A stretch of 52,012 bases of DNA from a virus, in IMG/VR virus record IMGVR_UViG_3300009129_000022, positions 1 to 52,012 of that record; one strand, given 5' to 3'. The position numbers and the translations under genes are program-made. Below are positions 1 to 52,012 of this stretch, in pieces (the stretch's first letter is position 1; the number at the start of each line of letters is the position of its first letter). A model generated the notes under the pieces. The model did not search any database. It had not been told where the DNA came from and saw only the letters and a list, made by a program, of their open reading frames with translations.

Positions 1-399
1 CCTGAAGGCGAGATGGATATGGGTATGGATGAAGAGGGCGCTGAAGAGTTAGCTCCCGAAGCTGTTTCTGCCGTAGAAGACGCACTAGAAACCATGCTTG
101 ATGCCATGGGAAGTGCCTTAGAACCATATGGTGTCGTGATGGATGCTGAGCGCTCCGAAGGCGGCGACGAAGAATTAGAGATGGACGCTGAACTCGAAGA
201 GCCAGGGGGAGAAGAGATGGAAATGGACATCGACGCTGACATATCTCCCGAAGGTGGAGAAGAGGTTGTAGCGGACGAAGAAGAGATGGTAGCCGAAGTG
301 GCACGGCGAGTGGCTGCACGTTTGATGCGGGAGTCTCGTCGCGCAAAGATGGCTGACACACTAACAGAACGAATTATGAAAAGATTGCTAGTAAAGTAG
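1..399 (+). CDS. Acidic phage protein, C-terminal part only
   Basis: The frame is open from the first base, so the gene begins left of the window and only about 132 C-terminal codons are seen. The protein is rich in Glu, Asp and Met for about 90 residues, then switches to a basic helix with many Arg and Lys that ends in RIMKRLLVK. A long acidic stretch followed by a basic amphipathic tail occurs in phage scaffold-like and core proteins, and the scaffold-like gene at 50108 is similarly acidic. Function is not established. A strong promoter starts at the stop codon. Confidence 0.75.
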   Translation, partial: PEGEMDMGMDEEGAEELAPEAVSAVEDALETMLDAMGSALEPYGVVMDAERSEGGDEELEMDAELEEPGGEEMEMDIDADISPEGGEEVVADEEEMVAEVARRVAARLMRESRRAKMADTLTERIMKRLLVK

Positions 400-428
400 T
401 TGACAAAAAAACTACAAGCTGTTATAAT
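400..428 (+). promoter_or_regulatory. Consensus sigma70 promoter
   Basis: TTGACA at 400-405, a 17-nt spacer and TATAAT at 423-428 give a perfect match to the bacterial housekeeping promoter. It lies directly after the acidic protein and 48 bases before the next start. It probably drives the membrane protein, ClpP-like and 527-aa genes. Confidence 0.85.
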
Positions 429-475
429 TAAGCCATCAGTAGAAATACTGGTGGTTATTTTGTGAAAGGTGATGA

Positions 476-874
476 ATGGAGTGGCTTTTATATTTTCTGG
501 CTTTTGGTTTTGGATATCTGACGTGTAAGACGTTTTATTTTTTTCATGCTAATAGAACTGGAATAGTAATAGTAAAAAGCGCCCAAGTTATTAGCCTAGC
601 CATCCTCGCAAAGTCAATGGAAAACTTTGCCTTCTCACGAACTTACAAAATTCTCACCCTCCAAGAAAGCAACGCGAGTGAACAGAATATTAATGCTTAT
701 ACTATCAACATTGATTTGGCTATCGAGTCGTATAAAAAAAAAGCAATAAAGCATATTGTGGAACAGCACTCCAAGTTTTTTAAGGAGATTTTAGATTTTA
801 ACGATTGGGAATCAGGGATGGACTTTTTAGAACAACATAAGGAGGTGGCTCATGCATTCCTCGCTGAAGAGTAA
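476..874 (+). CDS. Membrane-anchored hypothetical protein, 132 aa
   Basis: The first 18 or so residues are hydrophobic and aromatic (MEWLLYFLAFGFGYLTC), which predicts an N-terminal membrane anchor. The rest is a soluble, helical, charged domain. The start is the ATG at 476; an out-of-frame ATG at 472 gives only 18 codons. An AAAGGTGATG sequence just upstream can act as ribosome binding site. The gene overlaps the ClpP-like gene by 23 nt, so the two are probably translated together. The protein resembles uncharacterised proteins I associate with marine phages; its function is unknown. Confidence 0.8.
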   Translation: MEWLLYFLAFGFGYLTCKTFYFFHANRTGIVIVKSAQVISLAILAKSMENFAFSRTYKILTLQESNASEQNINAYTINIDLAIESYKKKAIKHIVEQHSKFFKEILDFNDWESGMDFLEQHKEVAHAFLAEE

Positions 875-1523
875 TGTATTAGACATATTAAAAGAAAAGC
901 TGCGAAACTTTTTTGAAGCGACTGAGGAAAAACCTGAAGAGAAAAAAATAGTGCTGGTTGATCCTTCCAAGTTGCAAGGAGGGGAGCCAGAGATTAACTT
1001 GAGGACAATCGGCTTGTTCTCTGACATACTAGAGGAGCCCATAGCCGAATTAGTTCATGCGCTTTTATATATGAATGAAACGAACAAAGGCAAAGAAGAA
1101 GAAGACAAAGAGTCTATTGAGTTTTATCTGTCTACCTACGGTGGCTCTGCTGATGATATGTTTGCATTATATGATATAATGAAAAATATCCAGAAGACAA
1201 CAGAGATTCATACCGTAGGTGTTGGAAAGGTTATGTCGGCCGGCGTACCACTGCTTGCTTGCGGAACAAAGGGCAAGCGTAGGATTGCAAAGAACTGCCG
1301 TATTATGATTCATTCAGTAAGTGCCGGCAACCAGGGAAATATTCATGATCTCGTTAACGAATTAGAGGCGGTCGAAGAACTACAAAAAATGTACATAAAT
1401 TGTTTAGTAGAGGAAACAAAAATGACGGAATCTCAACTTAAAAAAATGTTAAAACGTAAAGTGAATGTCTATTTATCTGCAGAGCAAGCAATTAAGTTAG
1501 GAATCGCTGACGAAATATTATGA
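852..1523 (+). CDS. clpP: ClpP-like serine protease with Asn at the catalytic Asp position
   Basis: The 223-residue length, the MSAG segment around Ser129, the following GTKGKR and the IMIHS segment with His154 match the ClpP/crotonase fold and place the catalytic Ser and His. The YGGSADD segment near residue 96 fits the ClpP oxyanion strand. Where ClpP has the third catalytic residue (RDxFLSA in E. coli) this protein reads KVNVYLSA, so Asp is replaced by Asn205. It may be an altered protease or use another acid. No Clp ATPase is nearby. Possible roles are prohead maturation or host protein turnover. AAGGAGGTGG lies just before the ATG. Confidence 0.88.
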   Translation: MHSSLKSNVLDILKEKLRNFFEATEEKPEEKKIVLVDPSKLQGGEPEINLRTIGLFSDILEEPIAELVHALLYMNETNKGKEEEDKESIEFYLSTYGGSADDMFALYDIMKNIQKTTEIHTVGVGKVMSAGVPLLACGTKGKRRIAKNCRIMIHSVSAGNQGNIHDLVNELEAVEELQKMYINCLVEETKMTESQLKKMLKRKVNVYLSAEQAIKLGIADEIL

Positions 1524-1532
1524 GGATAACAT

Positions 1533-3116
1533 ATGTCTGAACTATCTGAGATTTTGAGAAAAGAATATAAAAAGAAAGAAGAAAAGAAGCCTATTGACTT
1601 TTCTATGTTAATGGAAATGGTTGAGCAGCTGTATGATGCCATTGAGCCAGAGGTGATATCAGAGGAAGATGGCCATCGATTTAGTGTTGATATTGATCTT
1701 CCAAAGTTGATTCCAACTGAGTCTTGGGGAGACCCTGGTAGTCAGTCCCGTCAAGAAGTTGAGAGAATTTTTGCTTCTGTTACGGGCGGTGGCAATATGA
1801 GAGCGCGAATTGCACACGTTAATTCTTTTTTGGACCCAGCGGCGGCTAAACGCAAGGCGCCCGGCGGCCAGACGAACACGCTCTTGAATATGATGATGAT
1901 TATCGAAGCACTACAAGCAACGCTCAACGATTATAACGAGGCATCTTCCGGATTTGTATTTGAAGCATTTATGGCAGCACTTACGGGAGGCAGACAAGAA
2001 GCTGGTCGCGTTGGCGGCACTCTCCCAATTGAAGATTTTATCACCGGCGCCGGCGAAAATGTTAGTTTAAAACTTTTGAGCCCTGATACGGTTATTCACG
2101 GTAGCTTTACTAATCTCATTGACTATCTTTTCCTCCGAGGAGGAGGAGGTGTTCCTTCGATTAAATACTTGATTGCCCTTAAAGACACAGAAGGCGACAA
2201 TGTTTCTAAGTTGACTCTCTTTGCTTTTGAAATTACTCGCGAGAATTTCGTTGATGCGATGTTGGGCGCGAAGAATGGGCATCTTCTAGGTGACGCGGTA
2301 GAGGATCTTAGGGTACAAATAAAAGCATACCCACAGGATCCCAAGTTAGCTAGCAAGTGGAGACAAGATATGTTCGATGTCTTGCAGCGAGTTCCAGGCT
2401 ATACCAAAAACAAAGGCATGTTTTATAAGAATGTTGATGAGACGGGTGAATTTGATGAGGATGCCGGAAGCAAACGTGACACTAGCGCACAAAAGAAAAA
2501 GTCTTATGCTCGTGTACTACAGCAGGGCACTCAAGTAGAAGCTTATAATGTCGGAAGACAAGCCGCACTCAGTGGGGAAGCTCCAGATGAATCTGTGTTT
2601 ACCCCTGAGTCTGAGCCTGATGTTGATCCGAAGGCATTGAGAGTGCTAAGAAAGAGATATGAAGAGGGCTATGCAAAGGGACTTGAAGACATCGCTGCCC
2701 GGGCCACACAAGAACCCGTAGCAGAATCTATGGGCTACTTTGGGTGTTTTCATGAAGATGAAAAAAGAATGATGAAAGAAGAGTTGCTTCTATTGGAAGC
2801 GGGAAAAAGTGAAGGTGGAAGTCAATGGGGGATAAGTAGAACACAAATGACTGCAATGACGGGACTTCTCCTCACCGAGCATTATGGCGAAATAAACTTG
2901 TCGTCAGAGAATATTAAAAAGATAGCAAAGATATATACTGATAAACTGGGTAAAGACTTAATCTCCTTACTGACGCTTACAAAGGAATTTACAGAAAATA
3001 TTGGTAAATACTATAGCACTGAAGAACGCAGTGAGGCTACCGCAGCTAATTCTACGGCTCAAAAACAAGGCGAAGAAATAGTTAAAACTTTGAAGGCGGA
3101 TCCCCGCGAAGCATAA
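1533..3116 (+). CDS. Large conserved phage protein of unknown function, 527 aa
   Basis: This soluble protein has a charged N-terminal helix and a central region with motifs such as FEAFMAALTGG, GENVSLKLLSP and GSFTNLIDYLF. A low-complexity linker near residues 300-320 and a helical C-terminal third follow. I recognise the central segment as a recurring block in large phage genomes but know no assigned activity. It starts 9 nt after the ClpP-like gene with TGAGGA as ribosome binding site, so it belongs to the same transcription unit. The region around residue 200 has a run of Gly from GGA/GGT codons. Confidence 0.85.
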   Translation: MSELSEILRKEYKKKEEKKPIDFSMLMEMVEQLYDAIEPEVISEEDGHRFSVDIDLPKLIPTESWGDPGSQSRQEVERIFASVTGGGNMRARIAHVNSFLDPAAAKRKAPGGQTNTLLNMMMIIEALQATLNDYNEASSGFVFEAFMAALTGGRQEAGRVGGTLPIEDFITGAGENVSLKLLSPDTVIHGSFTNLIDYLFLRGGGGVPSIKYLIALKDTEGDNVSKLTLFAFEITRENFVDAMLGAKNGHLLGDAVEDLRVQIKAYPQDPKLASKWRQDMFDVLQRVPGYTKNKGMFYKNVDETGEFDEDAGSKRDTSAQKKKSYARVLQQGTQVEAYNVGRQAALSGEAPDESVFTPESEPDVDPKALRVLRKRYEEGYAKGLEDIAARATQEPVAESMGYFGCFHEDEKRMMKEELLLLEAGKSEGGSQWGISRTQMTAMTGLLLTEHYGEINLSSENIKKIAKIYTDKLGKDLISLLTLTKEFTENIGKYYSTEERSEATAANSTAQKQGEEIVKTLKADPREA

Positions 3117-3125
3117 AATAAAGAC

Positions 3126-3154
3126 TTGACATATAATCAAAAAGAGATTATACT
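3126..3154 (+). promoter_or_regulatory. Sigma70-type promoter for GroEL
   Basis: TTGACA at 3126-3131, a 17-nt spacer and TATACT at 3149-3154 sit in the gap between the 527-aa gene and GroEL. The -10 box is 20 bases before the GroEL start, with an AGAGAGGTGAT ribosome binding site between them. Confidence 0.85.
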
Positions 3155-3173
3155 ATTACTAGAGAGGTGATTA

Positions 3174-4745
3174 TTGACTAGAGATTATGACAGCAAACAA
3201 ACTCTACAACAGAAAATTATGAAGGGAGTAAACGTTCTTGCTGACAACGTAGCTTCCACACTAGGCCCCAAGGGGCGCAATGTACTTTTACAGGAGAAAG
3301 GAAAGACACCATTTATTACTAAGGACGGTGTAACTGTGGCGCACTTTGTTGCGTTAGACGATCCCTTTGAAAATGCTGGAGTACAAATTATCAAACAAGC
3401 AGCAGTAGAAACTAATAACACTGCTGGCGACGGGACGACCACGTCCACCGTACTGGCGAGAGCAATCTTAAGAGAATCACAGAAATATGTCGCTTCAGGT
3501 GTCTCGCCTTACGATTTACAAAAAGGAATAGAACTTGCAACTAAAGAAATTACAGAAAAGCTTAGAACACAAGCGCGCCCAGTTAGAAGTTCAGATGAGA
3601 TCGCTCATGTTGCGACCATTTCTGCCAACAATGATGAATCAATCGGAAAACTTATCGCTCTTGCTGTTGATCGTGTGGGTCAAGATGGATCTATTACTAT
3701 TGAAGAGTCGCGATCTTTGGAGACTTCACTAGATGTTACAGAGGGGTTCCGGCTTAATAGTGGTTATTGCGCTAATGCTTTCATCACTGACGAGCGTCGT
3801 GCTACTATGCACCACGATGATCCGTTGCTTCTGGTAACAGATTACAAGATTGATGCAGTAGAACAGATTCTCCCTTTGCTAGAAATGACAGCTAGAGAGG
3901 CTAGGCCGCTGGTGGTGGTAGCGGAAGACATCGACGGACAAGCATTGGCAGCAATGATTATGAACGCAATGCGTGGCACTCTTAAGGTGGCAGCGATTAA
4001 GGCTCCCCATTATGGCGAAGAGCGCCGAACTACTCTTTCGGATCTTGCCGTTTCTACTGGTGCCACATTTATTACTCGTGAATCGGGCATCAAACTTAAA
4101 GATGTAAAAATGATTCATTTAGGCAGTGCAAAATTTATTGAGAGTAATAAATATAATACTACCGTAGTGGGCGGTAAATGTGACTTTGAAATAATAGAGC
4201 AGCGCATAGAAACGTTGAAAAACATAATTAAAGACACCGAAGATTTGAAAGAATGTACAGCAGTTCAAGAAAGAATTGTGCGCCTGGCATCGGGAGTAGC
4301 AGTGATTCGTGTTGGAGGCACAACCGAAGTGGAAATGACAGAAAAGAAACATAGGATAGAAGATGCCCTGGAGGCAGTACGCTCTGCGCAGGAAGAGGGG
4401 ATTATTGCAGGAGGAGGGTGTGCATTGTTGCGCGCCTCTAATACTTTAGTGATTACAGCTAAAGAACGAGACATCGCTATAGGCGCAGCCATTGTACAAG
4501 CTGCATGCAAAGAGCCCATCAGGCAGATGGCTCTGAACGCTAACGAATCTCCAGATTTGATTATTAATAAGATATTGGAATCCGGAGAAGAAAAAGGTTG
4601 GGATTTTAAAAATGGAAAATTGACAGATATGTTAGTGGACGGTATTATAGATCCCGTTAAAGTAACGAGAGTTGCTTTACAGAATGCCGCTAGTTGTGCT
4701 GGCACTCTCATCACAACTAATTATGGTATCATACAAACAGGATAA
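3174..4745 (+). CDS. groEL: Phage GroEL-like chaperonin
   Basis: The protein is a group I chaperonin of 523 residues, somewhat shorter than the 545-550 usual in bacteria. Diagnostic segments are LGPKGRNV (residues 30-37), TKDGVTV (49-55, containing the Asp aligned with E. coli Asp52), AGDGTTT (84-90, the nucleotide-binding loop with Asp87) and EDAL in the C-terminal equatorial domain (the position of catalytic Asp398). The C-terminus lacks a GGM-repeat tail. The start is TTG at 3174, chosen from the AGAGAGGTG upstream and the alignment to GroEL N-termini. No GroES is seen in the window, so it may use a host or distant phage co-chaperonin. It probably folds capsid or other phage proteins. Confidence 0.95.
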   Translation: MTRDYDSKQTLQQKIMKGVNVLADNVASTLGPKGRNVLLQEKGKTPFITKDGVTVAHFVALDDPFENAGVQIIKQAAVETNNTAGDGTTTSTVLARAILRESQKYVASGVSPYDLQKGIELATKEITEKLRTQARPVRSSDEIAHVATISANNDESIGKLIALAVDRVGQDGSITIEESRSLETSLDVTEGFRLNSGYCANAFITDERRATMHHDDPLLLVTDYKIDAVEQILPLLEMTAREARPLVVVAEDIDGQALAAMIMNAMRGTLKVAAIKAPHYGEERRTTLSDLAVSTGATFITRESGIKLKDVKMIHLGSAKFIESNKYNTTVVGGKCDFEIIEQRIETLKNIIKDTEDLKECTAVQERIVRLASGVAVIRVGGTTEVEMTEKKHRIEDALEAVRSAQEEGIIAGGGCALLRASNTLVITAKERDIAIGAAIVQAACKEPIRQMALNANESPDLIINKILESGEEKGWDFKNGKLTDMLVDGIIDPVKVTRVALQNAASCAGTLITTNYGIIQTG

Positions 4746-4748
4746 AAA

Positions 4749-4997
4749 ATGAAAATAACAAAAGGAGATTTATGCTACATCCCACAAGATGTTACATTGC
4801 TTAATGAGCTTGAAAAAGCTCCATCAGAATATATTAAAACTTTAAAACCACAGGCGGCGATTGTCATTGACGATTTCGTGACGCCCACGTGGATAAAAGT
4901 ATTTTTTCAAGGCTCACAATGGTATGTTTCAAGAGAGCAAGTGTATCCAATGAACGTGGAGGAAGTAAATGTTAATCAAGCTAACCGAAGTGTGTAA
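4749..4997 (+). CDS. KxGDLV-family small protein (variant KITKGDLCYIP), 82 aa
   Basis: It starts 4 nt after the GroEL stop. The N-terminus reads MKITKGDLCYIPQDV, then AAIVIDDF and WIKVFFQGSQWYV, a strand pattern like a small SH3-like barrel. It is the only member of the GDLV family in this part of the window and is longer and more divergent than the array members. It overlaps the next gene by 29 nt. No biochemical role is known to me. Confidence 0.8.
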   Translation: MKITKGDLCYIPQDVTLLNELEKAPSEYIKTLKPQAAIVIDDFVTPTWIKVFFQGSQWYVSREQVYPMNVEEVNVNQANRSV

Positions 4998-5265
4998 CAA
5001 TAATGCTATTACATCACAGCAAACTTATACTTTACGAGAGATTTTTATTAATCCCGAACATGTAGTAATGATCCGTGAAGAATCACGAATGAAACAATTA
5101 AATGAACAAGGAAAGCTACCGTCTGAGCTAAATAAAAACCACAGATTTTCGAAGTTAAGCATTAATCGCGGCCACACCGGCTCTGAGATTGTAGTGGTAG
5201 GCGCGCCAGAAACTATTGAAACGGCGCTAAATAAGACTAAAACAAAACAAGTAATAAGAGGTTAA
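4969..5265 (+). CDS. Conserved hypothetical protein, 98 aa
   Basis: The protein contains TLREIFINPEHVVMIREES followed by FSKLSINRGHTGSEIVVVG, an alternating strand/helix pattern. I recognise this as a recurring small protein of T4-related phages without known activity. It is translated from an ATG inside the previous gene (29-nt overlap) and followed after 4 nt by the next gene. Confidence 0.78.
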   Translation: MLIKLTEVCNNNAITSQQTYTLREIFINPEHVVMIREESRMKQLNEQGKLPSELNKNHRFSKLSINRGHTGSEIVVVGAPETIETALNKTKTKQVIRG

Positions 5266-5269
5266 AAAA

Positions 5270-5665
5270 ATGGGACAGAGAATTACTATTCAATATTCAA
5301 TTGATTTGGACGATTTGGGGCTAGAGATATCGCGTTTGGTGAGTCAGGCTGCAGAAAATGTGGAGGAAACGGCTGCATGGCTGAGACATATTATTGGAAG
5401 AGACGCCGATGGAGACATTTTGTCTTTGAATACAGTACGTGAGTTATATGCCACAAGAGAAAAGCTAGAAAAAGTAGATCATTCTTTAACAGATATATCC
5501 ACTCTTATTGCCAGTTATGTTCAATATCAGGCTCAACCGCCCTCGGTACCCAATACAGTGGTTAACTCGGATCCTGAGCAGTCGTCTCCCACACTAGATG
5601 AATCTATCGAAGACTTTAAAAGCACGGTTGCCGATGTAAATCCCTACGATGAAGTCACCGATTAA
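5270..5665 (+). CDS. Hypothetical helical protein, 131 aa
   Basis: The first 90 residues look helical and amphipathic and include RELYATREKLEKVDHSLTD, which can form a coiled coil. The C-terminal third is Pro/Ser-rich and probably disordered. It overlaps the next gene by 17 nt. No family is recognised. Confidence 0.75.
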   Translation: MGQRITIQYSIDLDDLGLEISRLVSQAAENVEETAAWLRHIIGRDADGDILSLNTVRELYATREKLEKVDHSLTDISTLIASYVQYQAQPPSVPNTVVNSDPEQSSPTLDESIEDFKSTVADVNPYDEVTD

Positions 5666-6413
5666 AGAAAATATTAATAGATTTAAATCTTTGGCTGTTT
5701 TAAAAGAGTTGATTCCCAAGGGAAGCGTGATAGACTCTTATTTTCTGTTTTCAGGAGAGCTAGAGTTTAAATTAGCTGAAGCGGAACGATTTGTTATTGG
5801 ACACACCAACAAATATGTGGTGTATGAATTTTGGAAATGTGCTTTAGAGGATCCTGTAAAAATAGAAGCTATGGCTCGATATCTTTATCCTATTGGCACC
5901 AGTGAAGCATTTCACACCTTTCAAGCTCAGTGGCACACTTATAAAGACGAATACGCGAGATCGGCATTGTTTTTTTTACTTAATCGCTGCTCGGAGAGCG
6001 GTTGGATTTCGGCAGGACGGTTTAATGATGAAAATCTTAATCCTATCGCATTCTCCTATTTGAAAAAGTTTTCCCCTAAAAATTTTTTTCTTACCTTTGA
6101 TGATAGTCCCACCTTGATAGAGACACTCCCTCAAGGCTCCCCTCAGAGCGATTATAGGCTCTTCCCCATTGGACAATTTAATTATAACTTATTAGAATAC
6201 GGCAGAAACACAGGACTAGAAATGACACGAGTTTATCATAAACGATTTAGAGAAGCGCTTGAAGAAGTAAAAGACAAGTGGATTGTACTTTATAAATACC
6301 ATCCCCAAGCGCACACTCTCTACAAAGATTGCAACATCCGCATGATTGATAAGTATGGACGAGAAACTCAAGAAAAAGAACAGTGCGAGGAAATGATAAT
6401 TGCCAACTTCTAA
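5649..6413 (+). CDS. Conserved phage protein, distantly reminiscent of D12-class DNA adenine methylases, 254 aa
   Basis: The segment ALFFLLNRCSESGWISAGRF resembles the part of D12/Dam-type methylases after the substrate-binding region. The C-terminal EEMIIANF is like the last strand of that fold. However, there is no DPPY-type catalytic motif and no FxGxG SAM-binding N-terminus. If related, it is a degenerate or repurposed member. The conserved-looking tail (KYGRETQ, CEEMIIANF) suggests a maintained function. It overlaps both neighbours (17 and 14 nt). The family link is a weak visual impression. Confidence 0.72.
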   Translation: MKSPIKENINRFKSLAVLKELIPKGSVIDSYFLFSGELEFKLAEAERFVIGHTNKYVVYEFWKCALEDPVKIEAMARYLYPIGTSEAFHTFQAQWHTYKDEYARSALFFLLNRCSESGWISAGRFNDENLNPIAFSYLKKFSPKNFFLTFDDSPTLIETLPQGSPQSDYRLFPIGQFNYNLLEYGRNTGLEMTRVYHKRFREALEEVKDKWIVLYKYHPQAHTLYKDCNIRMIDKYGRETQEKEQCEEMIIANF

Positions 6414-6750
6414 GATATTATTAGCATGTTTGTTGTTTACTATCGGACAGCTATTCGGATGGTTCCATCTCAACTCTCAGTTTGTATGGGAGTGGTGGAG
6501 AGATAAGCCTATTTTGCCCATTGTGGTGTTCACCTTTCCAGCTTCTTTGTGCTTTTGGTATGGGATGCAGTTAGCATATGCCGAGATGGGGGAAATATGG
6601 GGCCCTAGGTTTTTAATCTTCGCCCTGTCCTATCTTACCTTTCCTTTGCTTACTTGGCATTTCCTAGGTGAGAGTATGTTTACCGCAAAAACTATGACAT
6701 GTGTATTCTTAGCCTTTATAATTGCCTCCATCCAATTGTTCTGGAGATGA
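6400..6750 (+). CDS. Four-helix integral membrane protein, 116 aa
   Basis: Four hydrophobic segments are visible, at about residues 4-21, 39-57, 70-88 and 97-114. This size and topology match small multidrug-resistance/DMT-type half-transporters. The segments are rich in Trp, Phe and Tyr (GWFHLNSQFVWEWW, CFWYGMQLAY). I recall similar small membrane proteins in phage and bacterial genomes without a tested role. It starts inside the previous gene (14-nt overlap) and is the last gene before a candidate late promoter. Confidence 0.8.
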   Translation: MPTSKILLACLLFTIGQLFGWFHLNSQFVWEWWRDKPILPIVVFTFPASLCFWYGMQLAYAEMGEIWGPRFLIFALSYLTFPLLTWHFLGESMFTAKTMTCVFLAFIIASIQLFWR

Positions 6751-6766
6751 AATAGGAAATAACTAA

Positions 6767-6775
6767 CTATTTATA
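6767..6775 (+). promoter_or_regulatory. Candidate late promoter (CTATTTATA)
   Basis: CTATTTATA lies 19 nt before the ATG of the 1441-aa gene in a 44-nt gap. The same word or CTACTTAT(A/T) recurs at 36561, 46546 and 50068 at similar distances before large or structural genes. By analogy with the AT-rich late promoter boxes of T4-like phages, I propose a late promoter element. Confidence 0.45.
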
Positions 6776-6794
6776 GTGTTGGAGTATAATTTAA

Positions 6795-9700
6795 ATGGAC
6801 ATTGCTACTGGAACGTGGTTTAAATACCTTAGAGAGAGTAAAGAAAAGCCGAAAAAGCCGAAATGTAAGACACTTTTCACCGAGATTTCCCGAGAGGAAC
6901 ACGAAAGTCTAACAACCTGGATAATGAACCAGGGAGATATCAATCCCGAGTTGGATGATCTCTTTGGTGGACGCGGCAAGATGCGCGTTGCGTTTCCTAT
7001 GGCTGGACAAGACGGCCGCAACCTAGCACAGATTGTTAGTGCTCTGATGAGTGAGAGTTGGCACCCTCCACGCATAAACAACGCTGGCGTCAAGAAATTT
7101 AAAACAAAAGAAGTCAAACAAAAAGGCAAGCGCCGTGTTGGGGAGTTACCTCCCGACTTTGGCATGCCACATCCTCAAACCAACCCCGATCCGCGTCCTG
7201 TTGAGGAATACTATGAGGACAAATGGATAGCAGAGTTGAACCTAGAAAAGACTTATGACTTCACTATACCTGCTGGCCCGCGAAAAGGCGAAAAAATTAA
7301 AAAGACGGATAAAACCACAATGTCCCGCGCCATCGGCAAGCTCGCGAAACAAGGCAAGATAGATGACGAACTCTTAGAGTGGTGGAATCAGAAGCAGATC
7401 TATTACACTAACGATAATAAATGGGAAGACGTTCAAGAGTTGTTTGATATGACTTCCACGGAACACAAATACTCCATTATTGTTTCCCGTGCGCCTATAG
7501 ATATCCTACGAATGAGCGACATTGGAAGTATTACTTCTTGCCACAGAGAGGGTGGGGAATATTTTCAATGCGCCCGAGAAGAAGCCAGAGGGCACGGTAT
7601 TGTTGCTTATCGTTTGTATACTGATGAGTTGAACAAGCTTTTAGGCGACAAGGGTCCAGTCAAAGAAAGAGCACAAACCATTGTTCGTAAGCATATATTG
7701 GGAAATAAAAACGTTTTTGATGTTTTACACAAGCATCTCAATGATGCTGATGCTTTCGAGTTTGGGGTGGATGCCAATAAGCGACAGTGGTACAGTGTAA
7801 ACAAAGACGTAAAAGCAGCTATAACTTATGATATGGTGCGTGAGGCTATCCGCGCCAAACTTGATGACGAGCCATGGCCAGCACCAGACATAAACCCCGA
7901 TGCAGAGTTAAAGCCTCTATCCGACTTTGATGATCAAGAAATATTCCATGACACAGATCGGGATGTTACCGGTATCATTGCTAACGAGCGTGTGCGCATG
8001 AGAAAGTTTTATGATGCAGCAAACCATCAATACTTTGTGGTACCTGAGCGTGTTCCATATGGTGCTAAGCAGCCAGGGTTTGTTAATGTGGTAACAAGTT
8101 GGGCTTGGGACAATCAAAAAGATTTATTTGTAGACGACGATGGCGAACTGAGTCCGCCGCGCCCACAAGACTTAACACGCTTTGGCGGCTCATACGAAGA
8201 TACGAAAGATGGAACAATATTAAACTATTTCTTTGATGAGGCGCGCCCAGATGAAACCCATGACAAATTTAGAGAGTACAGTGCCACCAATATGCGCCAA
8301 AATACGGGAACAGAAGAGGAAGGCGGCATGGCCGCTCTGGAAGCACAGCTTGAGGAGATGCAAGACGTAGTAGAAGAGATAGTGCAGGCAACTAGTAATC
8401 GCGCCGAACACGTATTGATTTATGGCGAAGCAGAAATAGATGACTATGGTGAAAATATTTATATTAACGGTTCTGGGGAGGTTACCTTTACTTTCCCTGT
8501 CGGATGGGAAGGAAATGTGATACCTAGGGAGACGGGATATTATTTTCCTGATGAAGAGCGCGATGTTAAAACAATACCCAAAGTATATGGCGGCTCAGAC
8601 TACCAATCTAGAAGAGCATTTTCCTCAATCCTTGAAAGGCATATCAATTTTTATTCCCAGGATACCGATTGGAACGTTGAGCCTGCGCTTGGCTCAGGGT
8701 TTGAGTTGCGCGTGCATATGCAGTTTAATTGCGATGACTGCGGCTATGATGTAGACTATTTCGATAGCTTTGCTAATGAGCTTGTGAACGAAATCGATGA
8801 TAAGTATGACGAGATATATGAAAAAACCCGTCGAGAGTTGGTGGATGAAGGCTACTTGCCCCCTAACGATTGGGACGCACTGTTTGACGACATCAAAGAA
8901 TCCAACGAAGAGTTAGAAAACTGGCGCGGATATGGACTCGATGAAGACGAATACGAAGGCGAGGTTACTTTTTACTTCGAGCCGGTTGGTGATGGGGGAA
9001 GACAAAGCGGCGTTATTCCAATGGGCGTTTCCTTCCCCCCAGAACTTGGAAACACTCCTTATGCGTTGGAGAAGATTTTTAAAGATGAAGGGCGTGTAGG
9101 TGGAGGCGCCGGCTTTAGTGGACCTGGGCAAGTATGGCCAGGAGAAGCATTTATGCAGCGCCTAGATATTGTTTTATCAGATTTAGTAGAACAAGCCAAT
9201 GGATATGCCAAGAGTCAATTGGATTTTAACTTTGGTGATAAATATTCTCGCCCTACATTTGAGGGTATTAAGTTTGCGGAAAACGCTCAGTTAAGGTTTA
9301 GATTGGCACAAGCAGCAGAAGAGGGCAAACCTAGGCCTGTTGAGATGTATTTAAAACTTGATATTAAATCTACAGAGTCTAAAGAAGAGATCGAAGGTGC
9401 TCTAACTTTTATGAAATACATTGATCAGTTTCCTGATGAGATTATTAAAGGTATCCGAGACAACTTTAAAGTATTTATGAGCGAGTATGCAGAATACGTA
9501 GAAGCACGAAACGTAAAGATGGAAGATGGCACTACGTTCTGGAGGATGTATGAGCGGATCCGAAGTAAGTTTGAGGCTCAATCCGATCTGGGAAACACTG
9601 ACGCAGAACAAGCAATACTAGTCGCAATGTGGGGACGCGATAACTGGGAGGAGATGAGTAAAGTAGAGAAGTATACTTTAGTTGATAGCTATCTGCGCCC

Positions 9701-11120
9701 ACTAATAAATGGCAGTCTGCATCCACGAAACTCGTGGAGTGCTATGTCGGATCTTCCTCTTAACTGGAACAGCCTTGTACAGTCAAAGATGCGCGGCTCA
9801 GAGTTCGGCGCCCCTCCAAGCGTTTGGAGAGGTTATTCGTGGGCAACACACCATCCTGATTCTGATCAAGCTGGGCTAAGTGATGTACAAAAAGAACGCG
9901 CTAAAGTCTTGGCTTGGTTGTATCGCAACGAGCACGGACCAGACCACGGCGGACCTATCCGTCCAGCCGGATGGTCTGATGCGGATTGGAAGTTGGTTAT
10001 AACTGAGATCCCTGATCTAGAGCGGTTCGCTGATGAGCCGGGACATGAGGGGCAACCCGGCGAGGGTGTAGGATATTATGATAGAGGTCGCAGAGCACGC
10101 GAGATAGAACAGGCACGCGGAACAATAGAGACTGCAAGCGAGATTTGGGGCCCCGATGCAGAATCAGAAGAACCCGCGCAACAAAGACCAAGAAATAGGG
10201 CAGATGCATTAGCAGGACTAAGCGAACCGGAACGTTCTGCTGCGATGGATGCTTTGGTTGCTGGCGACAGAGAAGAGTTTACACGCATTGTTCAAGCATC
10301 GGAGGAGGAAGACAAACCTGGTGATGCTTATAAACGCGCAAAAGAAGCTGCGAAAGCACGCAAGGCAGCGAGAGGCGGTGACCGCCCGATGGAAGAACAG
10401 ATTTTAAAAGTCGATAATATGCTTAATGAGATATTTGATCTAAGATTATATAAAATGCAGATTCAGTTAGTTGTTCGTGATATAGAAGGGCGTGAAACTG
10501 ATGATCTTAAAAACAGGATCCGAGGTATTGAGCATTGCACAACAGTGAGAACGCTAACGAAGCGCAGCATCGGGGATGCACAGAGAATTGTGTTTGAGCT
10601 AAAGTACGAACAGAAAGGCATTATTCCACGAGAAGACTTTATTAGATTTGAGTTATTGCCTGCCATCAAACGAATGCCGGGAATTGAAATAGAAGATTGG
10701 AGCCGCCCCGAACCCGTAGAGCGCACCCTGAAAGAAGCGATGCCTGCTCCTCCTCAGACGCGTCCCATGGTTACCCCCGAAGTGAGCTTACAAAGTGTGG
10801 CTCAAGACTGGATGGACGGAGGGGTGCAGGTATATGATATGCCCATGAACACAAACGATATGCGGTATCATGTCATGATGTCGGTTAAAGAATTATGGCG
10901 CTATGCTTCGCGCGAATTTAGGGCGCCCAAGGATGTTTTTGATGATAAAATGAACGCCTATCAAGAATTTATCCGAGATGGAGCATTACAGCCTGTATAC
11001 ATTGCACTTGGAATGAATGGAAGAATTAAGATTACCGGCAACGAGGACTTGGTGTGGTTTGCCAAAAAAGCCGGTTTGGAGCAACTGCCTGTGTTTATAA
11101 GTTATCAAAAACAAGTTTAA
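6795..11120 (+). CDS. Giant conserved protein with LRMSD-SCH motif and ParB-like C-terminus, 1441 aa
   Basis: The largest gene of the window. Residues about 40-290 align by eye with residues about 440-700 of the 1213-aa protein at 42877. The core is SIIVSRAPIDILRMSD, followed about 8 residues later by SCH, then ECA-type and ARGHGIVAY segments. These spaced Cys and His residues could bind metal or form a catalytic site. A second shared block is DLTRFGGSYED. The middle holds acidic strand-rich domains with a CDDCG pair. The last 50 residues (PVYIALGMNGRIKITGNED, then LPVFISY) resemble a ParB/sulfiredoxin-like fold. The size suggests a virion or injected protein; the activity is unknown. A candidate late promoter precedes it. 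Confidence 0.85.
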   Translation: MDIATGTWFKYLRESKEKPKKPKCKTLFTEISREEHESLTTWIMNQGDINPELDDLFGGRGKMRVAFPMAGQDGRNLAQIVSALMSESWHPPRINNAGVKKFKTKEVKQKGKRRVGELPPDFGMPHPQTNPDPRPVEEYYEDKWIAELNLEKTYDFTIPAGPRKGEKIKKTDKTTMSRAIGKLAKQGKIDDELLEWWNQKQIYYTNDNKWEDVQELFDMTSTEHKYSIIVSRAPIDILRMSDIGSITSCHREGGEYFQCAREEARGHGIVAYRLYTDELNKLLGDKGPVKERAQTIVRKHILGNKNVFDVLHKHLNDADAFEFGVDANKRQWYSVNKDVKAAITYDMVREAIRAKLDDEPWPAPDINPDAELKPLSDFDDQEIFHDTDRDVTGIIANERVRMRKFYDAANHQYFVVPERVPYGAKQPGFVNVVTSWAWDNQKDLFVDDDGELSPPRPQDLTRFGGSYEDTKDGTILNYFFDEARPDETHDKFREYSATNMRQNTGTEEEGGMAALEAQLEEMQDVVEEIVQATSNRAEHVLIYGEAEIDDYGENIYINGSGEVTFTFPVGWEGNVIPRETGYYFPDEERDVKTIPKVYGGSDYQSRRAFSSILERHINFYSQDTDWNVEPALGSGFELRVHMQFNCDDCGYDVDYFDSFANELVNEIDDKYDEIYEKTRRELVDEGYLPPNDWDALFDDIKESNEELENWRGYGLDEDEYEGEVTFYFEPVGDGGRQSGVIPMGVSFPPELGNTPYALEKIFKDEGRVGGGAGFSGPGQVWPGEAFMQRLDIVLSDLVEQANGYAKSQLDFNFGDKYSRPTFEGIKFAENAQLRFRLAQAAEEGKPRPVEMYLKLDIKSTESKEEIEGALTFMKYIDQFPDEIIKGIRDNFKVFMSEYAEYVEARNVKMEDGTTFWRMYERIRSKFEAQSDLGNTDAEQAILVAMWGRDNWEEMSKVEKYTLVDSYLRPLINGSLHPRNSWSAMSDLPLNWNSLVQSKMRGSEFGAPPSVWRGYSWATHHPDSDQAGLSDVQKERAKVLAWLYRNEHGPDHGGPIRPAGWSDADWKLVITEIPDLERFADEPGHEGQPGEGVGYYDRGRRAREIEQARGTIETASEIWGPDAESEEPAQQRPRNRADALAGLSEPERSAAMDALVAGDREEFTRIVQASEEEDKPGDAYKRAKEAAKARKAARGGDRPMEEQILKVDNMLNEIFDLRLYKMQIQLVVRDIEGRETDDLKNRIRGIEHCTTVRTLTKRSIGDAQRIVFELKYEQKGIIPREDFIRFELLPAIKRMPGIEIEDWSRPEPVERTLKEAMPAPPQTRPMVTPEVSLQSVAQDWMDGGVQVYDMPMNTNDMRYHVMMSVKELWRYASREFRAPKDVFDDKMNAYQEFIRDGALQPVYIALGMNGRIKITGNEDLVWFAKKAGLEQLPVFISYQKQV

Positions 11121-11131
11121 GGAATTAAAAG

Positions 11132-11932
11132 ATGTCACTAAGAGATAAGCTGAAGATGAGTAACAGAACAAAACAACTGTTTAAAAGTTTTCTGCTTGTT
11201 GTGTTCTGTATGCTTGTTGGGGGCGCCGCCGGCATTTGGACATTCAAAAAAATAGAATGGCTCACTACTATCCCTAGCCTCGCAGAAATTAAAGCAATGG
11301 ACAATGTTTCTTCTTATTTATCTTTTGGAACGCAAGATACAGTTCATAAATCACGCGCCAGCACCGTTAAAGTGGTGTCCCTTGCACCCGAGCAACAGTT
11401 ATTTTCTGTGGCAACGGGTACTTATTTTACTTATAATGGGAGATATTTCGTTTTGACAGTTAATCATGGAGTAACGGGCGAGTGTCAATACACCAAAATT
11501 AATGTAGACGGGAAATTTTTTCGTTGTATGGAGTTTATTGAGTTGAATTATATTTCAGATTATGCTATCATAGAAGTAAATGAAATTCCCACTAGAGAGG
11601 CAATAGATATTTTAACAACCATCCCCACAGGGAGCGAATGGAAAGACGCTTTGGCAATCCTTAGTCCTGTTTATTTTACTGGATACCCTAATAACGTGGG
11701 CCCTTTAAGTCTAAGTGGAGAAATAATTGGGTATGCGCCGGATGGTTTGATTTATATTCGTTCTTATGCTTGGGCTGGATCCTCTGGGAGTGCTATTTTT
11801 ACCCCCGATGGTAAAATCATTGGCTATGTATTAGCAGTGGATATAGGAAACAGCGAGTTTGGAGAAGATGTACAGGAAAATATATTGATAGTCGCCCCTT
11901 CTTATCAGATTGATTTGGGTGTTATTGATTAA
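11132..11932 (+). CDS. Membrane-anchored trypsin-like serine protease, 266 aa
   Basis: One transmembrane segment lies at about residues 17-37 (FKSFLLVVFCMLVGGAAGIW), followed by a chymotrypsin/HtrA-type domain. The triad can be placed at His112 (LTVNHGV), Asp143 (SDYAIIEV) and Ser218 (GSSGSAIF). No PDZ domain follows. The positive-inside pattern puts the protease domain in the periplasm if it is inserted in the host inner membrane. A related secreted protease is at 39937. It starts 11 nt after the giant gene with AAGGAAT as weak ribosome binding site. Confidence 0.85.
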   Translation: MSLRDKLKMSNRTKQLFKSFLLVVFCMLVGGAAGIWTFKKIEWLTTIPSLAEIKAMDNVSSYLSFGTQDTVHKSRASTVKVVSLAPEQQLFSVATGTYFTYNGRYFVLTVNHGVTGECQYTKINVDGKFFRCMEFIELNYISDYAIIEVNEIPTREAIDILTTIPTGSEWKDALAILSPVYFTGYPNNVGPLSLSGEIIGYAPDGLIYIRSYAWAGSSGSAIFTPDGKIIGYVLAVDIGNSEFGEDVQENILIVAPSYQIDLGVID

Positions 11933-11944
11933 AGGAGAAATCTC

Positions 11945-12196
11945 ATGGGAATAAAACAAAAAGGATGTTATAATAACTTAACGGAACAAATAGATATGAT
12001 TGAAACAAAAATTGGAGAAATAAGAAACTCACTGGCAGATTTGAAAAAGACGTTTCTAGAAACAAGTAGCGAAGAAAAATTAGAGGAACTAGAAATATGC
12101 CAAGATGAGCTTGATGCAGACGCGGCAGCTATGGAAGCAGTACGAGATATTTGTTTAGAGAGTTTGTTGGAAATCGATTCTAAAGGCGAGGCATAA
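11945..12196 (+). CDS. Short coiled-coil protein, 83 aa
   Basis: After AAAGGAGAAATCTC the ATG opens a nearly fully helical, acidic protein with heptad spacing of Ile and Leu (TEQIDMIETKIGEIRNSLAD and onward). It probably oligomerises. No family is recognised. It abuts the next gene with no gap. Confidence 0.75.
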   Translation: MGIKQKGCYNNLTEQIDMIETKIGEIRNSLADLKKTFLETSSEEKLEELEICQDELDADAAAMEAVRDICLESLLEIDSKGEA

Positions 12197-12562
12197 ATGA
12201 TTATGGTAGTGAAAACCGATTCGGATGATACCATACATTTAGCAGAGCCAATGGCTACTGAGCCAGAGGACTTAAAGCCTAAAAAGATATCCAACAAAGC
12301 GCCCGAAGGTGTACGAACATTTACCGTCTGCCGTCAAAATGACGAAACAGGAATATCAGGTGATGGTGTTGTTATTGAAGGATGTATGTTTGCGACAGGA
12401 CACACAGTTATTCACTGGCTAACGCCTGCCCCGTTGGGGTCGTTAGCCATTTTTAACAGCTTTAATGATTTCATTAGCATTCACATCAAGCCTCATCCTA
12501 AAAATAATACAATTATTACTTGGGACGATGGCGAGCAAACTATTTATGAGGATATGGGATAA
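12197..12562 (+). CDS. Conserved hypothetical phage protein, 121 aa
   Basis: After a disordered N-terminus the protein reads FTVCRQNDETGISGDGVVIEG, then HWLTPAPLGSLAIF and HPKNNTIITWDD, a compact beta-rich fold. I recognise this as a recurring small phage protein of unknown function. It lies in front of fibre-type genes and may be structural or regulatory. Confidence 0.75.
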   Translation: MIMVVKTDSDDTIHLAEPMATEPEDLKPKKISNKAPEGVRTFTVCRQNDETGISGDGVVIEGCMFATGHTVIHWLTPAPLGSLAIFNSFNDFISIHIKPHPKNNTIITWDDGEQTIYEDMG

Positions 12563-12568
12563 TATATA

Positions 12569-13393
12569 ATGAGTTATAAATATAGTACCGGCTCTGTTCG
12601 TCGCGGCGATATATACTTTGAAGATGATCGCTCTGGTGCGGCAACTTATATTGATTTTGGAATGGATACTATTACCCTGCGTCCCAGCGGAAGTGCAATT
12701 TTATATGCCGAAGCTACAAAAGTCGGGATTGGCACACTAGTTCCCACCCAGAACCTGCACGTTTCTGGTTCGGGAAATACAACTTTAAGGGTTCAGGGCG
12801 CACCAGGATATTATGGCGCTCTTAATGTAAAAGGAGGTACCGGCGATTCTGCGTGGGTTTGGCAGCCTGCCAACACCAGCGAGCTACGTTTCTTTACAGT
12901 AGACGACGACCGGATGATCATATTGGGTACTGGCGAAATAGGCGTTGGAACAAGCGCTCCAAAAAATGCATTCGATGTTCATCACGATCCAACTGGATTG
13001 GCAGACAATACGGGTGGTGGAGAAGTTGTTACATTTGGGGGTGAAGATGGGAGTGACTCATTGGCGGCTGGCAAATTGATGTATCTACATTCGGGAGGGG
13101 ATTGGAAATATGCTGATGCCGATGCAGTTGCCACCAGTGGAGCGGTTTTGTTAGGAATAGCTCTGGGAACAAGCGTTAGCGATGGAATTTTGTTGCGTGG
13201 GTTTTTTGATGCGGCAACCATCCAAGGCACGTTTGTCAAAGGAGCCACGTGTTATGTTTCAGAGAACGCGGGTGATATAGACTTTACCGCCCCCAGCGGA
13301 ACAGGCGACGTAGTGCGTGTTGTCGGGTGGGCTACCGACGTAGCTAACGTAATTTATTTTAACCCCAGCGGAAACTGGGTGGAAATCGCATAA
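12569..13393 (+). CDS. Fibre or head-decoration protein with GIGT repeat start, 274 aa
   Basis: The N-terminus (FEDDRSGAATYIDFGMDT, then ASGSAI-type and KVGIGTLVP segments) is the same type as the start of the 1152-aa fibre at 46572. The second half contains a beta-rich domain (VLLGIALGTSVSDGILLRGF, then TCYVSENAGDIDFTAPSG) of the kind found in phage decoration and fibre proteins. It probably is a virion surface protein. Its stop overlaps the ATG of the next gene by one base. Confidence 0.75.
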   Translation: MSYKYSTGSVRRGDIYFEDDRSGAATYIDFGMDTITLRPSGSAILYAEATKVGIGTLVPTQNLHVSGSGNTTLRVQGAPGYYGALNVKGGTGDSAWVWQPANTSELRFFTVDDDRMIILGTGEIGVGTSAPKNAFDVHHDPTGLADNTGGGEVVTFGGEDGSDSLAAGKLMYLHSGGDWKYADADAVATSGAVLLGIALGTSVSDGILLRGFFDAATIQGTFVKGATCYVSENAGDIDFTAPSGTGDVVRVVGWATDVANVIYFNPSGNWVEIA

Positions 13394-14484
13394 TGGCAGA
13401 TATTAGTAAAGTATCGGGTGTTGCCAACGCAAGTATCGATAGTGTGAGCGGCGTGGCTGCAGCCAATATATCTAACGTGGCAGGCGTAGATAAACCTAGC
13501 GGAACCACCACAGCTACAAGATGGATAGTTGGAGCGGATTCAGGCAAGCTTTATCATACAACTACTTCAAATGCTTCGGCCGGATGGGAAGAGTTGGTTG
13601 ATATTGGTACTGAAACTTTTAGAGGTGTCGCTATTGGAAAAGATGAGTTAGGCGAAAAAAGATGGGTGGTGTTTGCGGCTACTAATGCTGCCGAAATCAA
13701 TTATATTAGCGCATCTGCCGATTTAACAACAGCAGGAAACTGGACAACAGTAAACTTTGGCACAAACTATATTGGCGTCAACGGAGGCCCCGGAGTGGCT
13801 TGGGGCAATAACGTATGGATGTCTACTGGTAAACGTATCCACGACGGCGATTCATATAGAACGATTATGCGATCAACTGATGGGGCGATTACTTGGACAT
13901 CCGTAGATCACGGAAGCACTGTTAATGATAATGCCGCAGCCATCTGCTACAAGGGAACAGGACAAATATGGTCATTGGGACATCAATCTCATATGTGGGT
14001 ATCTACTAATGACGGGATAGGTTGGACGGATAAGACAACATTAGAAGGAACCAGAGATGTTAATGCCATATGTTACGATGGAAGCAGCAAATGGTTGGCA
14101 GGCTTATCTTTGTCCAATGTTTATTATAGCACTGATGATTGGGACAACAACACAGAAGGAAACATATCTGGTGCCGGCACTGTATATGGTGCAGTGTATA
14201 TGAAAGGAACTGTGAACAAATTTATAATAGTGACTACAGCGGGACAAATACATCACAGTCCTGATGGGCTCAACTGGACAGAAGCATCGTCATATGATGA
14301 TACGAAAGCTCTTAGAGCGGTGGCTACAGATCATACAACTATTGTGGCGGTAGGGTCGAGTGGCATGATTCAAACAAGCACGGACGGGGACACCTGGACG
14401 GTGCGAACATCGAACACCACTCGTCAACTTAGCTGTATTGCCTGTGATGTGATTGGTGCTGGGACAAACAATGGTTCATACTAA
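13393..14484 (+). CDS. Beta-propeller-like virion or tail-associated protein, 363 aa
   Basis: The first 35 residues carry three copies of a VSGVA/VAGV repeat (SKVSGVANASIDSVSGVAAA and onward), as seen at the N-termini of phage adhesins. The rest holds repeated blades ending in motifs like STDGAITWTSV, STNDGIGWTD, YYSTDDW, HSPDGLNWTEA and TSTDGDTWTV. These resemble BNR/sialidase Asp-box repeats, giving a six- or seven-bladed propeller. A role in receptor or glycan binding is inferred; no catalytic residues can be assigned. Confidence 0.8.
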   Translation: MADISKVSGVANASIDSVSGVAAANISNVAGVDKPSGTTTATRWIVGADSGKLYHTTTSNASAGWEELVDIGTETFRGVAIGKDELGEKRWVVFAATNAAEINYISASADLTTAGNWTTVNFGTNYIGVNGGPGVAWGNNVWMSTGKRIHDGDSYRTIMRSTDGAITWTSVDHGSTVNDNAAAICYKGTGQIWSLGHQSHMWVSTNDGIGWTDKTTLEGTRDVNAICYDGSSKWLAGLSLSNVYYSTDDWDNNTEGNISGAGTVYGAVYMKGTVNKFIIVTTAGQIHHSPDGLNWTEASSYDDTKALRAVATDHTTIVAVGSSGMIQTSTDGDTWTVRTSNTTRQLSCIACDVIGAGTNNGSY

Positions 14485-14495
14485 AGGAATGTATT

Positions 14496-15452
14496 ATGAG
14501 TTGGAATGAATATGTATTAAAATTGAGAGAAGCAGAGAACTTTCGGAAACGTATTAAAAGTTTAAATAGCGATATGGATGATTTGTTGGGACAAGGGCCC
14601 CAGGATCCTGGACCTCCGTTTAAAAAGAAGCGAAAGAAACTTCCACGTGATATTGACAAAGTAAGTGCCCCGCCAAGCGCCCCAGGTGGCGGTGGCGTGG
14701 CTGGAGCCGGCGGCGCGCTGGAAGAGGAAGTAGAAGCCGAAAGTTTCGACATAAAAGAAACCTTAGAGCCTCTTATTTGGCCTAACGGAAAGCTCGATCC
14801 TGCTGTCATGCGCCGACTAAAAGATATAGCTGATAGTTTTATTGACAATCTGGATGTGGAAGTAGACGTAGAGGATGTGAGAATAACTGGCTCACTGGCA
14901 AACTATAATTGGTCTAATTACTCAGATATCGATCTCCATTTGGTAGTAGATTTTTCTCGCTTTAAATCTCCTACCGATATAATTAAAGGATTTTTTGATG
15001 CGAAGCGTGCATTATGGAATGATCTACACAACATTAAAGTCCATGGATATGAGGTGGAAATTTATGTGGAGGACGCTAATGAGACTCATCTTTCATCAGG
15101 CGTATATTCTCTTACCGAAGATAGATGGCTCGCAGAGCCAGTTCGCTATGAAGAGAAGGTGGATGTTGCCACTGCTCGACGTAAAAGCGACAATATCATC
15201 ACTCGTGTGAATTTAATTAAACGGTATATGATGGACGGTGATTATAAAAAAGTTATTTCGAGCATTAACAGTATAAAAGATAAAATTCGCAGAATGAGAA
15301 TGGCGGGGCTGAAAAGCCCCCGCAGTGAATATTCTCCTGAGAATGTTGCGTTTAAGATTTTAAGACGCGAAGGAACATTGGGCGAAATCAACAAAATTAA
15401 ACAAAAAGCAGAAGATGAGGAGATGTCCTTAAATGGAGTTTCAAGAGATTAG
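14496..15452 (+). CDS. Pol-beta superfamily nucleotidyltransferase, 318 aa
   Basis: The signature is ITGSLANYNW (GS at 132-133) followed by SDIDLHLVVDF (Asp144 and Asp146), and a third acidic strand VEIYVED near residue 188. These are the three metal ligands of this superfamily. Residues 30-85 form a Pro/Gly/Lys-rich linker that joins a helical N-terminus. Superfamily members transfer nucleotides to RNA, proteins or small molecules, or serve as toxin-like enzymes. The substrate cannot be told here. It overlaps the next gene by 20 nt. Confidence 0.85.
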   Translation: MSWNEYVLKLREAENFRKRIKSLNSDMDDLLGQGPQDPGPPFKKKRKKLPRDIDKVSAPPSAPGGGGVAGAGGALEEEVEAESFDIKETLEPLIWPNGKLDPAVMRRLKDIADSFIDNLDVEVDVEDVRITGSLANYNWSNYSDIDLHLVVDFSRFKSPTDIIKGFFDAKRALWNDLHNIKVHGYEVEIYVEDANETHLSSGVYSLTEDRWLAEPVRYEEKVDVATARRKSDNIITRVNLIKRYMMDGDYKKVISSINSIKDKIRRMRMAGLKSPRSEYSPENVAFKILRREGTLGEINKIKQKAEDEEMSLNGVSRD

Positions 15453-15669
15453 CGACGAACTTAAGGTACACCCCGGTGAATATATACTACATCAACCTTC
15501 TCAACAGATCGTATTGTGTGGAGCGTTCAATCGGAAGGAGGGTTTTATTAAGGCATTGGCCCGCGGCCGCCTCATGGAAGATCGAATTGAAAACTTTAAA
15601 AAGATTAAATTATCAGTTCAAGAACAGAAGGACAAGGTGATATCACGTTGTAAGGGATGTAAGGGGTAA
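15433..15669 (+). CDS. Hypothetical protein, 78 aa
   Basis: The gene begins inside the nucleotidyltransferase gene. The protein has a short beta section (HPGEYILHQPSQQIVLCGAF) and a basic helical half that ends in CKGCKG, a CxxC pair that might bind metal or be redox active. No family is recognised. Confidence 0.65.
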   Translation: MEFQEISDELKVHPGEYILHQPSQQIVLCGAFNRKEGFIKALARGRLMEDRIENFKKIKLSVQEQKDKVISRCKGCKG

Positions 15670-15709
15670 TATCTTGAGAAGTATTCTATTTAATTAAAAG
15701 AGGTGAATA

Positions 15710-15982
15710 ATGATATTTAAATCGTCTAAAAAGTTTTTTGAGATTGGTCCTTTCGCTACCTATCGAGAGTCAATCGCAGACTTTGGTTCTAATATGTACT
15801 TGTCTTATGCCATATTAGAGATTATGGAAAAACAGAAGAAGTTAGAGCAACTTTATCTTAGCGCATTGGCATTAGATGATGAAGAAAATATGGTGCTTTA
15901 TAAACAAGAATTAGATATGTTGCGCTCCACTTTTAATGCCACCCTGATCACTACTTTTGGCACTATACCTTCAATTTCATGA
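15710..15982 (+). CDS. Hypothetical helical protein, 90 aa
   Basis: AAAAGAGGTGAATA precedes the ATG. The protein is mostly helical (AILEIMEKQKKLEQLYLSAL) with no recognisable domain. A CTATTTAAT word at 15686-15694, similar to the candidate late box, lies 15 nt upstream. It overlaps the next gene by 4 nt. Confidence 0.72.
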   Translation: MIFKSSKKFFEIGPFATYRESIADFGSNMYLSYAILEIMEKQKKLEQLYLSALALDDEENMVLYKQELDMLRSTFNATLITTFGTIPSIS

Positions 15983-16248
15983 CAAAAATCTATATTTACT
16001 GTCTTTTTGATAGACAGGATACATTTTATGGCGTATATTCCTCTTTAAAAGCCGTTCATCGTGATGCCCTGAAGTTGGCAAATAAAGGCACCGCCGAGGT
16101 AACTATGGTTGCGCCTTTCGTGAACAAGACAGATCGAGCCACCTTAACAGGGTTGCGGAATGCTTTTAAAGGAGCATGCGATGTGCGCGTGTTCTATAGA
16201 TGCGGCTCGCACGTAGCGAAGATTCTTAAAATGAAGCTCAAGGAATAA
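15979..16248 (+). CDS. Hypothetical protein, 89 aa
   Basis: The protein is basic with an IYIYCLFDRQDTFYGVYSSL start, resembling the small strand-helix proteins phages use as accessory factors. It is coupled to the previous gene by an ATGA overlap and followed after 3 nt by the glutaredoxin. No family is recognised. Confidence 0.7.
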   Translation: MTKIYIYCLFDRQDTFYGVYSSLKAVHRDALKLANKGTAEVTMVAPFVNKTDRATLTGLRNAFKGACDVRVFYRCGSHVAKILKMKLKE

Positions 16249-16251
16249 TGA

Positions 16252-16485
16252 ATGTTTTTAATCTATGGCGTTAGCGATTGTCCTCATTGTCTGCGGGCAT
16301 GCGCCGATCTGATGGAAAGAGACAAAGAGTATGTTTTTATTGAAATGGATTTCGCCAAAGATTACCGCGAAATGATCAAACAAAAATTTGACTGGACAAC
16401 TTACCCAATCATTGTTATAATAATAAATGAAAAAGAAGAAATTATTGGCGGTTACAAGGAGTTAGTACACCATCTTGCTTCATAA
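16252..16485 (+). CDS. Glutaredoxin-like thiol oxidoreductase, 77 aa
   Basis: A minimal thioredoxin fold: strand FLIYGVS, redox pair CPHC at residues 10-13, the cis-Pro loop TTYP at 49-52 and the GGYKEL segment near residue 66. The length is that of small phage glutaredoxins, which usually reduce ribonucleotide reductase or keep proteins reduced. No ribonucleotide reductase gene is in the window. Confidence 0.9.
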   Translation: MFLIYGVSDCPHCLRACADLMERDKEYVFIEMDFAKDYREMIKQKFDWTTYPIIVIIINEKEEIIGGYKELVHHLAS

Positions 16486-16492
16486 TTAGTAT

Positions 16493-16729
16493 ATGGAGAT
16501 AAAGCCGGGGTGTTTAATAAGGTGGGTTAGTGAGTATGAGACATATGCAGCATATCCAGATGGACTTGTTGGGTTTCATCCTATATACCGTCATGGAATC
16601 GTTATGGAGATAGCCACCGGCGATGATCCTGTCTCTATGATTGTTTTTTGCTATGATTGTACCGATTACAAATGGACATTGATAAACATCAAAAACGAAG
16701 AGTTTGAGATACTAAGTAATGGAGATTGA
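16493..16729 (+). CDS. KxGDLV-family variant (IKPGCLIRW), 78 aa
   Basis: It starts 7 nt after the glutaredoxin stop. MEIKPGCLIRWV then HGIVMEIA and EEFEIL follow the strand order of the GDLV family, with Cys in place of Asp. It is the first member in the accessory region and is not joined to neighbours by the 14-nt overlap of the array. Confidence 0.72.
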   Translation: MEIKPGCLIRWVSEYETYAAYPDGLVGFHPIYRHGIVMEIATGDDPVSMIVFCYDCTDYKWTLINIKNEEFEILSNGD

Positions 16730-16759
16730 AAATGAAATACATTAAGGGGATAATTTAAA

Positions 16760-17044
16760 ATGGCTAATATACATTTCGGTGGAAAAAAAGAGTCTCGATC
16801 AGATGTGCTAAAAACCATTGAAAGATTCGTTAACGAAAGGTGCCCTACAATCGTTTATCATGCGCGGTTTACATCGGATGATGGGGGACAGATATTAGAA
16901 GTAAATGTAGAGGTTAATGATCCTTCCGATACCATGGACGTAGAGCATCCGATTCTGGAACTTCGTGGTAAATACATGGGCTGGCGCTCTGTTATTGTGA
17001 AGGTGCCTATTGGCTATGTGAGCGTATTAAAAGGAAAGGTATGA
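16760..17044 (+). CDS. Hypothetical protein, 94 aa
   Basis: An AAGGGGATAATTTAAA leader precedes the ATG. The sequence has a beta-rich core (IVYHARFTSDDGGQILEVNV and SVIVKVPIGYVSVL). No family is recognised. One base separates it from the next gene. Confidence 0.7.
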   Translation: MANIHFGGKKESRSDVLKTIERFVNERCPTIVYHARFTSDDGGQILEVNVEVNDPSDTMDVEHPILELRGKYMGWRSVIVKVPIGYVSVLKGKV

Positions 17045-17045
17045 T

Positions 17046-17405
17046 ATGATAAAGGTGGGCGATTTGGTGTGCATGCCACGACGGCGAGAGCGGGGTATAG
17101 GCATCGTTATTAAATATTCTGACGATTTAGCCAGGGAAGGCGGGGTCAATATAACGAAAATCTTAGAGGAAACAAAAGACATCATAAGCTACACAGATAG
17201 AGCACAGATATTTAAAAACGCCTATCAACGCTGCGGCGATACGGAGTTTCTTGATCAGGCATTTTATTATAATGCTGGATGGGCGAGCAAACCTAAGTTG
17301 AAGTTTGCATATGTAAAATGGATGAAAAAGCCTTCAGATTACACGATGAAAGCAGTATTCGCACCCGAGGCGTGGTATCCTATTGAATGGCTAAAAAGTT
17401 ATTGA
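17046..17405 (+). CDS. KxGDLV-family protein with long insertion, 119 aa
   Basis: It opens with MIKVGDLVCMPRRRERGIGIVIKYSDD and closes with KFAYVKWM and WYPIEWL, the two halves of the family fold. An insertion of about 45 helical residues (TDRAQIFKNAYQRCGDTEFL) sits between them. This is the largest simple family member. Its stop codon lies in the -35 region of the tRNA promoter. Confidence 0.78.
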   Translation: MIKVGDLVCMPRRRERGIGIVIKYSDDLAREGGVNITKILEETKDIISYTDRAQIFKNAYQRCGDTEFLDQAFYYNAGWASKPKLKFAYVKWMKKPSDYTMKAVFAPEAWYPIEWLKSY

Positions 17406-17430
17406 CTTCATTGATACTAAATGTTATACT
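17402..17430 (+). promoter_or_regulatory. Sigma70-type promoter for the tRNA-Met unit
   Basis: TTGACT at 17402-17407, a 17-nt spacer and TATACT at 17425-17430 place the transcription start at about 17437, the first base of the tRNA. The TGA stop of the upstream gene is inside the -35 box. Confidence 0.82.
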
Positions 17431-17436
17431 ATCAAT

Positions 17437-17510
17437 GGGCTTTTAGCTCAGTTGGTCAGAGCACCCGGCTCATAACCGGATGGTCCTGGGTTCAAGTCCC
17501 AGAAGGCCCA
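17437..17510 (+). tRNA. tRNA-Met (anticodon CAT)
   Basis: A full cloverleaf can be drawn: acceptor GGGCTTT/AAGGCCC, a D arm with AGCTCAGTTGGTCAGAGC, anticodon stem CCGG around loop CTCATAA (CAT at 17471-17473), and T stem CTGGG/CCCAG with loop TTCAAGT. The discriminator is A; CCA is not encoded (CCT follows). The CAT anticodon could also be a lysidine-modified tRNA-Ile2, but elongator Met is the default reading. Confidence 0.93.
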
Positions 17511-17540
17511 CCTATTTGCTACTATTAAAGGAGATAAATC

Positions 17541-17612
17541 ATGATGATATTTGCATTCGCCGCTGCTGTAGCGTGCGGTATATTTTTTGCATATGTCGTT
17601 GCTACGGAGTAA
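17541..17612 (+). CDS. Tiny hydrophobic peptide, 23 aa
   Basis: AAAGGAGATAAATC is a strong ribosome binding site before the ATG. The peptide MMIFAFAAAVACGIFFAYVV is a single membrane helix with a short polar end. It lies between tRNA-Met and the candidate structured RNA, whose first bases overlap its stop. It may be a small membrane peptide or a leader. Confidence 0.5.
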   Translation: MMIFAFAAAVACGIFFAYVVATE

Positions 17613-17761
17613 CTGGAAATAGCCTGCCTTCCGTCTCAGCGGCGAAGTGGCGTTCGCCTGCAACTGCAAGCTACCAGTGTGGTATGCCCGTCAAGGAGTA
17701 ATAGTCAACACGATGATGTGATGGGTGGTGTAGATAGTGTTGGGAAGGTTCCAGTTTTTTT
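17611..17761 (+). ncRNA. Candidate structured RNA with terminator-like end
   Basis: Nested helices can be paired by eye: 17611-17618 with 17749-17756 (8 bp), 17627-17632 with 17743-17748 (6 bp), 17641-17646 with 17653-17658 (6 bp), 17672-17676 with 17680-17684 (5 bp) and 17706-17711 with 17737-17742 (6 bp). Seven Ts at 17755-17761 overlap the 3' end of the outer helix, as in an intrinsic terminator. A new promoter starts 11 nt later. No open frame crosses the region. It has no tmRNA, RNase P or 6S signature that I can see. Confidence 0.6.
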
Positions 17762-17771
17762 AAGAAAGTTC

Positions 17772-17800
17772 TTGACTTCGTCATAAAAGGGTGTTATTAT
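17772..17800 (+). promoter_or_regulatory. Sigma70-type promoter
   Basis: TTGACT at 17772-17777, a 17-nt spacer and TATTAT at 17795-17800, 40 nt before the next start codon. The unit probably runs through the 158-aa gene into tRNA-Arg and the tRNA-like element. Confidence 0.8.
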
Positions 17801-17840
17801 TTTAAAAGTTAGACAAAATAATAATTTTTGAGGAGGCAAC

Positions 17841-18317
17841 TTGTCTGTATATGATACTTTGAAACAACTTAATCTGCCGGAAGATACGATGGCAGTCCTT
17901 ACATGTAGTGAGGGAACTGATGTTTTTATCCACAACGAAACTGAGATAGAAACCGCACTGGCAGAAACCGATGTGGTATATTACTTGAGCAATCTGCTTG
18001 CCACGCCTGGTTTAGACGTGCGCGACTGCTGGAGTGGAAGCAGCATCTTAGATACTTTGCGAGAGGATGGCTACCTTGAAGACTACGAACGCGATAATAC
18101 ATTCGCTGAATACCTTATCGAGACTATTAACGAAAACTTCTATGATACTGAAATCGTTGAGAGTTCAACGGAGAGGTACGATCATAAACGGGGCTTCACC
18201 ACCCTTACTGCCGTTGTGCAGATTCCGGTAGCCAATCTTATTCATAATACCCCCCTTCTGGGTGGTTGGGACGTGAGCGTTAAAACGCCACACGGCACCT
18301 TAAACCTGGAACAATAA
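17841..18317 (+). CDS. Hypothetical protein, 158 aa
   Basis: GAGGAGGCAAC lies before the TTG start at 17841; no nearby ATG in frame fits better. The acidic protein has a helical first half (ISTLREDGYLEDYERD-like segment) and a beta-rich C-terminus (GFTTLTAVVQIPVANLI, then WDVSVKTPHG). I recall similar proteins near phage tRNA genes, without known function. The gene ends 3 nt before tRNA-Arg. Confidence 0.78.
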   Translation: MSVYDTLKQLNLPEDTMAVLTCSEGTDVFIHNETEIETALAETDVVYYLSNLLATPGLDVRDCWSGSSILDTLREDGYLEDYERDNTFAEYLIETINENFYDTEIVESSTERYDHKRGFTTLTAVVQIPVANLIHNTPLLGGWDVSVKTPHGTLNLEQ

Positions 18318-18320
18318 CAT

Positions 18321-18395
18321 GGGTCTATGGTGAAAGGGATATCACAAAAGACTTCTAATCTTTCGTTCCAGGTTCGATTCCTGGTGGACCTACCA
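18321..18395 (+). tRNA. tRNA-Arg (anticodon TCT)
   Basis: Acceptor GGGTCTA/TGGACCT (first pair G-U), anticodon stem AAAGA/TCTTT around loop CTTCTAA, T stem CCAGG/CCTGG with loop TTCGATT, and an encoded CCA end. It reads AGA codons, which the AT-richer phage genes use often. Confidence 0.88.
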
Positions 18396-18396
18396 A

Positions 18397-18481
18397 GGGG
18401 GCGTATCCCAGCCGTCTTATAAGCGGTGCATGAAACTTGGGTAACTGGTGCATGTGGGTTCAAGTCCCACCGCCCCTACCA
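18397..18481 (+). tRNA. tRNA-like element, possibly divergent tRNA (candidate anticodon TAT)
   Basis: The ends are tRNA-like: acceptor GGGGGCG/CGCCCCT, T stem GTGGG/CCCAC with loop TTCAAGT, and an encoded CCA. The centre is not canonical. The only good anticodon arm is GCCGT/GCGGT around CTTATAA, leaving just about 8 nt where a D arm should be and a long 3' region. In that region GTGCAT can pair with a second GTGCAT (two wobble pairs) as a variable arm, and CCCA near 18407 can pair with a downstream TGGG. At 85 nt it has the size of class II tRNAs. Identity as Ile(TAT) is tentative. Confidence 0.45.
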
Positions 18482-18493
18482 TATTTAGAAACA

Positions 18494-18724
18494 ATGAAAA
18501 AAAGAATACACGTAAATCAACACAAAATCCGATCCAATCGGAAGAACAAAGAACAAGAGGCAGTATTGACGGTTAAAACCTATAAATCAAACGATTACTG
18601 CCACGAAGCTGTGATAAATGGGCCATGTAAAGTGATATATTCGCCCGACAAACCGTTATCGTGTGGGGCGCGCGTGTGGATTGAAACAGAATCAGAAGTT
18701 ATTTGCATAAGGAGAGAAAAATGA
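18494..18724 (+). CDS. Conserved small phage protein, 76 aa
   Basis: The start is the ATG at 18494, because an upstream in-frame start would lie inside the tRNA-like element. The basic N-terminus MKKRIHVNQHKIRSNRK is followed by AVLTVKTYKSNDYCHEA and PDKPLSCGARVWIETESEV. I recognise this as a widespread small phage protein of unknown function. It overlaps the next gene by ATGA. Confidence 0.8.
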   Translation: MKKRIHVNQHKIRSNRKNKEQEAVLTVKTYKSNDYCHEAVINGPCKVIYSPDKPLSCGARVWIETESEVICIRREK

Positions 18725-18942
18725 CTTGGACAGCTATTTTATACAATGGAGATACGTACATTAAACAAACATTTTATGGGGATAACGATAGCCAAAAAGC
18801 ACTAAGGGAGGCTCAAGAGAAGTTTGGGCGCTTTTGGCCACCCGGCGTAAATGTGGTGGCACTCGTACCTGGCGATCACCCAGTGTATCTCAACGAGTTG
18901 ACAGCATCAACGAAGTCAGAAGAAAAAAGGAGAGAGCTTTGA
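18721..18942 (+). CDS. Hypothetical protein, 73 aa
   Basis: The ATG at 18721 follows AAGGAGAGAAA and overlaps the previous stop. The protein reads TWTAILYNGDTYIKQTFYGDN and then a helix with FGRFWPPG, an alpha/beta pattern. The last codons (KSEEKRREL) also carry the ribosome binding site of the next gene. Confidence 0.75.
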   Translation: MTWTAILYNGDTYIKQTFYGDNDSQKALREAQEKFGRFWPPGVNVVALVPGDHPVYLNELTASTKSEEKRREL

Positions 18943-19241
18943 CACGAAGACTTAATAAAAAAGTTACCTGCAAGGATGGCTTCACTATGAGCGTCCAAGC
19001 TAATGAGGGTGCGTACTGTACGCCACGCATTGACAAAGCCGCTAAATACACAGCGGTGGAAGTGGGGTATCCAAACCAGAAAGAGAATCTGTTAATGGAA
19101 TGGGCAGAAAGCCCCGAAAAACCTACCGAAACGGTTTATGGATATGTGCCAGCAACACAGATCACCCTCGTGGTTGCCAAACACGGAGGTATCGTGTCAG
19201 GCGAACTGCCTCCAGGTATTCCATACTTGACAGCGACTTGA
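18939..19241 (+). CDS. Conserved hypothetical protein, 100 aa
   Basis: The start is taken as TTG at 18939, directly behind AAAAGGAGAGAGC and overlapping the previous stop by 4 nt. The protein contains CKDGFTMSVQANEGAYCTPR, TAVEVGYPN, ETVYGYVPATQI and HGGIVSGELPPGIP, an ordered beta-rich sequence I recognise from other phages. No function is known. Its TGA stop lies in a TTGACA box. Confidence 0.8.
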   Translation: MTRRLNKKVTCKDGFTMSVQANEGAYCTPRIDKAAKYTAVEVGYPNQKENLLMEWAESPEKPTETVYGYVPATQITLVVAKHGGIVSGELPPGIPYLTAT

Positions 19242-19251
19242 CATATATTGC

Positions 19252-19280
19252 TTGCATCTTTTAAGAAAGAGTGGCATACT
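19252..19280 (+). promoter_or_regulatory. Promoter of the TTGAC-module type, leaderless layout
   Basis: TTGCAT at 19252-19257, a 17-nt spacer and CATACT at 19275-19280; an upstream TTGACA at 19238-19243 contains the stop of the previous gene. The expected start of transcription (about 19287) coincides with the GTGATG start of the next gene. Confidence 0.6.
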
Positions 19281-19288
19281 TATAAGTG

Positions 19289-19477
19289 ATGAAAACTTTT
19301 AAGCCAGGTGATTTGGTTGTCATTACAGACGGCACAAACCAAGAAGAGATCCCCGATCATCGCACGGGGCTCATTGTGCGAGAAGGGAACCATAAGAACA
19401 GTTATATCGTTTTGTTTCCCAATCGTGCCGAGCTAAAGTTTCACGCGATGTTCTTGAAAAAAGCTACATCATCTTAG
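19289..19477 (+). CDS. KxGDLV-family protein, 62 aa
   Basis: MKTFKPGDLVVITDG, then HRTGLIVREGNHKNSYIVLF, is the standard family start. The ATG at 19289 (or the in-frame GTG just before it) is only 8 nt past the -10 box. There is no ribosome binding site, so a leaderless message is likely. Confidence 0.78.
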   Translation: MKTFKPGDLVVITDGTNQEEIPDHRTGLIVREGNHKNSYIVLFPNRAELKFHAMFLKKATSS

Positions 19478-19516
19478 AGTATACAAAACATTTTTACACA
19501 CAAGGAAACACCGTTA

Positions 19517-19720
19517 ATGTGCTACGATTTCGATATTAAGATAGGGTGGTCGGGTGATGATAACGTCGTTGATTTAGACGAATACCGACAGAAGAAAGAG
19601 AGGGAGGAAATAGCCAAGTTAATAGATTTGGTTAATGATATTTTAGATGAATGCCCACCAGAGAGCAGGGCATTTTACGTCTCGTTAGAGGAAATGTTAT
19701 CGGACGAGTTTACCAAATAG
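19517..19720 (+). CDS. Hypothetical acidic protein, 67 aa
   Basis: CAAGGAAACACCGTTA precedes the ATG. MCYDFDIKIGWSGDDNVVDL is followed by a charged helix (EYRQKKEREEIAKLIDLV) and a short C-terminal helix. The end DEFTK then TAG lies where family junctions usually carry a start codon for the next gene. No family is recognised. Confidence 0.68.
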   Translation: MCYDFDIKIGWSGDDNVVDLDEYRQKKEREEIAKLIDLVNDILDECPPESRAFYVSLEEMLSDEFTK

Positions 19721-19911
19721 GGGATCTGGTTCGTTTGGATCCGAAACTGATCGAAATACACCGCGCTCAAGGCGATTGGGTGCCACCGGAACCTGTAGGA
19801 ATAGTTATGATAACAGAAAACGTGCATGATATGTATCGTATCACAGTTTTATTCGGATCTCTCCATCAGGTATACCTTTCACACGAACTTGTATTAGTCA
19901 GCAAGGCTTGA
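19651..19911 (+). CDS. KxGDLV-family protein with no canonical start at the expected place
   Basis: The family core begins with YQIGDLVRLDPK at about 19717 and continues PVGIVMITENVHDMYRITVLF. At the place where the family has ATG or GTG (around 19708-19720) there is no ATG, GTG or TTG in frame. The nearest ATG is at 19651, deep inside the previous gene and without a ribosome binding site. Options are the long 86-aa form, initiation at ATA or ATC, or a -1 shift from the upstream frame. The stop lies in a TTGACA box. Confidence 0.6.
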   Translation: MPTREQGILRLVRGNVIGRVYQIGDLVRLDPKLIEIHRAQGDWVPPEPVGIVMITENVHDMYRITVLFGSLHQVYLSHELVLVSKA

Positions 19912-19962
19912 CATCTACTTAACAACTTCCCTATTGACTTTGGTGCCGTCCGGTGCTATATT
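19908..19962 (+). promoter_or_regulatory. TTGAC-module promoter
   Basis: Boxes: TTGACA 19908-19913 (contains the previous stop TGA) and TTGACT 19934-19939, then a 17-nt spacer and TATATT 19957-19962. A leader TATAGAGTAAGGAGAAAAA with a clear Shine-Dalgarno sequence follows. Confidence 0.78.
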
Positions 19963-19981
19963 TATAGAGTAAGGAGAAAAA

Positions 19982-20146
19982 ATGAATCTGACAACCGATG
20001 AAATCATTTCGCTGATCGATTGTGTCAACAATCGGATCGATGATCTGGAAACCTGCGCTATGTATGGCGATGCCGACTACCTCGAAAGCGAGATCGAATC
20101 GCTCAACGAACTGTTGACAAAACTTAATAAAGAAGCAGGGGTTTAA
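19982..20146 (+). CDS. Small helical protein, 54 aa
   Basis: A consensus AAGGAG lies 6 nt before the ATG. The protein is acidic and helical (TTDEIISLIDCVNNRIDDLE, then YLESEIESLNELLTKL), probably a two-helix hairpin. The next gene starts 1 nt after the stop. No family is recognised. Confidence 0.78.
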   Translation: MNLTTDEIISLIDCVNNRIDDLETCAMYGDADYLESEIESLNELLTKLNKEAGV

Positions 20147-20147
20147 A

Positions 20148-20522
20148 ATGGGCTATCGTTCAGAAGTCGTTTTTATCGTCGCCAAAGAGGTGATGCCACA
20201 GTTCTTAGCCACAATGGCAAAGTCGCCGGAAGCACGTGAGATGTGTTTTTCAGGGACAGATAGGATGATCAAAGACTATGACGGAGATGGTAACATCCTG
20301 TTTAACTGGTCCAGTATCAAATGGTTTGAGGGCTACGAAGAGATCGATGCTATCGTTGACTTTATGGACTGGTGCGATGGCGAACATATCGATGTCGATG
20401 GCGACGAACACGAGGCTGTTAACTTTTATCGTTTTGTTCGCATAGGCGAGGACTCAGACGATAATGTACATCGCGGCTGGGGGTTTGAAAATATTTATAT
20501 TGAACGGAGCATTGCTATTTAA
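20148..20522 (+). CDS. Conserved hypothetical phage protein, 124 aa
   Basis: The MGYRSEVVFIVAKEVMPQFL start with a later DWCDGEHIDVDGDEHEAVNFYRFVRIGED is typical of a small alpha/beta protein shared by many phages and prophages. No activity is known to me. It overlaps the next tiny gene by one base. Confidence 0.82.
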   Translation: MGYRSEVVFIVAKEVMPQFLATMAKSPEAREMCFSGTDRMIKDYDGDGNILFNWSSIKWFEGYEEIDAIVDFMDWCDGEHIDVDGDEHEAVNFYRFVRIGEDSDDNVHRGWGFENIYIERSIAI

Positions 20523-20644
20523 TGGAACACTTGTTTGCTAACTGCCATCAGGAGCTATCGTTTCTCGTTCTATGGGGTTCTTCGCTGCCTTTTCTGGGCG
20601 CATACATTAAATACTTGTGGAGTCAGCCAGATGAAACCGGGTGA
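20522..20644 (+). CDS. Small single-helix membrane protein, 40 aa
   Basis: ATG at 20522 overlaps the previous stop (TAATG). The protein has a polar start, one hydrophobic segment (FLVLWGSSLPFLGAYIKYLW) and the tail SQPDETG. Its last 14 bases are also the start of the first array member, the same overlap that joins the GDLV genes. This makes it a likely real gene despite its size. Confidence 0.62.
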   Translation: MEHLFANCHQELSFLVLWGSSLPFLGAYIKYLWSQPDETG

Positions 20645-20828
20645 TTTAGTACAGCGTGTTGAGGGCCCTGGACAGGACTTTGGTATTGGGCTGGTGGTTA
20701 AGTTTCTTTTCGATGACGACGATGGCGATGCGAGATGGGCGGTCTTATGGGCTAACCCAAAATGGACATTAAGAGATGGAACATCTGTGACGTATGAAAG
20801 CGAAGTGGAGGTTATAAGTGAAAAGTAG
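20631..20828 (+). CDS. KxGDLV-family protein, first of the main array, 65 aa
   Basis: The start MKPGDLVQRVEG at 20631 is preferred over an upstream in-frame ATG because it matches family N-termini and follows GGAG by 8 nt. The layout is strand GIGLVVKFLF, an acidic loop, strand RWAVLWANPKW and the closing YESEVEVISEK. The predicted fold is a small SH3-like barrel with no catalytic residues. The last codons contain the ribosome binding site of the next gene. Confidence 0.82.
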   Translation: MKPGDLVQRVEGPGQDFGIGLVVKFLFDDDDGDARWAVLWANPKWTLRDGTSVTYESEVEVISEK

Positions 20829-21009
20829 CGGTGCCCCCAGTGTAGGCGATCTAATCGTTCATTTGAATGACGTGAGCCGTGATATTTTTTGTCCCGGTTT
20901 GGTTGTTCAATGTCGAGGGAATGAGTGTCTTATTATATGGGCAAACAAAAACGCAGACAAGGGCTGGTTTAAAAGAATGTTATTGAAGGTTATAAATGAA
21001 GGCAGTTAA
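20818..21009 (+). CDS. KxGDLV-family protein, 63 aa
   Basis: GTG start after GGAGGTTATAA. MKSSGAPSVGDLIVHLN has a longer N-terminus than most, so the overlap with the previous gene is 11 nt. Strands FCPGLVVQC and ECLIIWANK follow. It ends LKVINEGS. Confidence 0.8.
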   Translation: MKSSGAPSVGDLIVHLNDVSRDIFCPGLVVQCRGNECLIIWANKNADKGWFKRMLLKVINEGS

Positions 21010-21250
21010 ACCGGGACACTGCGCACAAGTGGGCGATCTGGTGCGAGAAGGATGGTGTACGAAGAAGCGATGCGTTATGCCTCCGTACACATATGGTATT
21101 GTTCTTGAAACACACAATCGTTCTCCAGAAGCATATACGGCAGAGCAGATTGCAGAGGCACCTGTTCGTACTATGTTTATTCTAACCACAGAAGGAAAGA
21201 GGATTCGACGGTATGCGGTTCATGTGGAGGTTATAAATGAAGGTGGGTGA
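20996..21250 (+). CDS. KxGDLV-family protein, 84 aa
   Basis: ATG after AAGGTTATAA, 14-nt overlap with the previous gene. The N-terminus MKAVKPGHCAQVGDLVREGW appears to contain an extra KPG unit before QVGDLV, perhaps a remnant of a duplicated start. It ends HVEVINEGG. Confidence 0.82.
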   Translation: MKAVKPGHCAQVGDLVREGWCTKKRCVMPPYTYGIVLETHNRSPEAYTAEQIAEAPVRTMFILTTEGKRIRRYAVHVEVINEGG

Positions 21251-21434
21251 TTTAGTAACTCTTAAGATGGATGGAGCAGCGCGTGACTCTCATAAGTGTC
21301 CGCTATCATTAGGAATAGTTGTCGATGTGCAGAACTGCCCTATTAGTGTAACTTATCCCGTTTGGGTATCGTGGAACTTTCTTCAGGGTAGAATCAAACA
21401 ACAAAACAGCTATCAGCTAAAGGTTATAAAATGA
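21237..21434 (+). CDS. KxGDLV-family protein, 65 aa
   Basis: ATG after GGAGGTTATAA with 14-nt overlap. MKVGDLVTLKMDG, then LSLGIVVDVQNCP and VWVSWNFLQG. It ends QLKVIK and overlaps the next gene by ATGA only, because that gene lacks the usual N-terminus. Confidence 0.82.
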   Translation: MKVGDLVTLKMDGAARDSHKCPLSLGIVVDVQNCPISVTYPVWVSWNFLQGRIKQQNSYQLKVIK

Positions 21435-21610
21435 AAGACTTTCCAAAGATTAGAATCAGACTGAAAGACAACCTTTCCAACTCAGAGCACATCGGGTATC
21501 TGGTTGAAGATCGTCCAAACAAGTTTATTATTTTGAATGAGTCCAAGCGAATCGAACTGCATTTTCCGAAGGCATCATATGAATACGAGGTTATAAATGA
21601 AAGTAGGTGA
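21431..21610 (+). CDS. Small array protein lacking the GDLV N-terminus, 59 aa
   Basis: MKDFPKIRIRLKDNLSNSEH has no GDLV. GYLVEDRPNKFIILNE and the ending YEVINESR match family strands and the junction. It has lost or replaced the first strand. ATG follows AAGGTTATAAA. The overlap with the next gene is the standard 14 nt. Confidence 0.75.
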   Translation: MKDFPKIRIRLKDNLSNSEHIGYLVEDRPNKFIILNESKRIELHFPKASYEYEVINESR

Positions 21611-21812
21611 TTTGGTTAGGTTTACAACAGAGCACGTGCTGGATCCCGGTTTTGCGTATTGTGGAGACTGGAAAGGTATTATAACAAAATGCGTACAGTA
21701 TGCGTACAACGAGGTCATCACGATTCACTGGACGTGTCCCGATCACGGGACATTTTCCGCTGAATACCTGTCCGATGATGAGTTCTTGGAGGTGCTTAGT
21801 GAAAATAGGTGA
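21597..21812 (+). CDS. KxGDLV-family protein, 71 aa
   Basis: ATG after GAGGTTATAA. MKVGDLVRFTTEHVLDP, then DWKGIITKCVQY and VITIHWTCPDHG. It ends LEVLSENR. The overlap with the next gene is 14 nt. Two Cys and two His in the second half could bind metal, but the spacing is not a known motif. Confidence 0.82.
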   Translation: MKVGDLVRFTTEHVLDPGFAYCGDWKGIITKCVQYAYNEVITIHWTCPDHGTFSAEYLSDDEFLEVLSENR

Positions 21813-22005
21813 TCTGGTGCGGCCATATAGACGAACTGGGCATCATATGGTGGGTGTAATAGTTAAATGGGAAAGAGCAACAAGTGTTCAGGGCGATTAT
21901 ATATTGGTACATTTCCACAGACCCCATATTACCATTGAGAGTAAATGGGTGAGAGAGATGTGGTTTAAAAGAGCAGAGGTGGAGGTAATCAGTGAAGGTA
22001 GGTGA
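21799..22005 (+). CDS. KxGDLV-family protein, 68 aa
   Basis: GTG start at 21799 after GGAGGTGCTTA, giving MKIGDLVRPYRRTGHH. Upstream in-frame starts would lie fully inside the previous gene. Strands MVGVIVKWERA and YILVHFHRP follow. It ends VEVISEGR. Standard 14-nt overlaps at both ends. Confidence 0.82.
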   Translation: MKIGDLVRPYRRTGHHMVGVIVKWERATSVQGDYILVHFHRPHITIESKWVREMWFKRAEVEVISEGR

Positions 22006-22213
22006 TTTGATTAGGTACAAGGCCAACTTTCAGCCACCGCCGTATGATTTATGGGTGGGGCCTTGTCTGGTAATGCGTAAGTATCCGCCCCCCGATGATG
22101 GACTATGGGATATATTGATACCTGGACGATGCACCAGGACCGGCACGGTGCAGGGTGTTATTAACGAAAACAACTATGAGATTGAGGTGATAAATGGAGC
22201 CGTAACAAAGTGA
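21992..22213 (+). CDS. KxGDLV-family protein, last of its block, 73 aa
   Basis: GTG after GGAGGTAATCA. MKVGDLIRYKANFQPPP, then GPCLVMRKYPPPDDGLWDIL and EIEVINGAVTK. The tail differs from the junction consensus because no gene follows directly; a candidate structured RNA begins 9 nt downstream. Confidence 0.82.
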   Translation: MKVGDLIRYKANFQPPPYDLWVGPCLVMRKYPPPDDGLWDILIPGRCTRTGTVQGVINENNYEIEVINGAVTK

Positions 22214-22221
22214 CTATTTTA

Positions 22222-22358
22222 AAGAGGATCCCCGATAACTTATAAGTGGAGTGGTTCAATATCTCCTACGAACCACAAGCATGTCTGAAGTGAGACAGCA
22301 ACAAACAGTTAAAGGGAGGTTAGCAGTGTGAGCAAGATCGCACAACGGGGATCCTCTT
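22222..22358 (+). ncRNA. Candidate structured RNA with 13-bp closing helix and pseudoknot
   Basis: AAGAGGATCCCCG (22222-22234) is the exact reverse complement of 22346-22358. Inside, 22251-22257 pairs with 22270-22276 (7 bp), 22282-22286 with 22293-22297 (5 bp) and 22326-22330 with 22339-22343 (5 bp, one wobble). The first hairpin's loop (22261-22266) can pair with 22315-22320 as a pseudoknot, wobbles included. No open frame spans it. It sits after a gene block and 12 nt before the next promoter module. I cannot match it to a known ribozyme, riboswitch or phage RNA class. Confidence 0.65.
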
Positions 22359-22370
22359 ATTTACATTCTC

Positions 22371-22413
22371 TTGACAGCGCCCCCTTGACTTTTAGCTCTT
22401 TGGGGTGTATATT
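22371..22413 (+). promoter_or_regulatory. TTGAC-module promoter
   Basis: TTGACA 22371-22376, then TTGACT 22385-22390, a 17-nt spacer and TATATT 22408-22413. The leader contains AAGGAG before the ATG at 22433. Confidence 0.8.
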
Positions 22414-22432
22414 TAGATAGTAAGGAGATATT

Positions 22433-22591
22433 ATGGCTCGAAAGCGCAACAAGAACAAGCCCCCCAAGGCTCGTAACTGGCTCGTGGTTCACTCCAAGGG
22501 GTTGACGGGTAGGCGTGGCGCTGGATACCACAGCAAGCGCGGATATGTGCGGCAGGTGAAGCACAAGGGGCAGTTAGATGAAAATCGGTGA
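22433..22591 (+). CDS. Small very basic protein, 52 aa
   Basis: AAGGAG lies 6 nt before the ATG. MARKRNKNKPPKARNWLVV and a Lys/Arg/His-rich second half suggest nucleic acid or ribosome binding. Its tail (LDENR) is written in the bases that start the next GDLV gene (14-nt overlap), so it has become part of the array although it is not a family member. Confidence 0.75.
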   Translation: MARKRNKNKPPKARNWLVVHSKGLTGRRGAGYHSKRGYVRQVKHKGQLDENR

Positions 22592-22751
22592 TCTGGTAAA
22601 GCGCACCATTAACGGGCGCGAAGAGGTGGCACTGATCATCGAGATACCATCGAGAATAACAGGGGCACTGCTCACTATTGATCATGTTACCGTGATGACG
22701 CGCCACGGAAAAGGCAGTTGGAGCGTATCAAAGATAGAGGTGGTTAAATGA
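22578..22751 (+). CDS. KxGDLV-family protein, 57 aa
   Basis: ATG after AAGGGGCAGTTAG. MKIGDLVKRTINGREEVALI, then IDHVTVMTRHGKGSWSV and KIEVVK. One of the shortest members. ATGA overlap with the next gene. Confidence 0.8.
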   Translation: MKIGDLVKRTINGREEVALIIEIPSRITGALLTIDHVTVMTRHGKGSWSVSKIEVVK

Positions 22752-22933
22752 AAGTCGGTGACTTGGTGAAACACAAGAGACAAGACACGTATTTAATGGG
22801 TGTCATCGTCAGAGAGTATCTACCTCTCAACGCGACACTTGCACCTGAATATAGCGTGCAGTGGATCCCCACACATCTGGGGAGAAGTCGTTGCACCGCT
22901 GGTGTATTGGAGCTATTAAATGAAACCCGGTGA
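22748..22933 (+). CDS. KxGDLV-family protein, 61 aa
   Basis: ATG after GAGGTGGTTAA. MKVGDLVKHKRQDTYLMGVI, then EYSVQWIPTHLG and VLELLNETR. The 14-nt overlap with the next gene is in the standard frame. Confidence 0.82.
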   Translation: MKVGDLVKHKRQDTYLMGVIVREYLPLNATLAPEYSVQWIPTHLGRSRCTAGVLELLNETR

Positions 22934-23105
22934 TCTGATTAGACATATATCGAGTGGACATTTAGGGATCGTATTGCGTAGTCGTATATCAAAAGGAACC
23001 ATTAACGAATCTGTTTATAACTATATTGATTTTGTGTGGCTTGATGATTGGCTTGAAGATAGTGCCTTTGCGGGGCTGTTTGAGGTGGTAAGTGAAGTTA
23101 GGTGA
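22920..23105 (+). CDS. KxGDLV-family protein, 61 aa
   Basis: ATG after GGAGCTATTAA. MKPGDLIRHISSGHLGIVLR, then NYIDFVWLDDWLEDSAFAG and FEVVSEVR. Standard overlaps at both ends. Confidence 0.82.
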   Translation: MKPGDLIRHISSGHLGIVLRSRISKGTINESVYNYIDFVWLDDWLEDSAFAGLFEVVSEVR

Positions 23106-23280
23106 TCTGGTTAAAAGTCTGATGCCTGAGTCGTTTCACAATGGAAACGGGCAAGTTGGTATAATCATTGAGGCTATTGAAGGCGTTGCACCGCTGACAA
23201 TGTATCAGGTCCGATGGCGTGACGGCGAAATGGAATATATGGCAGCGAGTGATATAGAGGTGATAAGTGAAAGCAGGTGA
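23092..23280 (+). CDS. KxGDLV-family protein, 62 aa
   Basis: GTG after GAGGTGGTAA. MKLGDLVKSLMPESFHNG, then QVGIIIEAIEG and YQVRWRDGEMEYMAA. It ends IEVISESR, the junction consensus. Confidence 0.82.
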   Translation: MKLGDLVKSLMPESFHNGNGQVGIIIEAIEGVAPLTMYQVRWRDGEMEYMAASDIEVISESR

Positions 23281-23458
23281 TTGGGTTCGCGAGAAGCGAG
23301 ATTCTCGTTATGGTATCATTATTAAGTTTGGTTCGCCGCACGCACAACGTGTGCTGGTTCTCTGGCAGGGAATGGACTGTAGTTTGACGTGGGTATGGGA
23401 TTACACTTTGGTTGCTGGCGTGGAAGATGAACTATTGGCGTGGAAAGGTGCTAAATGA
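23267..23458 (+). CDS. KxGDLV-family protein (GDWV variant), 63 aa
   Basis: GTG after GAGGTGATAA. MKAGDWVREKRDSRYGIIIK, then QRVLVLWQGMDCSLTWVWD. Unusually, the end is DELLAWKGAK rather than EVIS, and the overlap with the next gene is ATGA only. Confidence 0.8.
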   Translation: MKAGDWVREKRDSRYGIIIKFGSPHAQRVLVLWQGMDCSLTWVWDYTLVAGVEDELLAWKGAK

Positions 23459-23649
23459 CACCCTTTAAAGCTGGCGATTTGGTGAGATTCCGATACCCAT
23501 ACCGTGAGTCTGAGAAAGGGGTGTTTCTCGTGGTTAAAGTCGAGGGTAGTACGTGGATTCTGCTCCATAATGGGCCCGACCTTTCGCCCGATGGAACACA
23601 AACCTTGCACAACTGGACGAATCTGGAGGTGGTAAGTGAAGTATGTTGA
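23455..23649 (+). CDS. KxGDLV-family protein, 64 aa
   Basis: ATG after AAAGGTGCTAA. MTPFKAGDLVRFRYPYRESE, then VFLVVKVEGSTWILLHNG. It ends NLEVVSEVC, with the 14-nt overlap restored. Confidence 0.82.
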   Translation: MTPFKAGDLVRFRYPYRESEKGVFLVVKVEGSTWILLHNGPDLSPDGTQTLHNWTNLEVVSEVC

Positions 23650-23956
23650 CACAATGCACATTGTAAATGCCGGTGATGTGATTTGGCAGGAAAGGATGCC
23701 AGGTGGATGGTGCGTAGTGCTTGAAGTAATAGAGTGGGACGCAGAAAACCCCAGCCCGAAGGGCTGGATACAAGCCGACTATCCAGTTTATAAAGTACAC
23801 CATCCCATAGAGGGCATCATCGAAGACCCATCATATTATTATATCACACCAGAGGAGAAACACGAACTTTTAAATAGGGTTTGGAAAGATGGTAAAATCA
23901 TTGGATACAAGGAAGGTTACACTGGATTAAGGAGGTTTGAAGATGAAAGTGGGTGA
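23636..23956 (+). CDS. Larger KxGDLV-family relative, 106 aa
   Basis: GTG after GGAGGTGGTAA. The N-terminus MKYVDTMHIVNAGDVIWQER has the family strand shifted by about 8 residues; WCVVLEVIEWDAEN and YPVYKVHHPIEG follow. A C-terminal extension of about 30 residues (EEKHELLNRVWKDGKIIGYK) is not in other members. It carries a GGAGG near its end for the next gene. Confidence 0.78.
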   Translation: MKYVDTMHIVNAGDVIWQERMPGGWCVVLEVIEWDAENPSPKGWIQADYPVYKVHHPIEGIIEDPSYYYITPEEKHELLNRVWKDGKIIGYKEGYTGLRRFEDESG

Positions 23957-24143
23957 CATGGTGAGGTTACGGAAAGTAGCCGCGTGGTTACAACCACACA
24001 CTGACAAACGAGGCAAAATAGGCGTTGTGATAGAGATTAAACGGGATGCACCGCACGGGAAAAATGTATATCATGTTAGCTGGGCGAATAACACACAGGG
24101 CTGGGTATACCAACCAGAACTGGAAGTCATCAGCGAGTCTTGA
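23943..24143 (+). CDS. KxGDLV-family protein, last of its block, 66 aa
   Basis: The ATG at 23943 is chosen over a TTG two codons earlier because it restores the 14-nt overlap and follows GGAGG at good spacing. MKVGDMVRLRKVAAWLQ, then KIGVVIEIKRD and YHVSWANNTQGWV. It ends LEVISES with its TGA inside the next TTGACA box. Confidence 0.82.
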   Translation: MKVGDMVRLRKVAAWLQPHTDKRGKIGVVIEIKRDAPHGKNVYHVSWANNTQGWVYQPELEVISES

Positions 24144-24194
24144 CATTCTCTTAACACGGTTGCCCTTGACTTTTAGGGCCACGGGGTGTATATT
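24140..24194 (+). promoter_or_regulatory. TTGAC-module promoter, leaderless layout
   Basis: TTGACA 24140-24145 (holds the previous stop), TTAACA 24151-24156, TTGACT 24166-24171, a 17-nt spacer and TATATT 24189-24194. The predicted transcription start is the A of the ATG at 24201. Confidence 0.8.
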
Positions 24195-24200
24195 ATAGTC

Positions 24201-24413
24201 ATGTTAGGAAAAATAGTCAGATTTGTTGATAGCTCTCATGATCAGTATCCTGAGTTTGTGGGGCATTGTGGGTATGTGTTGAGGTGCGCAAAAAACCGCG
24301 ACACGGGCGCGCTGCACCTGGCAGTGAAGTGGTTTAAACCCCATCCCGTCTATGCAGGATCCGCCGCCCGCGAATCGCACTTCATGGCGAGCAAGTTTGA
24401 GGTGGTTTCATGA
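24201..24413 (+). CDS. KxGDLV-like protein (GKIVRFVD), probably leaderless, 70 aa
   Basis: The ATG at 24201 begins 7 nt after the -10 box; an in-frame GTG upstream would overlap the promoter and is rejected. MLGKIVRFVDSSHD, then HCGYVLRCAKNR and LHLAVKWFKP. It ends SKFEVVS. No Shine-Dalgarno sequence is possible on the predicted transcript. ATGA overlap with the next gene. Confidence 0.75.
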   Translation: MLGKIVRFVDSSHDQYPEFVGHCGYVLRCAKNRDTGALHLAVKWFKPHPVYAGSAARESHFMASKFEVVS

Positions 24414-24703
24414 ACATCTGGACGTTTGTGGTTAGATACGATGGCGAGCTATCTGTTTCGACCCATCTCACACTGAAGGGTGCATTGCTCGTGGCTGTTG
24501 GTGATGTTCTCGACTATCTTGGCATCTACGAAGAGTATTTTGATGACGACAGAGACGAAAAGGAATACCCACCGTGGAGAAAGGAACAGTTAGACGAAAT
24601 GGATAGCGAGCGGCTTACACAGGTATACAGACTGTGGTCCGAGCGCACCTGGGACCACTTTAACTATGAATCTGAAGTGATCAAAACAAAGGTGGAAGGA
24701 TGA
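24410..24703 (+). CDS. Conserved hypothetical protein, 97 aa
   Basis: MNIWTFVVRYDGELSVSTHL, then a helix (KGALLVAVGDVLDYL) and an acidic section rich in Glu, Asp and Trp. The pattern resembles a small phage protein family I have seen, with no function known. It is not a GDLV member but is coupled to them by ATGA overlaps on both sides. Confidence 0.76.
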   Translation: MNIWTFVVRYDGELSVSTHLTLKGALLVAVGDVLDYLGIYEEYFDDDRDEKEYPPWRKEQLDEMDSERLTQVYRLWSERTWDHFNYESEVIKTKVEG

Positions 24704-24924
24704 ACAATCACGGCGATCACGCAGACGTAGGCGATCTTGTGGAGGTTTATAATGCTGGTGGGCTACCAACGGGATATATAGGCTTGATCACAGATGTGCG
24801 TTTTCGTGGTTCTTTCCATAAAAACATTAAATATGTAAAGATCAAAGCGCCATATATCGATCATGACTGGCATTTAGCATCTTTTGTAAGGATTCTATCG
24901 AGCGCACGGAGCGAAGATGTTTAA
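24700..24924 (+). CDS. KxGDLV-family protein, 74 aa
   Basis: ATG after AAGGTGGAAGG. MNNHGDHADVGDLVEVYNAG has an 8-residue His/Asp-rich extension; YIGLITDVRF and NIKYVKIKAPY follow. It overlaps the next gene by 8 nt, not 14. Confidence 0.78.
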   Translation: MNNHGDHADVGDLVEVYNAGGLPTGYIGLITDVRFRGSFHKNIKYVKIKAPYIDHDWHLASFVRILSSARSEDV

Positions 24925-25159
24925 AGCTGGCGATATATTAAAACATTTGCCGAGCGGTGACATCGGCATCGTGATCGTTGCTCGTGAGGGCATGGTGCGT
25001 GATCTTAGCCGGTATGACGTAATGCAGCATTGTTTAGGAGACGATGCCGGCGCGCCACTACCCGCATCTATTCCATTGAATACAGGCGATCTTTGCGTTT
25101 TGAGGCGCGGACAGTTATATTTAATAATACACGAGTTCAGGTGGGAGAAAGTAGGATAA
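24917..25159 (+). CDS. KxGDLV-family protein, 80 aa
   Basis: ATG after GGAGCGAAG. MFKAGDILKHLPSGDIGIVI, then a loop and LCVLRRGQLYLIIHEFRWEKVG. The central part (CLGDDAGAPLPASIPLNTGD) is longer than in other members. One-base overlap (TAATG) with the next gene. Confidence 0.78.
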   Translation: MFKAGDILKHLPSGDIGIVIVAREGMVRDLSRYDVMQHCLGDDAGAPLPASIPLNTGDLCVLRRGQLYLIIHEFRWEKVG

Positions 25160-25365
25160 TGTTTAAAGTTGGTGATCTGGTTCGGATTAGTCCTGAATGG
25201 TTGCGAGAATGCGAGGATAAGATTCCTATGGGCGTCATTACTCGCACCTATCCCGAAACCCCAACCGCTCACGGGGGTCATAGTGTGGATGTGTACTGGC
25301 TTGACGAAGGAAAAGTGTACGACGGAGAAGATACGAGGGCTCTGATGTTATTAAACGAGTCTTGA
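25159..25365 (+). CDS. KxGDLV-family protein, last of its block, 68 aa
   Basis: The ATG at 25159 gives MFKVGDLVRISPEWLRECED; earlier in-frame starts lie well inside the previous gene. MGVITRTYPETP and HSVDVYWLDEGKV follow. It ends LLNES with TGA inside the next TTGACA box. Confidence 0.8.
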   Translation: MFKVGDLVRISPEWLRECEDKIPMGVITRTYPETPTAHGGHSVDVYWLDEGKVYDGEDTRALMLLNES

Positions 25366-25416
25366 CATTTACTTGACAGGACAGCACTTGACTTTTAGGG
25401 CTATCGGGTGTATATT
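25362..25416 (+). promoter_or_regulatory. TTGAC-module promoter, leaderless layout
   Basis: TTGACA 25362-25367, TTGACA 25373-25378, TTGACT 25388-25393, a 17-nt spacer and TATATT 25411-25416. The ATG at 25423 is exactly at the expected transcription start. Confidence 0.82.
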
Positions 25417-25422
25417 ATTGGT

Positions 25423-25626
25423 ATGAAGTTGATTACTATCAAGGCCGCACCCCGCGCATCTTCCCGCACACGTAACCGTTTGCGCGAGCATGGACCGGTG
25501 TTCAAGCTGGTGCGAGAAGACGAGCCGATCTGCTTTGCGGGTGTCAGGTGTATCTTTCTGCGTTCGGGCGAATGGTTCGGGTGGTTGCCCCTTAACGAGA
25601 TCGAGGTTATAAATGAAAGTCGGTGA
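25423..25626 (+). CDS. Conserved small basic protein, probably leaderless, 67 aa
   Basis: MKLITIKAAPRASSRTRNRL, then HGPVFKLVREDEPICFAG and FLRSGEWFGWLPLNEIEVI. I recognise this from other phages, function unknown. The C-terminus EIEVINESR is the array junction, so it feeds directly into the next GDLV gene (14-nt overlap). Confidence 0.8.
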   Translation: MKLITIKAAPRASSRTRNRLREHGPVFKLVREDEPICFAGVRCIFLRSGEWFGWLPLNEIEVINESR

Positions 25627-25780
25627 TATGGTAAAAACTCACAAGGGTAACCTTGCGATTGTTGTAGAGAGGTATATGATTGCCGGTCAGCTATATGTGA
25701 ATATAATGTTCTTAAAAACCGGATACCTCAGAACAGGCTTTTGGGGCGCTCAATGCGAGGTGATCAGTGAAAGTCGGTGA
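25613..25780 (+). CDS. KxGDLV-family protein, copy A of a duplicated pair, 55 aa
   Basis: MKVGDMVKTHKGNLAIVVER, then LYVNIMFLKTGYLRTGFWG and CEVISESR. It aligns along its whole length without gaps to the gene at 25930, differing at roughly a third of positions. Standard junctions at both ends. Confidence 0.82.
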   Translation: MKVGDMVKTHKGNLAIVVERYMIAGQLYVNIMFLKTGYLRTGFWGAQCEVISESR

Positions 25781-25943
25781 TCTGGTAAAATATAAACACG
25801 AGGATTGGGCTCATTGGGTCGGTATTGTGATTAAACAAATACCAGGGACCGATGAGACGCAAGTTGTTCAGTGGAATAAAGAAAACAACTTGCGTACCAG
25901 TAACCCTAAGCGTGACCTGGAGGTTATAAATGAAAGTCGGTGA
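25767..25943 (+). CDS. KxGDLV-family protein, 58 aa
   Basis: GTG after GAGGTGATCA. MKVGDLVKYKHEDWAHWVGI, then QVVQWNKENNLRTS. It ends LEVINESR. It is the single unit between the two near-identical genes. Confidence 0.82.
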   Translation: MKVGDLVKYKHEDWAHWVGIVIKQIPGTDETQVVQWNKENNLRTSNPKRDLEVINESR

Positions 25944-26097
25944 CTTGGTAAAAACCCAAAAGGGTAACCTTGCGATTGTGCTCGATAGGGTACAGATCGG
26001 GAACTTTCTATATGTAGATTTAAGGTTTTTAAAGACAGGGCGTGTGAGAACAGGCTTTACAGCGTGGAAGTGTGAGGTTATAAGTGCAAGTCGGTAA
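25930..26097 (+). CDS. KxGDLV-family protein, copy B of a duplicated pair, 55 aa
   Basis: MKVGDLVKTQKGNLAIVLDR, then LYVDLRFLKTGRVRTGFTA and CEVISASR. Same length as copy A at 25613. The DNA of the shared segments is also alike, e.g. AAGGGTAACCTTGCGATTGT in both. Stop TAA instead of the usual TGA. Confidence 0.82.
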   Translation: MKVGDLVKTQKGNLAIVLDRVQIGNFLYVDLRFLKTGRVRTGFTAWKCEVISASR

Positions 26098-26266
26098 CTT
26101 AGTAAAGATCAAACGCGCATCTATCGGGCTACCAAAAGGCTCGGTTGGCTTGATTGTGCGTCACTTCACGCACGGCAACACCTTGGTCTTTGAAATACAG
26201 TTTACAAACGGACGTACAGTCCGCTTACTATCACGAGATTTGGAGGTGATCAGTGGGACTGCGTAA
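26084..26266 (+). CDS. KxGDLV-family protein (GNLV variant), 60 aa
   Basis: GTG after GAGGTTATAA. MQVGNLVKIKRASIGLPKGS, then VGLIVRHFTHGNTLVFEIQF. Asp of GDLV is Asn, the same base change (GGTAAC) that turned the previous gene's stop from TGA to TAA. It ends LEVISGTA. Confidence 0.8.
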   Translation: MQVGNLVKIKRASIGLPKGSVGLIVRHFTHGNTLVFEIQFTNGRTVRLLSRDLEVISGTA

Positions 26267-26435
26267 TCCGAGAATACAGATAGGCGATCTGGTAGAACAT
26301 ACTAAGCCCCCGCCTCTGCGTGTAGGAAGGGTATATTTGGTAGTCCGCACGGCACCCGGCTGGATAAAGCTGGCGGACGAAGGCAATGAATGGGTGCAGG
26401 CATCAGCTTATGTGGTGACGCATGCAGGTAGGTGA
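26253..26435 (+). CDS. KxGDLV-family protein, 60 aa
   Basis: GTG after GAGGTGATCA. MGLRNPRIQIGDLVEHTKPP has a 6-residue extension; VYLVVRTAPGWIKLADEG follows. It ends VVTHAGR. Standard 14-nt overlap with the next gene. Confidence 0.8.
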   Translation: MGLRNPRIQIGDLVEHTKPPPLRVGRVYLVVRTAPGWIKLADEGNEWVQASAYVVTHAGR

Positions 26436-26601
26436 TTTGGTTTATGTTAAAACACACCCCGATATGATTATGGCTTTGATTGTGCGGATCCGTCATTCAG
26501 CGGAGGATTCCGCTGGTGAAACGCGCCTTATCTACGAGTGTCATGCGCTCGACGGTCATAGTTTCTCGTGTTTAGGGGAAAACTTGGAGGTTATAAAATG
26601 A
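26422..26601 (+). CDS. KxGDLV-family protein, 59 aa
   Basis: ATG at 26422 behind a weak GGTGACGC site. MQVGDLVYVKTHPDMIMALI, then TRLIYECHALDGHSFSC and NLEVIK. ATGA overlap with the next gene. Confidence 0.8.
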   Translation: MQVGDLVYVKTHPDMIMALIVRIRHSAEDSAGETRLIYECHALDGHSFSCLGENLEVIK

Positions 26602-26804
26602 ATCGTAGACGTATTACAGTTGGATCGCTCGTGCGACACAAACGCACCGGTGGCATCGGGCTCGTTATGGAACACATAATGTGGGATGCTGACTGGGGAG
26701 CGTACAAAGTAAAGTTTGTTAAGCCTGTCGGAGATGTTAAACTGTCTCAGGTTTATGATCGAGCAGACAGATTCGAGCCGGTTTACGAGTCAGAAGAGTC
26801 TTGA
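26598..26804 (+). CDS. KxGDLV-family protein (GSLV variant), last of the main array, 68 aa
   Basis: ATG at 26598 after GGAGGTTATAAA; an earlier in-frame start is rejected on context. MNRRRITVGSLVRHKRTGGI, then GLVMEHIMWD and YKVKFVKPVGD. It ends ESEES with TGA inside the next TTGACA box. Confidence 0.8.
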   Translation: MNRRRITVGSLVRHKRTGGIGLVMEHIMWDADWGAYKVKFVKPVGDVKLSQVYDRADRFEPVYESEES

Positions 26805-26855
26805 CATTTACTTGACAAGAAAGAACTTGACTTCTGCCCTGTTCGGGTGTATATT
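26801..26855 (+). promoter_or_regulatory. TTGAC-module promoter
   Basis: TTGACA 26801-26806 (holds the previous stop), TTGACA 26812-26817, TTGACT 26827-26832, a 17-nt spacer and TATATT 26850-26855. The leader has AAGGAG before the ATG at 26876. Confidence 0.83.
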
Positions 26856-26875
26856 TAGAGAGTAAGGAGAAAAAC

Positions 26876-27685
26876 ATGCCCCGCATCACCCTTGGTGACA
26901 GACTTCAAACTATCGTGGATAGTCCGTATCTGCCTGCTTCAAAGCTGAACTTCGCTAAATCGCTTCTGGCGTTTTATGAGCGCAAGCGCATGCTTACGCA
27001 GGGCCGACGTGTTTGGGTTGACAAGCTCGAAGAGATGATCGAGACGCGGCAGATCCTTGAAAAGACAGAAAAGCCTGAAATCGTGCAGGAAATCGACGCT
27101 TTGATCGCTCGTATGCCCGAATCCGATGCTTCAAGCTGGAATATGGGCTTTATTGGCTCGCTGCGTGAACAGGCTATGTCCGGTTACACGCTTACTGACA
27201 AGCAAACGAGCAAGTTGAAAGATATTGCCGGCGAGTACACTAACGAGGCACTTGCGGCACGCGAGAAGTGGCCAACTGTCTATCGAGATATGTATCGGAC
27301 TGATGCTGTTGTGCTCGCTAACTATTACGCTCATACCTCGTACTATCGCGATTTCGTGCGCAAAGTTCAAGATAATGGCGATTATGTGCCTCCAAAGCGG
27401 TTTTTTATGAAGCTACACACTAACAAGTTCGCCCAGAAGGTTCTGGCGGCTTGGTATGCAGAGCCTAAGTATTCGACTGGTTCGATGGTATCTCACCGTG
27501 CAAGCGCAAGCTGGGCAGCAAAGCGAGCACTCGCTAAGGGCGGTATCGTCATCGCGTCTAATCTTCCCATCATTTCCGCAGCTAACGGCGCGAAGCGTTA
27601 CAAAGTTCTCCCCGTTGGTGCTGTTGCGCCAGTCGAGATCGAGGAGCGACACATTAAAAAGTTTAAAGCCCCGAAGAAGGCTTGA
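26876..27685 (+). CDS. Conserved hypothetical protein, 269 aa
   Basis: AAGGAG lies 8 nt before the ATG. The protein is largely helical and basic; the C-terminal 70 residues (YKVLPVGAVAPVEIEERHIK) look like a small beta domain. Codons end in C or G more often than in the flanking array, and GC is visibly higher from here to about 32.6 kb. No family is recognised; the length and ordered composition support a real soluble protein. The TGA stop is in the next TTGACA box. Confidence 0.8.
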   Translation: MPRITLGDRLQTIVDSPYLPASKLNFAKSLLAFYERKRMLTQGRRVWVDKLEEMIETRQILEKTEKPEIVQEIDALIARMPESDASSWNMGFIGSLREQAMSGYTLTDKQTSKLKDIAGEYTNEALAAREKWPTVYRDMYRTDAVVLANYYAHTSYYRDFVRKVQDNGDYVPPKRFFMKLHTNKFAQKVLAAWYAEPKYSTGSMVSHRASASWAAKRALAKGGIVIASNLPIISAANGAKRYKVLPVGAVAPVEIEERHIKKFKAPKKA

Positions 27686-27735
27686 CATTCACTTGACATT
27701 TACCGCTTGACTTCTCCTCTGATCTATGAGAGAAT
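27682..27735 (+). promoter_or_regulatory. TTGAC-module promoter (GAGAAT type)
   Basis: TTGACA 27682-27687, TTGACA 27693-27698, TTGACT 27707-27712, a 17-nt spacer and GAGAAT 27730-27735 inside TATGAGAGAATAGAGCAT. Two other modules (28558, 32197) share this TATGAGATAAT-type -10 region. Confidence 0.72.
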
Positions 27736-27766
27736 AGAGCATAACCTTTGAGAAAGGATAGAAAAC

Positions 27767-28561
27767 ATGAATCGATGCTCATCGTGCTGGAAATATGGAC
27801 ACAACAAGCGCACCTGCCCTCAGATTACTGAGAGGTTGCAACAGCGTTATGATATGGCAGTTGAGGATAAGCAGCAAGCCTCTATCGATCACTGGGGTGA
27901 GCTACTTGCCAAGCGTACCGGCACCGATCCCCGCACTGGCGCAAAGGTGAACCGCAGAGCGGGTATCGTTCGGCGTTGCTCCTATTGTAAGTTTGTGCAT
28001 GGCTCGTGGGGTGATGAAGGCATCGGGCACACTCGCCGCACGTGCAAGCAACTTAAGAAGGATCGAAAGGAAGCAGCAAAACAAAATGGCATCGTGCGTA
28101 AGAAGGTGGTTGCTGCCCTGAAGCGTGAAGGTATTGGCGTTGGCGCTACCATTAGCTATAATAGCTATGGCTATTATCCCGATGGTAACGGCGATCAGGT
28201 ATATGAAGCACGTAACTATCCCTATATGGTTGTTTCTATTAACTGGGACAACATCACTGATCAAGTGCGAAACCCGCAGCCGCTTATGGTGCGCCGGTTG
28301 GATCAAGTGTGTAAGGTGGGCAGTCGAGGCACAACCAGTTTTCCGCTGCCACACCTTTACGAAGAAGACGACAAGACAGGTGTTAAGATTTCTGGTGGGC
28401 GACAGATGGGCTCTTGGGCGACCGATGGAGATCCAGACGGTTACGACGCTCGCACGCTCGTGACAAGAGCGCCAGCGAACGGGTGGGATAAAATCCCTGC
28501 CGATTATTACGCAGGTTCTTCCAGGGTTACCGACAGGCATTTTGACGACAAGAAGGGTTGA
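27767..28561 (+). CDS. Zinc-knuckle protein, 264 aa
   Basis: GAAAGGATAGAAAAC precedes the ATG. Residues 4-17 form a perfect CX2CX4HX4C knuckle (Cys4, Cys7, His12, Cys17). A second, wider Cys/His set (Cys71, Cys74, His88, Cys93) follows the same order. A basic helix comes next (KQLKKDRKEAAKQNG), then a beta-rich domain from about residue 115 to the end (ATISYNSYGYYPDGNG and YPYMVVSINWDNIT). Zinc knuckles usually bind single-stranded nucleic acid. The target is unknown. It is a single-gene unit between two promoter modules. Confidence 0.83.
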   Translation: MNRCSSCWKYGHNKRTCPQITERLQQRYDMAVEDKQQASIDHWGELLAKRTGTDPRTGAKVNRRAGIVRRCSYCKFVHGSWGDEGIGHTRRTCKQLKKDRKEAAKQNGIVRKKVVAALKREGIGVGATISYNSYGYYPDGNGDQVYEARNYPYMVVSINWDNITDQVRNPQPLMVRRLDQVCKVGSRGTTSFPLPHLYEEDDKTGVKISGGRQMGSWATDGDPDGYDARTLVTRAPANGWDKIPADYYAGSSRVTDRHFDDKKG

Positions 28562-28611
28562 CATTTTCTTGACAAGAAACCCTTGATCTTTCTTCTCGCA
28601 TATGAGATAAT
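28558..28611 (+). promoter_or_regulatory. TTGAC-module promoter (GATAAT type)
   Basis: TTGACA 28558-28563 (holds the previous stop), TTGACA 28569-28574, TTGATC 28583-28588, a 17-nt spacer and GATAAT 28606-28611. AAAGGAG precedes the ATG at 28641. Confidence 0.8.
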
Positions 28612-28640
28612 AAGACATCATCAAGAAAGGAGTTACCCCG

Positions 28641-28862
28641 ATGCCATCAAACCTCGACACCGTCATGACTTTCGCACAAGCGTGCGAGATTTTCACCCTT
28701 GATCTTCTGCCCTATATCCAGCAGGATTATGAGCAGGACGGAGAGCCTGACTATCCCGCTCGTCGGGAGTGCTGGAACAACTGGACAGACAATCTGTGTC
28801 GCGACGGACAGATCAGCGATTGGCAATGTGAGAACTGGTCTCACCCCCCTTGCAACGATTGA
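28641..28862 (+). CDS. Conserved small acidic protein, 73 aa
   Basis: FAQACEIFTLDLLPYIQQDY, then PARRECWNNWTDNLCRDGQI and WQCENWSHPP: a helical, Trp-rich protein with no known activity that I recognise from other large phages. It is the only gene between two promoter modules, which suggests individual control. Confidence 0.8.
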   Translation: MPSNLDTVMTFAQACEIFTLDLLPYIQQDYEQDGEPDYPARRECWNNWTDNLCRDGQISDWQCENWSHPPCND

Positions 28863-28913
28863 CATTTACTTGACAAGAAACACCTTGACTTTTAGGCCCA
28901 TCGGGTATATATT
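28859..28913 (+). promoter_or_regulatory. TTGAC-module promoter for the MoxR unit
   Basis: TTGACA 28859-28864 (holds the previous stop), TTGACA 28870-28875, TTGACT 28885-28890, a 17-nt spacer and TATATT 28908-28913. The leader of about 37 nt is longer than usual and ends with CCGGAG before the ATG at 28957. Confidence 0.83.
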
Positions 28914-28956
28914 TATAGAGTAAGCAAAACTTTTCATCCTCCCCGGAGACAATCAC

Positions 28957-30033
28957 ATGGCAGTAGACTTTAACACTTTTCTCGGTTCCGTTCCTTTCAT
29001 TCTGAAAGCGAAGCTGCCCGTACTCATTCGCGGCAAGCACGGACTTGGTAAATCTGAGGTGGTCTACATGATCGCTGACAAGATGACGCTACCCGTTGTC
29101 GAGCGTCGAGCGTCACAGATGACAGAGGGTGACCTTCTGGGTCTGCCCGATACCGCTGAGACTTCGATCAATGGGCGCAAGGCGACAACGTGGAACGCTC
29201 CAGACTGGCTCGTGACTGCCTGTGAGCAGCCGGTGGTGCTGTTCCTTGACGAGGTGGACCGCGCGACGATGGAAGTCCGTCAGGGCCTCTTCGAGTTGAC
29301 GGATAGCCGCAAGATCAACGGCTGGCGTCTGCACCCTGAGACGCTGATCATCGCTGCCGTCAACGGTGGCGAACACGGTGCGCAGTACCAAGTGGGTGAG
29401 ATGGATCCTGCCGAGCTTGATCGCTGGGCGGTGTTCGATGTCGAGCCGACTGTGGAAGACTGGCTGAAGTGGGCAAAGAGTAACGTCAATGTGGTTGTGT
29501 GGGATTTTGTTAACCACAACCATGCCCACCTGGAGCATCAGGGCGAGTTTGAGCCTAACAAGGTGTACCCGTCTCGTCGCTCGTGGAAGCGGTTTAACGA
29601 TACCGTAGCCGATACGGGCGTTTTCGAGAAGGAAGGCGATTCCGATCTGCTGTACAACCTCGCTTGTGCGTTCCTGGGCTTTGAAGCTGCGGTTGCATTG
29701 CGTGACTTCGTTGACAAGTACGAATGGCAGGTGACTATTGAGGATATCCTTGATGATGGTGCCCTTGAAAAGACGGAGCAGTGGGGCATCAACGATCACA
29801 GCGCGATGATCGAGAAGTTTGAGGCATCAGAGGTATTCAAGGCTGAGTTGTCAGACGAGCGTATCACTAACCTCGCTAACTACTTTGTGCAGCTTCCGTC
29901 AGAGGTTGCAATGAAGTTGTGGACGGTGCTGGGTGACGCTGATGTCATTGACAATGTGGTGCGACTGCACCAGGCTGAGACGGCATCGGGCACCAAGGTG
30001 AGCGAGCACCTTGTGGAAATCTTGGGTGGATGA
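28957..30033 (+). CDS. MoxR-type AAA+ ATPase, 358 aa
   Basis: Walker A is GKHGLGKS at residues 26-33 and Walker B is VVLFLDEVD at 93-101. TEGDLLGLP just before, and VEEVRQGLF-like and INGWRLHPETLIIAAVN segments after, are typical of MoxR ATPases. The C-terminal lid is helical. MoxR proteins work with VWA-domain partners to remodel or activate target complexes, and such a partner is encoded two genes downstream. Sequence and pairing suggest a chaperone-like machine. The target cannot be deduced. Confidence 0.92.
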   Translation: MAVDFNTFLGSVPFILKAKLPVLIRGKHGLGKSEVVYMIADKMTLPVVERRASQMTEGDLLGLPDTAETSINGRKATTWNAPDWLVTACEQPVVLFLDEVDRATMEVRQGLFELTDSRKINGWRLHPETLIIAAVNGGEHGAQYQVGEMDPAELDRWAVFDVEPTVEDWLKWAKSNVNVVVWDFVNHNHAHLEHQGEFEPNKVYPSRRSWKRFNDTVADTGVFEKEGDSDLLYNLACAFLGFEAAVALRDFVDKYEWQVTIEDILDDGALEKTEQWGINDHSAMIEKFEASEVFKAELSDERITNLANYFVQLPSEVAMKLWTVLGDADVIDNVVRLHQAETASGTKVSEHLVEILGG

Positions 30034-30257
30034 TGAGTAGCGTATCCGCAAAGCCGGGTAACCTTGTGACGGTTACCCGGATGCATACGCCTAACCTGGC
30101 ACTTGTTGTCGGGTGGCGTGATGGCGCAGAAGAGTGGGATGGTTCCATCCCTAATGAGCGTGAACGGTTTGTGTTGTTGCGGTTTATTAAACCTGCACGT
30201 GCCGTGAAGGCTGGAACGCTGGCATACGATACGCGAGACTTGGAAGTTATAAGTTGA
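30030..30257 (+). CDS. KxGDLV-family protein (AKPGNLVTV), 75 aa
   Basis: It starts in the stop of the MoxR gene (ATGATGA); the second ATG at 30033 is equally possible. VSAKPGNLVTVTRMHTPNLA, then LVVGWRDGAEEW and RFVLLRFIKPA. It ends DLEVIS followed by the TTG start of the next gene. Two family members are therefore inserted between the MoxR and VWA genes. Confidence 0.77.
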   Translation: MMSSVSAKPGNLVTVTRMHTPNLALVVGWRDGAEEWDGSIPNERERFVLLRFIKPARAVKAGTLAYDTRDLEVIS

Positions 30258-30496
30258 CGGAGCGCAAAGGCATAGGAACGGGCGATCTTTTATTTCGCAC
30301 CCCCATTATAGGCAACGCAGAGACGGGTATCGTTTTAGAAGTGCGCCCCACACGCAAACCACGATACGGAACAATCGAAAAACGAATGGAATATAAGGTG
30401 TGGGCAAAGGACACACGAAAGAATGAATGGGTGGATGAAATGAAGATCGGAATCGACTGGATCACTCTTGACGAGTTCTTGACATTTGGCTATTGA
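30254..30496 (+). CDS. KxGDLV-family protein (GTGDLLF), 80 aa
   Basis: TTG start at 30254 within the previous stop region, after GGAAGTTATAAG. MTERKGIGTGDLLFRTPIIG, then TGIVLEVRPTRKPRYG and YKVWAKDTRKNEW. It ends LDEFLTFGY with TGA inside the -35 box of the next promoter. Confidence 0.76.
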   Translation: MTERKGIGTGDLLFRTPIIGNAETGIVLEVRPTRKPRYGTIEKRMEYKVWAKDTRKNEWVDEMKIGIDWITLDEFLTFGY

Positions 30497-30521
30497 CTTC
30501 TGTCCCGTTTGCGTGTATATT
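30479..30521 (+). promoter_or_regulatory. TTGAC-module promoter for the VWA metallopeptidase
   Basis: TTGACA 30479-30484 (inside the end of the previous gene), TTGACT 30493-30498 (holds its stop), a 17-nt spacer and TATATT 30516-30521, then a leader with AAGGAG. Confidence 0.8.
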
Positions 30522-30544
30522 TATAGAGTAAGGAGAAAACTTTT

Positions 30545-31795
30545 ATGTCCGATGACAAAACCCTCGATTTTGATCTCAACAAGCACACTGCCCGTTTGCT
30601 CATGCGCGAGCCGTTTTTTGCTGCGCTCTCACGGCGCATCGACAAGACGCGCACCGAGTCTATTCCGACTGCTGCCGTGCGAGTGAACCAGGAACGTGCA
30701 CAGTTTGAGCTAATGTATAACCCTAAGTTCATGGCGCAACTGAAAGACGAACATCGTCTGGGCGTCATTATGCACGAGTTCTATCACATCATCTTTCAGC
30801 ACGTTACGGGACGTATGCCGGAAGGCGGCATCACGCGCATCGACAACGTGGCTATGGACCTGTCTATCAACGGGTTGCCCGAAATGAAGGGCAAGCTGCC
30901 AAGTGAGAGCGATCCCGGTCCTATGATGCCTTCAGGTAAGCCTATGCTGGGCTGTCTGCCCGGCGAAGGTCCATTCGCACATCTCCCTGCTGGTAAGACA
31001 TACGAGTGGTACAAGGCGAAGCTGGAGGATGAGGGCGAAGGTAAGGGCGACGGTGACGGCGAAGGTGGCGAGCCTGGTGAAGGTGGAGGCAACGGCATCG
31101 GTGATGCTGATAGCTTCGATGATCACCAGCATTTTGGTGAGACGGACGGAACCGTCAACGAGATCGCTAAAGAGCGTTTGAAGGAAACGCTACGCAAGGC
31201 AGCAGAAGAAGCGGACAAGGCGCGAAGCTGGGGATCCGTGTCGAGCCAGATGCGTAAGCAGATCATGGACTCGATCACGACTAAGGTCGATTGGCGCAAG
31301 GTACTGCGTTACTTTGTTAAAACGTCACAACGTGCCGACAAGCGAAGCACGCCCCGACGCCTTAACAAGCGTTATCCTCGTGTGCATCCTGGCAAGCGTG
31401 TTCGCCGTCAAGCGAAGATCGCGATCAGCATCGATCAGAGCGGATCGGTGGACGACGGCATGCTGGCGCTGTTCTTCGCTGAGTTGAACAAGCTGTCAGA
31501 CATTGCCGAGTTTACTGTTATCCCATTCGACTCCGAGGTTGGAGAGGATAAGATTTATGTTTGGAAGAAAGGACAGACTCGCCCGTGGGAACGTGTAATG
31601 TGTGGTGGCACAGACTTCGATCCGCCCACCAAGTACGTTAATGAGCGTGATTTTGATGGGCATATCGTCTTGACTGATCTGTGCGCACCTAAGCCTATCG
31701 GCAGTCGGTGTCAGCGTATGTGGATGACAACGCCAGCGTATGCCGCTCGTCCATACTTTCAAACTAACGAACGCATCATTGCCGTGGAGGGCTAA
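30545..31795 (+). CDS. VWA-like protein with HExxH metallopeptidase domain, 416 aa
   Basis: Domain order: an N-terminal zinc metallopeptidase-like helix with HEFYH (77-81), a Gly/Glu/Asp-rich flexible linker (about 162-187), a basic region, and a C-terminal VWA fold with the MIDAS motif DQSGS at 297-301 and a GGTDFDPP segment near residue 356. This architecture is the known partner of MoxR-type ATPases (DUF2201-like putative metallopeptidase). It is in the same direction as the MoxR gene but has its own promoter. A role in metal-dependent proteolysis or complex assembly is inferred. Confidence 0.9.
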   Translation: MSDDKTLDFDLNKHTARLLMREPFFAALSRRIDKTRTESIPTAAVRVNQERAQFELMYNPKFMAQLKDEHRLGVIMHEFYHIIFQHVTGRMPEGGITRIDNVAMDLSINGLPEMKGKLPSESDPGPMMPSGKPMLGCLPGEGPFAHLPAGKTYEWYKAKLEDEGEGKGDGDGEGGEPGEGGGNGIGDADSFDDHQHFGETDGTVNEIAKERLKETLRKAAEEADKARSWGSVSSQMRKQIMDSITTKVDWRKVLRYFVKTSQRADKRSTPRRLNKRYPRVHPGKRVRRQAKIAISIDQSGSVDDGMLALFFAELNKLSDIAEFTVIPFDSEVGEDKIYVWKKGQTRPWERVMCGGTDFDPPTKYVNERDFDGHIVLTDLCAPKPIGSRCQRMWMTTPAYAARPYFQTNERIIAVEG

Positions 31796-31796
31796 A

Positions 31797-32114
31797 ATGA
31801 AGTATTACATTACCAAAACCTATGTTACTCTAAATGAAAATGGAAAGGTTACAGGATATGAAAATGTCCTTACCCGTCCCGATTCATTTTCTAACGCTGT
31901 TGCGCAGCTTAAGCGGTTCAAGCGCATGGGGATCGAGAACATCCATCTGTGCGAGCACCCTGTTAACAGTCGCCGGTATGGCAAGCTGGAGCGCGCCTAC
32001 AACAAGCGCCGGAAGGCGGATCGACAGTTGACGCTGGGTGAGGTGGCCGAGATCATGGCAGAGGCCGACAGCACCGACACAGAGGCGTCTGAGAGCGCCC
32101 GTGGTGGCTCGTAG
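31797..32114 (+). CDS. Hypothetical protein, 105 aa
   Basis: ATG at 31797, directly after the previous stop, with GGAGG 9 nt upstream. KYYITKTYVTLNENGKVTGY is a beta hairpin; then comes a basic helix (RFKRMGIENIHL onward, KLERAYNKRRKADRQL) and an acidic tail. No family is recognised. Confidence 0.72.
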   Translation: MKYYITKTYVTLNENGKVTGYENVLTRPDSFSNAVAQLKRFKRMGIENIHLCEHPVNSRRYGKLERAYNKRRKADRQLTLGEVAEIMAEADSTDTEASESARGGS

Positions 32115-32127
32115 CTGGTGCGCTGGT

Positions 32128-32159
32128 TGCTGGCTCGGCCGAGATGGCAGGAGCCAGCA
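32128..32159 (+). terminator. Stable hairpin, possible terminator
   Basis: TGCTGGCTC (32128-32136) pairs perfectly with GAGCCAGCA (32151-32159) over a 14-nt loop. It lies after the 105-aa gene. The nearest T run (TATTTTT) is about 25 nt further on, so this is not a classical intrinsic terminator. It could also protect the 3' end. Confidence 0.45.
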
Positions 32160-32196
32160 CAGAGCCTTCCAGGACCCTAAAAATATTTTTCCACCT

Positions 32197-32250
32197 TTGA
32201 CATTCCCTTGACACAACCGGCTTGACTTCATCTCTCGCGTATGAGATAAT
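32197..32250 (+). promoter_or_regulatory. TTGAC-module promoter (GATAAT type)
   Basis: TTGACA 32197-32202, TTGACA 32208-32213, TTGACT 32222-32227, a 17-nt spacer and GATAAT 32245-32250. AAAGGAG precedes the ATG at 32281. This copy is separated from the preceding gene and has no stop codon in its first box. Confidence 0.82.
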
Positions 32251-32280
32251 AGAGCATAAGTTAAAGAAAGGAGCTTATCA

Positions 32281-32568
32281 ATGACCAAGACTCTCGGAAC
32301 CCTCAAGACCACCCCTGACACTTCCTGCGTGACGTGGAAGGACGCGAAAACGCAGATCCGCACGGCTGTCCGCGCTAACGGCATGAAAGCCGTTGGTTTC
32401 TTCCGTCCGCGCAAGGCGAACCGAGGCGTTCTGCTTCTGGGCGTCGAAGGTGGCAGCGTCACCGCAACCCGCAAGCCGGGCGCTGACATCGTGTTCAACG
32501 CGACCGTCGAGAAGGCTGCGGATAAGTTGTCCGCGAGCGAGTTGGCCGCAATCTTGGCGCAAGGCTAA
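32281..32568 (+). CDS. Hypothetical basic protein, 95 aa
   Basis: MTKTLGTLKTTPDTSCVTWK, then AVGFFRPRKANRGVLLLGVE and a C-terminal helix. The alpha/beta pattern is compact and the codons are GC-rich. No family is recognised. Confidence 0.75.
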   Translation: MTKTLGTLKTTPDTSCVTWKDAKTQIRTAVRANGMKAVGFFRPRKANRGVLLLGVEGGSVTATRKPGADIVFNATVEKAADKLSASELAAILAQG

Positions 32569-32579
32569 AAGGAGCTATA

Positions 32580-32786
32580 ATGTTTGATTTCGTCCTCGAT
32601 TCCCCTGAGACTACCCGCGTGATGACTCCAATGGAGCAACGCGCAGCAACCCGTAACGTGATGGCTATCCAGCTTGCGTTGTATGCGCAGATGGCGCAGT
32701 CGCAACCCGATGCGGCACTTTCCCCTGAGCAGGTGGAGGCTATGTTGGTCTTCGCTGCCGAGATTACCGACACGGTAGAGGCATAA
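32580..32786 (+). CDS. Hypothetical helical protein, 68 aa
   Basis: AAGGAGCTATA precedes the ATG. The protein is helical with Met/Ala/Gln-rich stretches (RNVMAIQLALYAQMAQ, then PEQVEAMLVFAAEITD). It abuts the next gene without a gap. Confidence 0.72.
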   Translation: MFDFVLDSPETTRVMTPMEQRAATRNVMAIQLALYAQMAQSQPDAALSPEQVEAMLVFAAEITDTVEA

Positions 32787-33389
32787 ATGAAAGACAACCT
32801 AATCAAGATCGGGCCCACGCTGCTAACCGTGGCTGAGTTGCTGATTGCGTTTGTGTTGTTGACTGTAAAGTCAATGACGGTTGCGGAAGCTGCGACTGAA
32901 GCACACCGGCGTGGCCCATCTTCCGGCACCGATATGGGCCCACAAACGTATGCAAGCGGTAACACTGCGTGCGAGATGTTGATCCTTGCGGGTATCGCAG
33001 AGTGGGACAATAAAACACGTAGCCGGATCCGTATTACGGAAGGTAGCGAAGATCACAGAAAAGATATTGAAAACGCATATGCAATCTGGCAAGCGAAGGC
33101 CGCGGGTAGGGCGTGGGACGAAAAGATTGCAACAGCAACCCTAACGGAGAGCACAGTAGACCCTTTCACCGTGGGTGCGCTTGTGACGTACAAGTCCAAT
33201 CCAGAGCGAGCAAAGCGAACCGAGGCGATCAGGGCTTCACAAGCCAAGCGTATGGGTATTATCATCGCAATAGATGACAATGTTGCCGGTCACGTGGCAA
33301 GCAGACGCCTCGTGCAAGTTAACTGGGGCGGCTACGGTACGTTCTGGGATCCTGCTAAAAACCTGGAGGTTGTAAATGCAAGTCGGTGA
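32787..33389 (+). CDS. Fusion: helical N-terminal domain plus KxGDLV-like domain, 200 aa
   Basis: Residues 1-125 are helical; the pattern could be a winged helix (LTVAELLIAFVLLTVKSMTV, then WDNKTRSRIRITEG). Residues 130-200 follow the family order: VGALVTYKSNPE, MGIIIAIDDN, RLVQVNWGG and the end NLEVVNASR. The usual GDLV is GALV. The C-terminal junction with 14-nt overlap to the next member is intact. This is the only clear fusion of the family to another domain in the window. Confidence 0.78.
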   Translation: MKDNLIKIGPTLLTVAELLIAFVLLTVKSMTVAEAATEAHRRGPSSGTDMGPQTYASGNTACEMLILAGIAEWDNKTRSRIRITEGSEDHRKDIENAYAIWQAKAAGRAWDEKIATATLTESTVDPFTVGALVTYKSNPERAKRTEAIRASQAKRMGIIIAIDDNVAGHVASRRLVQVNWGGYGTFWDPAKNLEVVNASR

Positions 33390-33591
33390 TTTAGTAAAAG
33401 AGATTGTAACAGATGAGGCATGGAGGCTTTATAATGGTACTGTTGGCGTTGTCATTCGTCCAGCAGATGATGATATGGGCCTTCATCGTCTGGATCATGC
33501 ACGCGGACATCACTGGCTCGTTGCGTGGGGTAGCGGTCACACTCACATCGTGAACATTGATGATATCGAGGTTGTAAATGAAAGTCGGTGA
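33376..33591 (+). CDS. KxGDLV-family protein, 71 aa
   Basis: ATG after GAGGTTGTAA. MQVGDLVKEIVTDEAWRLY, then TVGVVIRPADD and HWLVAWGSGH. It ends IEVVNESR. Standard 14-nt overlap. Confidence 0.82.
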   Translation: MQVGDLVKEIVTDEAWRLYNGTVGVVIRPADDDMGLHRLDHARGHHWLVAWGSGHTHIVNIDDIEVVNESR

Positions 33592-33811
33592 TCTGGTACG
33601 TTTCAAAGACATCAGCAGTATGTGTGATAATGGTAAACGCATGTTCCCTGAAATGGACGGGCGCGTGGGTTTGGTGTTGTCTATAAGAGACGATATATCA
33701 GGTAACCTAATGGTGGTGACAGACCTGGAACGGCGATACCTTCGCGATGGACTCAGCGACAGAGGTTTTAACGCAAGGTATTACGAGGTGGTTAATGTTA
33801 CAAGCCGGTGA
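33578..33811 (+). CDS. KxGDLV-family protein, 77 aa
   Basis: ATG after GAGGTTGTAA. MKVGDLVRFKDISSMCDNG, then RVGLVLSIRDD and LMVVTDLERRYLRDG. It ends YEVVNVTSR; two extra codons make the overlap with the next gene 17 nt. Confidence 0.82.
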   Translation: MKVGDLVRFKDISSMCDNGKRMFPEMDGRVGLVLSIRDDISGNLMVVTDLERRYLRDGLSDRGFNARYYEVVNVTSR

Positions 33812-34007
33812 TCTATTTAAACTTGGTTACATCAATGGGCACACCCATGATCTTAACCGTCGCACGGGTATCTATCTGGGCGAAGACATTATCCATCGCG
33901 ACGATGGAGTTACTATAACGAATCATAAGGTATTGTTAGTGGGTGATAGTCAGCCACGCCTGTTTGATCGTGGACTGCTTAGGCATATGGAGAGGATAAG
34001 TAAATGA
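33795..34007 (+). CDS. KxGDLV-family protein (LQAGDLFKL), 70 aa
   Basis: ATG at 33795 after GAGGTGGTTA; an earlier in-frame ATG is inside the previous gene. MLQAGDLFKLGYINGHTHDL, then GIYLGEDI and HKVLLVGDSQP. ATGA overlap with the next gene. Confidence 0.78.
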   Translation: MLQAGDLFKLGYINGHTHDLNRRTGIYLGEDIIHRDDGVTITNHKVLLVGDSQPRLFDRGLLRHMERISK

Positions 34008-34309
34008 GTATTAAGAAAAGAGTAGATGTTGTATACGCATGGACGCAAGGCAACAAAGCCCGCACCGGCAATCATTCACTATCAACAGATGGTACACACT
34101 TGATGTCATACGGTAAGTTGATTGGGTTGCGCCTTAAGTCTGGTTACACTATCGTGGGTGACTACACAGCACGCACCAAACACTTTACAACGCACACAAC
34201 GAGTTGCCACGTGGGTATCGCTGCCCGTTATGCTGACTCCGTTTGGCATCCGTTAGTGTTTGAAAACTCACCAGCCATTACTGAACACGTTGGCGAGCTA
34301 CCATTTTAA
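34004..34309 (+). CDS. Conserved hypothetical protein, 101 aa
   Basis: GAGAGGATAAGTAA precedes the ATG. The protein is beta-rich and basic with many Thr and His (HLMSYGKLIGLRLKSGYTIV, then TARTKHFTTHTTSCHVGIAA). It is a recurring small phage protein in my recollection, without a known role. It is the last gene of this unit. Confidence 0.76.
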   Translation: MSIKKRVDVVYAWTQGNKARTGNHSLSTDGTHLMSYGKLIGLRLKSGYTIVGDYTARTKHFTTHTTSCHVGIAARYADSVWHPLVFENSPAITEHVGELPF

Positions 34310-34365
34310 TGGCGAGACTACTAAAATATATACATATACGTATAGTGGATAGAGGTAGATAGAAT

Positions 34366-34497
34366 ATGCAGAGTTATAAAGATAAAGAGTATATGTATCA
34401 GTACACTGTGAGAGAATGTGCCTGTAATGCGCTTGGTGTTAAGTATACATACGGTGTGCTTCCCTGTCAACCTATCAAAAGGGATACGGTACGATGA
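34366..34497 (+). CDS. Small protein, 43 aa
   Basis: GAGG lies about 10 nt before the ATG. The protein is Tyr/Cys-rich (YKDKEYMYQYTVRECACNAL). ATGA overlap with the next small gene supports both being translated. Confidence 0.5.
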   Translation: MQSYKDKEYMYQYTVRECACNALGVKYTYGVLPCQPIKRDTVR

Positions 34498-34628
34498 ACG
34501 ATGATACTATATTCGATGGCTTCGGTTGCTTTGCGTTGGCTCTGTGCTTTCTGCTATGGTATACAATAGCATACACTATCGAACCGCCAACGTATACAAA
34601 CATACACGCGCCGGCAGTGCGAGAGTAG
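34494..34628 (+). CDS. Small single-helix membrane protein, 44 aa
   Basis: It starts within the stop of the previous small gene. A polar acidic start is followed by one hydrophobic segment (CFALALCFLLWYTIAYTI) and a Pro/Thr-rich tail. Likely an inner-membrane peptide of unknown role. Confidence 0.55.
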   Translation: MNDDTIFDGFGCFALALCFLLWYTIAYTIEPPTYTNIHAPAVRE

Positions 34629-34681
34629 TAATGTATATTTATTCACTGCATGTCAAGACTTATTCATACTACAGAATCGCC

Positions 34682-34704
34682 CCGTAACATAGCGTGAGTT
34701 ACGG
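34682..34704 (+). other. Hairpin CCGTAAC/GTTACGG
   Basis: A perfect 7-bp stem (34682-34688 with 34698-34704) with a 9-nt loop sits in the gap between two small membrane-protein genes, about 25 nt before the start of the second. It may be a 5' leader structure or a weak terminator. No T tract follows. Confidence 0.4.
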
Positions 34705-34728
34705 TTGCCCTTGGAGGGAGAGGAAATC

Positions 34729-34875
34729 ATGTCAAGAGTAAAGAGAATACGTAAGGCTATTTACACAGCAGAAGAGTTTGTGTTCTGGACTGCGGTGGCT
34801 ATAGCTATACAGATTGCTGGGCTACGTTATCATTGCAGACGGAAACCTTCCGAGAGTAATACAAAAAAAGAATAG
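34729..34875 (+). CDS. Small membrane protein with basic ends, 48 aa
   Basis: GGAGGGAGAGG is a strong ribosome binding site before the ATG. A basic N-terminus (MSRVKRIRKAIY), one helix (FVFWTAVAIAIQIAGL) and a basic tail follow. Charge at both ends and one helix fit a small inner-membrane peptide. Confidence 0.6.
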   Translation: MSRVKRIRKAIYTAEEFVFWTAVAIAIQIAGLRYHCRRKPSESNTKKE

Positions 34876-35078
34876 TATAACACAGTAACACTTGACACTC
34901 ACTTAACATACGTAACCTGCTTATGTAACACCATTTGATAATGCGCTTGTAACGCTGACTCTCACGTAGCACCCCCCACCCCCTACCCCCCTGCTCGGGA
35001 TCTATGTCACACTGTATGCGTATGCCTATATACGCCGGCTAAGTACGTTCTAGATCTGCGCCTAAAAATTTCAGATAT
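34876..35078 (+). other. Gene-free stretch with C-rich tract
   Basis: About 200 bases without a credible gene. It starts with a degenerate copy of the promoter module (TTGACA then TTAACA near 34891-34910, without a good -10) and holds a C-rich tract near 34972-34991 (CACCCCCCACCCCCTACCCC or similar). It is followed by a mixed AT-rich stretch. The function is open: it could be a recombination or replication site, or simply a remnant. Confidence 0.4.
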
Positions 35079-35107
35079 TTGACTTTCAGAAAACCCCCGC
35101 ATACTTA
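35079..35107 (+). promoter_or_regulatory. Promoter, leaderless layout
   Basis: TTGACT 35079-35084, a 17-nt spacer and TACTTA 35102-35107. The ATG of the next gene at 35112 is 5 nt past the -10 box, so the transcript would begin at or next to the start codon. Confidence 0.6.
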
Positions 35108-35111
35108 ATGC

Positions 35112-35351
35112 ATGGACAAGCAATTCGAAGTCGGAGACTTAGTATCTAAGGCAGCTGCCAGACGCCGTCACCAACCACCCGAATCGCTAGGGGTTGTGTT
35201 GGAGATTCTAGAGAACAACGGAAAGTACAGTAACAGAATTAGGGTATTTTGGTTTAAAGACGATTCAGTGGAGCATGGTTTAAGACACACAACGCCCAGT
35301 GTACGAACAATCAATTCCCGATTCTTGAGATTAATAAATCGAGCATCATAG
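35112..35351 (+). CDS. KxGDLV-family protein, probably leaderless, 79 aa
   Basis: MDKQFEVGDLVSKAAARRRH, then SLGVVLEILENN and RIRVFWFKDDSVEHG. It ends RFLRLINRAS. It is more basic than the array members and is not part of a 14-nt overlap. Confidence 0.78.
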   Translation: MDKQFEVGDLVSKAAARRRHQPPESLGVVLEILENNGKYSNRIRVFWFKDDSVEHGLRHTTPSVRTINSRFLRLINRAS

Positions 35352-35358
35352 TTACAAC

Positions 35359-35607
35359 ATGCCGTTCGATAAATTGTATGTTCGAATCAAATGTTTATCT
35401 TGTAGAGGAGAGCGGTTTATGCACAACGCATCCTTTCACAGTCCATTGGATCCATACAAGTGGAAGAGGTGCCCGTATTGCGATGAGAATGGGCTCATAA
35501 TGATTGAGGCAGGTGAGCATGCCATATTGGAATATTTCGAACAGTTAACCGAGGACGAGCGAAAAGAGCTAATAGAAAAAATCGCCCAAAAAAATAATGA
35601 AAAATAA
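35359..35607 (+). CDS. Zinc-ribbon-like small protein, 82 aa
   Basis: Two Cys pairs, CLSC near residues 13-16 and CPYC near 38-41, separated by about 21 residues, form a likely zinc ribbon like those in DnaJ-type or DNA-binding small proteins. A helical acidic tail follows (LTEDERKELIEKIAQK). It overlaps the next gene by 11 nt. Confidence 0.76.
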   Translation: MPFDKLYVRIKCLSCRGERFMHNASFHSPLDPYKWKRCPYCDENGLIMIEAGEHAILEYFEQLTEDERKELIEKIAQKNNEK

Positions 35608-35854
35608 CGACGATGAAAAGCGCATGTTTCAAGTTGGTGAGTTGGTGAGATTTACAGGGTACGGTATCGGCGGCCCACTCATACCACCGAGTTATATTTT
35701 AGGAAGAGTACATCAGTATCAAAAGAGACTTGATTTGGGGATTATAATAGGAGACGTAACTGGCTATTATAAAGGAAGAACGTTTAGGGTTTATTGGTTC
35801 AGAACGAAACGAATTTCAGAAACTTTTGCGACCCATTTGGATTGGGTATACTAA
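35597..35854 (+). CDS. KxGDLV-family protein (FQVGELVRF), 85 aa
   Basis: MKNNDDEKRMFQVGELVRFT has a 10-residue charged extension; the internal ATG before FQVGEL is an alternative start. RLDLGIIIGDVTGYY and TFRVYWFRTKR follow. The end is divergent (THLDWVY). Confidence 0.75.
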   Translation: MKNNDDEKRMFQVGELVRFTGYGIGGPLIPPSYILGRVHQYQKRLDLGIIIGDVTGYYKGRTFRVYWFRTKRISETFATHLDWVY

Positions 35855-35870
35855 TTATAAGCAGGAACAA

Positions 35871-36521
35871 ATGAATTTATTATCAGATAGAGAGCTTAAA
35901 AGGCTCATTCGAGAGGCGCTTTCGCGAATAGAGGCTGAATGTATAGCCGAGTTTTCCCCTATGGCCGGTTTGGGTATGGATATTGAATCAATACGAGATA
36001 TTGTTATTGCGCGCGCGGAGCAGTCCGGACAATCATGGGACGATTATTTAGAGATACATGATGCAGTGGACGATGCATACTCTGTAGAAGGAAAACATTC
36101 AGATCGATTGCGCGCATGTAAGGCTGAGCGCGAAGCCATGGCAGGGCGCCTGGCTAGTCCACCACCTGCTCCTCGTCGTCCCCGTCGTAAACCTCTCAGT
36201 GGAATGGCAGGTTTTGCGTCGGCAGGGGGCGCTGATAGAACAATGCCACTTGGAGAACGCGCACTTACGTATATGATTCGAGAAGAACTAACCAAGACTG
36301 ATGAAACTGATATTAAAAAGCTGATATCGAAAGAAATTTCCTCATCTCAAACGGAAATTGCGAAAAGTGTCAAGAAAGTTGTGGAAGATGAGCTTTCGAA
36401 GGTTCTTAAAACCAAAGCGGTTAAAGACGACATCACTGATATCACTAAAAAGGTGATGAAAAGACTTTATAAAGACTTGTCATTCCACCATCCATATATC
36501 ATTGATCGGATTAAGGTATAA
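35871..36521 (+). CDS. Helical, coiled-coil protein with conserved tail, 216 aa
   Basis: The ATG at 35871 is preferred over an in-frame start inside the previous gene. An N-terminal helical region (RELKRLIREALSRIEAECIA) is joined by a Pro/Arg-rich linker (PPPAPRRPRRKP) to a long charged helix (KKLISKEISSSQTEIAKSVK and onward) that ends KDLSFHHPYIIDRIKV. I recognise this tail as recurring in large phage proteins. A virion or assembly role is possible but not shown. Confidence 0.75.
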   Translation: MNLLSDRELKRLIREALSRIEAECIAEFSPMAGLGMDIESIRDIVIARAEQSGQSWDDYLEIHDAVDDAYSVEGKHSDRLRACKAEREAMAGRLASPPPAPRRPRRKPLSGMAGFASAGGADRTMPLGERALTYMIREELTKTDETDIKKLISKEISSSQTEIAKSVKKVVEDELSKVLKTKAVKDDITDITKKVMKRLYKDLSFHHPYIIDRIKV

Positions 36522-36560
36522 AAATACTCTTTTTTTATAGGCTTAACTGGAAATGTGGTA

Positions 36561-36569
36561 CTATTTATA
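36561..36569 (+). promoter_or_regulatory. Candidate late promoter (CTATTTATA)
   Basis: The same word as at 6767, 29 nt before the ATG at 36599. It follows a T-rich run (CTCTTTTTTTATAG) that could end the previous transcript. Confidence 0.42.
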
Positions 36570-36598
36570 AGCGTTCACTATTGGAGGTGAAAAACATT

Positions 36599-36844
36599 AT
36601 GCGATATCTTATTTCCGCCATTATTGGCGGCTTTTTAATAGCCTGCGTTCCTTTTGTCTTTAAGGATACCGAAACGGAAACTTTTATTCCGGCACCTATT
36701 AATATTGAACACATTGGCCCACGCAATAGCCAAAATAGCCATTGTAACATTGAATTTCCTAAAAGCGATATTAATAACGCTAAGAAAATCGAAGAGTATA
36801 TTATGGTATGTACTGACCGTTCGTCTGCATGGCTTCCTATTTAG
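36599..36844 (+). CDS. Putative small lipoprotein, 81 aa
   Basis: The ATG at 36599 is chosen because GGAGGTG lies 8-14 nt upstream. The N-terminus MRYLISAIIGGFLIACVPF ends in LIAC, a lipobox that would make Cys16 the lipidated residue. The mature part is short and has two further Cys. Probably sent to the host envelope. The pattern is suggestive, not proof. Confidence 0.68.
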   Translation: MRYLISAIIGGFLIACVPFVFKDTETETFIPAPINIEHIGPRNSQNSHCNIEFPKSDINNAKKIEEYIMVCTDRSSAWLPI

Positions 36845-36850
36845 GAGTAG

Positions 36851-37090
36851 ATGTTTGAGATTGGTGATCTTGTCATAGACCCGACAACAAGAGAAGTTGG
36901 TGTGTTAGTGCGCCGATATGACTTGTTGCATAAAGATTTAACCTACACCGGTAGCGTTCAACATTGGGCATGGGAAATACGATGGTGTGGTGGAATGCCA
37001 CAAACATATTATACCAACGTTGAAGATTACACCGAAAGCGGCCTTAAACAACTAGTAGAAAGCGGCCTGTTTGTTCTCCATAAACGATAA
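36851..37090 (+). CDS. KxGDLV-family protein (FEIGDLVID), 79 aa
   Basis: TAGGAGTAG precedes the ATG. MFEIGDLVIDPTTREVGVLV, then AWEIRWCGGMPQTYYTNVED. The C-terminus is a helix (SGLKQLVESGLFVLHKR) in place of the EVIS strand. Related to the next gene in its second half. Confidence 0.77.
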   Translation: MFEIGDLVIDPTTREVGVLVRRYDLLHKDLTYTGSVQHWAWEIRWCGGMPQTYYTNVEDYTESGLKQLVESGLFVLHKR

Positions 37091-37159
37091 TTACTGTTCA
37101 TTTGATAGTTACGTACCTATTGCGCTTTCCGTTTCATATGATATAAAAATATTTATTAT

Positions 37160-37453
37160 ATGTCATATAAAATCTTGCATGGTGAGACAAGTAGTGTTAT
37201 ACTATCTATAGGTGATATTATTATCGATACAATTGGTGGCCATATTGGTTTGCTGGTTGAACGTCGTCGTTATATCGATATGGTAGAAGACGATGTGTAT
37301 ATATGGGAAGTTAAATGGTTGAATAATGTTGTGAAAGAACATTACGAAGATGCTCCGATTCCTCCAATATTAGAGGAAGAAGGGCTTAAACTTTCTATTG
37401 TGATAGGGGTATATCGCTGGCACTCAATAAATGGAGAAACTTATGAGCCATAA
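37160..37453 (+). CDS. KxGDLV-family protein (LSIGDIIID), 97 aa
   Basis: The N-terminus MSYKILHGETSSVILSIGDI is extended by about 15 residues. IGLLVERRRY, YIWEVKWLNNVVKEHYED and EEEGLKLSIVIGVYR parallel the previous gene (GVLVRR, WEIRWCGG, ESGLKQLVE), so these two form a subfamily with a different tail. Confidence 0.75.
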   Translation: MSYKILHGETSSVILSIGDIIIDTIGGHIGLLVERRRYIDMVEDDVYIWEVKWLNNVVKEHYEDAPIPPILEEEGLKLSIVIGVYRWHSINGETYEP

Positions 37454-37895
37454 ATGGAATGTATACAAATTATTTAAAAACGGTAAACGGGCGAAAGCAC
37501 CGTTTTGTGTGGTAGAAGCTGCAAACGATAGAATAGCGAAAGAAAAATTTTTAGACGAGCATCTTGACAAGGATAATTCTTCTCAAACTAAACTTTCTTC
37601 GTGGACGTTCGTGCGGACGGACATGTCTCAAGAACGAGAACATGAAAAAAATTTAGAAAAGGAAAATGACTTATCAAGAAAAAAAAATTCTTTTCTTGGG
37701 AAATTGGCGATGCGCGCGGGACAACTTCCCAACAATATTTGTGCCGGGCTCGTCTTTTGCAAAGAATCGGAGTGGAAGTGGCAATGGGCAGCGCTGGAGC
37801 CGGCAACCTTAAAATACCTTAAAGGGCTGTCCCCTCAATTTAAATCTGCGCCGAGGGCTGACGAATGGCTAAAAGAACAGATGAGCCAATATTGA
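37443..37895 (+). CDS. Hypothetical protein, 150 aa
   Basis: The ATG at 37443 follows GGAG by 6 nt; an ATG at 37431 has no such site. SHKWNVYKLFKNGKRAKAPF, then VVEAANDRIAKEKFLDEHLD is an alpha/beta start. A highly charged Lys/Glu helix follows, then a basic C-terminal domain with WKWQWAALEPATLKYLKGLS. No family is recognised. It overlaps the next gene by 31 nt. Confidence 0.73.
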   Translation: MSHKWNVYKLFKNGKRAKAPFCVVEAANDRIAKEKFLDEHLDKDNSSQTKLSSWTFVRTDMSQEREHEKNLEKENDLSRKKNSFLGKLAMRAGQLPNNICAGLVFCKESEWKWQWAALEPATLKYLKGLSPQFKSAPRADEWLKEQMSQY

Positions 37896-38086
37896 AAAAA
37901 GGCAATCTAGTAAAAATAAATCGGTACTACAAGGCGGCAGTTGCAAAAGAAAAGAATACCGGCATTGTCCTTGAAATTCACAACGGAAGACAAGCAAACT
38001 TATTTCCCTTCTATGATGTATATGTCTTTAATACCAAAACTATAGAAACAATTTGGGGAGGAGATATGGATTTAATTTCTGAATAA
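37865..38086 (+). CDS. KxGDLV-family protein (KKGNLVKIN), 73 aa
   Basis: MAKRTDEPILKKGNLVKINR, then NTGIVLEIHNGRQ and YDVYVFNTKT. It ends MDLISE. This is the last member of the family in the window. Confidence 0.76.
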   Translation: MAKRTDEPILKKGNLVKINRYYKAAVAKEKNTGIVLEIHNGRQANLFPFYDVYVFNTKTIETIWGGDMDLISE

Positions 38087-38111
38087 TATATACTAATAGA
38101 GGATACAATGT

Positions 38112-38279
38112 TTGAAGGAGCGTATTAGCCAATTATTTGTCTGTTCAGCATGGATAGCGATTGGAATTAATATAGCTCTTTTATTTTTTGCCAGAATGAC
38201 AGGCAATTTCGAATTAACAATGTTATCAATTGTAAATATTCTACTTCTTGGTATTGTTGGAATAAAAATTCCAGAGTAG
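38112..38279 (+). CDS. Two-helix small membrane protein, 55 aa
   Basis: TTG start at 38112 (an ATG four bases earlier is in another frame and stops after six codons). AGAGGA lies upstream. MKERISQLFVCSAWIAIGIN and a continuing hydrophobic stretch form helix 1. TMLSIVNILLLGIVGIKI is helix 2, with a short polar turn between. Size and topology would suit a holin-like or other inner-membrane protein; a lysis role is speculation. Confidence 0.58.
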   Translation: MKERISQLFVCSAWIAIGINIALLFFARMTGNFELTMLSIVNILLLGIVGIKIPE

Positions 38280-38314
38280 TCTCCTTTAAAGCTAGCTAAA
38301 ACATAGTTACTAAT

Positions 38315-39934
38315 ATGGGGCGATATATAAATTTACTCTGTACGTTTGTGTTGTGTTTGGGGGCGTGCAGTGATTACAATCTTAAATCCTATGAAGAACC
38401 ATCAGGATCCCCAATAGAAGTCCCCAACATAGAGGTAACGCCGTCATCTCTTAATTTTGGTACGCTAAATGCGGACGGCGAAGTTTCTCTTAAAACTATA
38501 ACAATTAAAAACAAAGGATCTGACACATTAAACATTGCTAGTGCTGATTTAAGCAACACTTCGACAGTATATACTTTATCTAATTTAAGCGACGATGAGC
38601 TTGAACCAGATGAAGAAGCATACATTATCGTAATGTATAATCCGGAAACATACAGTACGGACAATAATTCGGTAGTTATTACATCTGATGATCCAGAAGA
38701 TGGTTTTGTCTCAGTGCCCCTAGTAGGAGACAGTGAAGCACCTGTTATTAGTATAGATCCTGACTCATATGATTTTGAAAACGTATTAGTGGGCTGTGAT
38801 GATGATTTAGATGTTACAATATCTAACGTAGGAAATGTGGATTTGACAATCAGTCAAGTTGATTATTATGTTTCATATCCAGCGGATTTTTCCATTGAAG
38901 ATTATGAGAATACGTATGGGCCGATGCCATGGGTTTTAGAACCAGGAGACTCTATAATATTAGAGGTTGAGTATTGTCCAAGTGATGTAGATTTAGATTC
39001 TGGAATATTAGAAGTTCAATCTAACGATCCGTATACTCCCACTGCCGAAGCAACCCATGGGGCTCAAGGTATTTATTCTTCAACTTATGAGGAATCTCAC
39101 AAACAAGAAGAAATAGATGCGGTTGATATTTTATTTGTTATCGATAACTCTTGTTCAATGAACGACAAGCAAACACAACTGGCAAATAATTTTGACACGT
39201 TTATGAACGTATTTGATGCATCAGCAATCGATTATCAGATTGGTTTTATTACCACTGATAGTTCTGATATGGAAGGCTCTCTTATAACAACAGCCACGCC
39301 AGATCCGGTTGCTGAGGTCGCTCAAATAATAGACGATATAGGAACACACGGAAGTTCAACTGAGCGGGGCCTTTATTATTCTTATTACGCTCTACAAACA
39401 GGGTATGATTTTGGCCCAGGCAGTGATTTCTGGCGCGAGCATGCTAAACTAGTAATTATTTACGTATCGGACGAAGATGATTCTTCTTCGGGTATTACCC
39501 CCACTAGTATCAAAACATATACGATATCTGCCAAGGGCGGTGCAGACTATGTTGTTGCGCATGCCGTAGCGGGAGACTATCCAGGTGGCTGTACTACAAA
39601 CGGTGGCGCCCAAGAAGGACTAGAGTATTTTACTGTTGTAACCTATCTCAATGGAACGTTTTTGTCGATTTGCGAAGATGACTGGGGCACACCCCTTGAA
39701 ATACTAGCAAATGAATCGATTCTTAAATCTTCTTTTACCCTGGATCGTGATCCGGTGGAAGAAACAATTACTGTTGTCGTGGATGGAGTGGAAGAATCTA
39801 ATTGGACATATGATTCATCTACCAACGCAATTAGCTTTGCCGAGGGGCACGTGCCGACAGCAGGAGTATCAATACTTATAAGTTACTCACCAATATCAGA
39901 TTGTCCAGAAGACACAGAAGATACAGGAGTATAA
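38315..39934 (+). CDS. Cell-surface-type lipoprotein with Ig-like repeats and VWA domain, 539 aa
   Basis: The signal peptide has a lipobox LGAC, with Cys18 as lipidated residue. Two Ig-like (choice-of-anchor/ASPM-SPD2-Hydin type) domains follow at about 38-140 and 145-250 (IEVTPSSLNFGTL and ISIDPDSYDFENVLVG starts). A VWA domain begins at about 268 with MIDAS DNSCS (277-281). The tail is acidic and ends DTEDTGV. This architecture is typical of envelope lipoproteins of Myxococcota and related lineages, not of phage virions, so it looks host-derived. It would sit in the infected cell's outer membrane or be a virion protein captured from a host gene. Confidence 0.85.
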   Translation: MGRYINLLCTFVLCLGACSDYNLKSYEEPSGSPIEVPNIEVTPSSLNFGTLNADGEVSLKTITIKNKGSDTLNIASADLSNTSTVYTLSNLSDDELEPDEEAYIIVMYNPETYSTDNNSVVITSDDPEDGFVSVPLVGDSEAPVISIDPDSYDFENVLVGCDDDLDVTISNVGNVDLTISQVDYYVSYPADFSIEDYENTYGPMPWVLEPGDSIILEVEYCPSDVDLDSGILEVQSNDPYTPTAEATHGAQGIYSSTYEESHKQEEIDAVDILFVIDNSCSMNDKQTQLANNFDTFMNVFDASAIDYQIGFITTDSSDMEGSLITTATPDPVAEVAQIIDDIGTHGSSTERGLYYSYYALQTGYDFGPGSDFWREHAKLVIIYVSDEDDSSSGITPTSIKTYTISAKGGADYVVAHAVAGDYPGGCTTNGGAQEGLEYFTVVTYLNGTFLSICEDDWGTPLEILANESILKSSFTLDRDPVEETITVVVDGVEESNWTYDSSTNAISFAEGHVPTAGVSILISYSPISDCPEDTEDTGV

Positions 39935-39936
39935 TC

Positions 39937-40683
39937 ATGAATAAATTATTATCTTTGTTTGTTGCCTCGTTGTTTGTATTGGTCGTGCCCACACACGCGA
40001 CAGAAACAGAAAGCAGCTACAATACTACAGTAGAGAAAAAAACCGAAGAAGTTAAATCTTCGATGACAGTTATCGAAAAGAAAGTACGTGACGCCGCCGT
40101 GAAAGTTTCGTCTTCTACTGGCCACGGATCGGGGTCGGTTATTGCATATAAAGATGTTATTTTAGTATTAACAGCACAACACGTTGCGGAGGGACTTCCA
40201 GGAGATTTTTATGTTATCTCAAAAGACAGTGAATCTCAACTTGGAGTATTGATTTATTCTGATGCGTTACACGATATCGCTATTTTATATATGCCAAATC
40301 CACTCAGAGATGCCAAACCAATGAAATACGATCCACTGGAAGGAATAGCAGATGTTGGAACAGAGATTACATATTCTGGATACCCGTCAGATCATCGCCT
40401 GATGACGATTAGGGGATCTGTAGCCGGTTATGAAACCTTAGATCCTAGAGGGACTCAAATTATAATTCATACTCACGGATGGTTTGGGTGCTCTGGCTCT
40501 GTGGTATACGACTCAAAAGGAAGAATTGTTGGTATACTCTGGGGAATTGATGTTGAGCGTCGTCCATCATTTCAAGTTATCGACAATATGGTGTGGATTT
40601 CCCCCATTAGAAATATTAATTTAGAAACTTCGTTAAATACTTTATGTATGGCACTAAATAATAAGCCTAAAGCTTGTAGGTAA
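39937..40683 (+). CDS. Secreted trypsin-like serine protease, 248 aa
   Basis: The ATG at 39937 follows AGGAGTATAATC; a longer in-frame start upstream lies in the lipoprotein gene. A signal peptide (MNKLLSLFVASLFVLVVPTH) is cleaved near residues 20-23. A charged spacer follows, then a chymotrypsin-fold domain with His82 (TAQHV), Asp113 (LHDIAIL) and Ser186 (GCSGSVVY). No PDZ domain is present. It is related to the anchored protease at 11132 but secreted. Context with a lipoprotein and a cytochrome points to action in the periplasm. Confidence 0.87.
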   Translation: MNKLLSLFVASLFVLVVPTHATETESSYNTTVEKKTEEVKSSMTVIEKKVRDAAVKVSSSTGHGSGSVIAYKDVILVLTAQHVAEGLPGDFYVISKDSESQLGVLIYSDALHDIAILYMPNPLRDAKPMKYDPLEGIADVGTEITYSGYPSDHRLMTIRGSVAGYETLDPRGTQIIIHTHGWFGCSGSVVYDSKGRIVGILWGIDVERRPSFQVIDNMVWISPIRNINLETSLNTLCMALNNKPKACR

Positions 40684-40695
40684 CGGAGAAATATA

Positions 40696-40983
40696 ATGAA
40701 ATTTTTAATGGTGTTTATGGTGTTATCGCAACCAGCATATGCCGATGTTAATGGGGAAGCTCTTTTTAAAACATATTGTGCTTCGTGTCATGGTACCAAC
40801 GGAGAGGGCTCAGCTATAGCTAACTTTAAGATATCGGAAAGACTTGTCAAGTCCGATGAAGAGCTATCAAAAAGTATACGCGAAGGAAAAGGACAAATGC
40901 CAGCGTGGGGTTTTCTTTTTTCTGAAGAAGATATAAAAAATGTGTTACAATATATTCGTGAAACATTTGAATGGAACAAGTAA
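40696..40983 (+). CDS. Small periplasmic c-type cytochrome, 95 aa
   Basis: GGAGAAATATA precedes the ATG. The signal peptide (MKFLMVFMVLSQPAYA) is probably cut after Ala16. The mature domain has the haem attachment motif CASCH (Cys28, Cys31, His32). Met68 in KGQMPAW is the likely sixth ligand, and a C-terminal helix ends LQYIRETF. Length and order are those of class I monohaem cytochromes (c6/c553-like). Maturation needs a host Ccm-type system. It carries electrons in the periplasm. A cytochrome c gene is very unusual in a phage. Confidence 0.9.
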   Translation: MKFLMVFMVLSQPAYADVNGEALFKTYCASCHGTNGEGSAIANFKISERLVKSDEELSKSIREGKGQMPAWGFLFSEEDIKNVLQYIRETFEWNK

Positions 40984-41002
40984 TGAAACTTAAGAGGTAT
41001 AA

Positions 41003-42274
41003 ATGATAACCATAGAATATATGAAGCGCAAACAAGAGCAGTTGGAAAGAAAAAGAAAACGCGCTGCTGAATTGGAAGCTAAAGAAGAAGCGGCACGAGT
41101 TGCTAAAATAGAAGCCGAAGCTCGCGAGCAAGAAGAGATCGCTGCGCGAGAAAAACTTCTTCTAGAACAACAAGAAGATGAACGTCTTCGTCAGAAACAT
41201 ATTCAAAGAAAAGAAAAATTAGCAGAACAAAAATGGGATAAACAGTTTGACACTTTATTAGCTCAGATAAAGGATCGATCCCAAAAGTATGATAAGCTTG
41301 AAGAAATAAGGGTTATAATCCAAAATCGTGAACCTTCTCTTCAAGAGCTTGATTGGGATAGTTGGTTATCCGATCCCCTTAATCAAAAACTAGCTGCTTT
41401 AGATTTTGATTACGCGATGGAAATGTTTAAGCGCGATAACCTGCTAGCAAAACGACGGAAGAGGACGCATGGGAAGCCGAAGAAAGCCACCCCCAAATAT
41501 GCTTTAGTGTTCACCGGAAATTCAGATGTAGCTACAAGAACCTATAATTATGTAACAACTGACTTTAATCCTGATGATTTTAATCTTAATTTGGGATTTA
41601 CTGTTTCTTATTGGGTTAGACCAGATGAAGTAGGAAATAGTATGTTTGCATTCGGTAGAAAGCACAATAGCAACCAACGATTTGTGTTTGGTATCTACAG
41701 AAAACGTCAATCATACTTCGGTATTGGTTCAAGTCAAGGAATAAAAGCGTGGGTTAATATGGACACCCCAGTGCCAGAATCCATGTTAGTTCAGGACGGC
41801 AGCTACTGGAATCTAAAAACAGATGGTACTTGGTATCATTTTGTAGTAACCTATGATGACCGCTCAGATACATCTTCAGGTACGGATCGTAAAATATATG
41901 TAAACGGCGTGCTTCATCAGACTGACACTATTAATTGGGATGATACGGGTGGTTCAACTGGTGGCATGTATTTTGGTGCTCGTAATGTAAGCAATAGTTA
42001 TAACAACGGATGGGCTTGTGCTCTTGATCAAGTAGCCATTTTTGATACAGCAAAAGATGCCGATTGGGTTTCAAGCGTATATAACACCGATAAGAAAAAA
42101 CTAGATTTATCAAATGAAGGTGGCCTTGTAGGATATTGGAAATTTAACGAAGGAAAAGGAATTACTGTTAAAGATCATTCAGGAAACGGTAATCACGGGA
42201 CTTTTGGCACTATTTCTGGAAACACAACAGCTTATCCAACTTGGGAATATCTCGGCAACGTGGTGACTAAATGA
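41003..42274 (+). CDS. LamG/concanavalin-like protein with coiled-coil N-terminus, 423 aa
   Basis: Residues 5-100 are a strongly charged coiled coil (Lys/Arg/Glu heptads). From about 160 a LamG-like jelly roll follows: FTVSYWVRPDE, MFAFGRKHNSNQRFVFGIY, WYHFVVTYDDRS, KIYVNGVLH and WACALDQVAIFD, ending LVGYWKFNEGKGITVKDHSG. These are the classic strands of the LamG3/laminin G family. Likely a trimeric virion or surface protein that binds glycans. It overlaps the Nudix gene by 4 nt. Confidence 0.85.
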   Translation: MITIEYMKRKQEQLERKRKRAAELEAKEEAARVAKIEAEAREQEEIAAREKLLLEQQEDERLRQKHIQRKEKLAEQKWDKQFDTLLAQIKDRSQKYDKLEEIRVIIQNREPSLQELDWDSWLSDPLNQKLAALDFDYAMEMFKRDNLLAKRRKRTHGKPKKATPKYALVFTGNSDVATRTYNYVTTDFNPDDFNLNLGFTVSYWVRPDEVGNSMFAFGRKHNSNQRFVFGIYRKRQSYFGIGSSQGIKAWVNMDTPVPESMLVQDGSYWNLKTDGTWYHFVVTYDDRSDTSSGTDRKIYVNGVLHQTDTINWDDTGGSTGGMYFGARNVSNSYNNGWACALDQVAIFDTAKDADWVSSVYNTDKKKLDLSNEGGLVGYWKFNEGKGITVKDHSGNGNHGTFGTISGNTTAYPTWEYLGNVVTK

Positions 42275-42747
42275 AACTCCTACTTGAAAATTGGCAGGAA
42301 GTTTTAAATGAAGATAAAAAGAAAAATATTGCATCAATTATATGCGTTAACGACAAACAGCAAATTTTGATTTTACGGAGATCAAAAACGGACAAACACA
42401 AGCCTATGTCTTGGGATTTACCAGGGGGGCATATAGATCCTTCGGATAATTCTATAGAAGCTGGAGCAGCCAGAGAGCTTCATGAAGAGGCAGGGTTGAC
42501 TGTCGCTCTAAATGATTTAACGTATGTTGCTAAACGCGATCTCGAAAAAGCGATACGATATATTTTTGTTGCAACAAATTGGACGGGGGAAATTGAGCTA
42601 AAACCAAACCCAAAAACGGACATAATCGAACATGATGATTACAAATGGGCGGCAATTGACGAGATAAAAGAGTTAGAACAATCGATTATTCCAAACTATA
42701 TATTGAGTAAGGCTATGGAAAAACTTAAAGATGAACAAAGTTCGTGA
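42271..42747 (+). CDS. Nudix hydrolase, 158 aa
   Basis: The Nudix box starts at residue 52 (GGHIDPSDNSIEAGAAREL, then HEEAGL), giving the GX5EX7REUXEEXGU pattern with a small insertion. WDLPGGHID just before it is typical of MutT-like enzymes. These hydrolyse nucleoside diphosphate derivatives with Mg2+. The substrate is unknown: cleansing of nucleotides, NAD or ppGpp-like signals, or mRNA cap-like ends are possible. It follows a fibre-type gene in overlapping frame. Confidence 0.92.
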   Translation: MKLLLENWQEVLNEDKKKNIASIICVNDKQQILILRRSKTDKHKPMSWDLPGGHIDPSDNSIEAGAARELHEEAGLTVALNDLTYVAKRDLEKAIRYIFVATNWTGEIELKPNPKTDIIEHDDYKWAAIDEIKELEQSIIPNYILSKAMEKLKDEQSS

Positions 42748-42880
42748 ATTTTGGAAAGAGTTCTGGAACGATGGTTATGATTATTATGGAGATATTAAGG
42801 CGTGCTTAGTGTATTTAACATTTTGTATTTCTCAAGTTGTATTGGTAATTGTTGTATATGAGTGGATGGACAAACTATGA
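42731..42880 (+). CDS. Small single-helix membrane protein, 49 aa
   Basis: It starts 17 nt before the Nudix stop. An aromatic, charged N-terminus (NKVREFWKEFWNDGYDYYGD) precedes one hydrophobic helix (LVYLTFCISQVVLVIVVY). Overlap at both ends (ATGA with the next gene) supports translation. Role unknown. Confidence 0.6.
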   Translation: MNKVREFWKEFWNDGYDYYGDIKACLVYLTFCISQVVLVIVVYEWMDKL

Positions 42881-45800
42881 AGAATTTTAACAATATATGG
42901 CGTAACTATTTAACTGAAACAAAATTACGTGTTTTTGATTTTGATGATACTTTAGTGAAATCAGATTCAAAAATCAAAGTAACGGATCCTGGCGGGAAAC
43001 AATCCACTTTAACACCAGGGGAATACGCTACTCACGAAAAAGATTCGCGTAATGAATATGATTTCTCAGAATTTGATAAGCTTATCAATCCTCGTGAAGT
43101 TAAAAAAGTTACGAATATTTTAAGAAACGTTATCGGCGCCGGAACAGATGGGCGCCAAAATGTTGTACTAACAGCAAGAGATCCTGTGGCGGAAGCTCCG
43201 ATTCAAGATTATCTTGAAGAGATTGGAATTGATATTTCGAAGATTGATTTTGTGTTGTTGGGAGATAGCGCCCCAATAGCAAAAAGCAGATGGATTGAAG
43301 ACAAGATTAGAACTGGCGCCACGGACGTTCTGTTCCTTGATGACTCAGGAAAAAATGTCGAAGCAGTACTTGGCTTAAAAGAAAAATACCCCGATGTTAA
43401 AATCGATGCTAGGCGTGTTGGATACGCGGAGGAGATAGAAGAACAGATGGTAAATGAAAGATTGAGTGATTGGGATGTAGAGCCAGATCTGGACACGACT
43501 GGGTATAGTAACCCCACGGCACACAAAAGAACTCCCACGTGGAAGAAAATAAAAAGATTAATGGATCAAGAGCGTTCTCAAGAATTTAAATACCAATCGG
43601 CATTGGAACACTTTGAAGGGGATCCTGAGCATCCTCATTTCGAAAAACACGGGCCCCCTGTACCACCGGAACGGGATCCCGAGCTTGAGGAGTTCAAAGA
43701 CAATCATAATATGTTTGTTGACTTTATGTGGAATCTCGATGATCCCAGTAATACATTTTTTAAAAAATTTAAAACTTACACAACCAAGCAAGGGTGGAAA
43801 CGATCACCACCGGTATCGGAGACACAGAATCGAATTATGCATGCTAAATTTAAATGGCTTTTTCCTTATGATGCTGCCCCCGGATTAGGATGTAAAAATA
43901 AAATATTATATCTAGACGCTTTAGTTGCTTCCTTTTATGATAATCCAAGCATGTACGAAGTACAATTAGATGAGAAAGCCGAAACAAAACTCGATCCAGA
44001 GGTATCGCGTGTGAAGACGGTTTATGAAAAATGTAAAGTAGAACTACAATCTCGAAAGACTGCGCGACACGCCACCGCACAAGAAATGGGTGCTGAAGAA
44101 TATGAGGTTGATGCACTGGAAGAACAACTTTTGGAAAATACAGAGAGACTGATCAAAGAAGTTACTGTAGATGAGATTGGGCACATTGCTGATATTCTTA
44201 ATGGAATGGATCCAAAAGACTTAGCGTTCAATAGACTCTTCGACGAAAAGCTCCGATTGGTAATTAATTTTCCTACACTTGATACATCTACAGAGATTGG
44301 ACAATTTATTGATTTATGGAGAATTATGGGCTATACAGTGGATTGGGATAAAGGTACGGTAAGCGGCGATAGGCGCTTGCGAGATGTTAGCCCCGCTGGT
44401 TTTGCTAGTCAAATTTTGGATATGGGCTCAGGCAAAGGTGGACCACAGACTAAAAAAATCAATATGAAAATCGGCAAATGGCTAGCTAAGCTTTTAGGAT
44501 ATCAAACCAAATACCAGGCATTAAGGCAAAAAGTAGAAGACTATTATTCTAAAGAAGGCCCGAGGCCGCCGGCCGGTTTTACCGGAAACCAAATAGCAAA
44601 GGCACTAAGCGAAGAAGAACTTAAAAGCTATTATAGGCTAGAATCTTATATTTATATGATGGCGCGTTCTGATATAGCGGCATTTCCTCCACAATTGGAA
44701 TCTGTGCAATCTATACAAAAACTTATTAAGTATTGGCGAGACAACGCAGCGTTTATCAAGAAAGAAGCTTCGAAAGCTAAGGAGGGTAGTGACAAGTATT
44801 CTATCATCATTACTCGTCACCCTATTGATGTATTGCGTATGAGCGATTTCGAAAATATCCAATCATGCCACTCGCCTCCATCCAGGGGTGGCGGATCGGC
44901 TGAGTATAAGTGCGCTGTTGCCGAAGCACACGGACACGGAGCAGTTGCATATGTGGTGAAAACAAAAAACTTGTTAGAAACTACTAAAACTGATGACATT
45001 GAAAGTGCCGAACGGGCAATCCAAGATGGTGAAATATTTTTTGATGATGAACGCCCACTAGTGGACACAGGAATGATTCTTCCTGTCGCCAGAATACGAT
45101 TGCGTCAAGTGAAATATTATGAACACACCAAAGATCCGGAGACATATGCTGGTAGAAACCCTTATGAGGGGATAGAGTTGGCTATTCCAGAGATTCGCAC
45201 GTATCCTGCTGTAAGCGCGGGGGGAGTTCCAGGCTTCGCGAAAAGAATCCTTGACTGGGCAAAAGAGAACCAAAAAGAACAAATAGAGGGCGCGCCAATA
45301 TATATGACAACTAGGGGCGGCACTAAACAGATCGATCTAGATCAGTTCATAAAGTTTGGCGGCTCATATCAAGATAATCTCGTTAATTCTCTCATAAAGA
45401 ATTTATGGCCTGAAGATGAGAACTTCGGATTTAACGGCAGAATTGTTCAAGACACCAACACAGAAGACAGACTAGATGCAAGTTTGATGAGCGTTGCGCT
45501 CGTTGATCAATATCAAGAAGCTGTCAATGATCTTACCGAGACATATAACAATAGAATGAGATATTGTGAGGTAGAAGGAAGCGCTTTTGACGATGGAGAT
45601 GGCGGCGTTGCTATTGATATAGACGCAACGATGATGTTGAAATGGAGCAAAAGCGAATGGAAGTCATTACCCAATAAAAATCAAGCTGAGTACGTAGAAT
45701 ACGAATTAAATGACATAGGTTATTCGTGGGCTCAGCTATCAGATATTGGAGCCCAGAATCACAACATTGTACTAACTTTCAAGATTCTTCCTCAAAAGCT

Positions 45801-46518
45801 TGTAGGGTTCAACGGACAAGAATATGCTTGGGCTCCGGAGAATTTCGAAGAGTTCGCACAGCTAGTCGATACCGAATGCGATGACAAGGGCGCTGGTGTA
45901 AAACAGATTTGTGAAGTGTTCTTTAAACGTGAAGGATGGATGGAAGGCGGTGCTATTGTAGAACTGGGACAGGAAGTGTTAAACGGAGAATATAGTTCTT
46001 CTGAATGGGATGCCGAAGCCGAAGAAGGTTATGAATATGGAGAAATGGAAAGCGTAAGATTTACCACCGACGTTACTGTTTCTTATGCTGATATTAATGA
46101 TGCGATAGCCGGCGTCGGCGCAAATTTCAAAGGCGTTAACGAAGAGACGGCACCAGCAATAGCAGAAAGCCGGCAGTTTCGAATTGCCTTGAGAAAAGCT
46201 ATGTCAACACCAGCACAAGAAGCAGTTAACAAGTCGTATTATCCGCCCATAGAGACAGAAACACTTTCAGTATCGCCAACTGAGATTTTTATAAGAATTG
46301 AGTATTATGCCTCGATGGACGATCCAGATGGACTCGTAGAAGTATTAAAAGCCCTCGTAGAACATTGGGATGATTGGCACAATGAGGTTCATGATGTCGT
46401 AAAGAAAACGTTTATATGGGCGGCACGCCAGGCGAAAGTAGCCAGTCAAGCTGCGCCAGGAGAACTCGGTTTGGAAGAACAAAAATTATTTGAGGTTGAA
46501 GAGCTATTGAGAGCCTGA
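42877..46518 (+). CDS. Giant fusion: HAD-like domain plus LRMSD-SCH domain, 1213 aa
   Basis: The ATG at 42877 overlaps the previous stop; an in-frame GTG five codons earlier is less likely. Residues 15-190 are a HAD-type phosphatase domain: DFDDT (21-25), VVLTARDP near 105 and LFLDDSGKN near 155. Residues about 440-700 are homologous to the N-terminal part of the 1441-aa protein at 6795 (LFDEKLRLVINFPT, SIIITRHPIDVLRMSD, SCHS, AHGHGAVAYV, FIKFGGSYQD). The remainder is acidic and beta-rich. Being large and in the structural block it may be packaged; the enzymatic role is open. Confidence 0.83.
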   Translation: MKNFNNIWRNYLTETKLRVFDFDDTLVKSDSKIKVTDPGGKQSTLTPGEYATHEKDSRNEYDFSEFDKLINPREVKKVTNILRNVIGAGTDGRQNVVLTARDPVAEAPIQDYLEEIGIDISKIDFVLLGDSAPIAKSRWIEDKIRTGATDVLFLDDSGKNVEAVLGLKEKYPDVKIDARRVGYAEEIEEQMVNERLSDWDVEPDLDTTGYSNPTAHKRTPTWKKIKRLMDQERSQEFKYQSALEHFEGDPEHPHFEKHGPPVPPERDPELEEFKDNHNMFVDFMWNLDDPSNTFFKKFKTYTTKQGWKRSPPVSETQNRIMHAKFKWLFPYDAAPGLGCKNKILYLDALVASFYDNPSMYEVQLDEKAETKLDPEVSRVKTVYEKCKVELQSRKTARHATAQEMGAEEYEVDALEEQLLENTERLIKEVTVDEIGHIADILNGMDPKDLAFNRLFDEKLRLVINFPTLDTSTEIGQFIDLWRIMGYTVDWDKGTVSGDRRLRDVSPAGFASQILDMGSGKGGPQTKKINMKIGKWLAKLLGYQTKYQALRQKVEDYYSKEGPRPPAGFTGNQIAKALSEEELKSYYRLESYIYMMARSDIAAFPPQLESVQSIQKLIKYWRDNAAFIKKEASKAKEGSDKYSIIITRHPIDVLRMSDFENIQSCHSPPSRGGGSAEYKCAVAEAHGHGAVAYVVKTKNLLETTKTDDIESAERAIQDGEIFFDDERPLVDTGMILPVARIRLRQVKYYEHTKDPETYAGRNPYEGIELAIPEIRTYPAVSAGGVPGFAKRILDWAKENQKEQIEGAPIYMTTRGGTKQIDLDQFIKFGGSYQDNLVNSLIKNLWPEDENFGFNGRIVQDTNTEDRLDASLMSVALVDQYQEAVNDLTETYNNRMRYCEVEGSAFDDGDGGVAIDIDATMMLKWSKSEWKSLPNKNQAEYVEYELNDIGYSWAQLSDIGAQNHNIVLTFKILPQKLVGFNGQEYAWAPENFEEFAQLVDTECDDKGAGVKQICEVFFKREGWMEGGAIVELGQEVLNGEYSSSEWDAEAEEGYEYGEMESVRFTTDVTVSYADINDAIAGVGANFKGVNEETAPAIAESRQFRIALRKAMSTPAQEAVNKSYYPPIETETLSVSPTEIFIRIEYYASMDDPDGLVEVLKALVEHWDDWHNEVHDVVKKTFIWAARQAKVASQAAPGELGLEEQKLFEVEELLRA

Positions 46519-46545
46519 TAAATAAAACTTCTATTCATCAAGAGA

Positions 46546-46554
46546 CTACTTATA
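46546..46554 (+). promoter_or_regulatory. Candidate late promoter (CTACTTATA)
   Basis: CTACTTATA, 17 nt before the fibre gene start, in the 53-nt gap after the giant HAD fusion gene. It differs from the copy at 6767 by one base. Confidence 0.45.
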
Positions 46555-46571
46555 GCTAAAGAGGAAAATAA

Positions 46572-49500
46572 ATGGCATATAATCAATCATCGGGATCGCG
46601 TGATTTTGGCGATTTAAAGTACGAAACAGACACAGATACTCAATTAGATTGGGAAGAAGATTACATTGGTCTAAAGACTGGGGGCACCACTCGCCTCGCT
46701 ATTTCTGGATCCGCTGGCAATGTTGGTATTGGGACGACGAACCCTTCCCACACTTTACAAATTGATTCGAATTCTGGGGTTGAGGGTCTGCAAGTTAATG
46801 GCGATGCAAACCAATACGTAGCCAGCTTTAGAGCTAGCACCACTACAGGGCAATCTTATGGTCCTTATGTGCGCGCAGGTACGAACTCTTCCGATGCTGC
46901 ATTGATAGTAGACAATGCCGCTGGATCAACATCATTACTCAAACTGACTGGTGAGGGTAAACTCGGCATCGGTATCGCAAGCCCAACAGATGAATTAACG
47001 GTTGCAGGTGATATTTCAGGCTCTGGAGTATTAAAGAATGTTGGGGCCGCAAAGTTTGGTGCTTCTGTTTTTGTTACTGGTTCTGTTACAGCGGGTAATA
47101 GCTTTATTATTGGTAGTGCGAATATAAATGAAACTGATTTAGAAAAACTTGATGGTATCACTGACGGAACTGCTACAGCAAATAAAGCTGTTGTCGTTGA
47201 TGGTAGTAAAAACATTGCAACATTAGGCACTGTTGGGTGTGGAGCTATCACATCTACTGGTACCTCTACTTTTAACAATATTTCAGGATCCGGCACATTA
47301 AAAGCAGGAACAGACGTAACATTTCAAGGACTTGCAAGCGGCTCAGCGGCAGGCCCTGGTAGTTTTGTGAGTGTAGATGCTGTCGGTAAACTAGTATTAA
47401 CTGAATCGGCTGGGGGTGGTATTTCTTTTAATGGTTCTACTGCTAATGGTGTGGTTACCTATGGTGGCGCCACGCAGGCTGATGTGGAAGCTAATATGAC
47501 TTTTGATGGTAATACTTTAACAGCGACAAATGCTTCTAACACCGCTATACCAGCTATAAAAATTGACAGAGATTATACTGGCACTACAAGTATCGGCAAT
47601 TATACAACCGATCCGCAGGGCTTGCTTATTGATTATGATGTCACTGGTATAGTTGCAACGGGCCAAACAGCAATTCATGATGCCCTAGCAATTCATTTTA
47701 ATCAGGATTCAGCAACGCAAGTAGGTACGCTTGAGTCAACTGGAATAGATTGCAAAATGACTGGTGGAGCATCGGGCACGCAGTCCATGAAGGGTGTGGC
47801 TATAAATCTGGCCGGTGCTGACACTAATACCGGGATTGATATCACCGTACCCAATGACGGTACTCATCTTGTAGCACGATCACCAGATCATCTACTCGAT
47901 CAGTTTAAGATCTCGGTTGGGGCGGCCGGTGCGACGACGCTGAGTACTAACGATGCTGATGCTGCCGCTGCTCATCTTACATGTAGTGTTGATGGAAATA
48001 TTGTTTTAGACCCTGCCGGAAGTAATGTTATCGTTGACGGCAATCTTTCAGCTTCGATAAACATTTCAGCATCTGCTTTCTACGTCGAAGATCAAATAGT
48101 TCATACTGGCGATCCAGATACATATATCACCTTTACAACTGACGACATAAACTTTCAAGCCGGCGGCGTCAATTTTCTAGATCTCACTGAGGATACTCAA
48201 AACGAAGTAACTTTTAATGAGGCCGGCGTTGACATTGACTTTAGAGTTGAAACTGCTGATGAATCCCATATGCTTTTTATTGAGGGCTCTTCCAATAGGA
48301 TGAGTATTGGCGACAACACAGGATCTCCTGGCGCCACAGTGGAAATAAAAAATCATGCTTCTGCCGGCGCCTTTGGAGTGCCCCTTCTGCAACTAAACAA
48401 CAACGACACTGACCAACAATGTGTTGATATTAATGCTGGCAATATTGACGCAAATGTAGTTAACATAACAGCAAACGATGTAACAACAGCAAGAGTTCTT
48501 GCTATTGGCGCCGATGGTTTAACCACCGGTAATGCTCTTTATGTTGATGACAATTCAGCTAACACAGGAACAAGAAATACCGCCCTCATAATTCAGAATA
48601 ATGCTGCAGCAATTAACGCCCAAGCATTAGCAGTTCAGTCAGACGGCGGCACAACAGGAATAAAACTAGACAAGAATTACTCGGATCTCACTGAAGCCTC
48701 AATAACCGGCTTGCATATAGACTGGGATAAGACCGGCGCTTCCACGTCAGACAATACCATGTATGGTATCCAGCTTGATATGGACAACACCACAGCCACC
48801 AATGGCAACAACTACATGTATGGCTTACACGTCACGCCGACGCTTACGCACGCTGCTGATGCTGGAGGTGCCTTTCTATACGGTGCGTTTATTAACGCGC
48901 AAGGCGGAACAAACGGCAGTAGCTTAGTTCAAGGTGCAAGGATCGAAGCAGGCGGCGGTGATGTCAACTACGGACTTCAGCTTGATGTCGAGGACGGTGG
49001 CGTTGATCTTAGAATTGAAAGCTCAGCCGATAGCGGCGATTATTTCCAGATTCAAACCACCACCCACGGCGCAACCACGATCACAACGGTTGATGATGAC
49101 GCTGCCGCTGCTGACCTTACATTTACAATCGATGGAAATATGACTTTAGATCCAGCAGGTACGGCACTGTTTAATTCCGATCTGGGAATTGGTGGGACAC
49201 CAACACTCCCCTTAGATGTACAGAGCACTTCACCCGCCGCGGGACGCTTGGCCAACACAGCGAATGATGCGTACGGTTCTCTGCTTAGGCTTCAAAACAC
49301 CCGCGCAGGTAGTAACGCTGGACAAGCGAATGATTTCTGCGGAGGGGTTGTCTTCATGGCGCAAGACAGCACTGCTACTGGTACTCAGTATGGAAAGATA
49401 ACCACCAAAGTCGGAAGCCCTACTAACACATCTGAAGCGGGCTTCATGACTTTTGAGGTGACAACCGGAGGTACGCTGGCTACGGAATATCTCCGGATGG

Positions 49501-50030
49501 ATGGCGGAACGAACGCCATTACATCATCTGTAACAACTAGAGTGACATCGGATTTAATTGTTGATGCTACCGTTGATATTGGTACGGGCATCGATTCGGA
49601 CGCGAAGATTCATGTCAGTGGTTCTGATAGTTCGGTTTTAGCAATTTTCGAAACGCCTTCAAATCCAATTGCGATGGCTATAACTGGCTCGGGCCAAGTT
49701 GTAGTTGGCGGCTTACACCTTGACGCCAAGTTAAATGTAAGCGGCTCGGATACAGATAAACTGATTTCTCTTAAAAGTGATACCAAAAACCCCGCTTTTT
49801 ATGCGAGCGGAAGTGGAGATGTATATGTAGCCGGAAAAGTTGGAATTGGGACAACAGACCCATCAATGACGTTGGATGTTAATGCTAACGCAATACGTAT
49901 CAGGACCGCGGGCACCCCTTCTAGCGCAAGTGATTTAGGAGTCCAAGGCGAGATTCGATGGGACGCAAGTTATATTTATATTTGTGTTGCTACTGACACA
50001 TGGAAGAGGGTGGCGATTGATACGTGGTGA
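46572..50030 (+). CDS. Large tail-fibre or whisker-type protein, 1152 aa
   Basis: AAAGAGGAAAATAA precedes the ATG. The N-terminus (LDWEEDYIGLKTGGTTRLAI, then GNVGIGTTNPSHTL) and the C-terminus (GKVGIGTTDPSMTLDV, then DLGVQGEIRWDASYIYICVA) are classic phage fibre and chaperone-tail flanks. Internal repeats include GIASP, SGSG units and two DAAAA-LT-DGN-LDPAG blocks at about 460-490 and 835-860. The second half (from about residue 600) is richer in GC and in Asn/Asp/Thr. No peptidase S74 intramolecular chaperone is seen. It likely determines host binding. Confidence 0.88.
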   Translation: MAYNQSSGSRDFGDLKYETDTDTQLDWEEDYIGLKTGGTTRLAISGSAGNVGIGTTNPSHTLQIDSNSGVEGLQVNGDANQYVASFRASTTTGQSYGPYVRAGTNSSDAALIVDNAAGSTSLLKLTGEGKLGIGIASPTDELTVAGDISGSGVLKNVGAAKFGASVFVTGSVTAGNSFIIGSANINETDLEKLDGITDGTATANKAVVVDGSKNIATLGTVGCGAITSTGTSTFNNISGSGTLKAGTDVTFQGLASGSAAGPGSFVSVDAVGKLVLTESAGGGISFNGSTANGVVTYGGATQADVEANMTFDGNTLTATNASNTAIPAIKIDRDYTGTTSIGNYTTDPQGLLIDYDVTGIVATGQTAIHDALAIHFNQDSATQVGTLESTGIDCKMTGGASGTQSMKGVAINLAGADTNTGIDITVPNDGTHLVARSPDHLLDQFKISVGAAGATTLSTNDADAAAAHLTCSVDGNIVLDPAGSNVIVDGNLSASINISASAFYVEDQIVHTGDPDTYITFTTDDINFQAGGVNFLDLTEDTQNEVTFNEAGVDIDFRVETADESHMLFIEGSSNRMSIGDNTGSPGATVEIKNHASAGAFGVPLLQLNNNDTDQQCVDINAGNIDANVVNITANDVTTARVLAIGADGLTTGNALYVDDNSANTGTRNTALIIQNNAAAINAQALAVQSDGGTTGIKLDKNYSDLTEASITGLHIDWDKTGASTSDNTMYGIQLDMDNTTATNGNNYMYGLHVTPTLTHAADAGGAFLYGAFINAQGGTNGSSLVQGARIEAGGGDVNYGLQLDVEDGGVDLRIESSADSGDYFQIQTTTHGATTITTVDDDAAAADLTFTIDGNMTLDPAGTALFNSDLGIGGTPTLPLDVQSTSPAAGRLANTANDAYGSLLRLQNTRAGSNAGQANDFCGGVVFMAQDSTATGTQYGKITTKVGSPTNTSEAGFMTFEVTTGGTLATEYLRMDGGTNAITSSVTTRVTSDLIVDATVDIGTGIDSDAKIHVSGSDSSVLAIFETPSNPIAMAITGSGQVVVGGLHLDAKLNVSGSDTDKLISLKSDTKNPAFYASGSGDVYVAGKVGIGTTDPSMTLDVNANAIRIRTAGTPSSASDLGVQGEIRWDASYIYICVATDTWKRVAIDTW

Positions 50031-50067
50031 TGCCACCATTAAAAATGGATTTTACGCTACCATAATA

Positions 50068-50076
50068 CTACTTATT
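50068..50076 (+). promoter_or_regulatory. Candidate late promoter (CTACTTATT)
   Basis: CTACTTATT lies 31 nt before the start of the scaffold-like gene, in the gap after the fibre stop. It is the weakest of the four copies. Confidence 0.38.
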
Positions 50077-50107
50077 TTTGAACTATTGTCAAATTAGGAG
50101 TCAATTT

Positions 50108-51298
50108 ATGTCAAACCTTCTCAACGAAGCAATTGTCGACGCGACCGCCTTGCGTCAGGCTGCGTTAAAGAATGCAGAAACCGTTGTTATCGAAAAATAT
50201 TCAGAAGAAGTTAAGAGCACTTTAGAGCAGTTATTAGAACAAGAAGATCTGGGCTTTGATGTCGGCGGCGCCGAAGCAGCCGTAGATCCTGCTGCAGCCG
50301 TTCCGGATCCCGTTGCGGATCCTCTCGCGCCCGCAGGAGAAGAAGGTGGTACCGGCGAAGAAGTCGAAGCTCTGGACGAGGAAGATGATATTCCGCTCGG
50401 AGCGACCAACGACTTTGGAGAATTAGAAGGAAAGAATCTTAAGAACTTCCCGGCTAGTGGCGAGGATGTGGAATTGTCTATTGATTTAGGAGCCCTTCAA
50501 GAAGCCATCGAAAAGCTTTCTGAAGAAGACGAAATTGAAATCAACGAAGCAGAATTGGACGCACTGTTAGAGTTGGCCGATGATGACGACACCGAAGCTG
50601 AAGGCGGGACTGAGGAAGCTGGTGAAATGGCATCACCTGAATCTAGCGGTGCAGCCGGAGAAGCCACCGCCGCAGAAGAAGCAGCAGAAACAGAAGAATT
50701 TGATGGCGGAAAAGGTCTAGGCGAGAAACTTTCGCGCGATGATCTTGTTGACGCTATCGTAGAGCGACTCACTGTAGACATGGGCGCCGAATTAAGCGGT
50801 TGGGCGGGACGCTCATCCGAAGATATCAAGTATGAACTCGCGAGAGCGCTAGCGCACCGCCGCAGTACTGATGTAGAAGACGAATTACAAGTTATGAAGA
50901 AGGCTCAAGAAGAGTTAGTTTTCGAAAATAAACAACTCACAGAGCAAAACTCACAATATAAGCAAGCATTTCAAGAGCTTAAGGAGAATTTACAAGATGT
51001 AAATCTTTCTAACGCTCGCTTGCTTTACACGAACCGTGTTTTAAGAAATACCTCCTTTAATGAGCGGCAAAAATCAAAAATTGCCGAAGCTATTTCCAGT
51101 GCCGGTTCAGTTACAGAAGCAAGAACGATCTATGATACGCTTCAAAGCACAGTGGAGGCTACTCCTAAGAAGAGCCCACAATCACTGAGCGAGGCAATTG
51201 GTCGGCGGTCTTCTGTCATCCGGGCATCTCGGGCAACTGAGAAGCCTTCAGCCGATCCACATACGGAACGGATGAAAAAGTTAGCTGGAATAATATAA
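50108..51298 (+). CDS. Prohead core/scaffolding-like protein, 396 aa
   Basis: The ATG at 50108 follows TAGGAGTCAATTT; an in-frame start 30 nt upstream has no such site. The N-terminal half is very acidic with Ala/Pro/Glu repeats, the middle is a long coiled coil (VMKKAQEELVFENKQLTEQN and onward) and the C-terminus is basic and helical. The segment LLYTNRVLRNTSFNERQK matches scaffold proteins of T4-related phages in my recollection. Its position directly before the major capsid gene fits T4 gp22-like cores, which are degraded during maturation. Confidence 0.82.
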   Translation: MSNLLNEAIVDATALRQAALKNAETVVIEKYSEEVKSTLEQLLEQEDLGFDVGGAEAAVDPAAAVPDPVADPLAPAGEEGGTGEEVEALDEEDDIPLGATNDFGELEGKNLKNFPASGEDVELSIDLGALQEAIEKLSEEDEIEINEAELDALLELADDDDTEAEGGTEEAGEMASPESSGAAGEATAAEEAAETEEFDGGKGLGEKLSRDDLVDAIVERLTVDMGAELSGWAGRSSEDIKYELARALAHRRSTDVEDELQVMKKAQEELVFENKQLTEQNSQYKQAFQELKENLQDVNLSNARLLYTNRVLRNTSFNERQKSKIAEAISSAGSVTEARTIYDTLQSTVEATPKKSPQSLSEAIGRRSSVIRASRATEKPSADPHTERMKKLAGII

Positions 51299-51327
51299 TC
51301 AAATTACAATTAAGGAGGTGATTTTTA

Positions 51328-52012
51328 ATGTCTAGTATTATTGAACGTTTGACCGAAGGCGTGGTCAATCGTGATATGCGTGCGGAAAGTCACGCGTTAT
51401 TAAATAAGTGGGAGCGGACCGGTCTACTGGAAGGTATCGGCGCCGATCATTCCCGCAACGCAATGGCTCGATTGCTTGAAAACCAAGCAAAGGAGCTTCT
51501 ACGAGAAAACTCTACCATGGCTGCTGGAGATGTTGAGGGCTTTGCTGCCGTCGCATTCCCTATTGTCCGTCGGGTTTTCGCAGGTCTGATCGCCAACGAT
51601 CTCGTTAGTGTTCAGCCCATGAGTCTACCTAGTGGCCTCATCTTCTTCCTTGACTTTGTGTTCTCACCGAACGCAGGTGGAGGAAATGCTGGTGGTCGCG
51701 GTCGACTTGGTAACATCTACACTGGTTCCATTTATGGTGGCGCCGAGGTAGCAAGCCAGATCACTGGCGGTATCGATCTGCTCAATGCTCGTAAGGGTGA
51801 CCTTGGGGGTCCACGTACTGTGGGTGCTAAGGGTTATGCGTACGGTCAGGCAAGCGGATCGGGAGATGTGACGTGGACTCGCGTTACTTCTTTCAATCTT
51901 GATCAAGCAACCGAGGCTCAGAAGAAGAGTTACCTTAGCTGGGATCCAGACATCATGTCTCTTTCGGGCTCTGGTACAGAGTATGCTATCGCAGTTGCTA
52001 AAGTTGCTGTTT
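51328..52012 (+). CDS. gp23: Major capsid protein (T4 gp23-like), N-terminal part
   Basis: AAGGAGGTG lies 8 nt before the ATG. The frame is open to the window edge, giving about 228 codons. RMARLLENQ-type and WERTGLLEGIGADHSRNAM segments, then PIVRRVFAGLIANDLVSVQP and MSLPSGLIFFLDFVF, match the N-terminal arm and start of the HK97-like core of T4-type gp23. The full protein should be about 450-520 aa. Prohead-protease processing near the N-terminus is expected from the family. Confidence 0.93.
   Translation, partial: MSSIIERLTEGVVNRDMRAESHALLNKWERTGLLEGIGADHSRNAMARLLENQAKELLRENSTMAAGDVEGFAAVAFPIVRRVFAGLIANDLVSVQPMSLPSGLIFFLDFVFSPNAGGGNAGGRGRLGNIYTGSIYGGAEVASQITGGIDLLNARKGDLGGPRTVGAKGYAYGQASGSGDVTWTRVTSFNLDQATEAQKKSYLSWDPDIMSLSGSGTEYAIAVAKVAV

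Follow-up and report, generated by a model that had tools for sequence, protein, structure and literature searches.

A phage array of small, predicted SH3-like proteins whose genes may be exchanged as cassettes at a shared start/stop joint

Introduction

Bacillus phage SPO1 carries a host-takeover module in which clustered, mostly small early genes are organised in operons, act on various host processes and are equipped with promoters and ribosome-binding sites typical of highly expressed genes (PMC6873191, PMC10531801). For swaps between phages, homologous recombination at short sequences shared between modules has been proposed (Clark 2001 and Susskind and Botstein 1978, via PMC3029335), and exchange between homeologous sequences has been described for lambda Red (PMC2327257). 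Mosaic exchange at boundaries, takeover modules and SH3 folds are each already known; a limited literature search found no record of their combination. Here we describe a gene array with these elements in a window of 52,012 nt, the whole stretch of viral DNA analysed (IMG/VR record IMGVR_UViG_3300009129_000022).

Results

A paralogous family concentrated in four chains

When a profile HMM grown from 24 motif-selected seeds was searched against the 412 ORFs of the window (at least 35 aa, both strands), 37 were identified as family members at E<0.02, all of them on the + strand. Of 8,652 decoys made by shuffling or reversal, one scored in the middle round and none in the last. With six further borderline ORFs, this bears out the family of about 40 paralogous proteins proposed in a preliminary description of the sequence. 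Below threshold were the ORFs at 4,749 (E=5.3), 16,493 (E=0.25), 30,254 (E=0.04) and 21,431 (E=0.06), the gene at 25423-25626 (ORF 25,408; E=0.73), whose similarity is confined to the tail and joint, and 33,747 (E=6.4), though its MLQAGDLF...TGIYLGE is recognisable by eye. A second, wider model built on 198 loci retained 36 of the 37 members at E<0.05, 31 of them at E<1e-4, placed 16,493 at E=0.0076 and missed the member at 37160-37453. In total, 1,757 distinct family translations were collected, and the median protein length is 64 aa.

Exactly 25 of the 37 members lie inside 20,631-26,804, matching the number given earlier for this region, but they are not strictly consecutive as had been thought, being interrupted by three gaps, two borderline genes (21431 and 25423) and three non-members (22433, 23636 and 24410). 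Chain 1 (20631..22213, +) has seven members with HMM E-values of 1e-8 to 5e-19 (20631-20828, 20818-21009, 20996-21250, 21237-21434, 21597-21812, 21799-22005 and 21992-22213) and the borderline gene 21431-21610, with 14-nt overlap joints at 20996, 21237, 21597, 21799 and 21992. Chain 2 (22433..24143, +) contains the members 22578-22751, 22748-22933, 22920-23105, 23092-23280, 23267-23458, 23455-23649 and 23943-24143, together with two non-members that have the same joint type (22433-22591 and 23636-23956). Chain 3 (24201..25365, +), in which no 14-nt joint was found, consists of the members 24201-24413, 24700-24924, 24917-25159 and 25159-25365 and the non-member 24410-24703. Chain 4 (25423..26804, +) starts with the gene at 25423-25626 and continues with the members 25613-25780, 25767-25943, 25930-26097, 26084-26266, 26253-26435, 26422-26601 and 26598-26804.

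The other members, all identified by the HMM on the + strand, are scattered: 17046..17405 (E 2e-8, with a long C-terminal extension), 19289..19477, 19651..19911, 30033..30257 (followed by the borderline 30254-30496), the last ~75 residues of a 200-aa ORF (32787..33389), the pair 33376-33591 and 33578-33811 (33376..33811), 35112..35351, 35624..35854, 36851-37090 and 37160-37453 (36851..37453), and 37892..38086. Both genes of the pair have 14-nt overlaps, with each other and with the preceding gene, and a third-looking gene without an HMM score comes after them (33795-34007, +). Scattered copies had been anticipated, and those at 17.0, 19.3, 19.7, 30.0 and 33.2-38.1 kb held, while 4,749 and 16,493 fell short of the first model's threshold. 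The window also encodes a MoxR-type AAA ATPase (28957..30033, +), a metallopeptidase/VWA (DUF2201) gene after it (30545-31795) and a Clp protease.

The shared protein ending is largely overprinted by the next gene

At the joints, the tail EVI(S/N)ESR-stop of one gene is, in another frame, the GAGGT, the start codon and the KVGD of the next. For example, at 21587..21616 (+) the Shine-Dalgarno (SD) word GAGGT precedes ATG AAA GTA GGT GAT TTG GT, and EVINESR-stop is encoded in the other frame; this joint has 13 matches with at most three mismatches, compared with none in 100 shuffles. At joints of this kind the genes overlap by 14 nt within a conserved word of ~32 nt. Counting as consecutive any pair whose next start lies -60 to +150 from the stop, with overlapping loci of one contig counted repeatedly, the overlap is 14 nt in 951 of 1,391 pairs and 4 nt in 142. 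An 'ESR-like' ending is present in 81% of the 728 genes with a 14-nt overlap to the next family gene, as against 9% of 820 genes lacking a family start within 60 nt, 1% of 110 at 4-nt overlap and 5% of 176 at other offsets. The tail Glu codon is GAG in 550 of 565 cases versus 626 of 1,328 in the remainder of those genes, and an SD-like word precedes 82% of 725 overlapped starts. By the ending and overlap counts, the LEVIS/LEVIN ending noted earlier is largely the next gene's Shine-Dalgarno sequence and start read in another frame. Identity across cassettes exceeds 0.6 at 24 of 32 positions (-12 to +19) and is near chance farther out; joints within a locus are only slightly more alike than joints between loci (0.752 vs 0.734).

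Because the ends are overprinted, interiors were scored on their own. Interior-only profiles reached E<1 for 219 of 712 held-out cluster representatives versus 18 of 7,120 shuffled interiors, with just 10 of the 712 at E<0.01, and the motif G[IV][VI][V]...VxW occurs in 64% of interiors compared with 5.2%. MK.GD is kept where the start is not overlapped, MKVGDL opening 293 of 1,109 such members. An old divergence is supported, in line with the earlier view that the members are too dissimilar to be recent copies.

Promoter-like sites in the gaps between chains

The sequence TTGACT-N17-TATATT has seven exact copies on the + strand of the window: upstream of the array (19934..19962), in the gaps between chains 1 and 2 (22385..22413), 2 and 3 (24166..24194) and 3 and 4 (25388..25416), past the array end (26827..26855), and at 28885 and 30493. 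Across loci, 40 of 219 gaps contain the motif and 179 do not; no copy is antisense and none (0/1,155) lies inside overlapping members. The motif TATAAATA, which we take to be the T4-type late motif, occurs 11 times in the window, twice on the + strand (6291 and 12575) and neither time within the array, a distribution that does not settle timing.

Predicted fold

AlphaFold2 models of 23943-24143 (pLDDT 85.5, pTM 0.72) and 35112-35351 (pLDDT 81.7, pTM 0.71) are both predicted five-stranded barrels with the strand order of SH3-like/KOW domains. Compared separately, they match Spt5 structures 4zn1 (Z 8.8 and 7.9, respectively) and 4zn3 (Z 8.5 and 8.6), although neither has a Foldseek match in the PDB passing E 0.001 (best 1.2e-3 and 1.4e-2), and a PDB profile search reached uL24 and NusG at E 0.04-0.23 only. 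The single SH3-like scaffold suggested earlier thus finds support in both members modelled, and we regard the family members as small SH3-like barrels on these predictions. Pfam, PHROGs, PADLOC and domain fusions gave no functional lead; with PADLOC, a library of defence rather than counter-defence proteins, three queried members had no matches.

Turnover among related phages

Searching with the nearby MoxR-type AAA ATPase as anchor, we kept 80 related loci on metagenome-assembled contigs, whose carriers are an uncultured group of large phages, probably marine. Family members are present at all 80 AAA loci, consistent with the earlier claim that the array is a retained feature, and 987 of 992 share the strand of the AAA gene. 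Orthologues at 50% identity were found in 13 of 703 gene-by-locus cells for the family, whereas other small genes had them in 32 of 209: the array itself is kept, but nearly all of its content differs by replacement from phage to phage.

At 28 A|B neighbour sites another contig has extra members, in 10 cases exactly one extra cassette; 14 of the sites have fully overlapping joints and 14 do not. In nine comparisons at seven sites, which we picked from the bracketed events, the sequence switches at the joint, with one weak flank in three of them (right, 0.57 and 0.60, for L084, where B carries an indel; left, 0.72, for L110/L191). Internal alignment ends fall inside the joint window in 201 of 329 cases versus 19% expected, leaving 128 outside; since its unit is the gene, the bracket screen is blind to exchanges inside genes. 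The cleanest case, resting on two metagenome assemblies, is L017 and L067. Their identity is 99.98% along 13 kb to one side of the site and 99.1% along 4.2 kb to the other, the flanking neighbours are identical in protein sequence, and what separates the two contigs at the site is precisely one 176-nt unit. Among five contigs whose flanks match at another site, three (L184, L080 and L083) are without the genes and two (L084 and L085) have different ones. Judging from these alignments, whole genes seem to have been gained, lost and swapped at the joint in related phages.

Orthologue pairs have a median dN/dS of 0.22, with none above 1 among 588 usable pairs (of 978), values that were computed over the whole gene for pairs at 60-98% identity and so would still permit positive selection at single sites; the AAA gene has 0.10. 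Family orthologues are under purifying selection, and ongoing diversifying selection, as previously suggested, is not supported. Since orthologue dN/dS is low, diversity between phages arises mainly by whole-gene replacement.

Discussion

We estimate at roughly 55% the probability that this is a swappable cassette array of SH3-like proteins, driven by sigma-70-like promoters and directed at the host. Support is good for the cassette component. Each interchangeable cassette would encode one small barrel, and a standard cassette would begin and end with the same DNA word, so that its end provides the ribosome-binding site and start codon for the next cassette, whose beginning provides the stop codon for the gene before it. 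Through homologous recombination between the ~32-nt joints, a complete gene could then be inserted, deleted or exchanged, and with the same word at both ends a functional SD, start and stop would be regained every time. We infer that such recombination makes the observed switches. Translation and the first and last strands would, however, keep the joint conserved in any case, so exchange there may be a by-product. Chains would be transcribed from sigma-70-like promoters in the gaps between them, if the promoter-like sites are functional, and they may be translationally coupled and expressed early. The most speculative part is that the barrels might be host-directed binders for takeover or counter-defence, with targets differing by member. 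With slightly less than an even chance, the joint would amount to a natural gene-joining standard in which any cassette order yields a chain that is translatable and coupled, and through which a repertoire of single-fold binders is shuffled by phages; such a cassette system would need no dedicated integrase, with recombination taking place at the ribosome-binding site and the start/stop overlap themselves.

Among other explanations, the barrels could be KOW/Tudor-like binders of nucleic acid, ribosomes or RNA polymerase, in effect a multiplied MotB N-terminal domain, whose copies modify host transcription, translation or nucleoid. Close structural matches do include the Spt5 and NusG KOW domains and 40S chains, which we take to be eS4. 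T4 MotB, an early DNA-binding protein, likewise has a predicted KOW/SH3-like N-terminal domain (PMC7827196). We nevertheless consider this unlikely, as net charges scatter widely around a centre close to zero (mean -0.46, sd 4.1 in 1,834 members; 29% at -3 or below, 23% at +3 or above), no KOW model is among the Pfam matches of 70 members at E<=0.01 (though a diverged motif could escape), and the fold also serves subunits of electron-transfer complexes (PetP, NdhS and photosystem I subunit IV). About equally unlikely is that there is no cassette system, only an old family grown by ordinary tandem duplication and divergence, with the joint kept for its SD, start, stop and two beta strands. In favour of this, those constraints do exist, L021 compared with L053 shows a tandem duplication, and 107 neighbour pairs stay adjacent in at least two contigs (near-identical strains included); the absent or different genes at the flank-matched site and the exact 176-nt unit of L017/L067 argue against it.

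Less probable again is a selfish or near-neutral expansion in which short homologous joints ease duplication and capture and the members do little. Very high turnover would fit, but orthologues are constrained (0.22 against 0.10 for the AAA gene) and at least one member is retained at every AAA locus. We give little credence to substrate adaptors that lead various host proteins to protease with the help of the phage ClpP-like and AAA proteins: a Clp protease is encoded in the window, and the 35112 model matches 5ycq, a Lon specificity-enhancing factor (presumably HspQ), but that Z of 6.8 may reflect just a common arrangement. SPO1 Gp53 is described as acting on ClpC (PMC6873191). Least credible is that the genes are not one family and are alike only through the overprinted joint, for although start and end motifs are joint-encoded, 22433, 23636 and 25423 share joints around unrelated or unrecognised interiors and few interiors reach E<0.01, the interior-only profiles and motif largely refute unrelated interiors for the majority, and MK.GD persists at non-overlapped starts.

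If the cassette interpretation is true, a phage could maintain a large repertoire of small host-directed proteins that can be replaced quickly, built on one scaffold and one joint, exchanging whole genes with translation signals preserved. Recombination at overprinted start/stop joints is a directly testable claim, and the collected translations provide material for host-target tests. Since the ends that small phage proteins have in common may be overprinted signals, family claims should be based on interiors.

Like the SPO1 module, the array is a cluster of small genes with promoter-like sites and SD words, recognised here by sequence only. Unlike it, the array repeats a single predicted scaffold; in available portions of the SPO1 accounts the products have little similarity to characterised proteins and show no such repetition. 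T4 MotB, from an early phage gene, resembles the members in its small SH3-like/KOW N-terminal domain, but in the portions available it is a single gene with an OB-fold partner (PMC7827196). The A2 profile of the family had no match in the SPO1 record and found nothing in T4. Weak likeness exists to the function-less PHROGs 1690, 2827, 9237, 9469 and 16289, each matched by one or two of 70 members at E<=0.001; 2827 and 9469 span nearly all of member 23943, and most members are without any PHROG match. As in phage mosaicism, breakpoints concentrate in short shared sequence, but the array repeats one word at most joints of paralogues, within coding sequence, and that word gives SD, start and stop together. 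Integron gene cassettes likewise form arrays in which genes can be swapped and share a joint; set against theirs, the joint of this array is coding.

Extent of the family

The preliminary description had reported a paralogous family of small proteins with KxGDLV starts, concentrated in one array, and this was confirmed by an iterated profile, a wider model and a test on protein interiors alone. By iterated profile, 37 open reading frames (ORFs) in the window were matched, all on the + strand and 25 of them within 20,631-26,804 as described, with 0 of 8,652 decoys matched in the final round. The wider model found 2,155 of 19,072 six-frame ORFs at E<1e-4 in 198 loci plus the window, a count that, like those of consecutive pairs, promoter gaps and alignment ends below, includes overlapping loci or near-identical strains; as the loci partly overlap, the 1,757 distinct ORFs are the safer figure. 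No reversed ORF from the same sequences matched at E<0.01, and the model recovered 36 of the 37 window members at E<0.05, 31 of them at E<1e-4. Member starts were refined to the nearest start codon lying at least two residues ahead of G[D..][LIMV]; dropping the members with no start that fits this rule left 2,243 of 2,335 at E<1e-3.

Searching with the AAA gene (28957-30033) as anchor gave 118 viral-contig relatives, of which the best 80 were used; all 80 of these loci carry the family, with three or more members in 76 and ten or more in 38. Whole-record searches with a 26-row seed alignment gave 4-28 matches in each of 24 records (24/24), and the AAA set is less biased in this respect because 8 of the 24 had been reached through the joint pattern, the conserved word where one member ends and the next begins.

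Because both ends of the proteins are overprinted (see below), interiors were tested separately, with eight residues cut from each end and matching assessed across clusters on held-out representatives. At E<1, 219 of 712 representatives matched versus 18 of 7,120 shuffled sequences, and at E<10, 470 of 712 versus 369 of 7,120. In this test, 64% of interiors contained the motif G[IV][VI][V]...VxW, versus 5.2%. Only 10 of 712 interiors reached E<0.01, so the signal is broad and, for single members, weak. These interior-only matches and the motif make it very unlikely, for most members, that the resemblance is an artefact of shared ends.

Long extensions were seen in 22 distinct fusion ORFs, some of which are probably spurious upstream extensions. 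Six (L027, L029, L034, L044, L045 and L052) have in common an N-terminal domain of about 100 aa with the family domain behind it. No Pfam or PHROGs match passed for the fusions searched, namely L029 and L045 of these six plus others.

The overprinted joint

An overlap of exactly 14 nt links 951 of 1,391 consecutive member pairs; in another 142 the overlap is 4 nt. The joint consensus is approximately TGGAGGTNATCA(A/G)TGAAAGTCGGTGATTTGGT, which in the first frame ends a protein with ...LEVI(S/N)ESR-stop and in the other provides a Shine-Dalgarno (SD) sequence, a start codon and MKVGDLV. The 30 genes at window positions 20,631-26,804 have 29 joints, comprising 17 standard 14-nt overlaps, six 4-nt overlaps, three other offsets and three gaps. 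Between -12 and +19, pairwise identity across genes averages 0.32-1.0 and exceeds 0.6 at 24 of 32 positions, compared with 0.25-0.37 upstream of -12 and from +24, and 0.32-0.50 at +20 to +23. For homogenisation of joints within genomes, only a small effect was seen.

Four contrasts in 1,834 sequence-unique members (identical nucleotide sequences alone removed) show overprinting, in that the LEVI(S/N) tail is largely the SD and start of the next gene read in another frame. First, an ESR-like ending is found in 81% of the 728 members whose neighbour overlaps by 14 nt, compared with 9% of the 820 that have no family start nearby; the figures are 1% for 4-nt overlaps (110 members) and 5% for other offsets (176 members). 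Second, E[VLI][VIL] near the end is found in 78%, 35%, 32% and 34% of these groups, respectively. Third, the tail Glu codon is GAG in 550 of 565 cases in 14-nt overlapped genes versus 626 of 1,328 for the other Glu codons of those genes; members with no family start nearby show this bias less strongly (198/287 vs 360/845). Fourth, GTG makes up 59% of 725 overlapped starts versus 21% of 1,109 others. The last strand is also structural, given that it persists in a third of the members lacking such a neighbour and is the fifth strand of the predicted model.

Turnover of whole cassettes

Orthologues at 50% identity of 37 window genes (33 HMM members and four borderline, with gene 24201 entered as 24204, one codon downstream) were found in 13 of 703 gene-by-locus cells over 19 loci, compared with 70 of 342 for 18 non-family genes (32 of 209 when only genes shorter than 400 bp are counted); the loci, with long flanks, and the non-family genes were hand-picked, and some loci cover only part of the region, which pulls all of these figures down. 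With members clustered at 70%, 107 neighbour pairs are adjacent in at least two contigs. Extra members in another contig were seen at 28 neighbour sites, 14 of them overlapping at every joint and 10 with a single extra cassette, as counted from a same-contig table typed by hand that may be incomplete and also underlies the alignment-end counts. Single-cassette steps measure 139-196 nt, and seven of eight distinct steps equal 1 mod 3.

The cleanest case is the pair L017 and L067, which match at 99.98% across 13 kb to one side of the site and at 99.1% across 4.2 kb to the other, and which differ between these flanks by one 176-nt cassette. At one site, L184, L080 and L083 have nothing, L084 has one gene and L085 a different gene, and a tandem duplication was found on comparing L021 with L053. 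In nine hand-chosen base-by-base comparisons at seven sites, the sequence follows one joint on its left flank and the other joint on its right, changing over within the joint; three have one weak flank (0.57, 0.60 and 0.72), the others being 0.75-1.00. Among cases not chosen by hand, 201 of 329 internal alignment ends fall in the joint window versus 19% expected. This excess follows partly from the joint being common to all cassettes; it therefore identifies the cassette as the unit of conservation and does not by itself demonstrate an enzyme.

Separately, L057 has about 500 extra bases that are absent from L053, holding two small genes each bounded by promoter repeats of about 57 nt, which are perhaps a second kind of movable unit. 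By eye, the first resembles the protein of window 28641; the positions concerned are window 28641-28862 and L057 385-606.

Fold, charge and selection

Of the earlier interpretation, the SH3-like scaffold is supported for two members and the suggestion of diversifying selection is not. AlphaFold2 predicted five-stranded SH3-like barrels for members of 66 and 79 aa (23943-24143 and 35112-35351). No solved structure passed a Foldseek E of 0.001 with either model. The best Foldseek matches of the first were PetP, YorP and ribosomal small-subunit chains, which we take to be eS4, and VIA-align gave Spt5, PetP, NusG and photosystem I chains with Z up to 8.8. The second was less clear, with nitrile hydratase at the top in Foldseek and Spt5 (Z 8.6) as the sole VIA-align match of at least 8; its weaker structural matches include 5ycq (Z 6.8), a Lon specificity-enhancing factor that is presumably HspQ. 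Thirteen predicted viral proteins matched the first model at E<=0.001. Several carry closely spaced accession numbers (A0A516M7..) and are perhaps, at a guess, paralogues from deposited uncultured genomes. A common SH3-like fold says nothing on function.

Loop lengths vary, the first loop spanning 7 to 24 residues (5-95% range; 1,255 members with recognisable motifs). Charge is broadly distributed around a value close to zero, and this speaks against plain nucleic-acid binding. Orthologues in the family are constrained, with a median dN/dS of 0.22 and 0 of 588 pairs above 1 (588 usable of 978, after removal of pairs in which dS was saturated or tiny or codons were too few); the AAA gene gave 0.10 (236 pairs, 31 genes).

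Promoter-like sites and timing

TTGACT-N17-TATATT occurs in the window as seven exact copies and one with a single mismatch, all on the + strand, compared with 0.5 expected when one mismatch is allowed. These sites lie in all three array gaps as well as before and after the array, and from their sequence look like sigma-70 promoters. Across the wider set, 40 of 219 gaps contain a looser form and 179 lack it; this form was found antisense in 0 of 219 gaps and within 0 of 1,155 overlapping members. The T4-type late motif TATAAATA did not separate the array from structural genes in the window. Together with analogy to T4 and SPO1, the sigma-70-like sites suggest early expression.

The gap between chains 1 and 2 contains a non-coding element (window 22212-22366; L007 3033-3187) with a strong predicted fold (-52.7 kcal/mol, z -5.7) closed by a 13-bp stem. 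It had no Rfam match at the gathering score, with one chance-like match below it, and no good homologue beyond loci of the same strain. Just past it, a 99.8%-identical strain has 215 extra bases (L007 3189-3403 versus window 22360-22367), which include a tRNA-Thr gene at L007 3327-3402 and, by eye, a 38-codon ORF.

The phage lineage

The window spans a whole virus record of 52,012 bases encoding a Clp protease, a Cpn60 chaperonin, a MoxR-type AAA ATPase and a DUF2201 metallopeptidase/VWA protein. In the collection searched, the lineage has no close relative in culture: none of 298 phage-record relatives of the AAA protein exceeds 60% identity, and those of a partial window protein are major capsid (gp23-type) proteins, all at 60% identity or less. 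Twelve of the best 80 AAA loci are on contigs of 185-206 kb, and we infer that the phages are marine.

The Clp protease and Cpn60 genes are close together (852-1523 and 3174-4745). Two very large proteins of 1,441 and 1,218 aa (6795-11120 and 42862-46518) appear paralogue-like, having in common, by eye, a block around SIIV(S/T)R.PID(I/V)LRMSD...SCH; the Pfam family DUF2608 was found at the start of the second, the only one of the two searched.

Known relatives and comparable systems

None of 10 window members had a Pfam match above cut-off, and 70 members yielded four families at E<=0.01 with one member apiece; PHROGs gave weak matches only. Megablast of 10 kb of the window against known phages found no match. 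In tblastn against phage records, 23943 had one weak match, Klebsiella phage ZK1 (E 0.01), and the chain-4 member 25767 had none. A hand-typed consensus matched 8 of 50,697 phage records (best E 0.07), and when 12 named phage records were searched by profile, a single stretch in ZK1 matched and nothing in the other 11. A literature search, with most subscription papers outside its reach, found no paper on such an array.

The joint pattern is also present on four contigs of bacterial genome collections, with several members on each. Judged from their neighbours and a run of N, these look like phage contigs binned into metagenome-assembled genomes (MAGs). The MAG chromosome CP070664.1 of candidate division WOR-3 (L208 7481-7862) has members at three places, one near a run of N; these are probably phage contigs scaffolded into a MAG labelled as a bacterial chromosome.

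The simplest account would be a cassette array of SH3-like proteins in which the joint serves both as translation signal and as homology for exchange. The products may be host-directed binders, since they are small, probably early, built on one protein-interaction scaffold and turned over from phage to phage far more quickly than the neighbouring AAA gene. Boundary-sequence mosaicism is the evolutionary counterpart and the SPO1 takeover module the functional one. In the accounts and phage records consulted, neither repeats a single fold and a single joint along an array.
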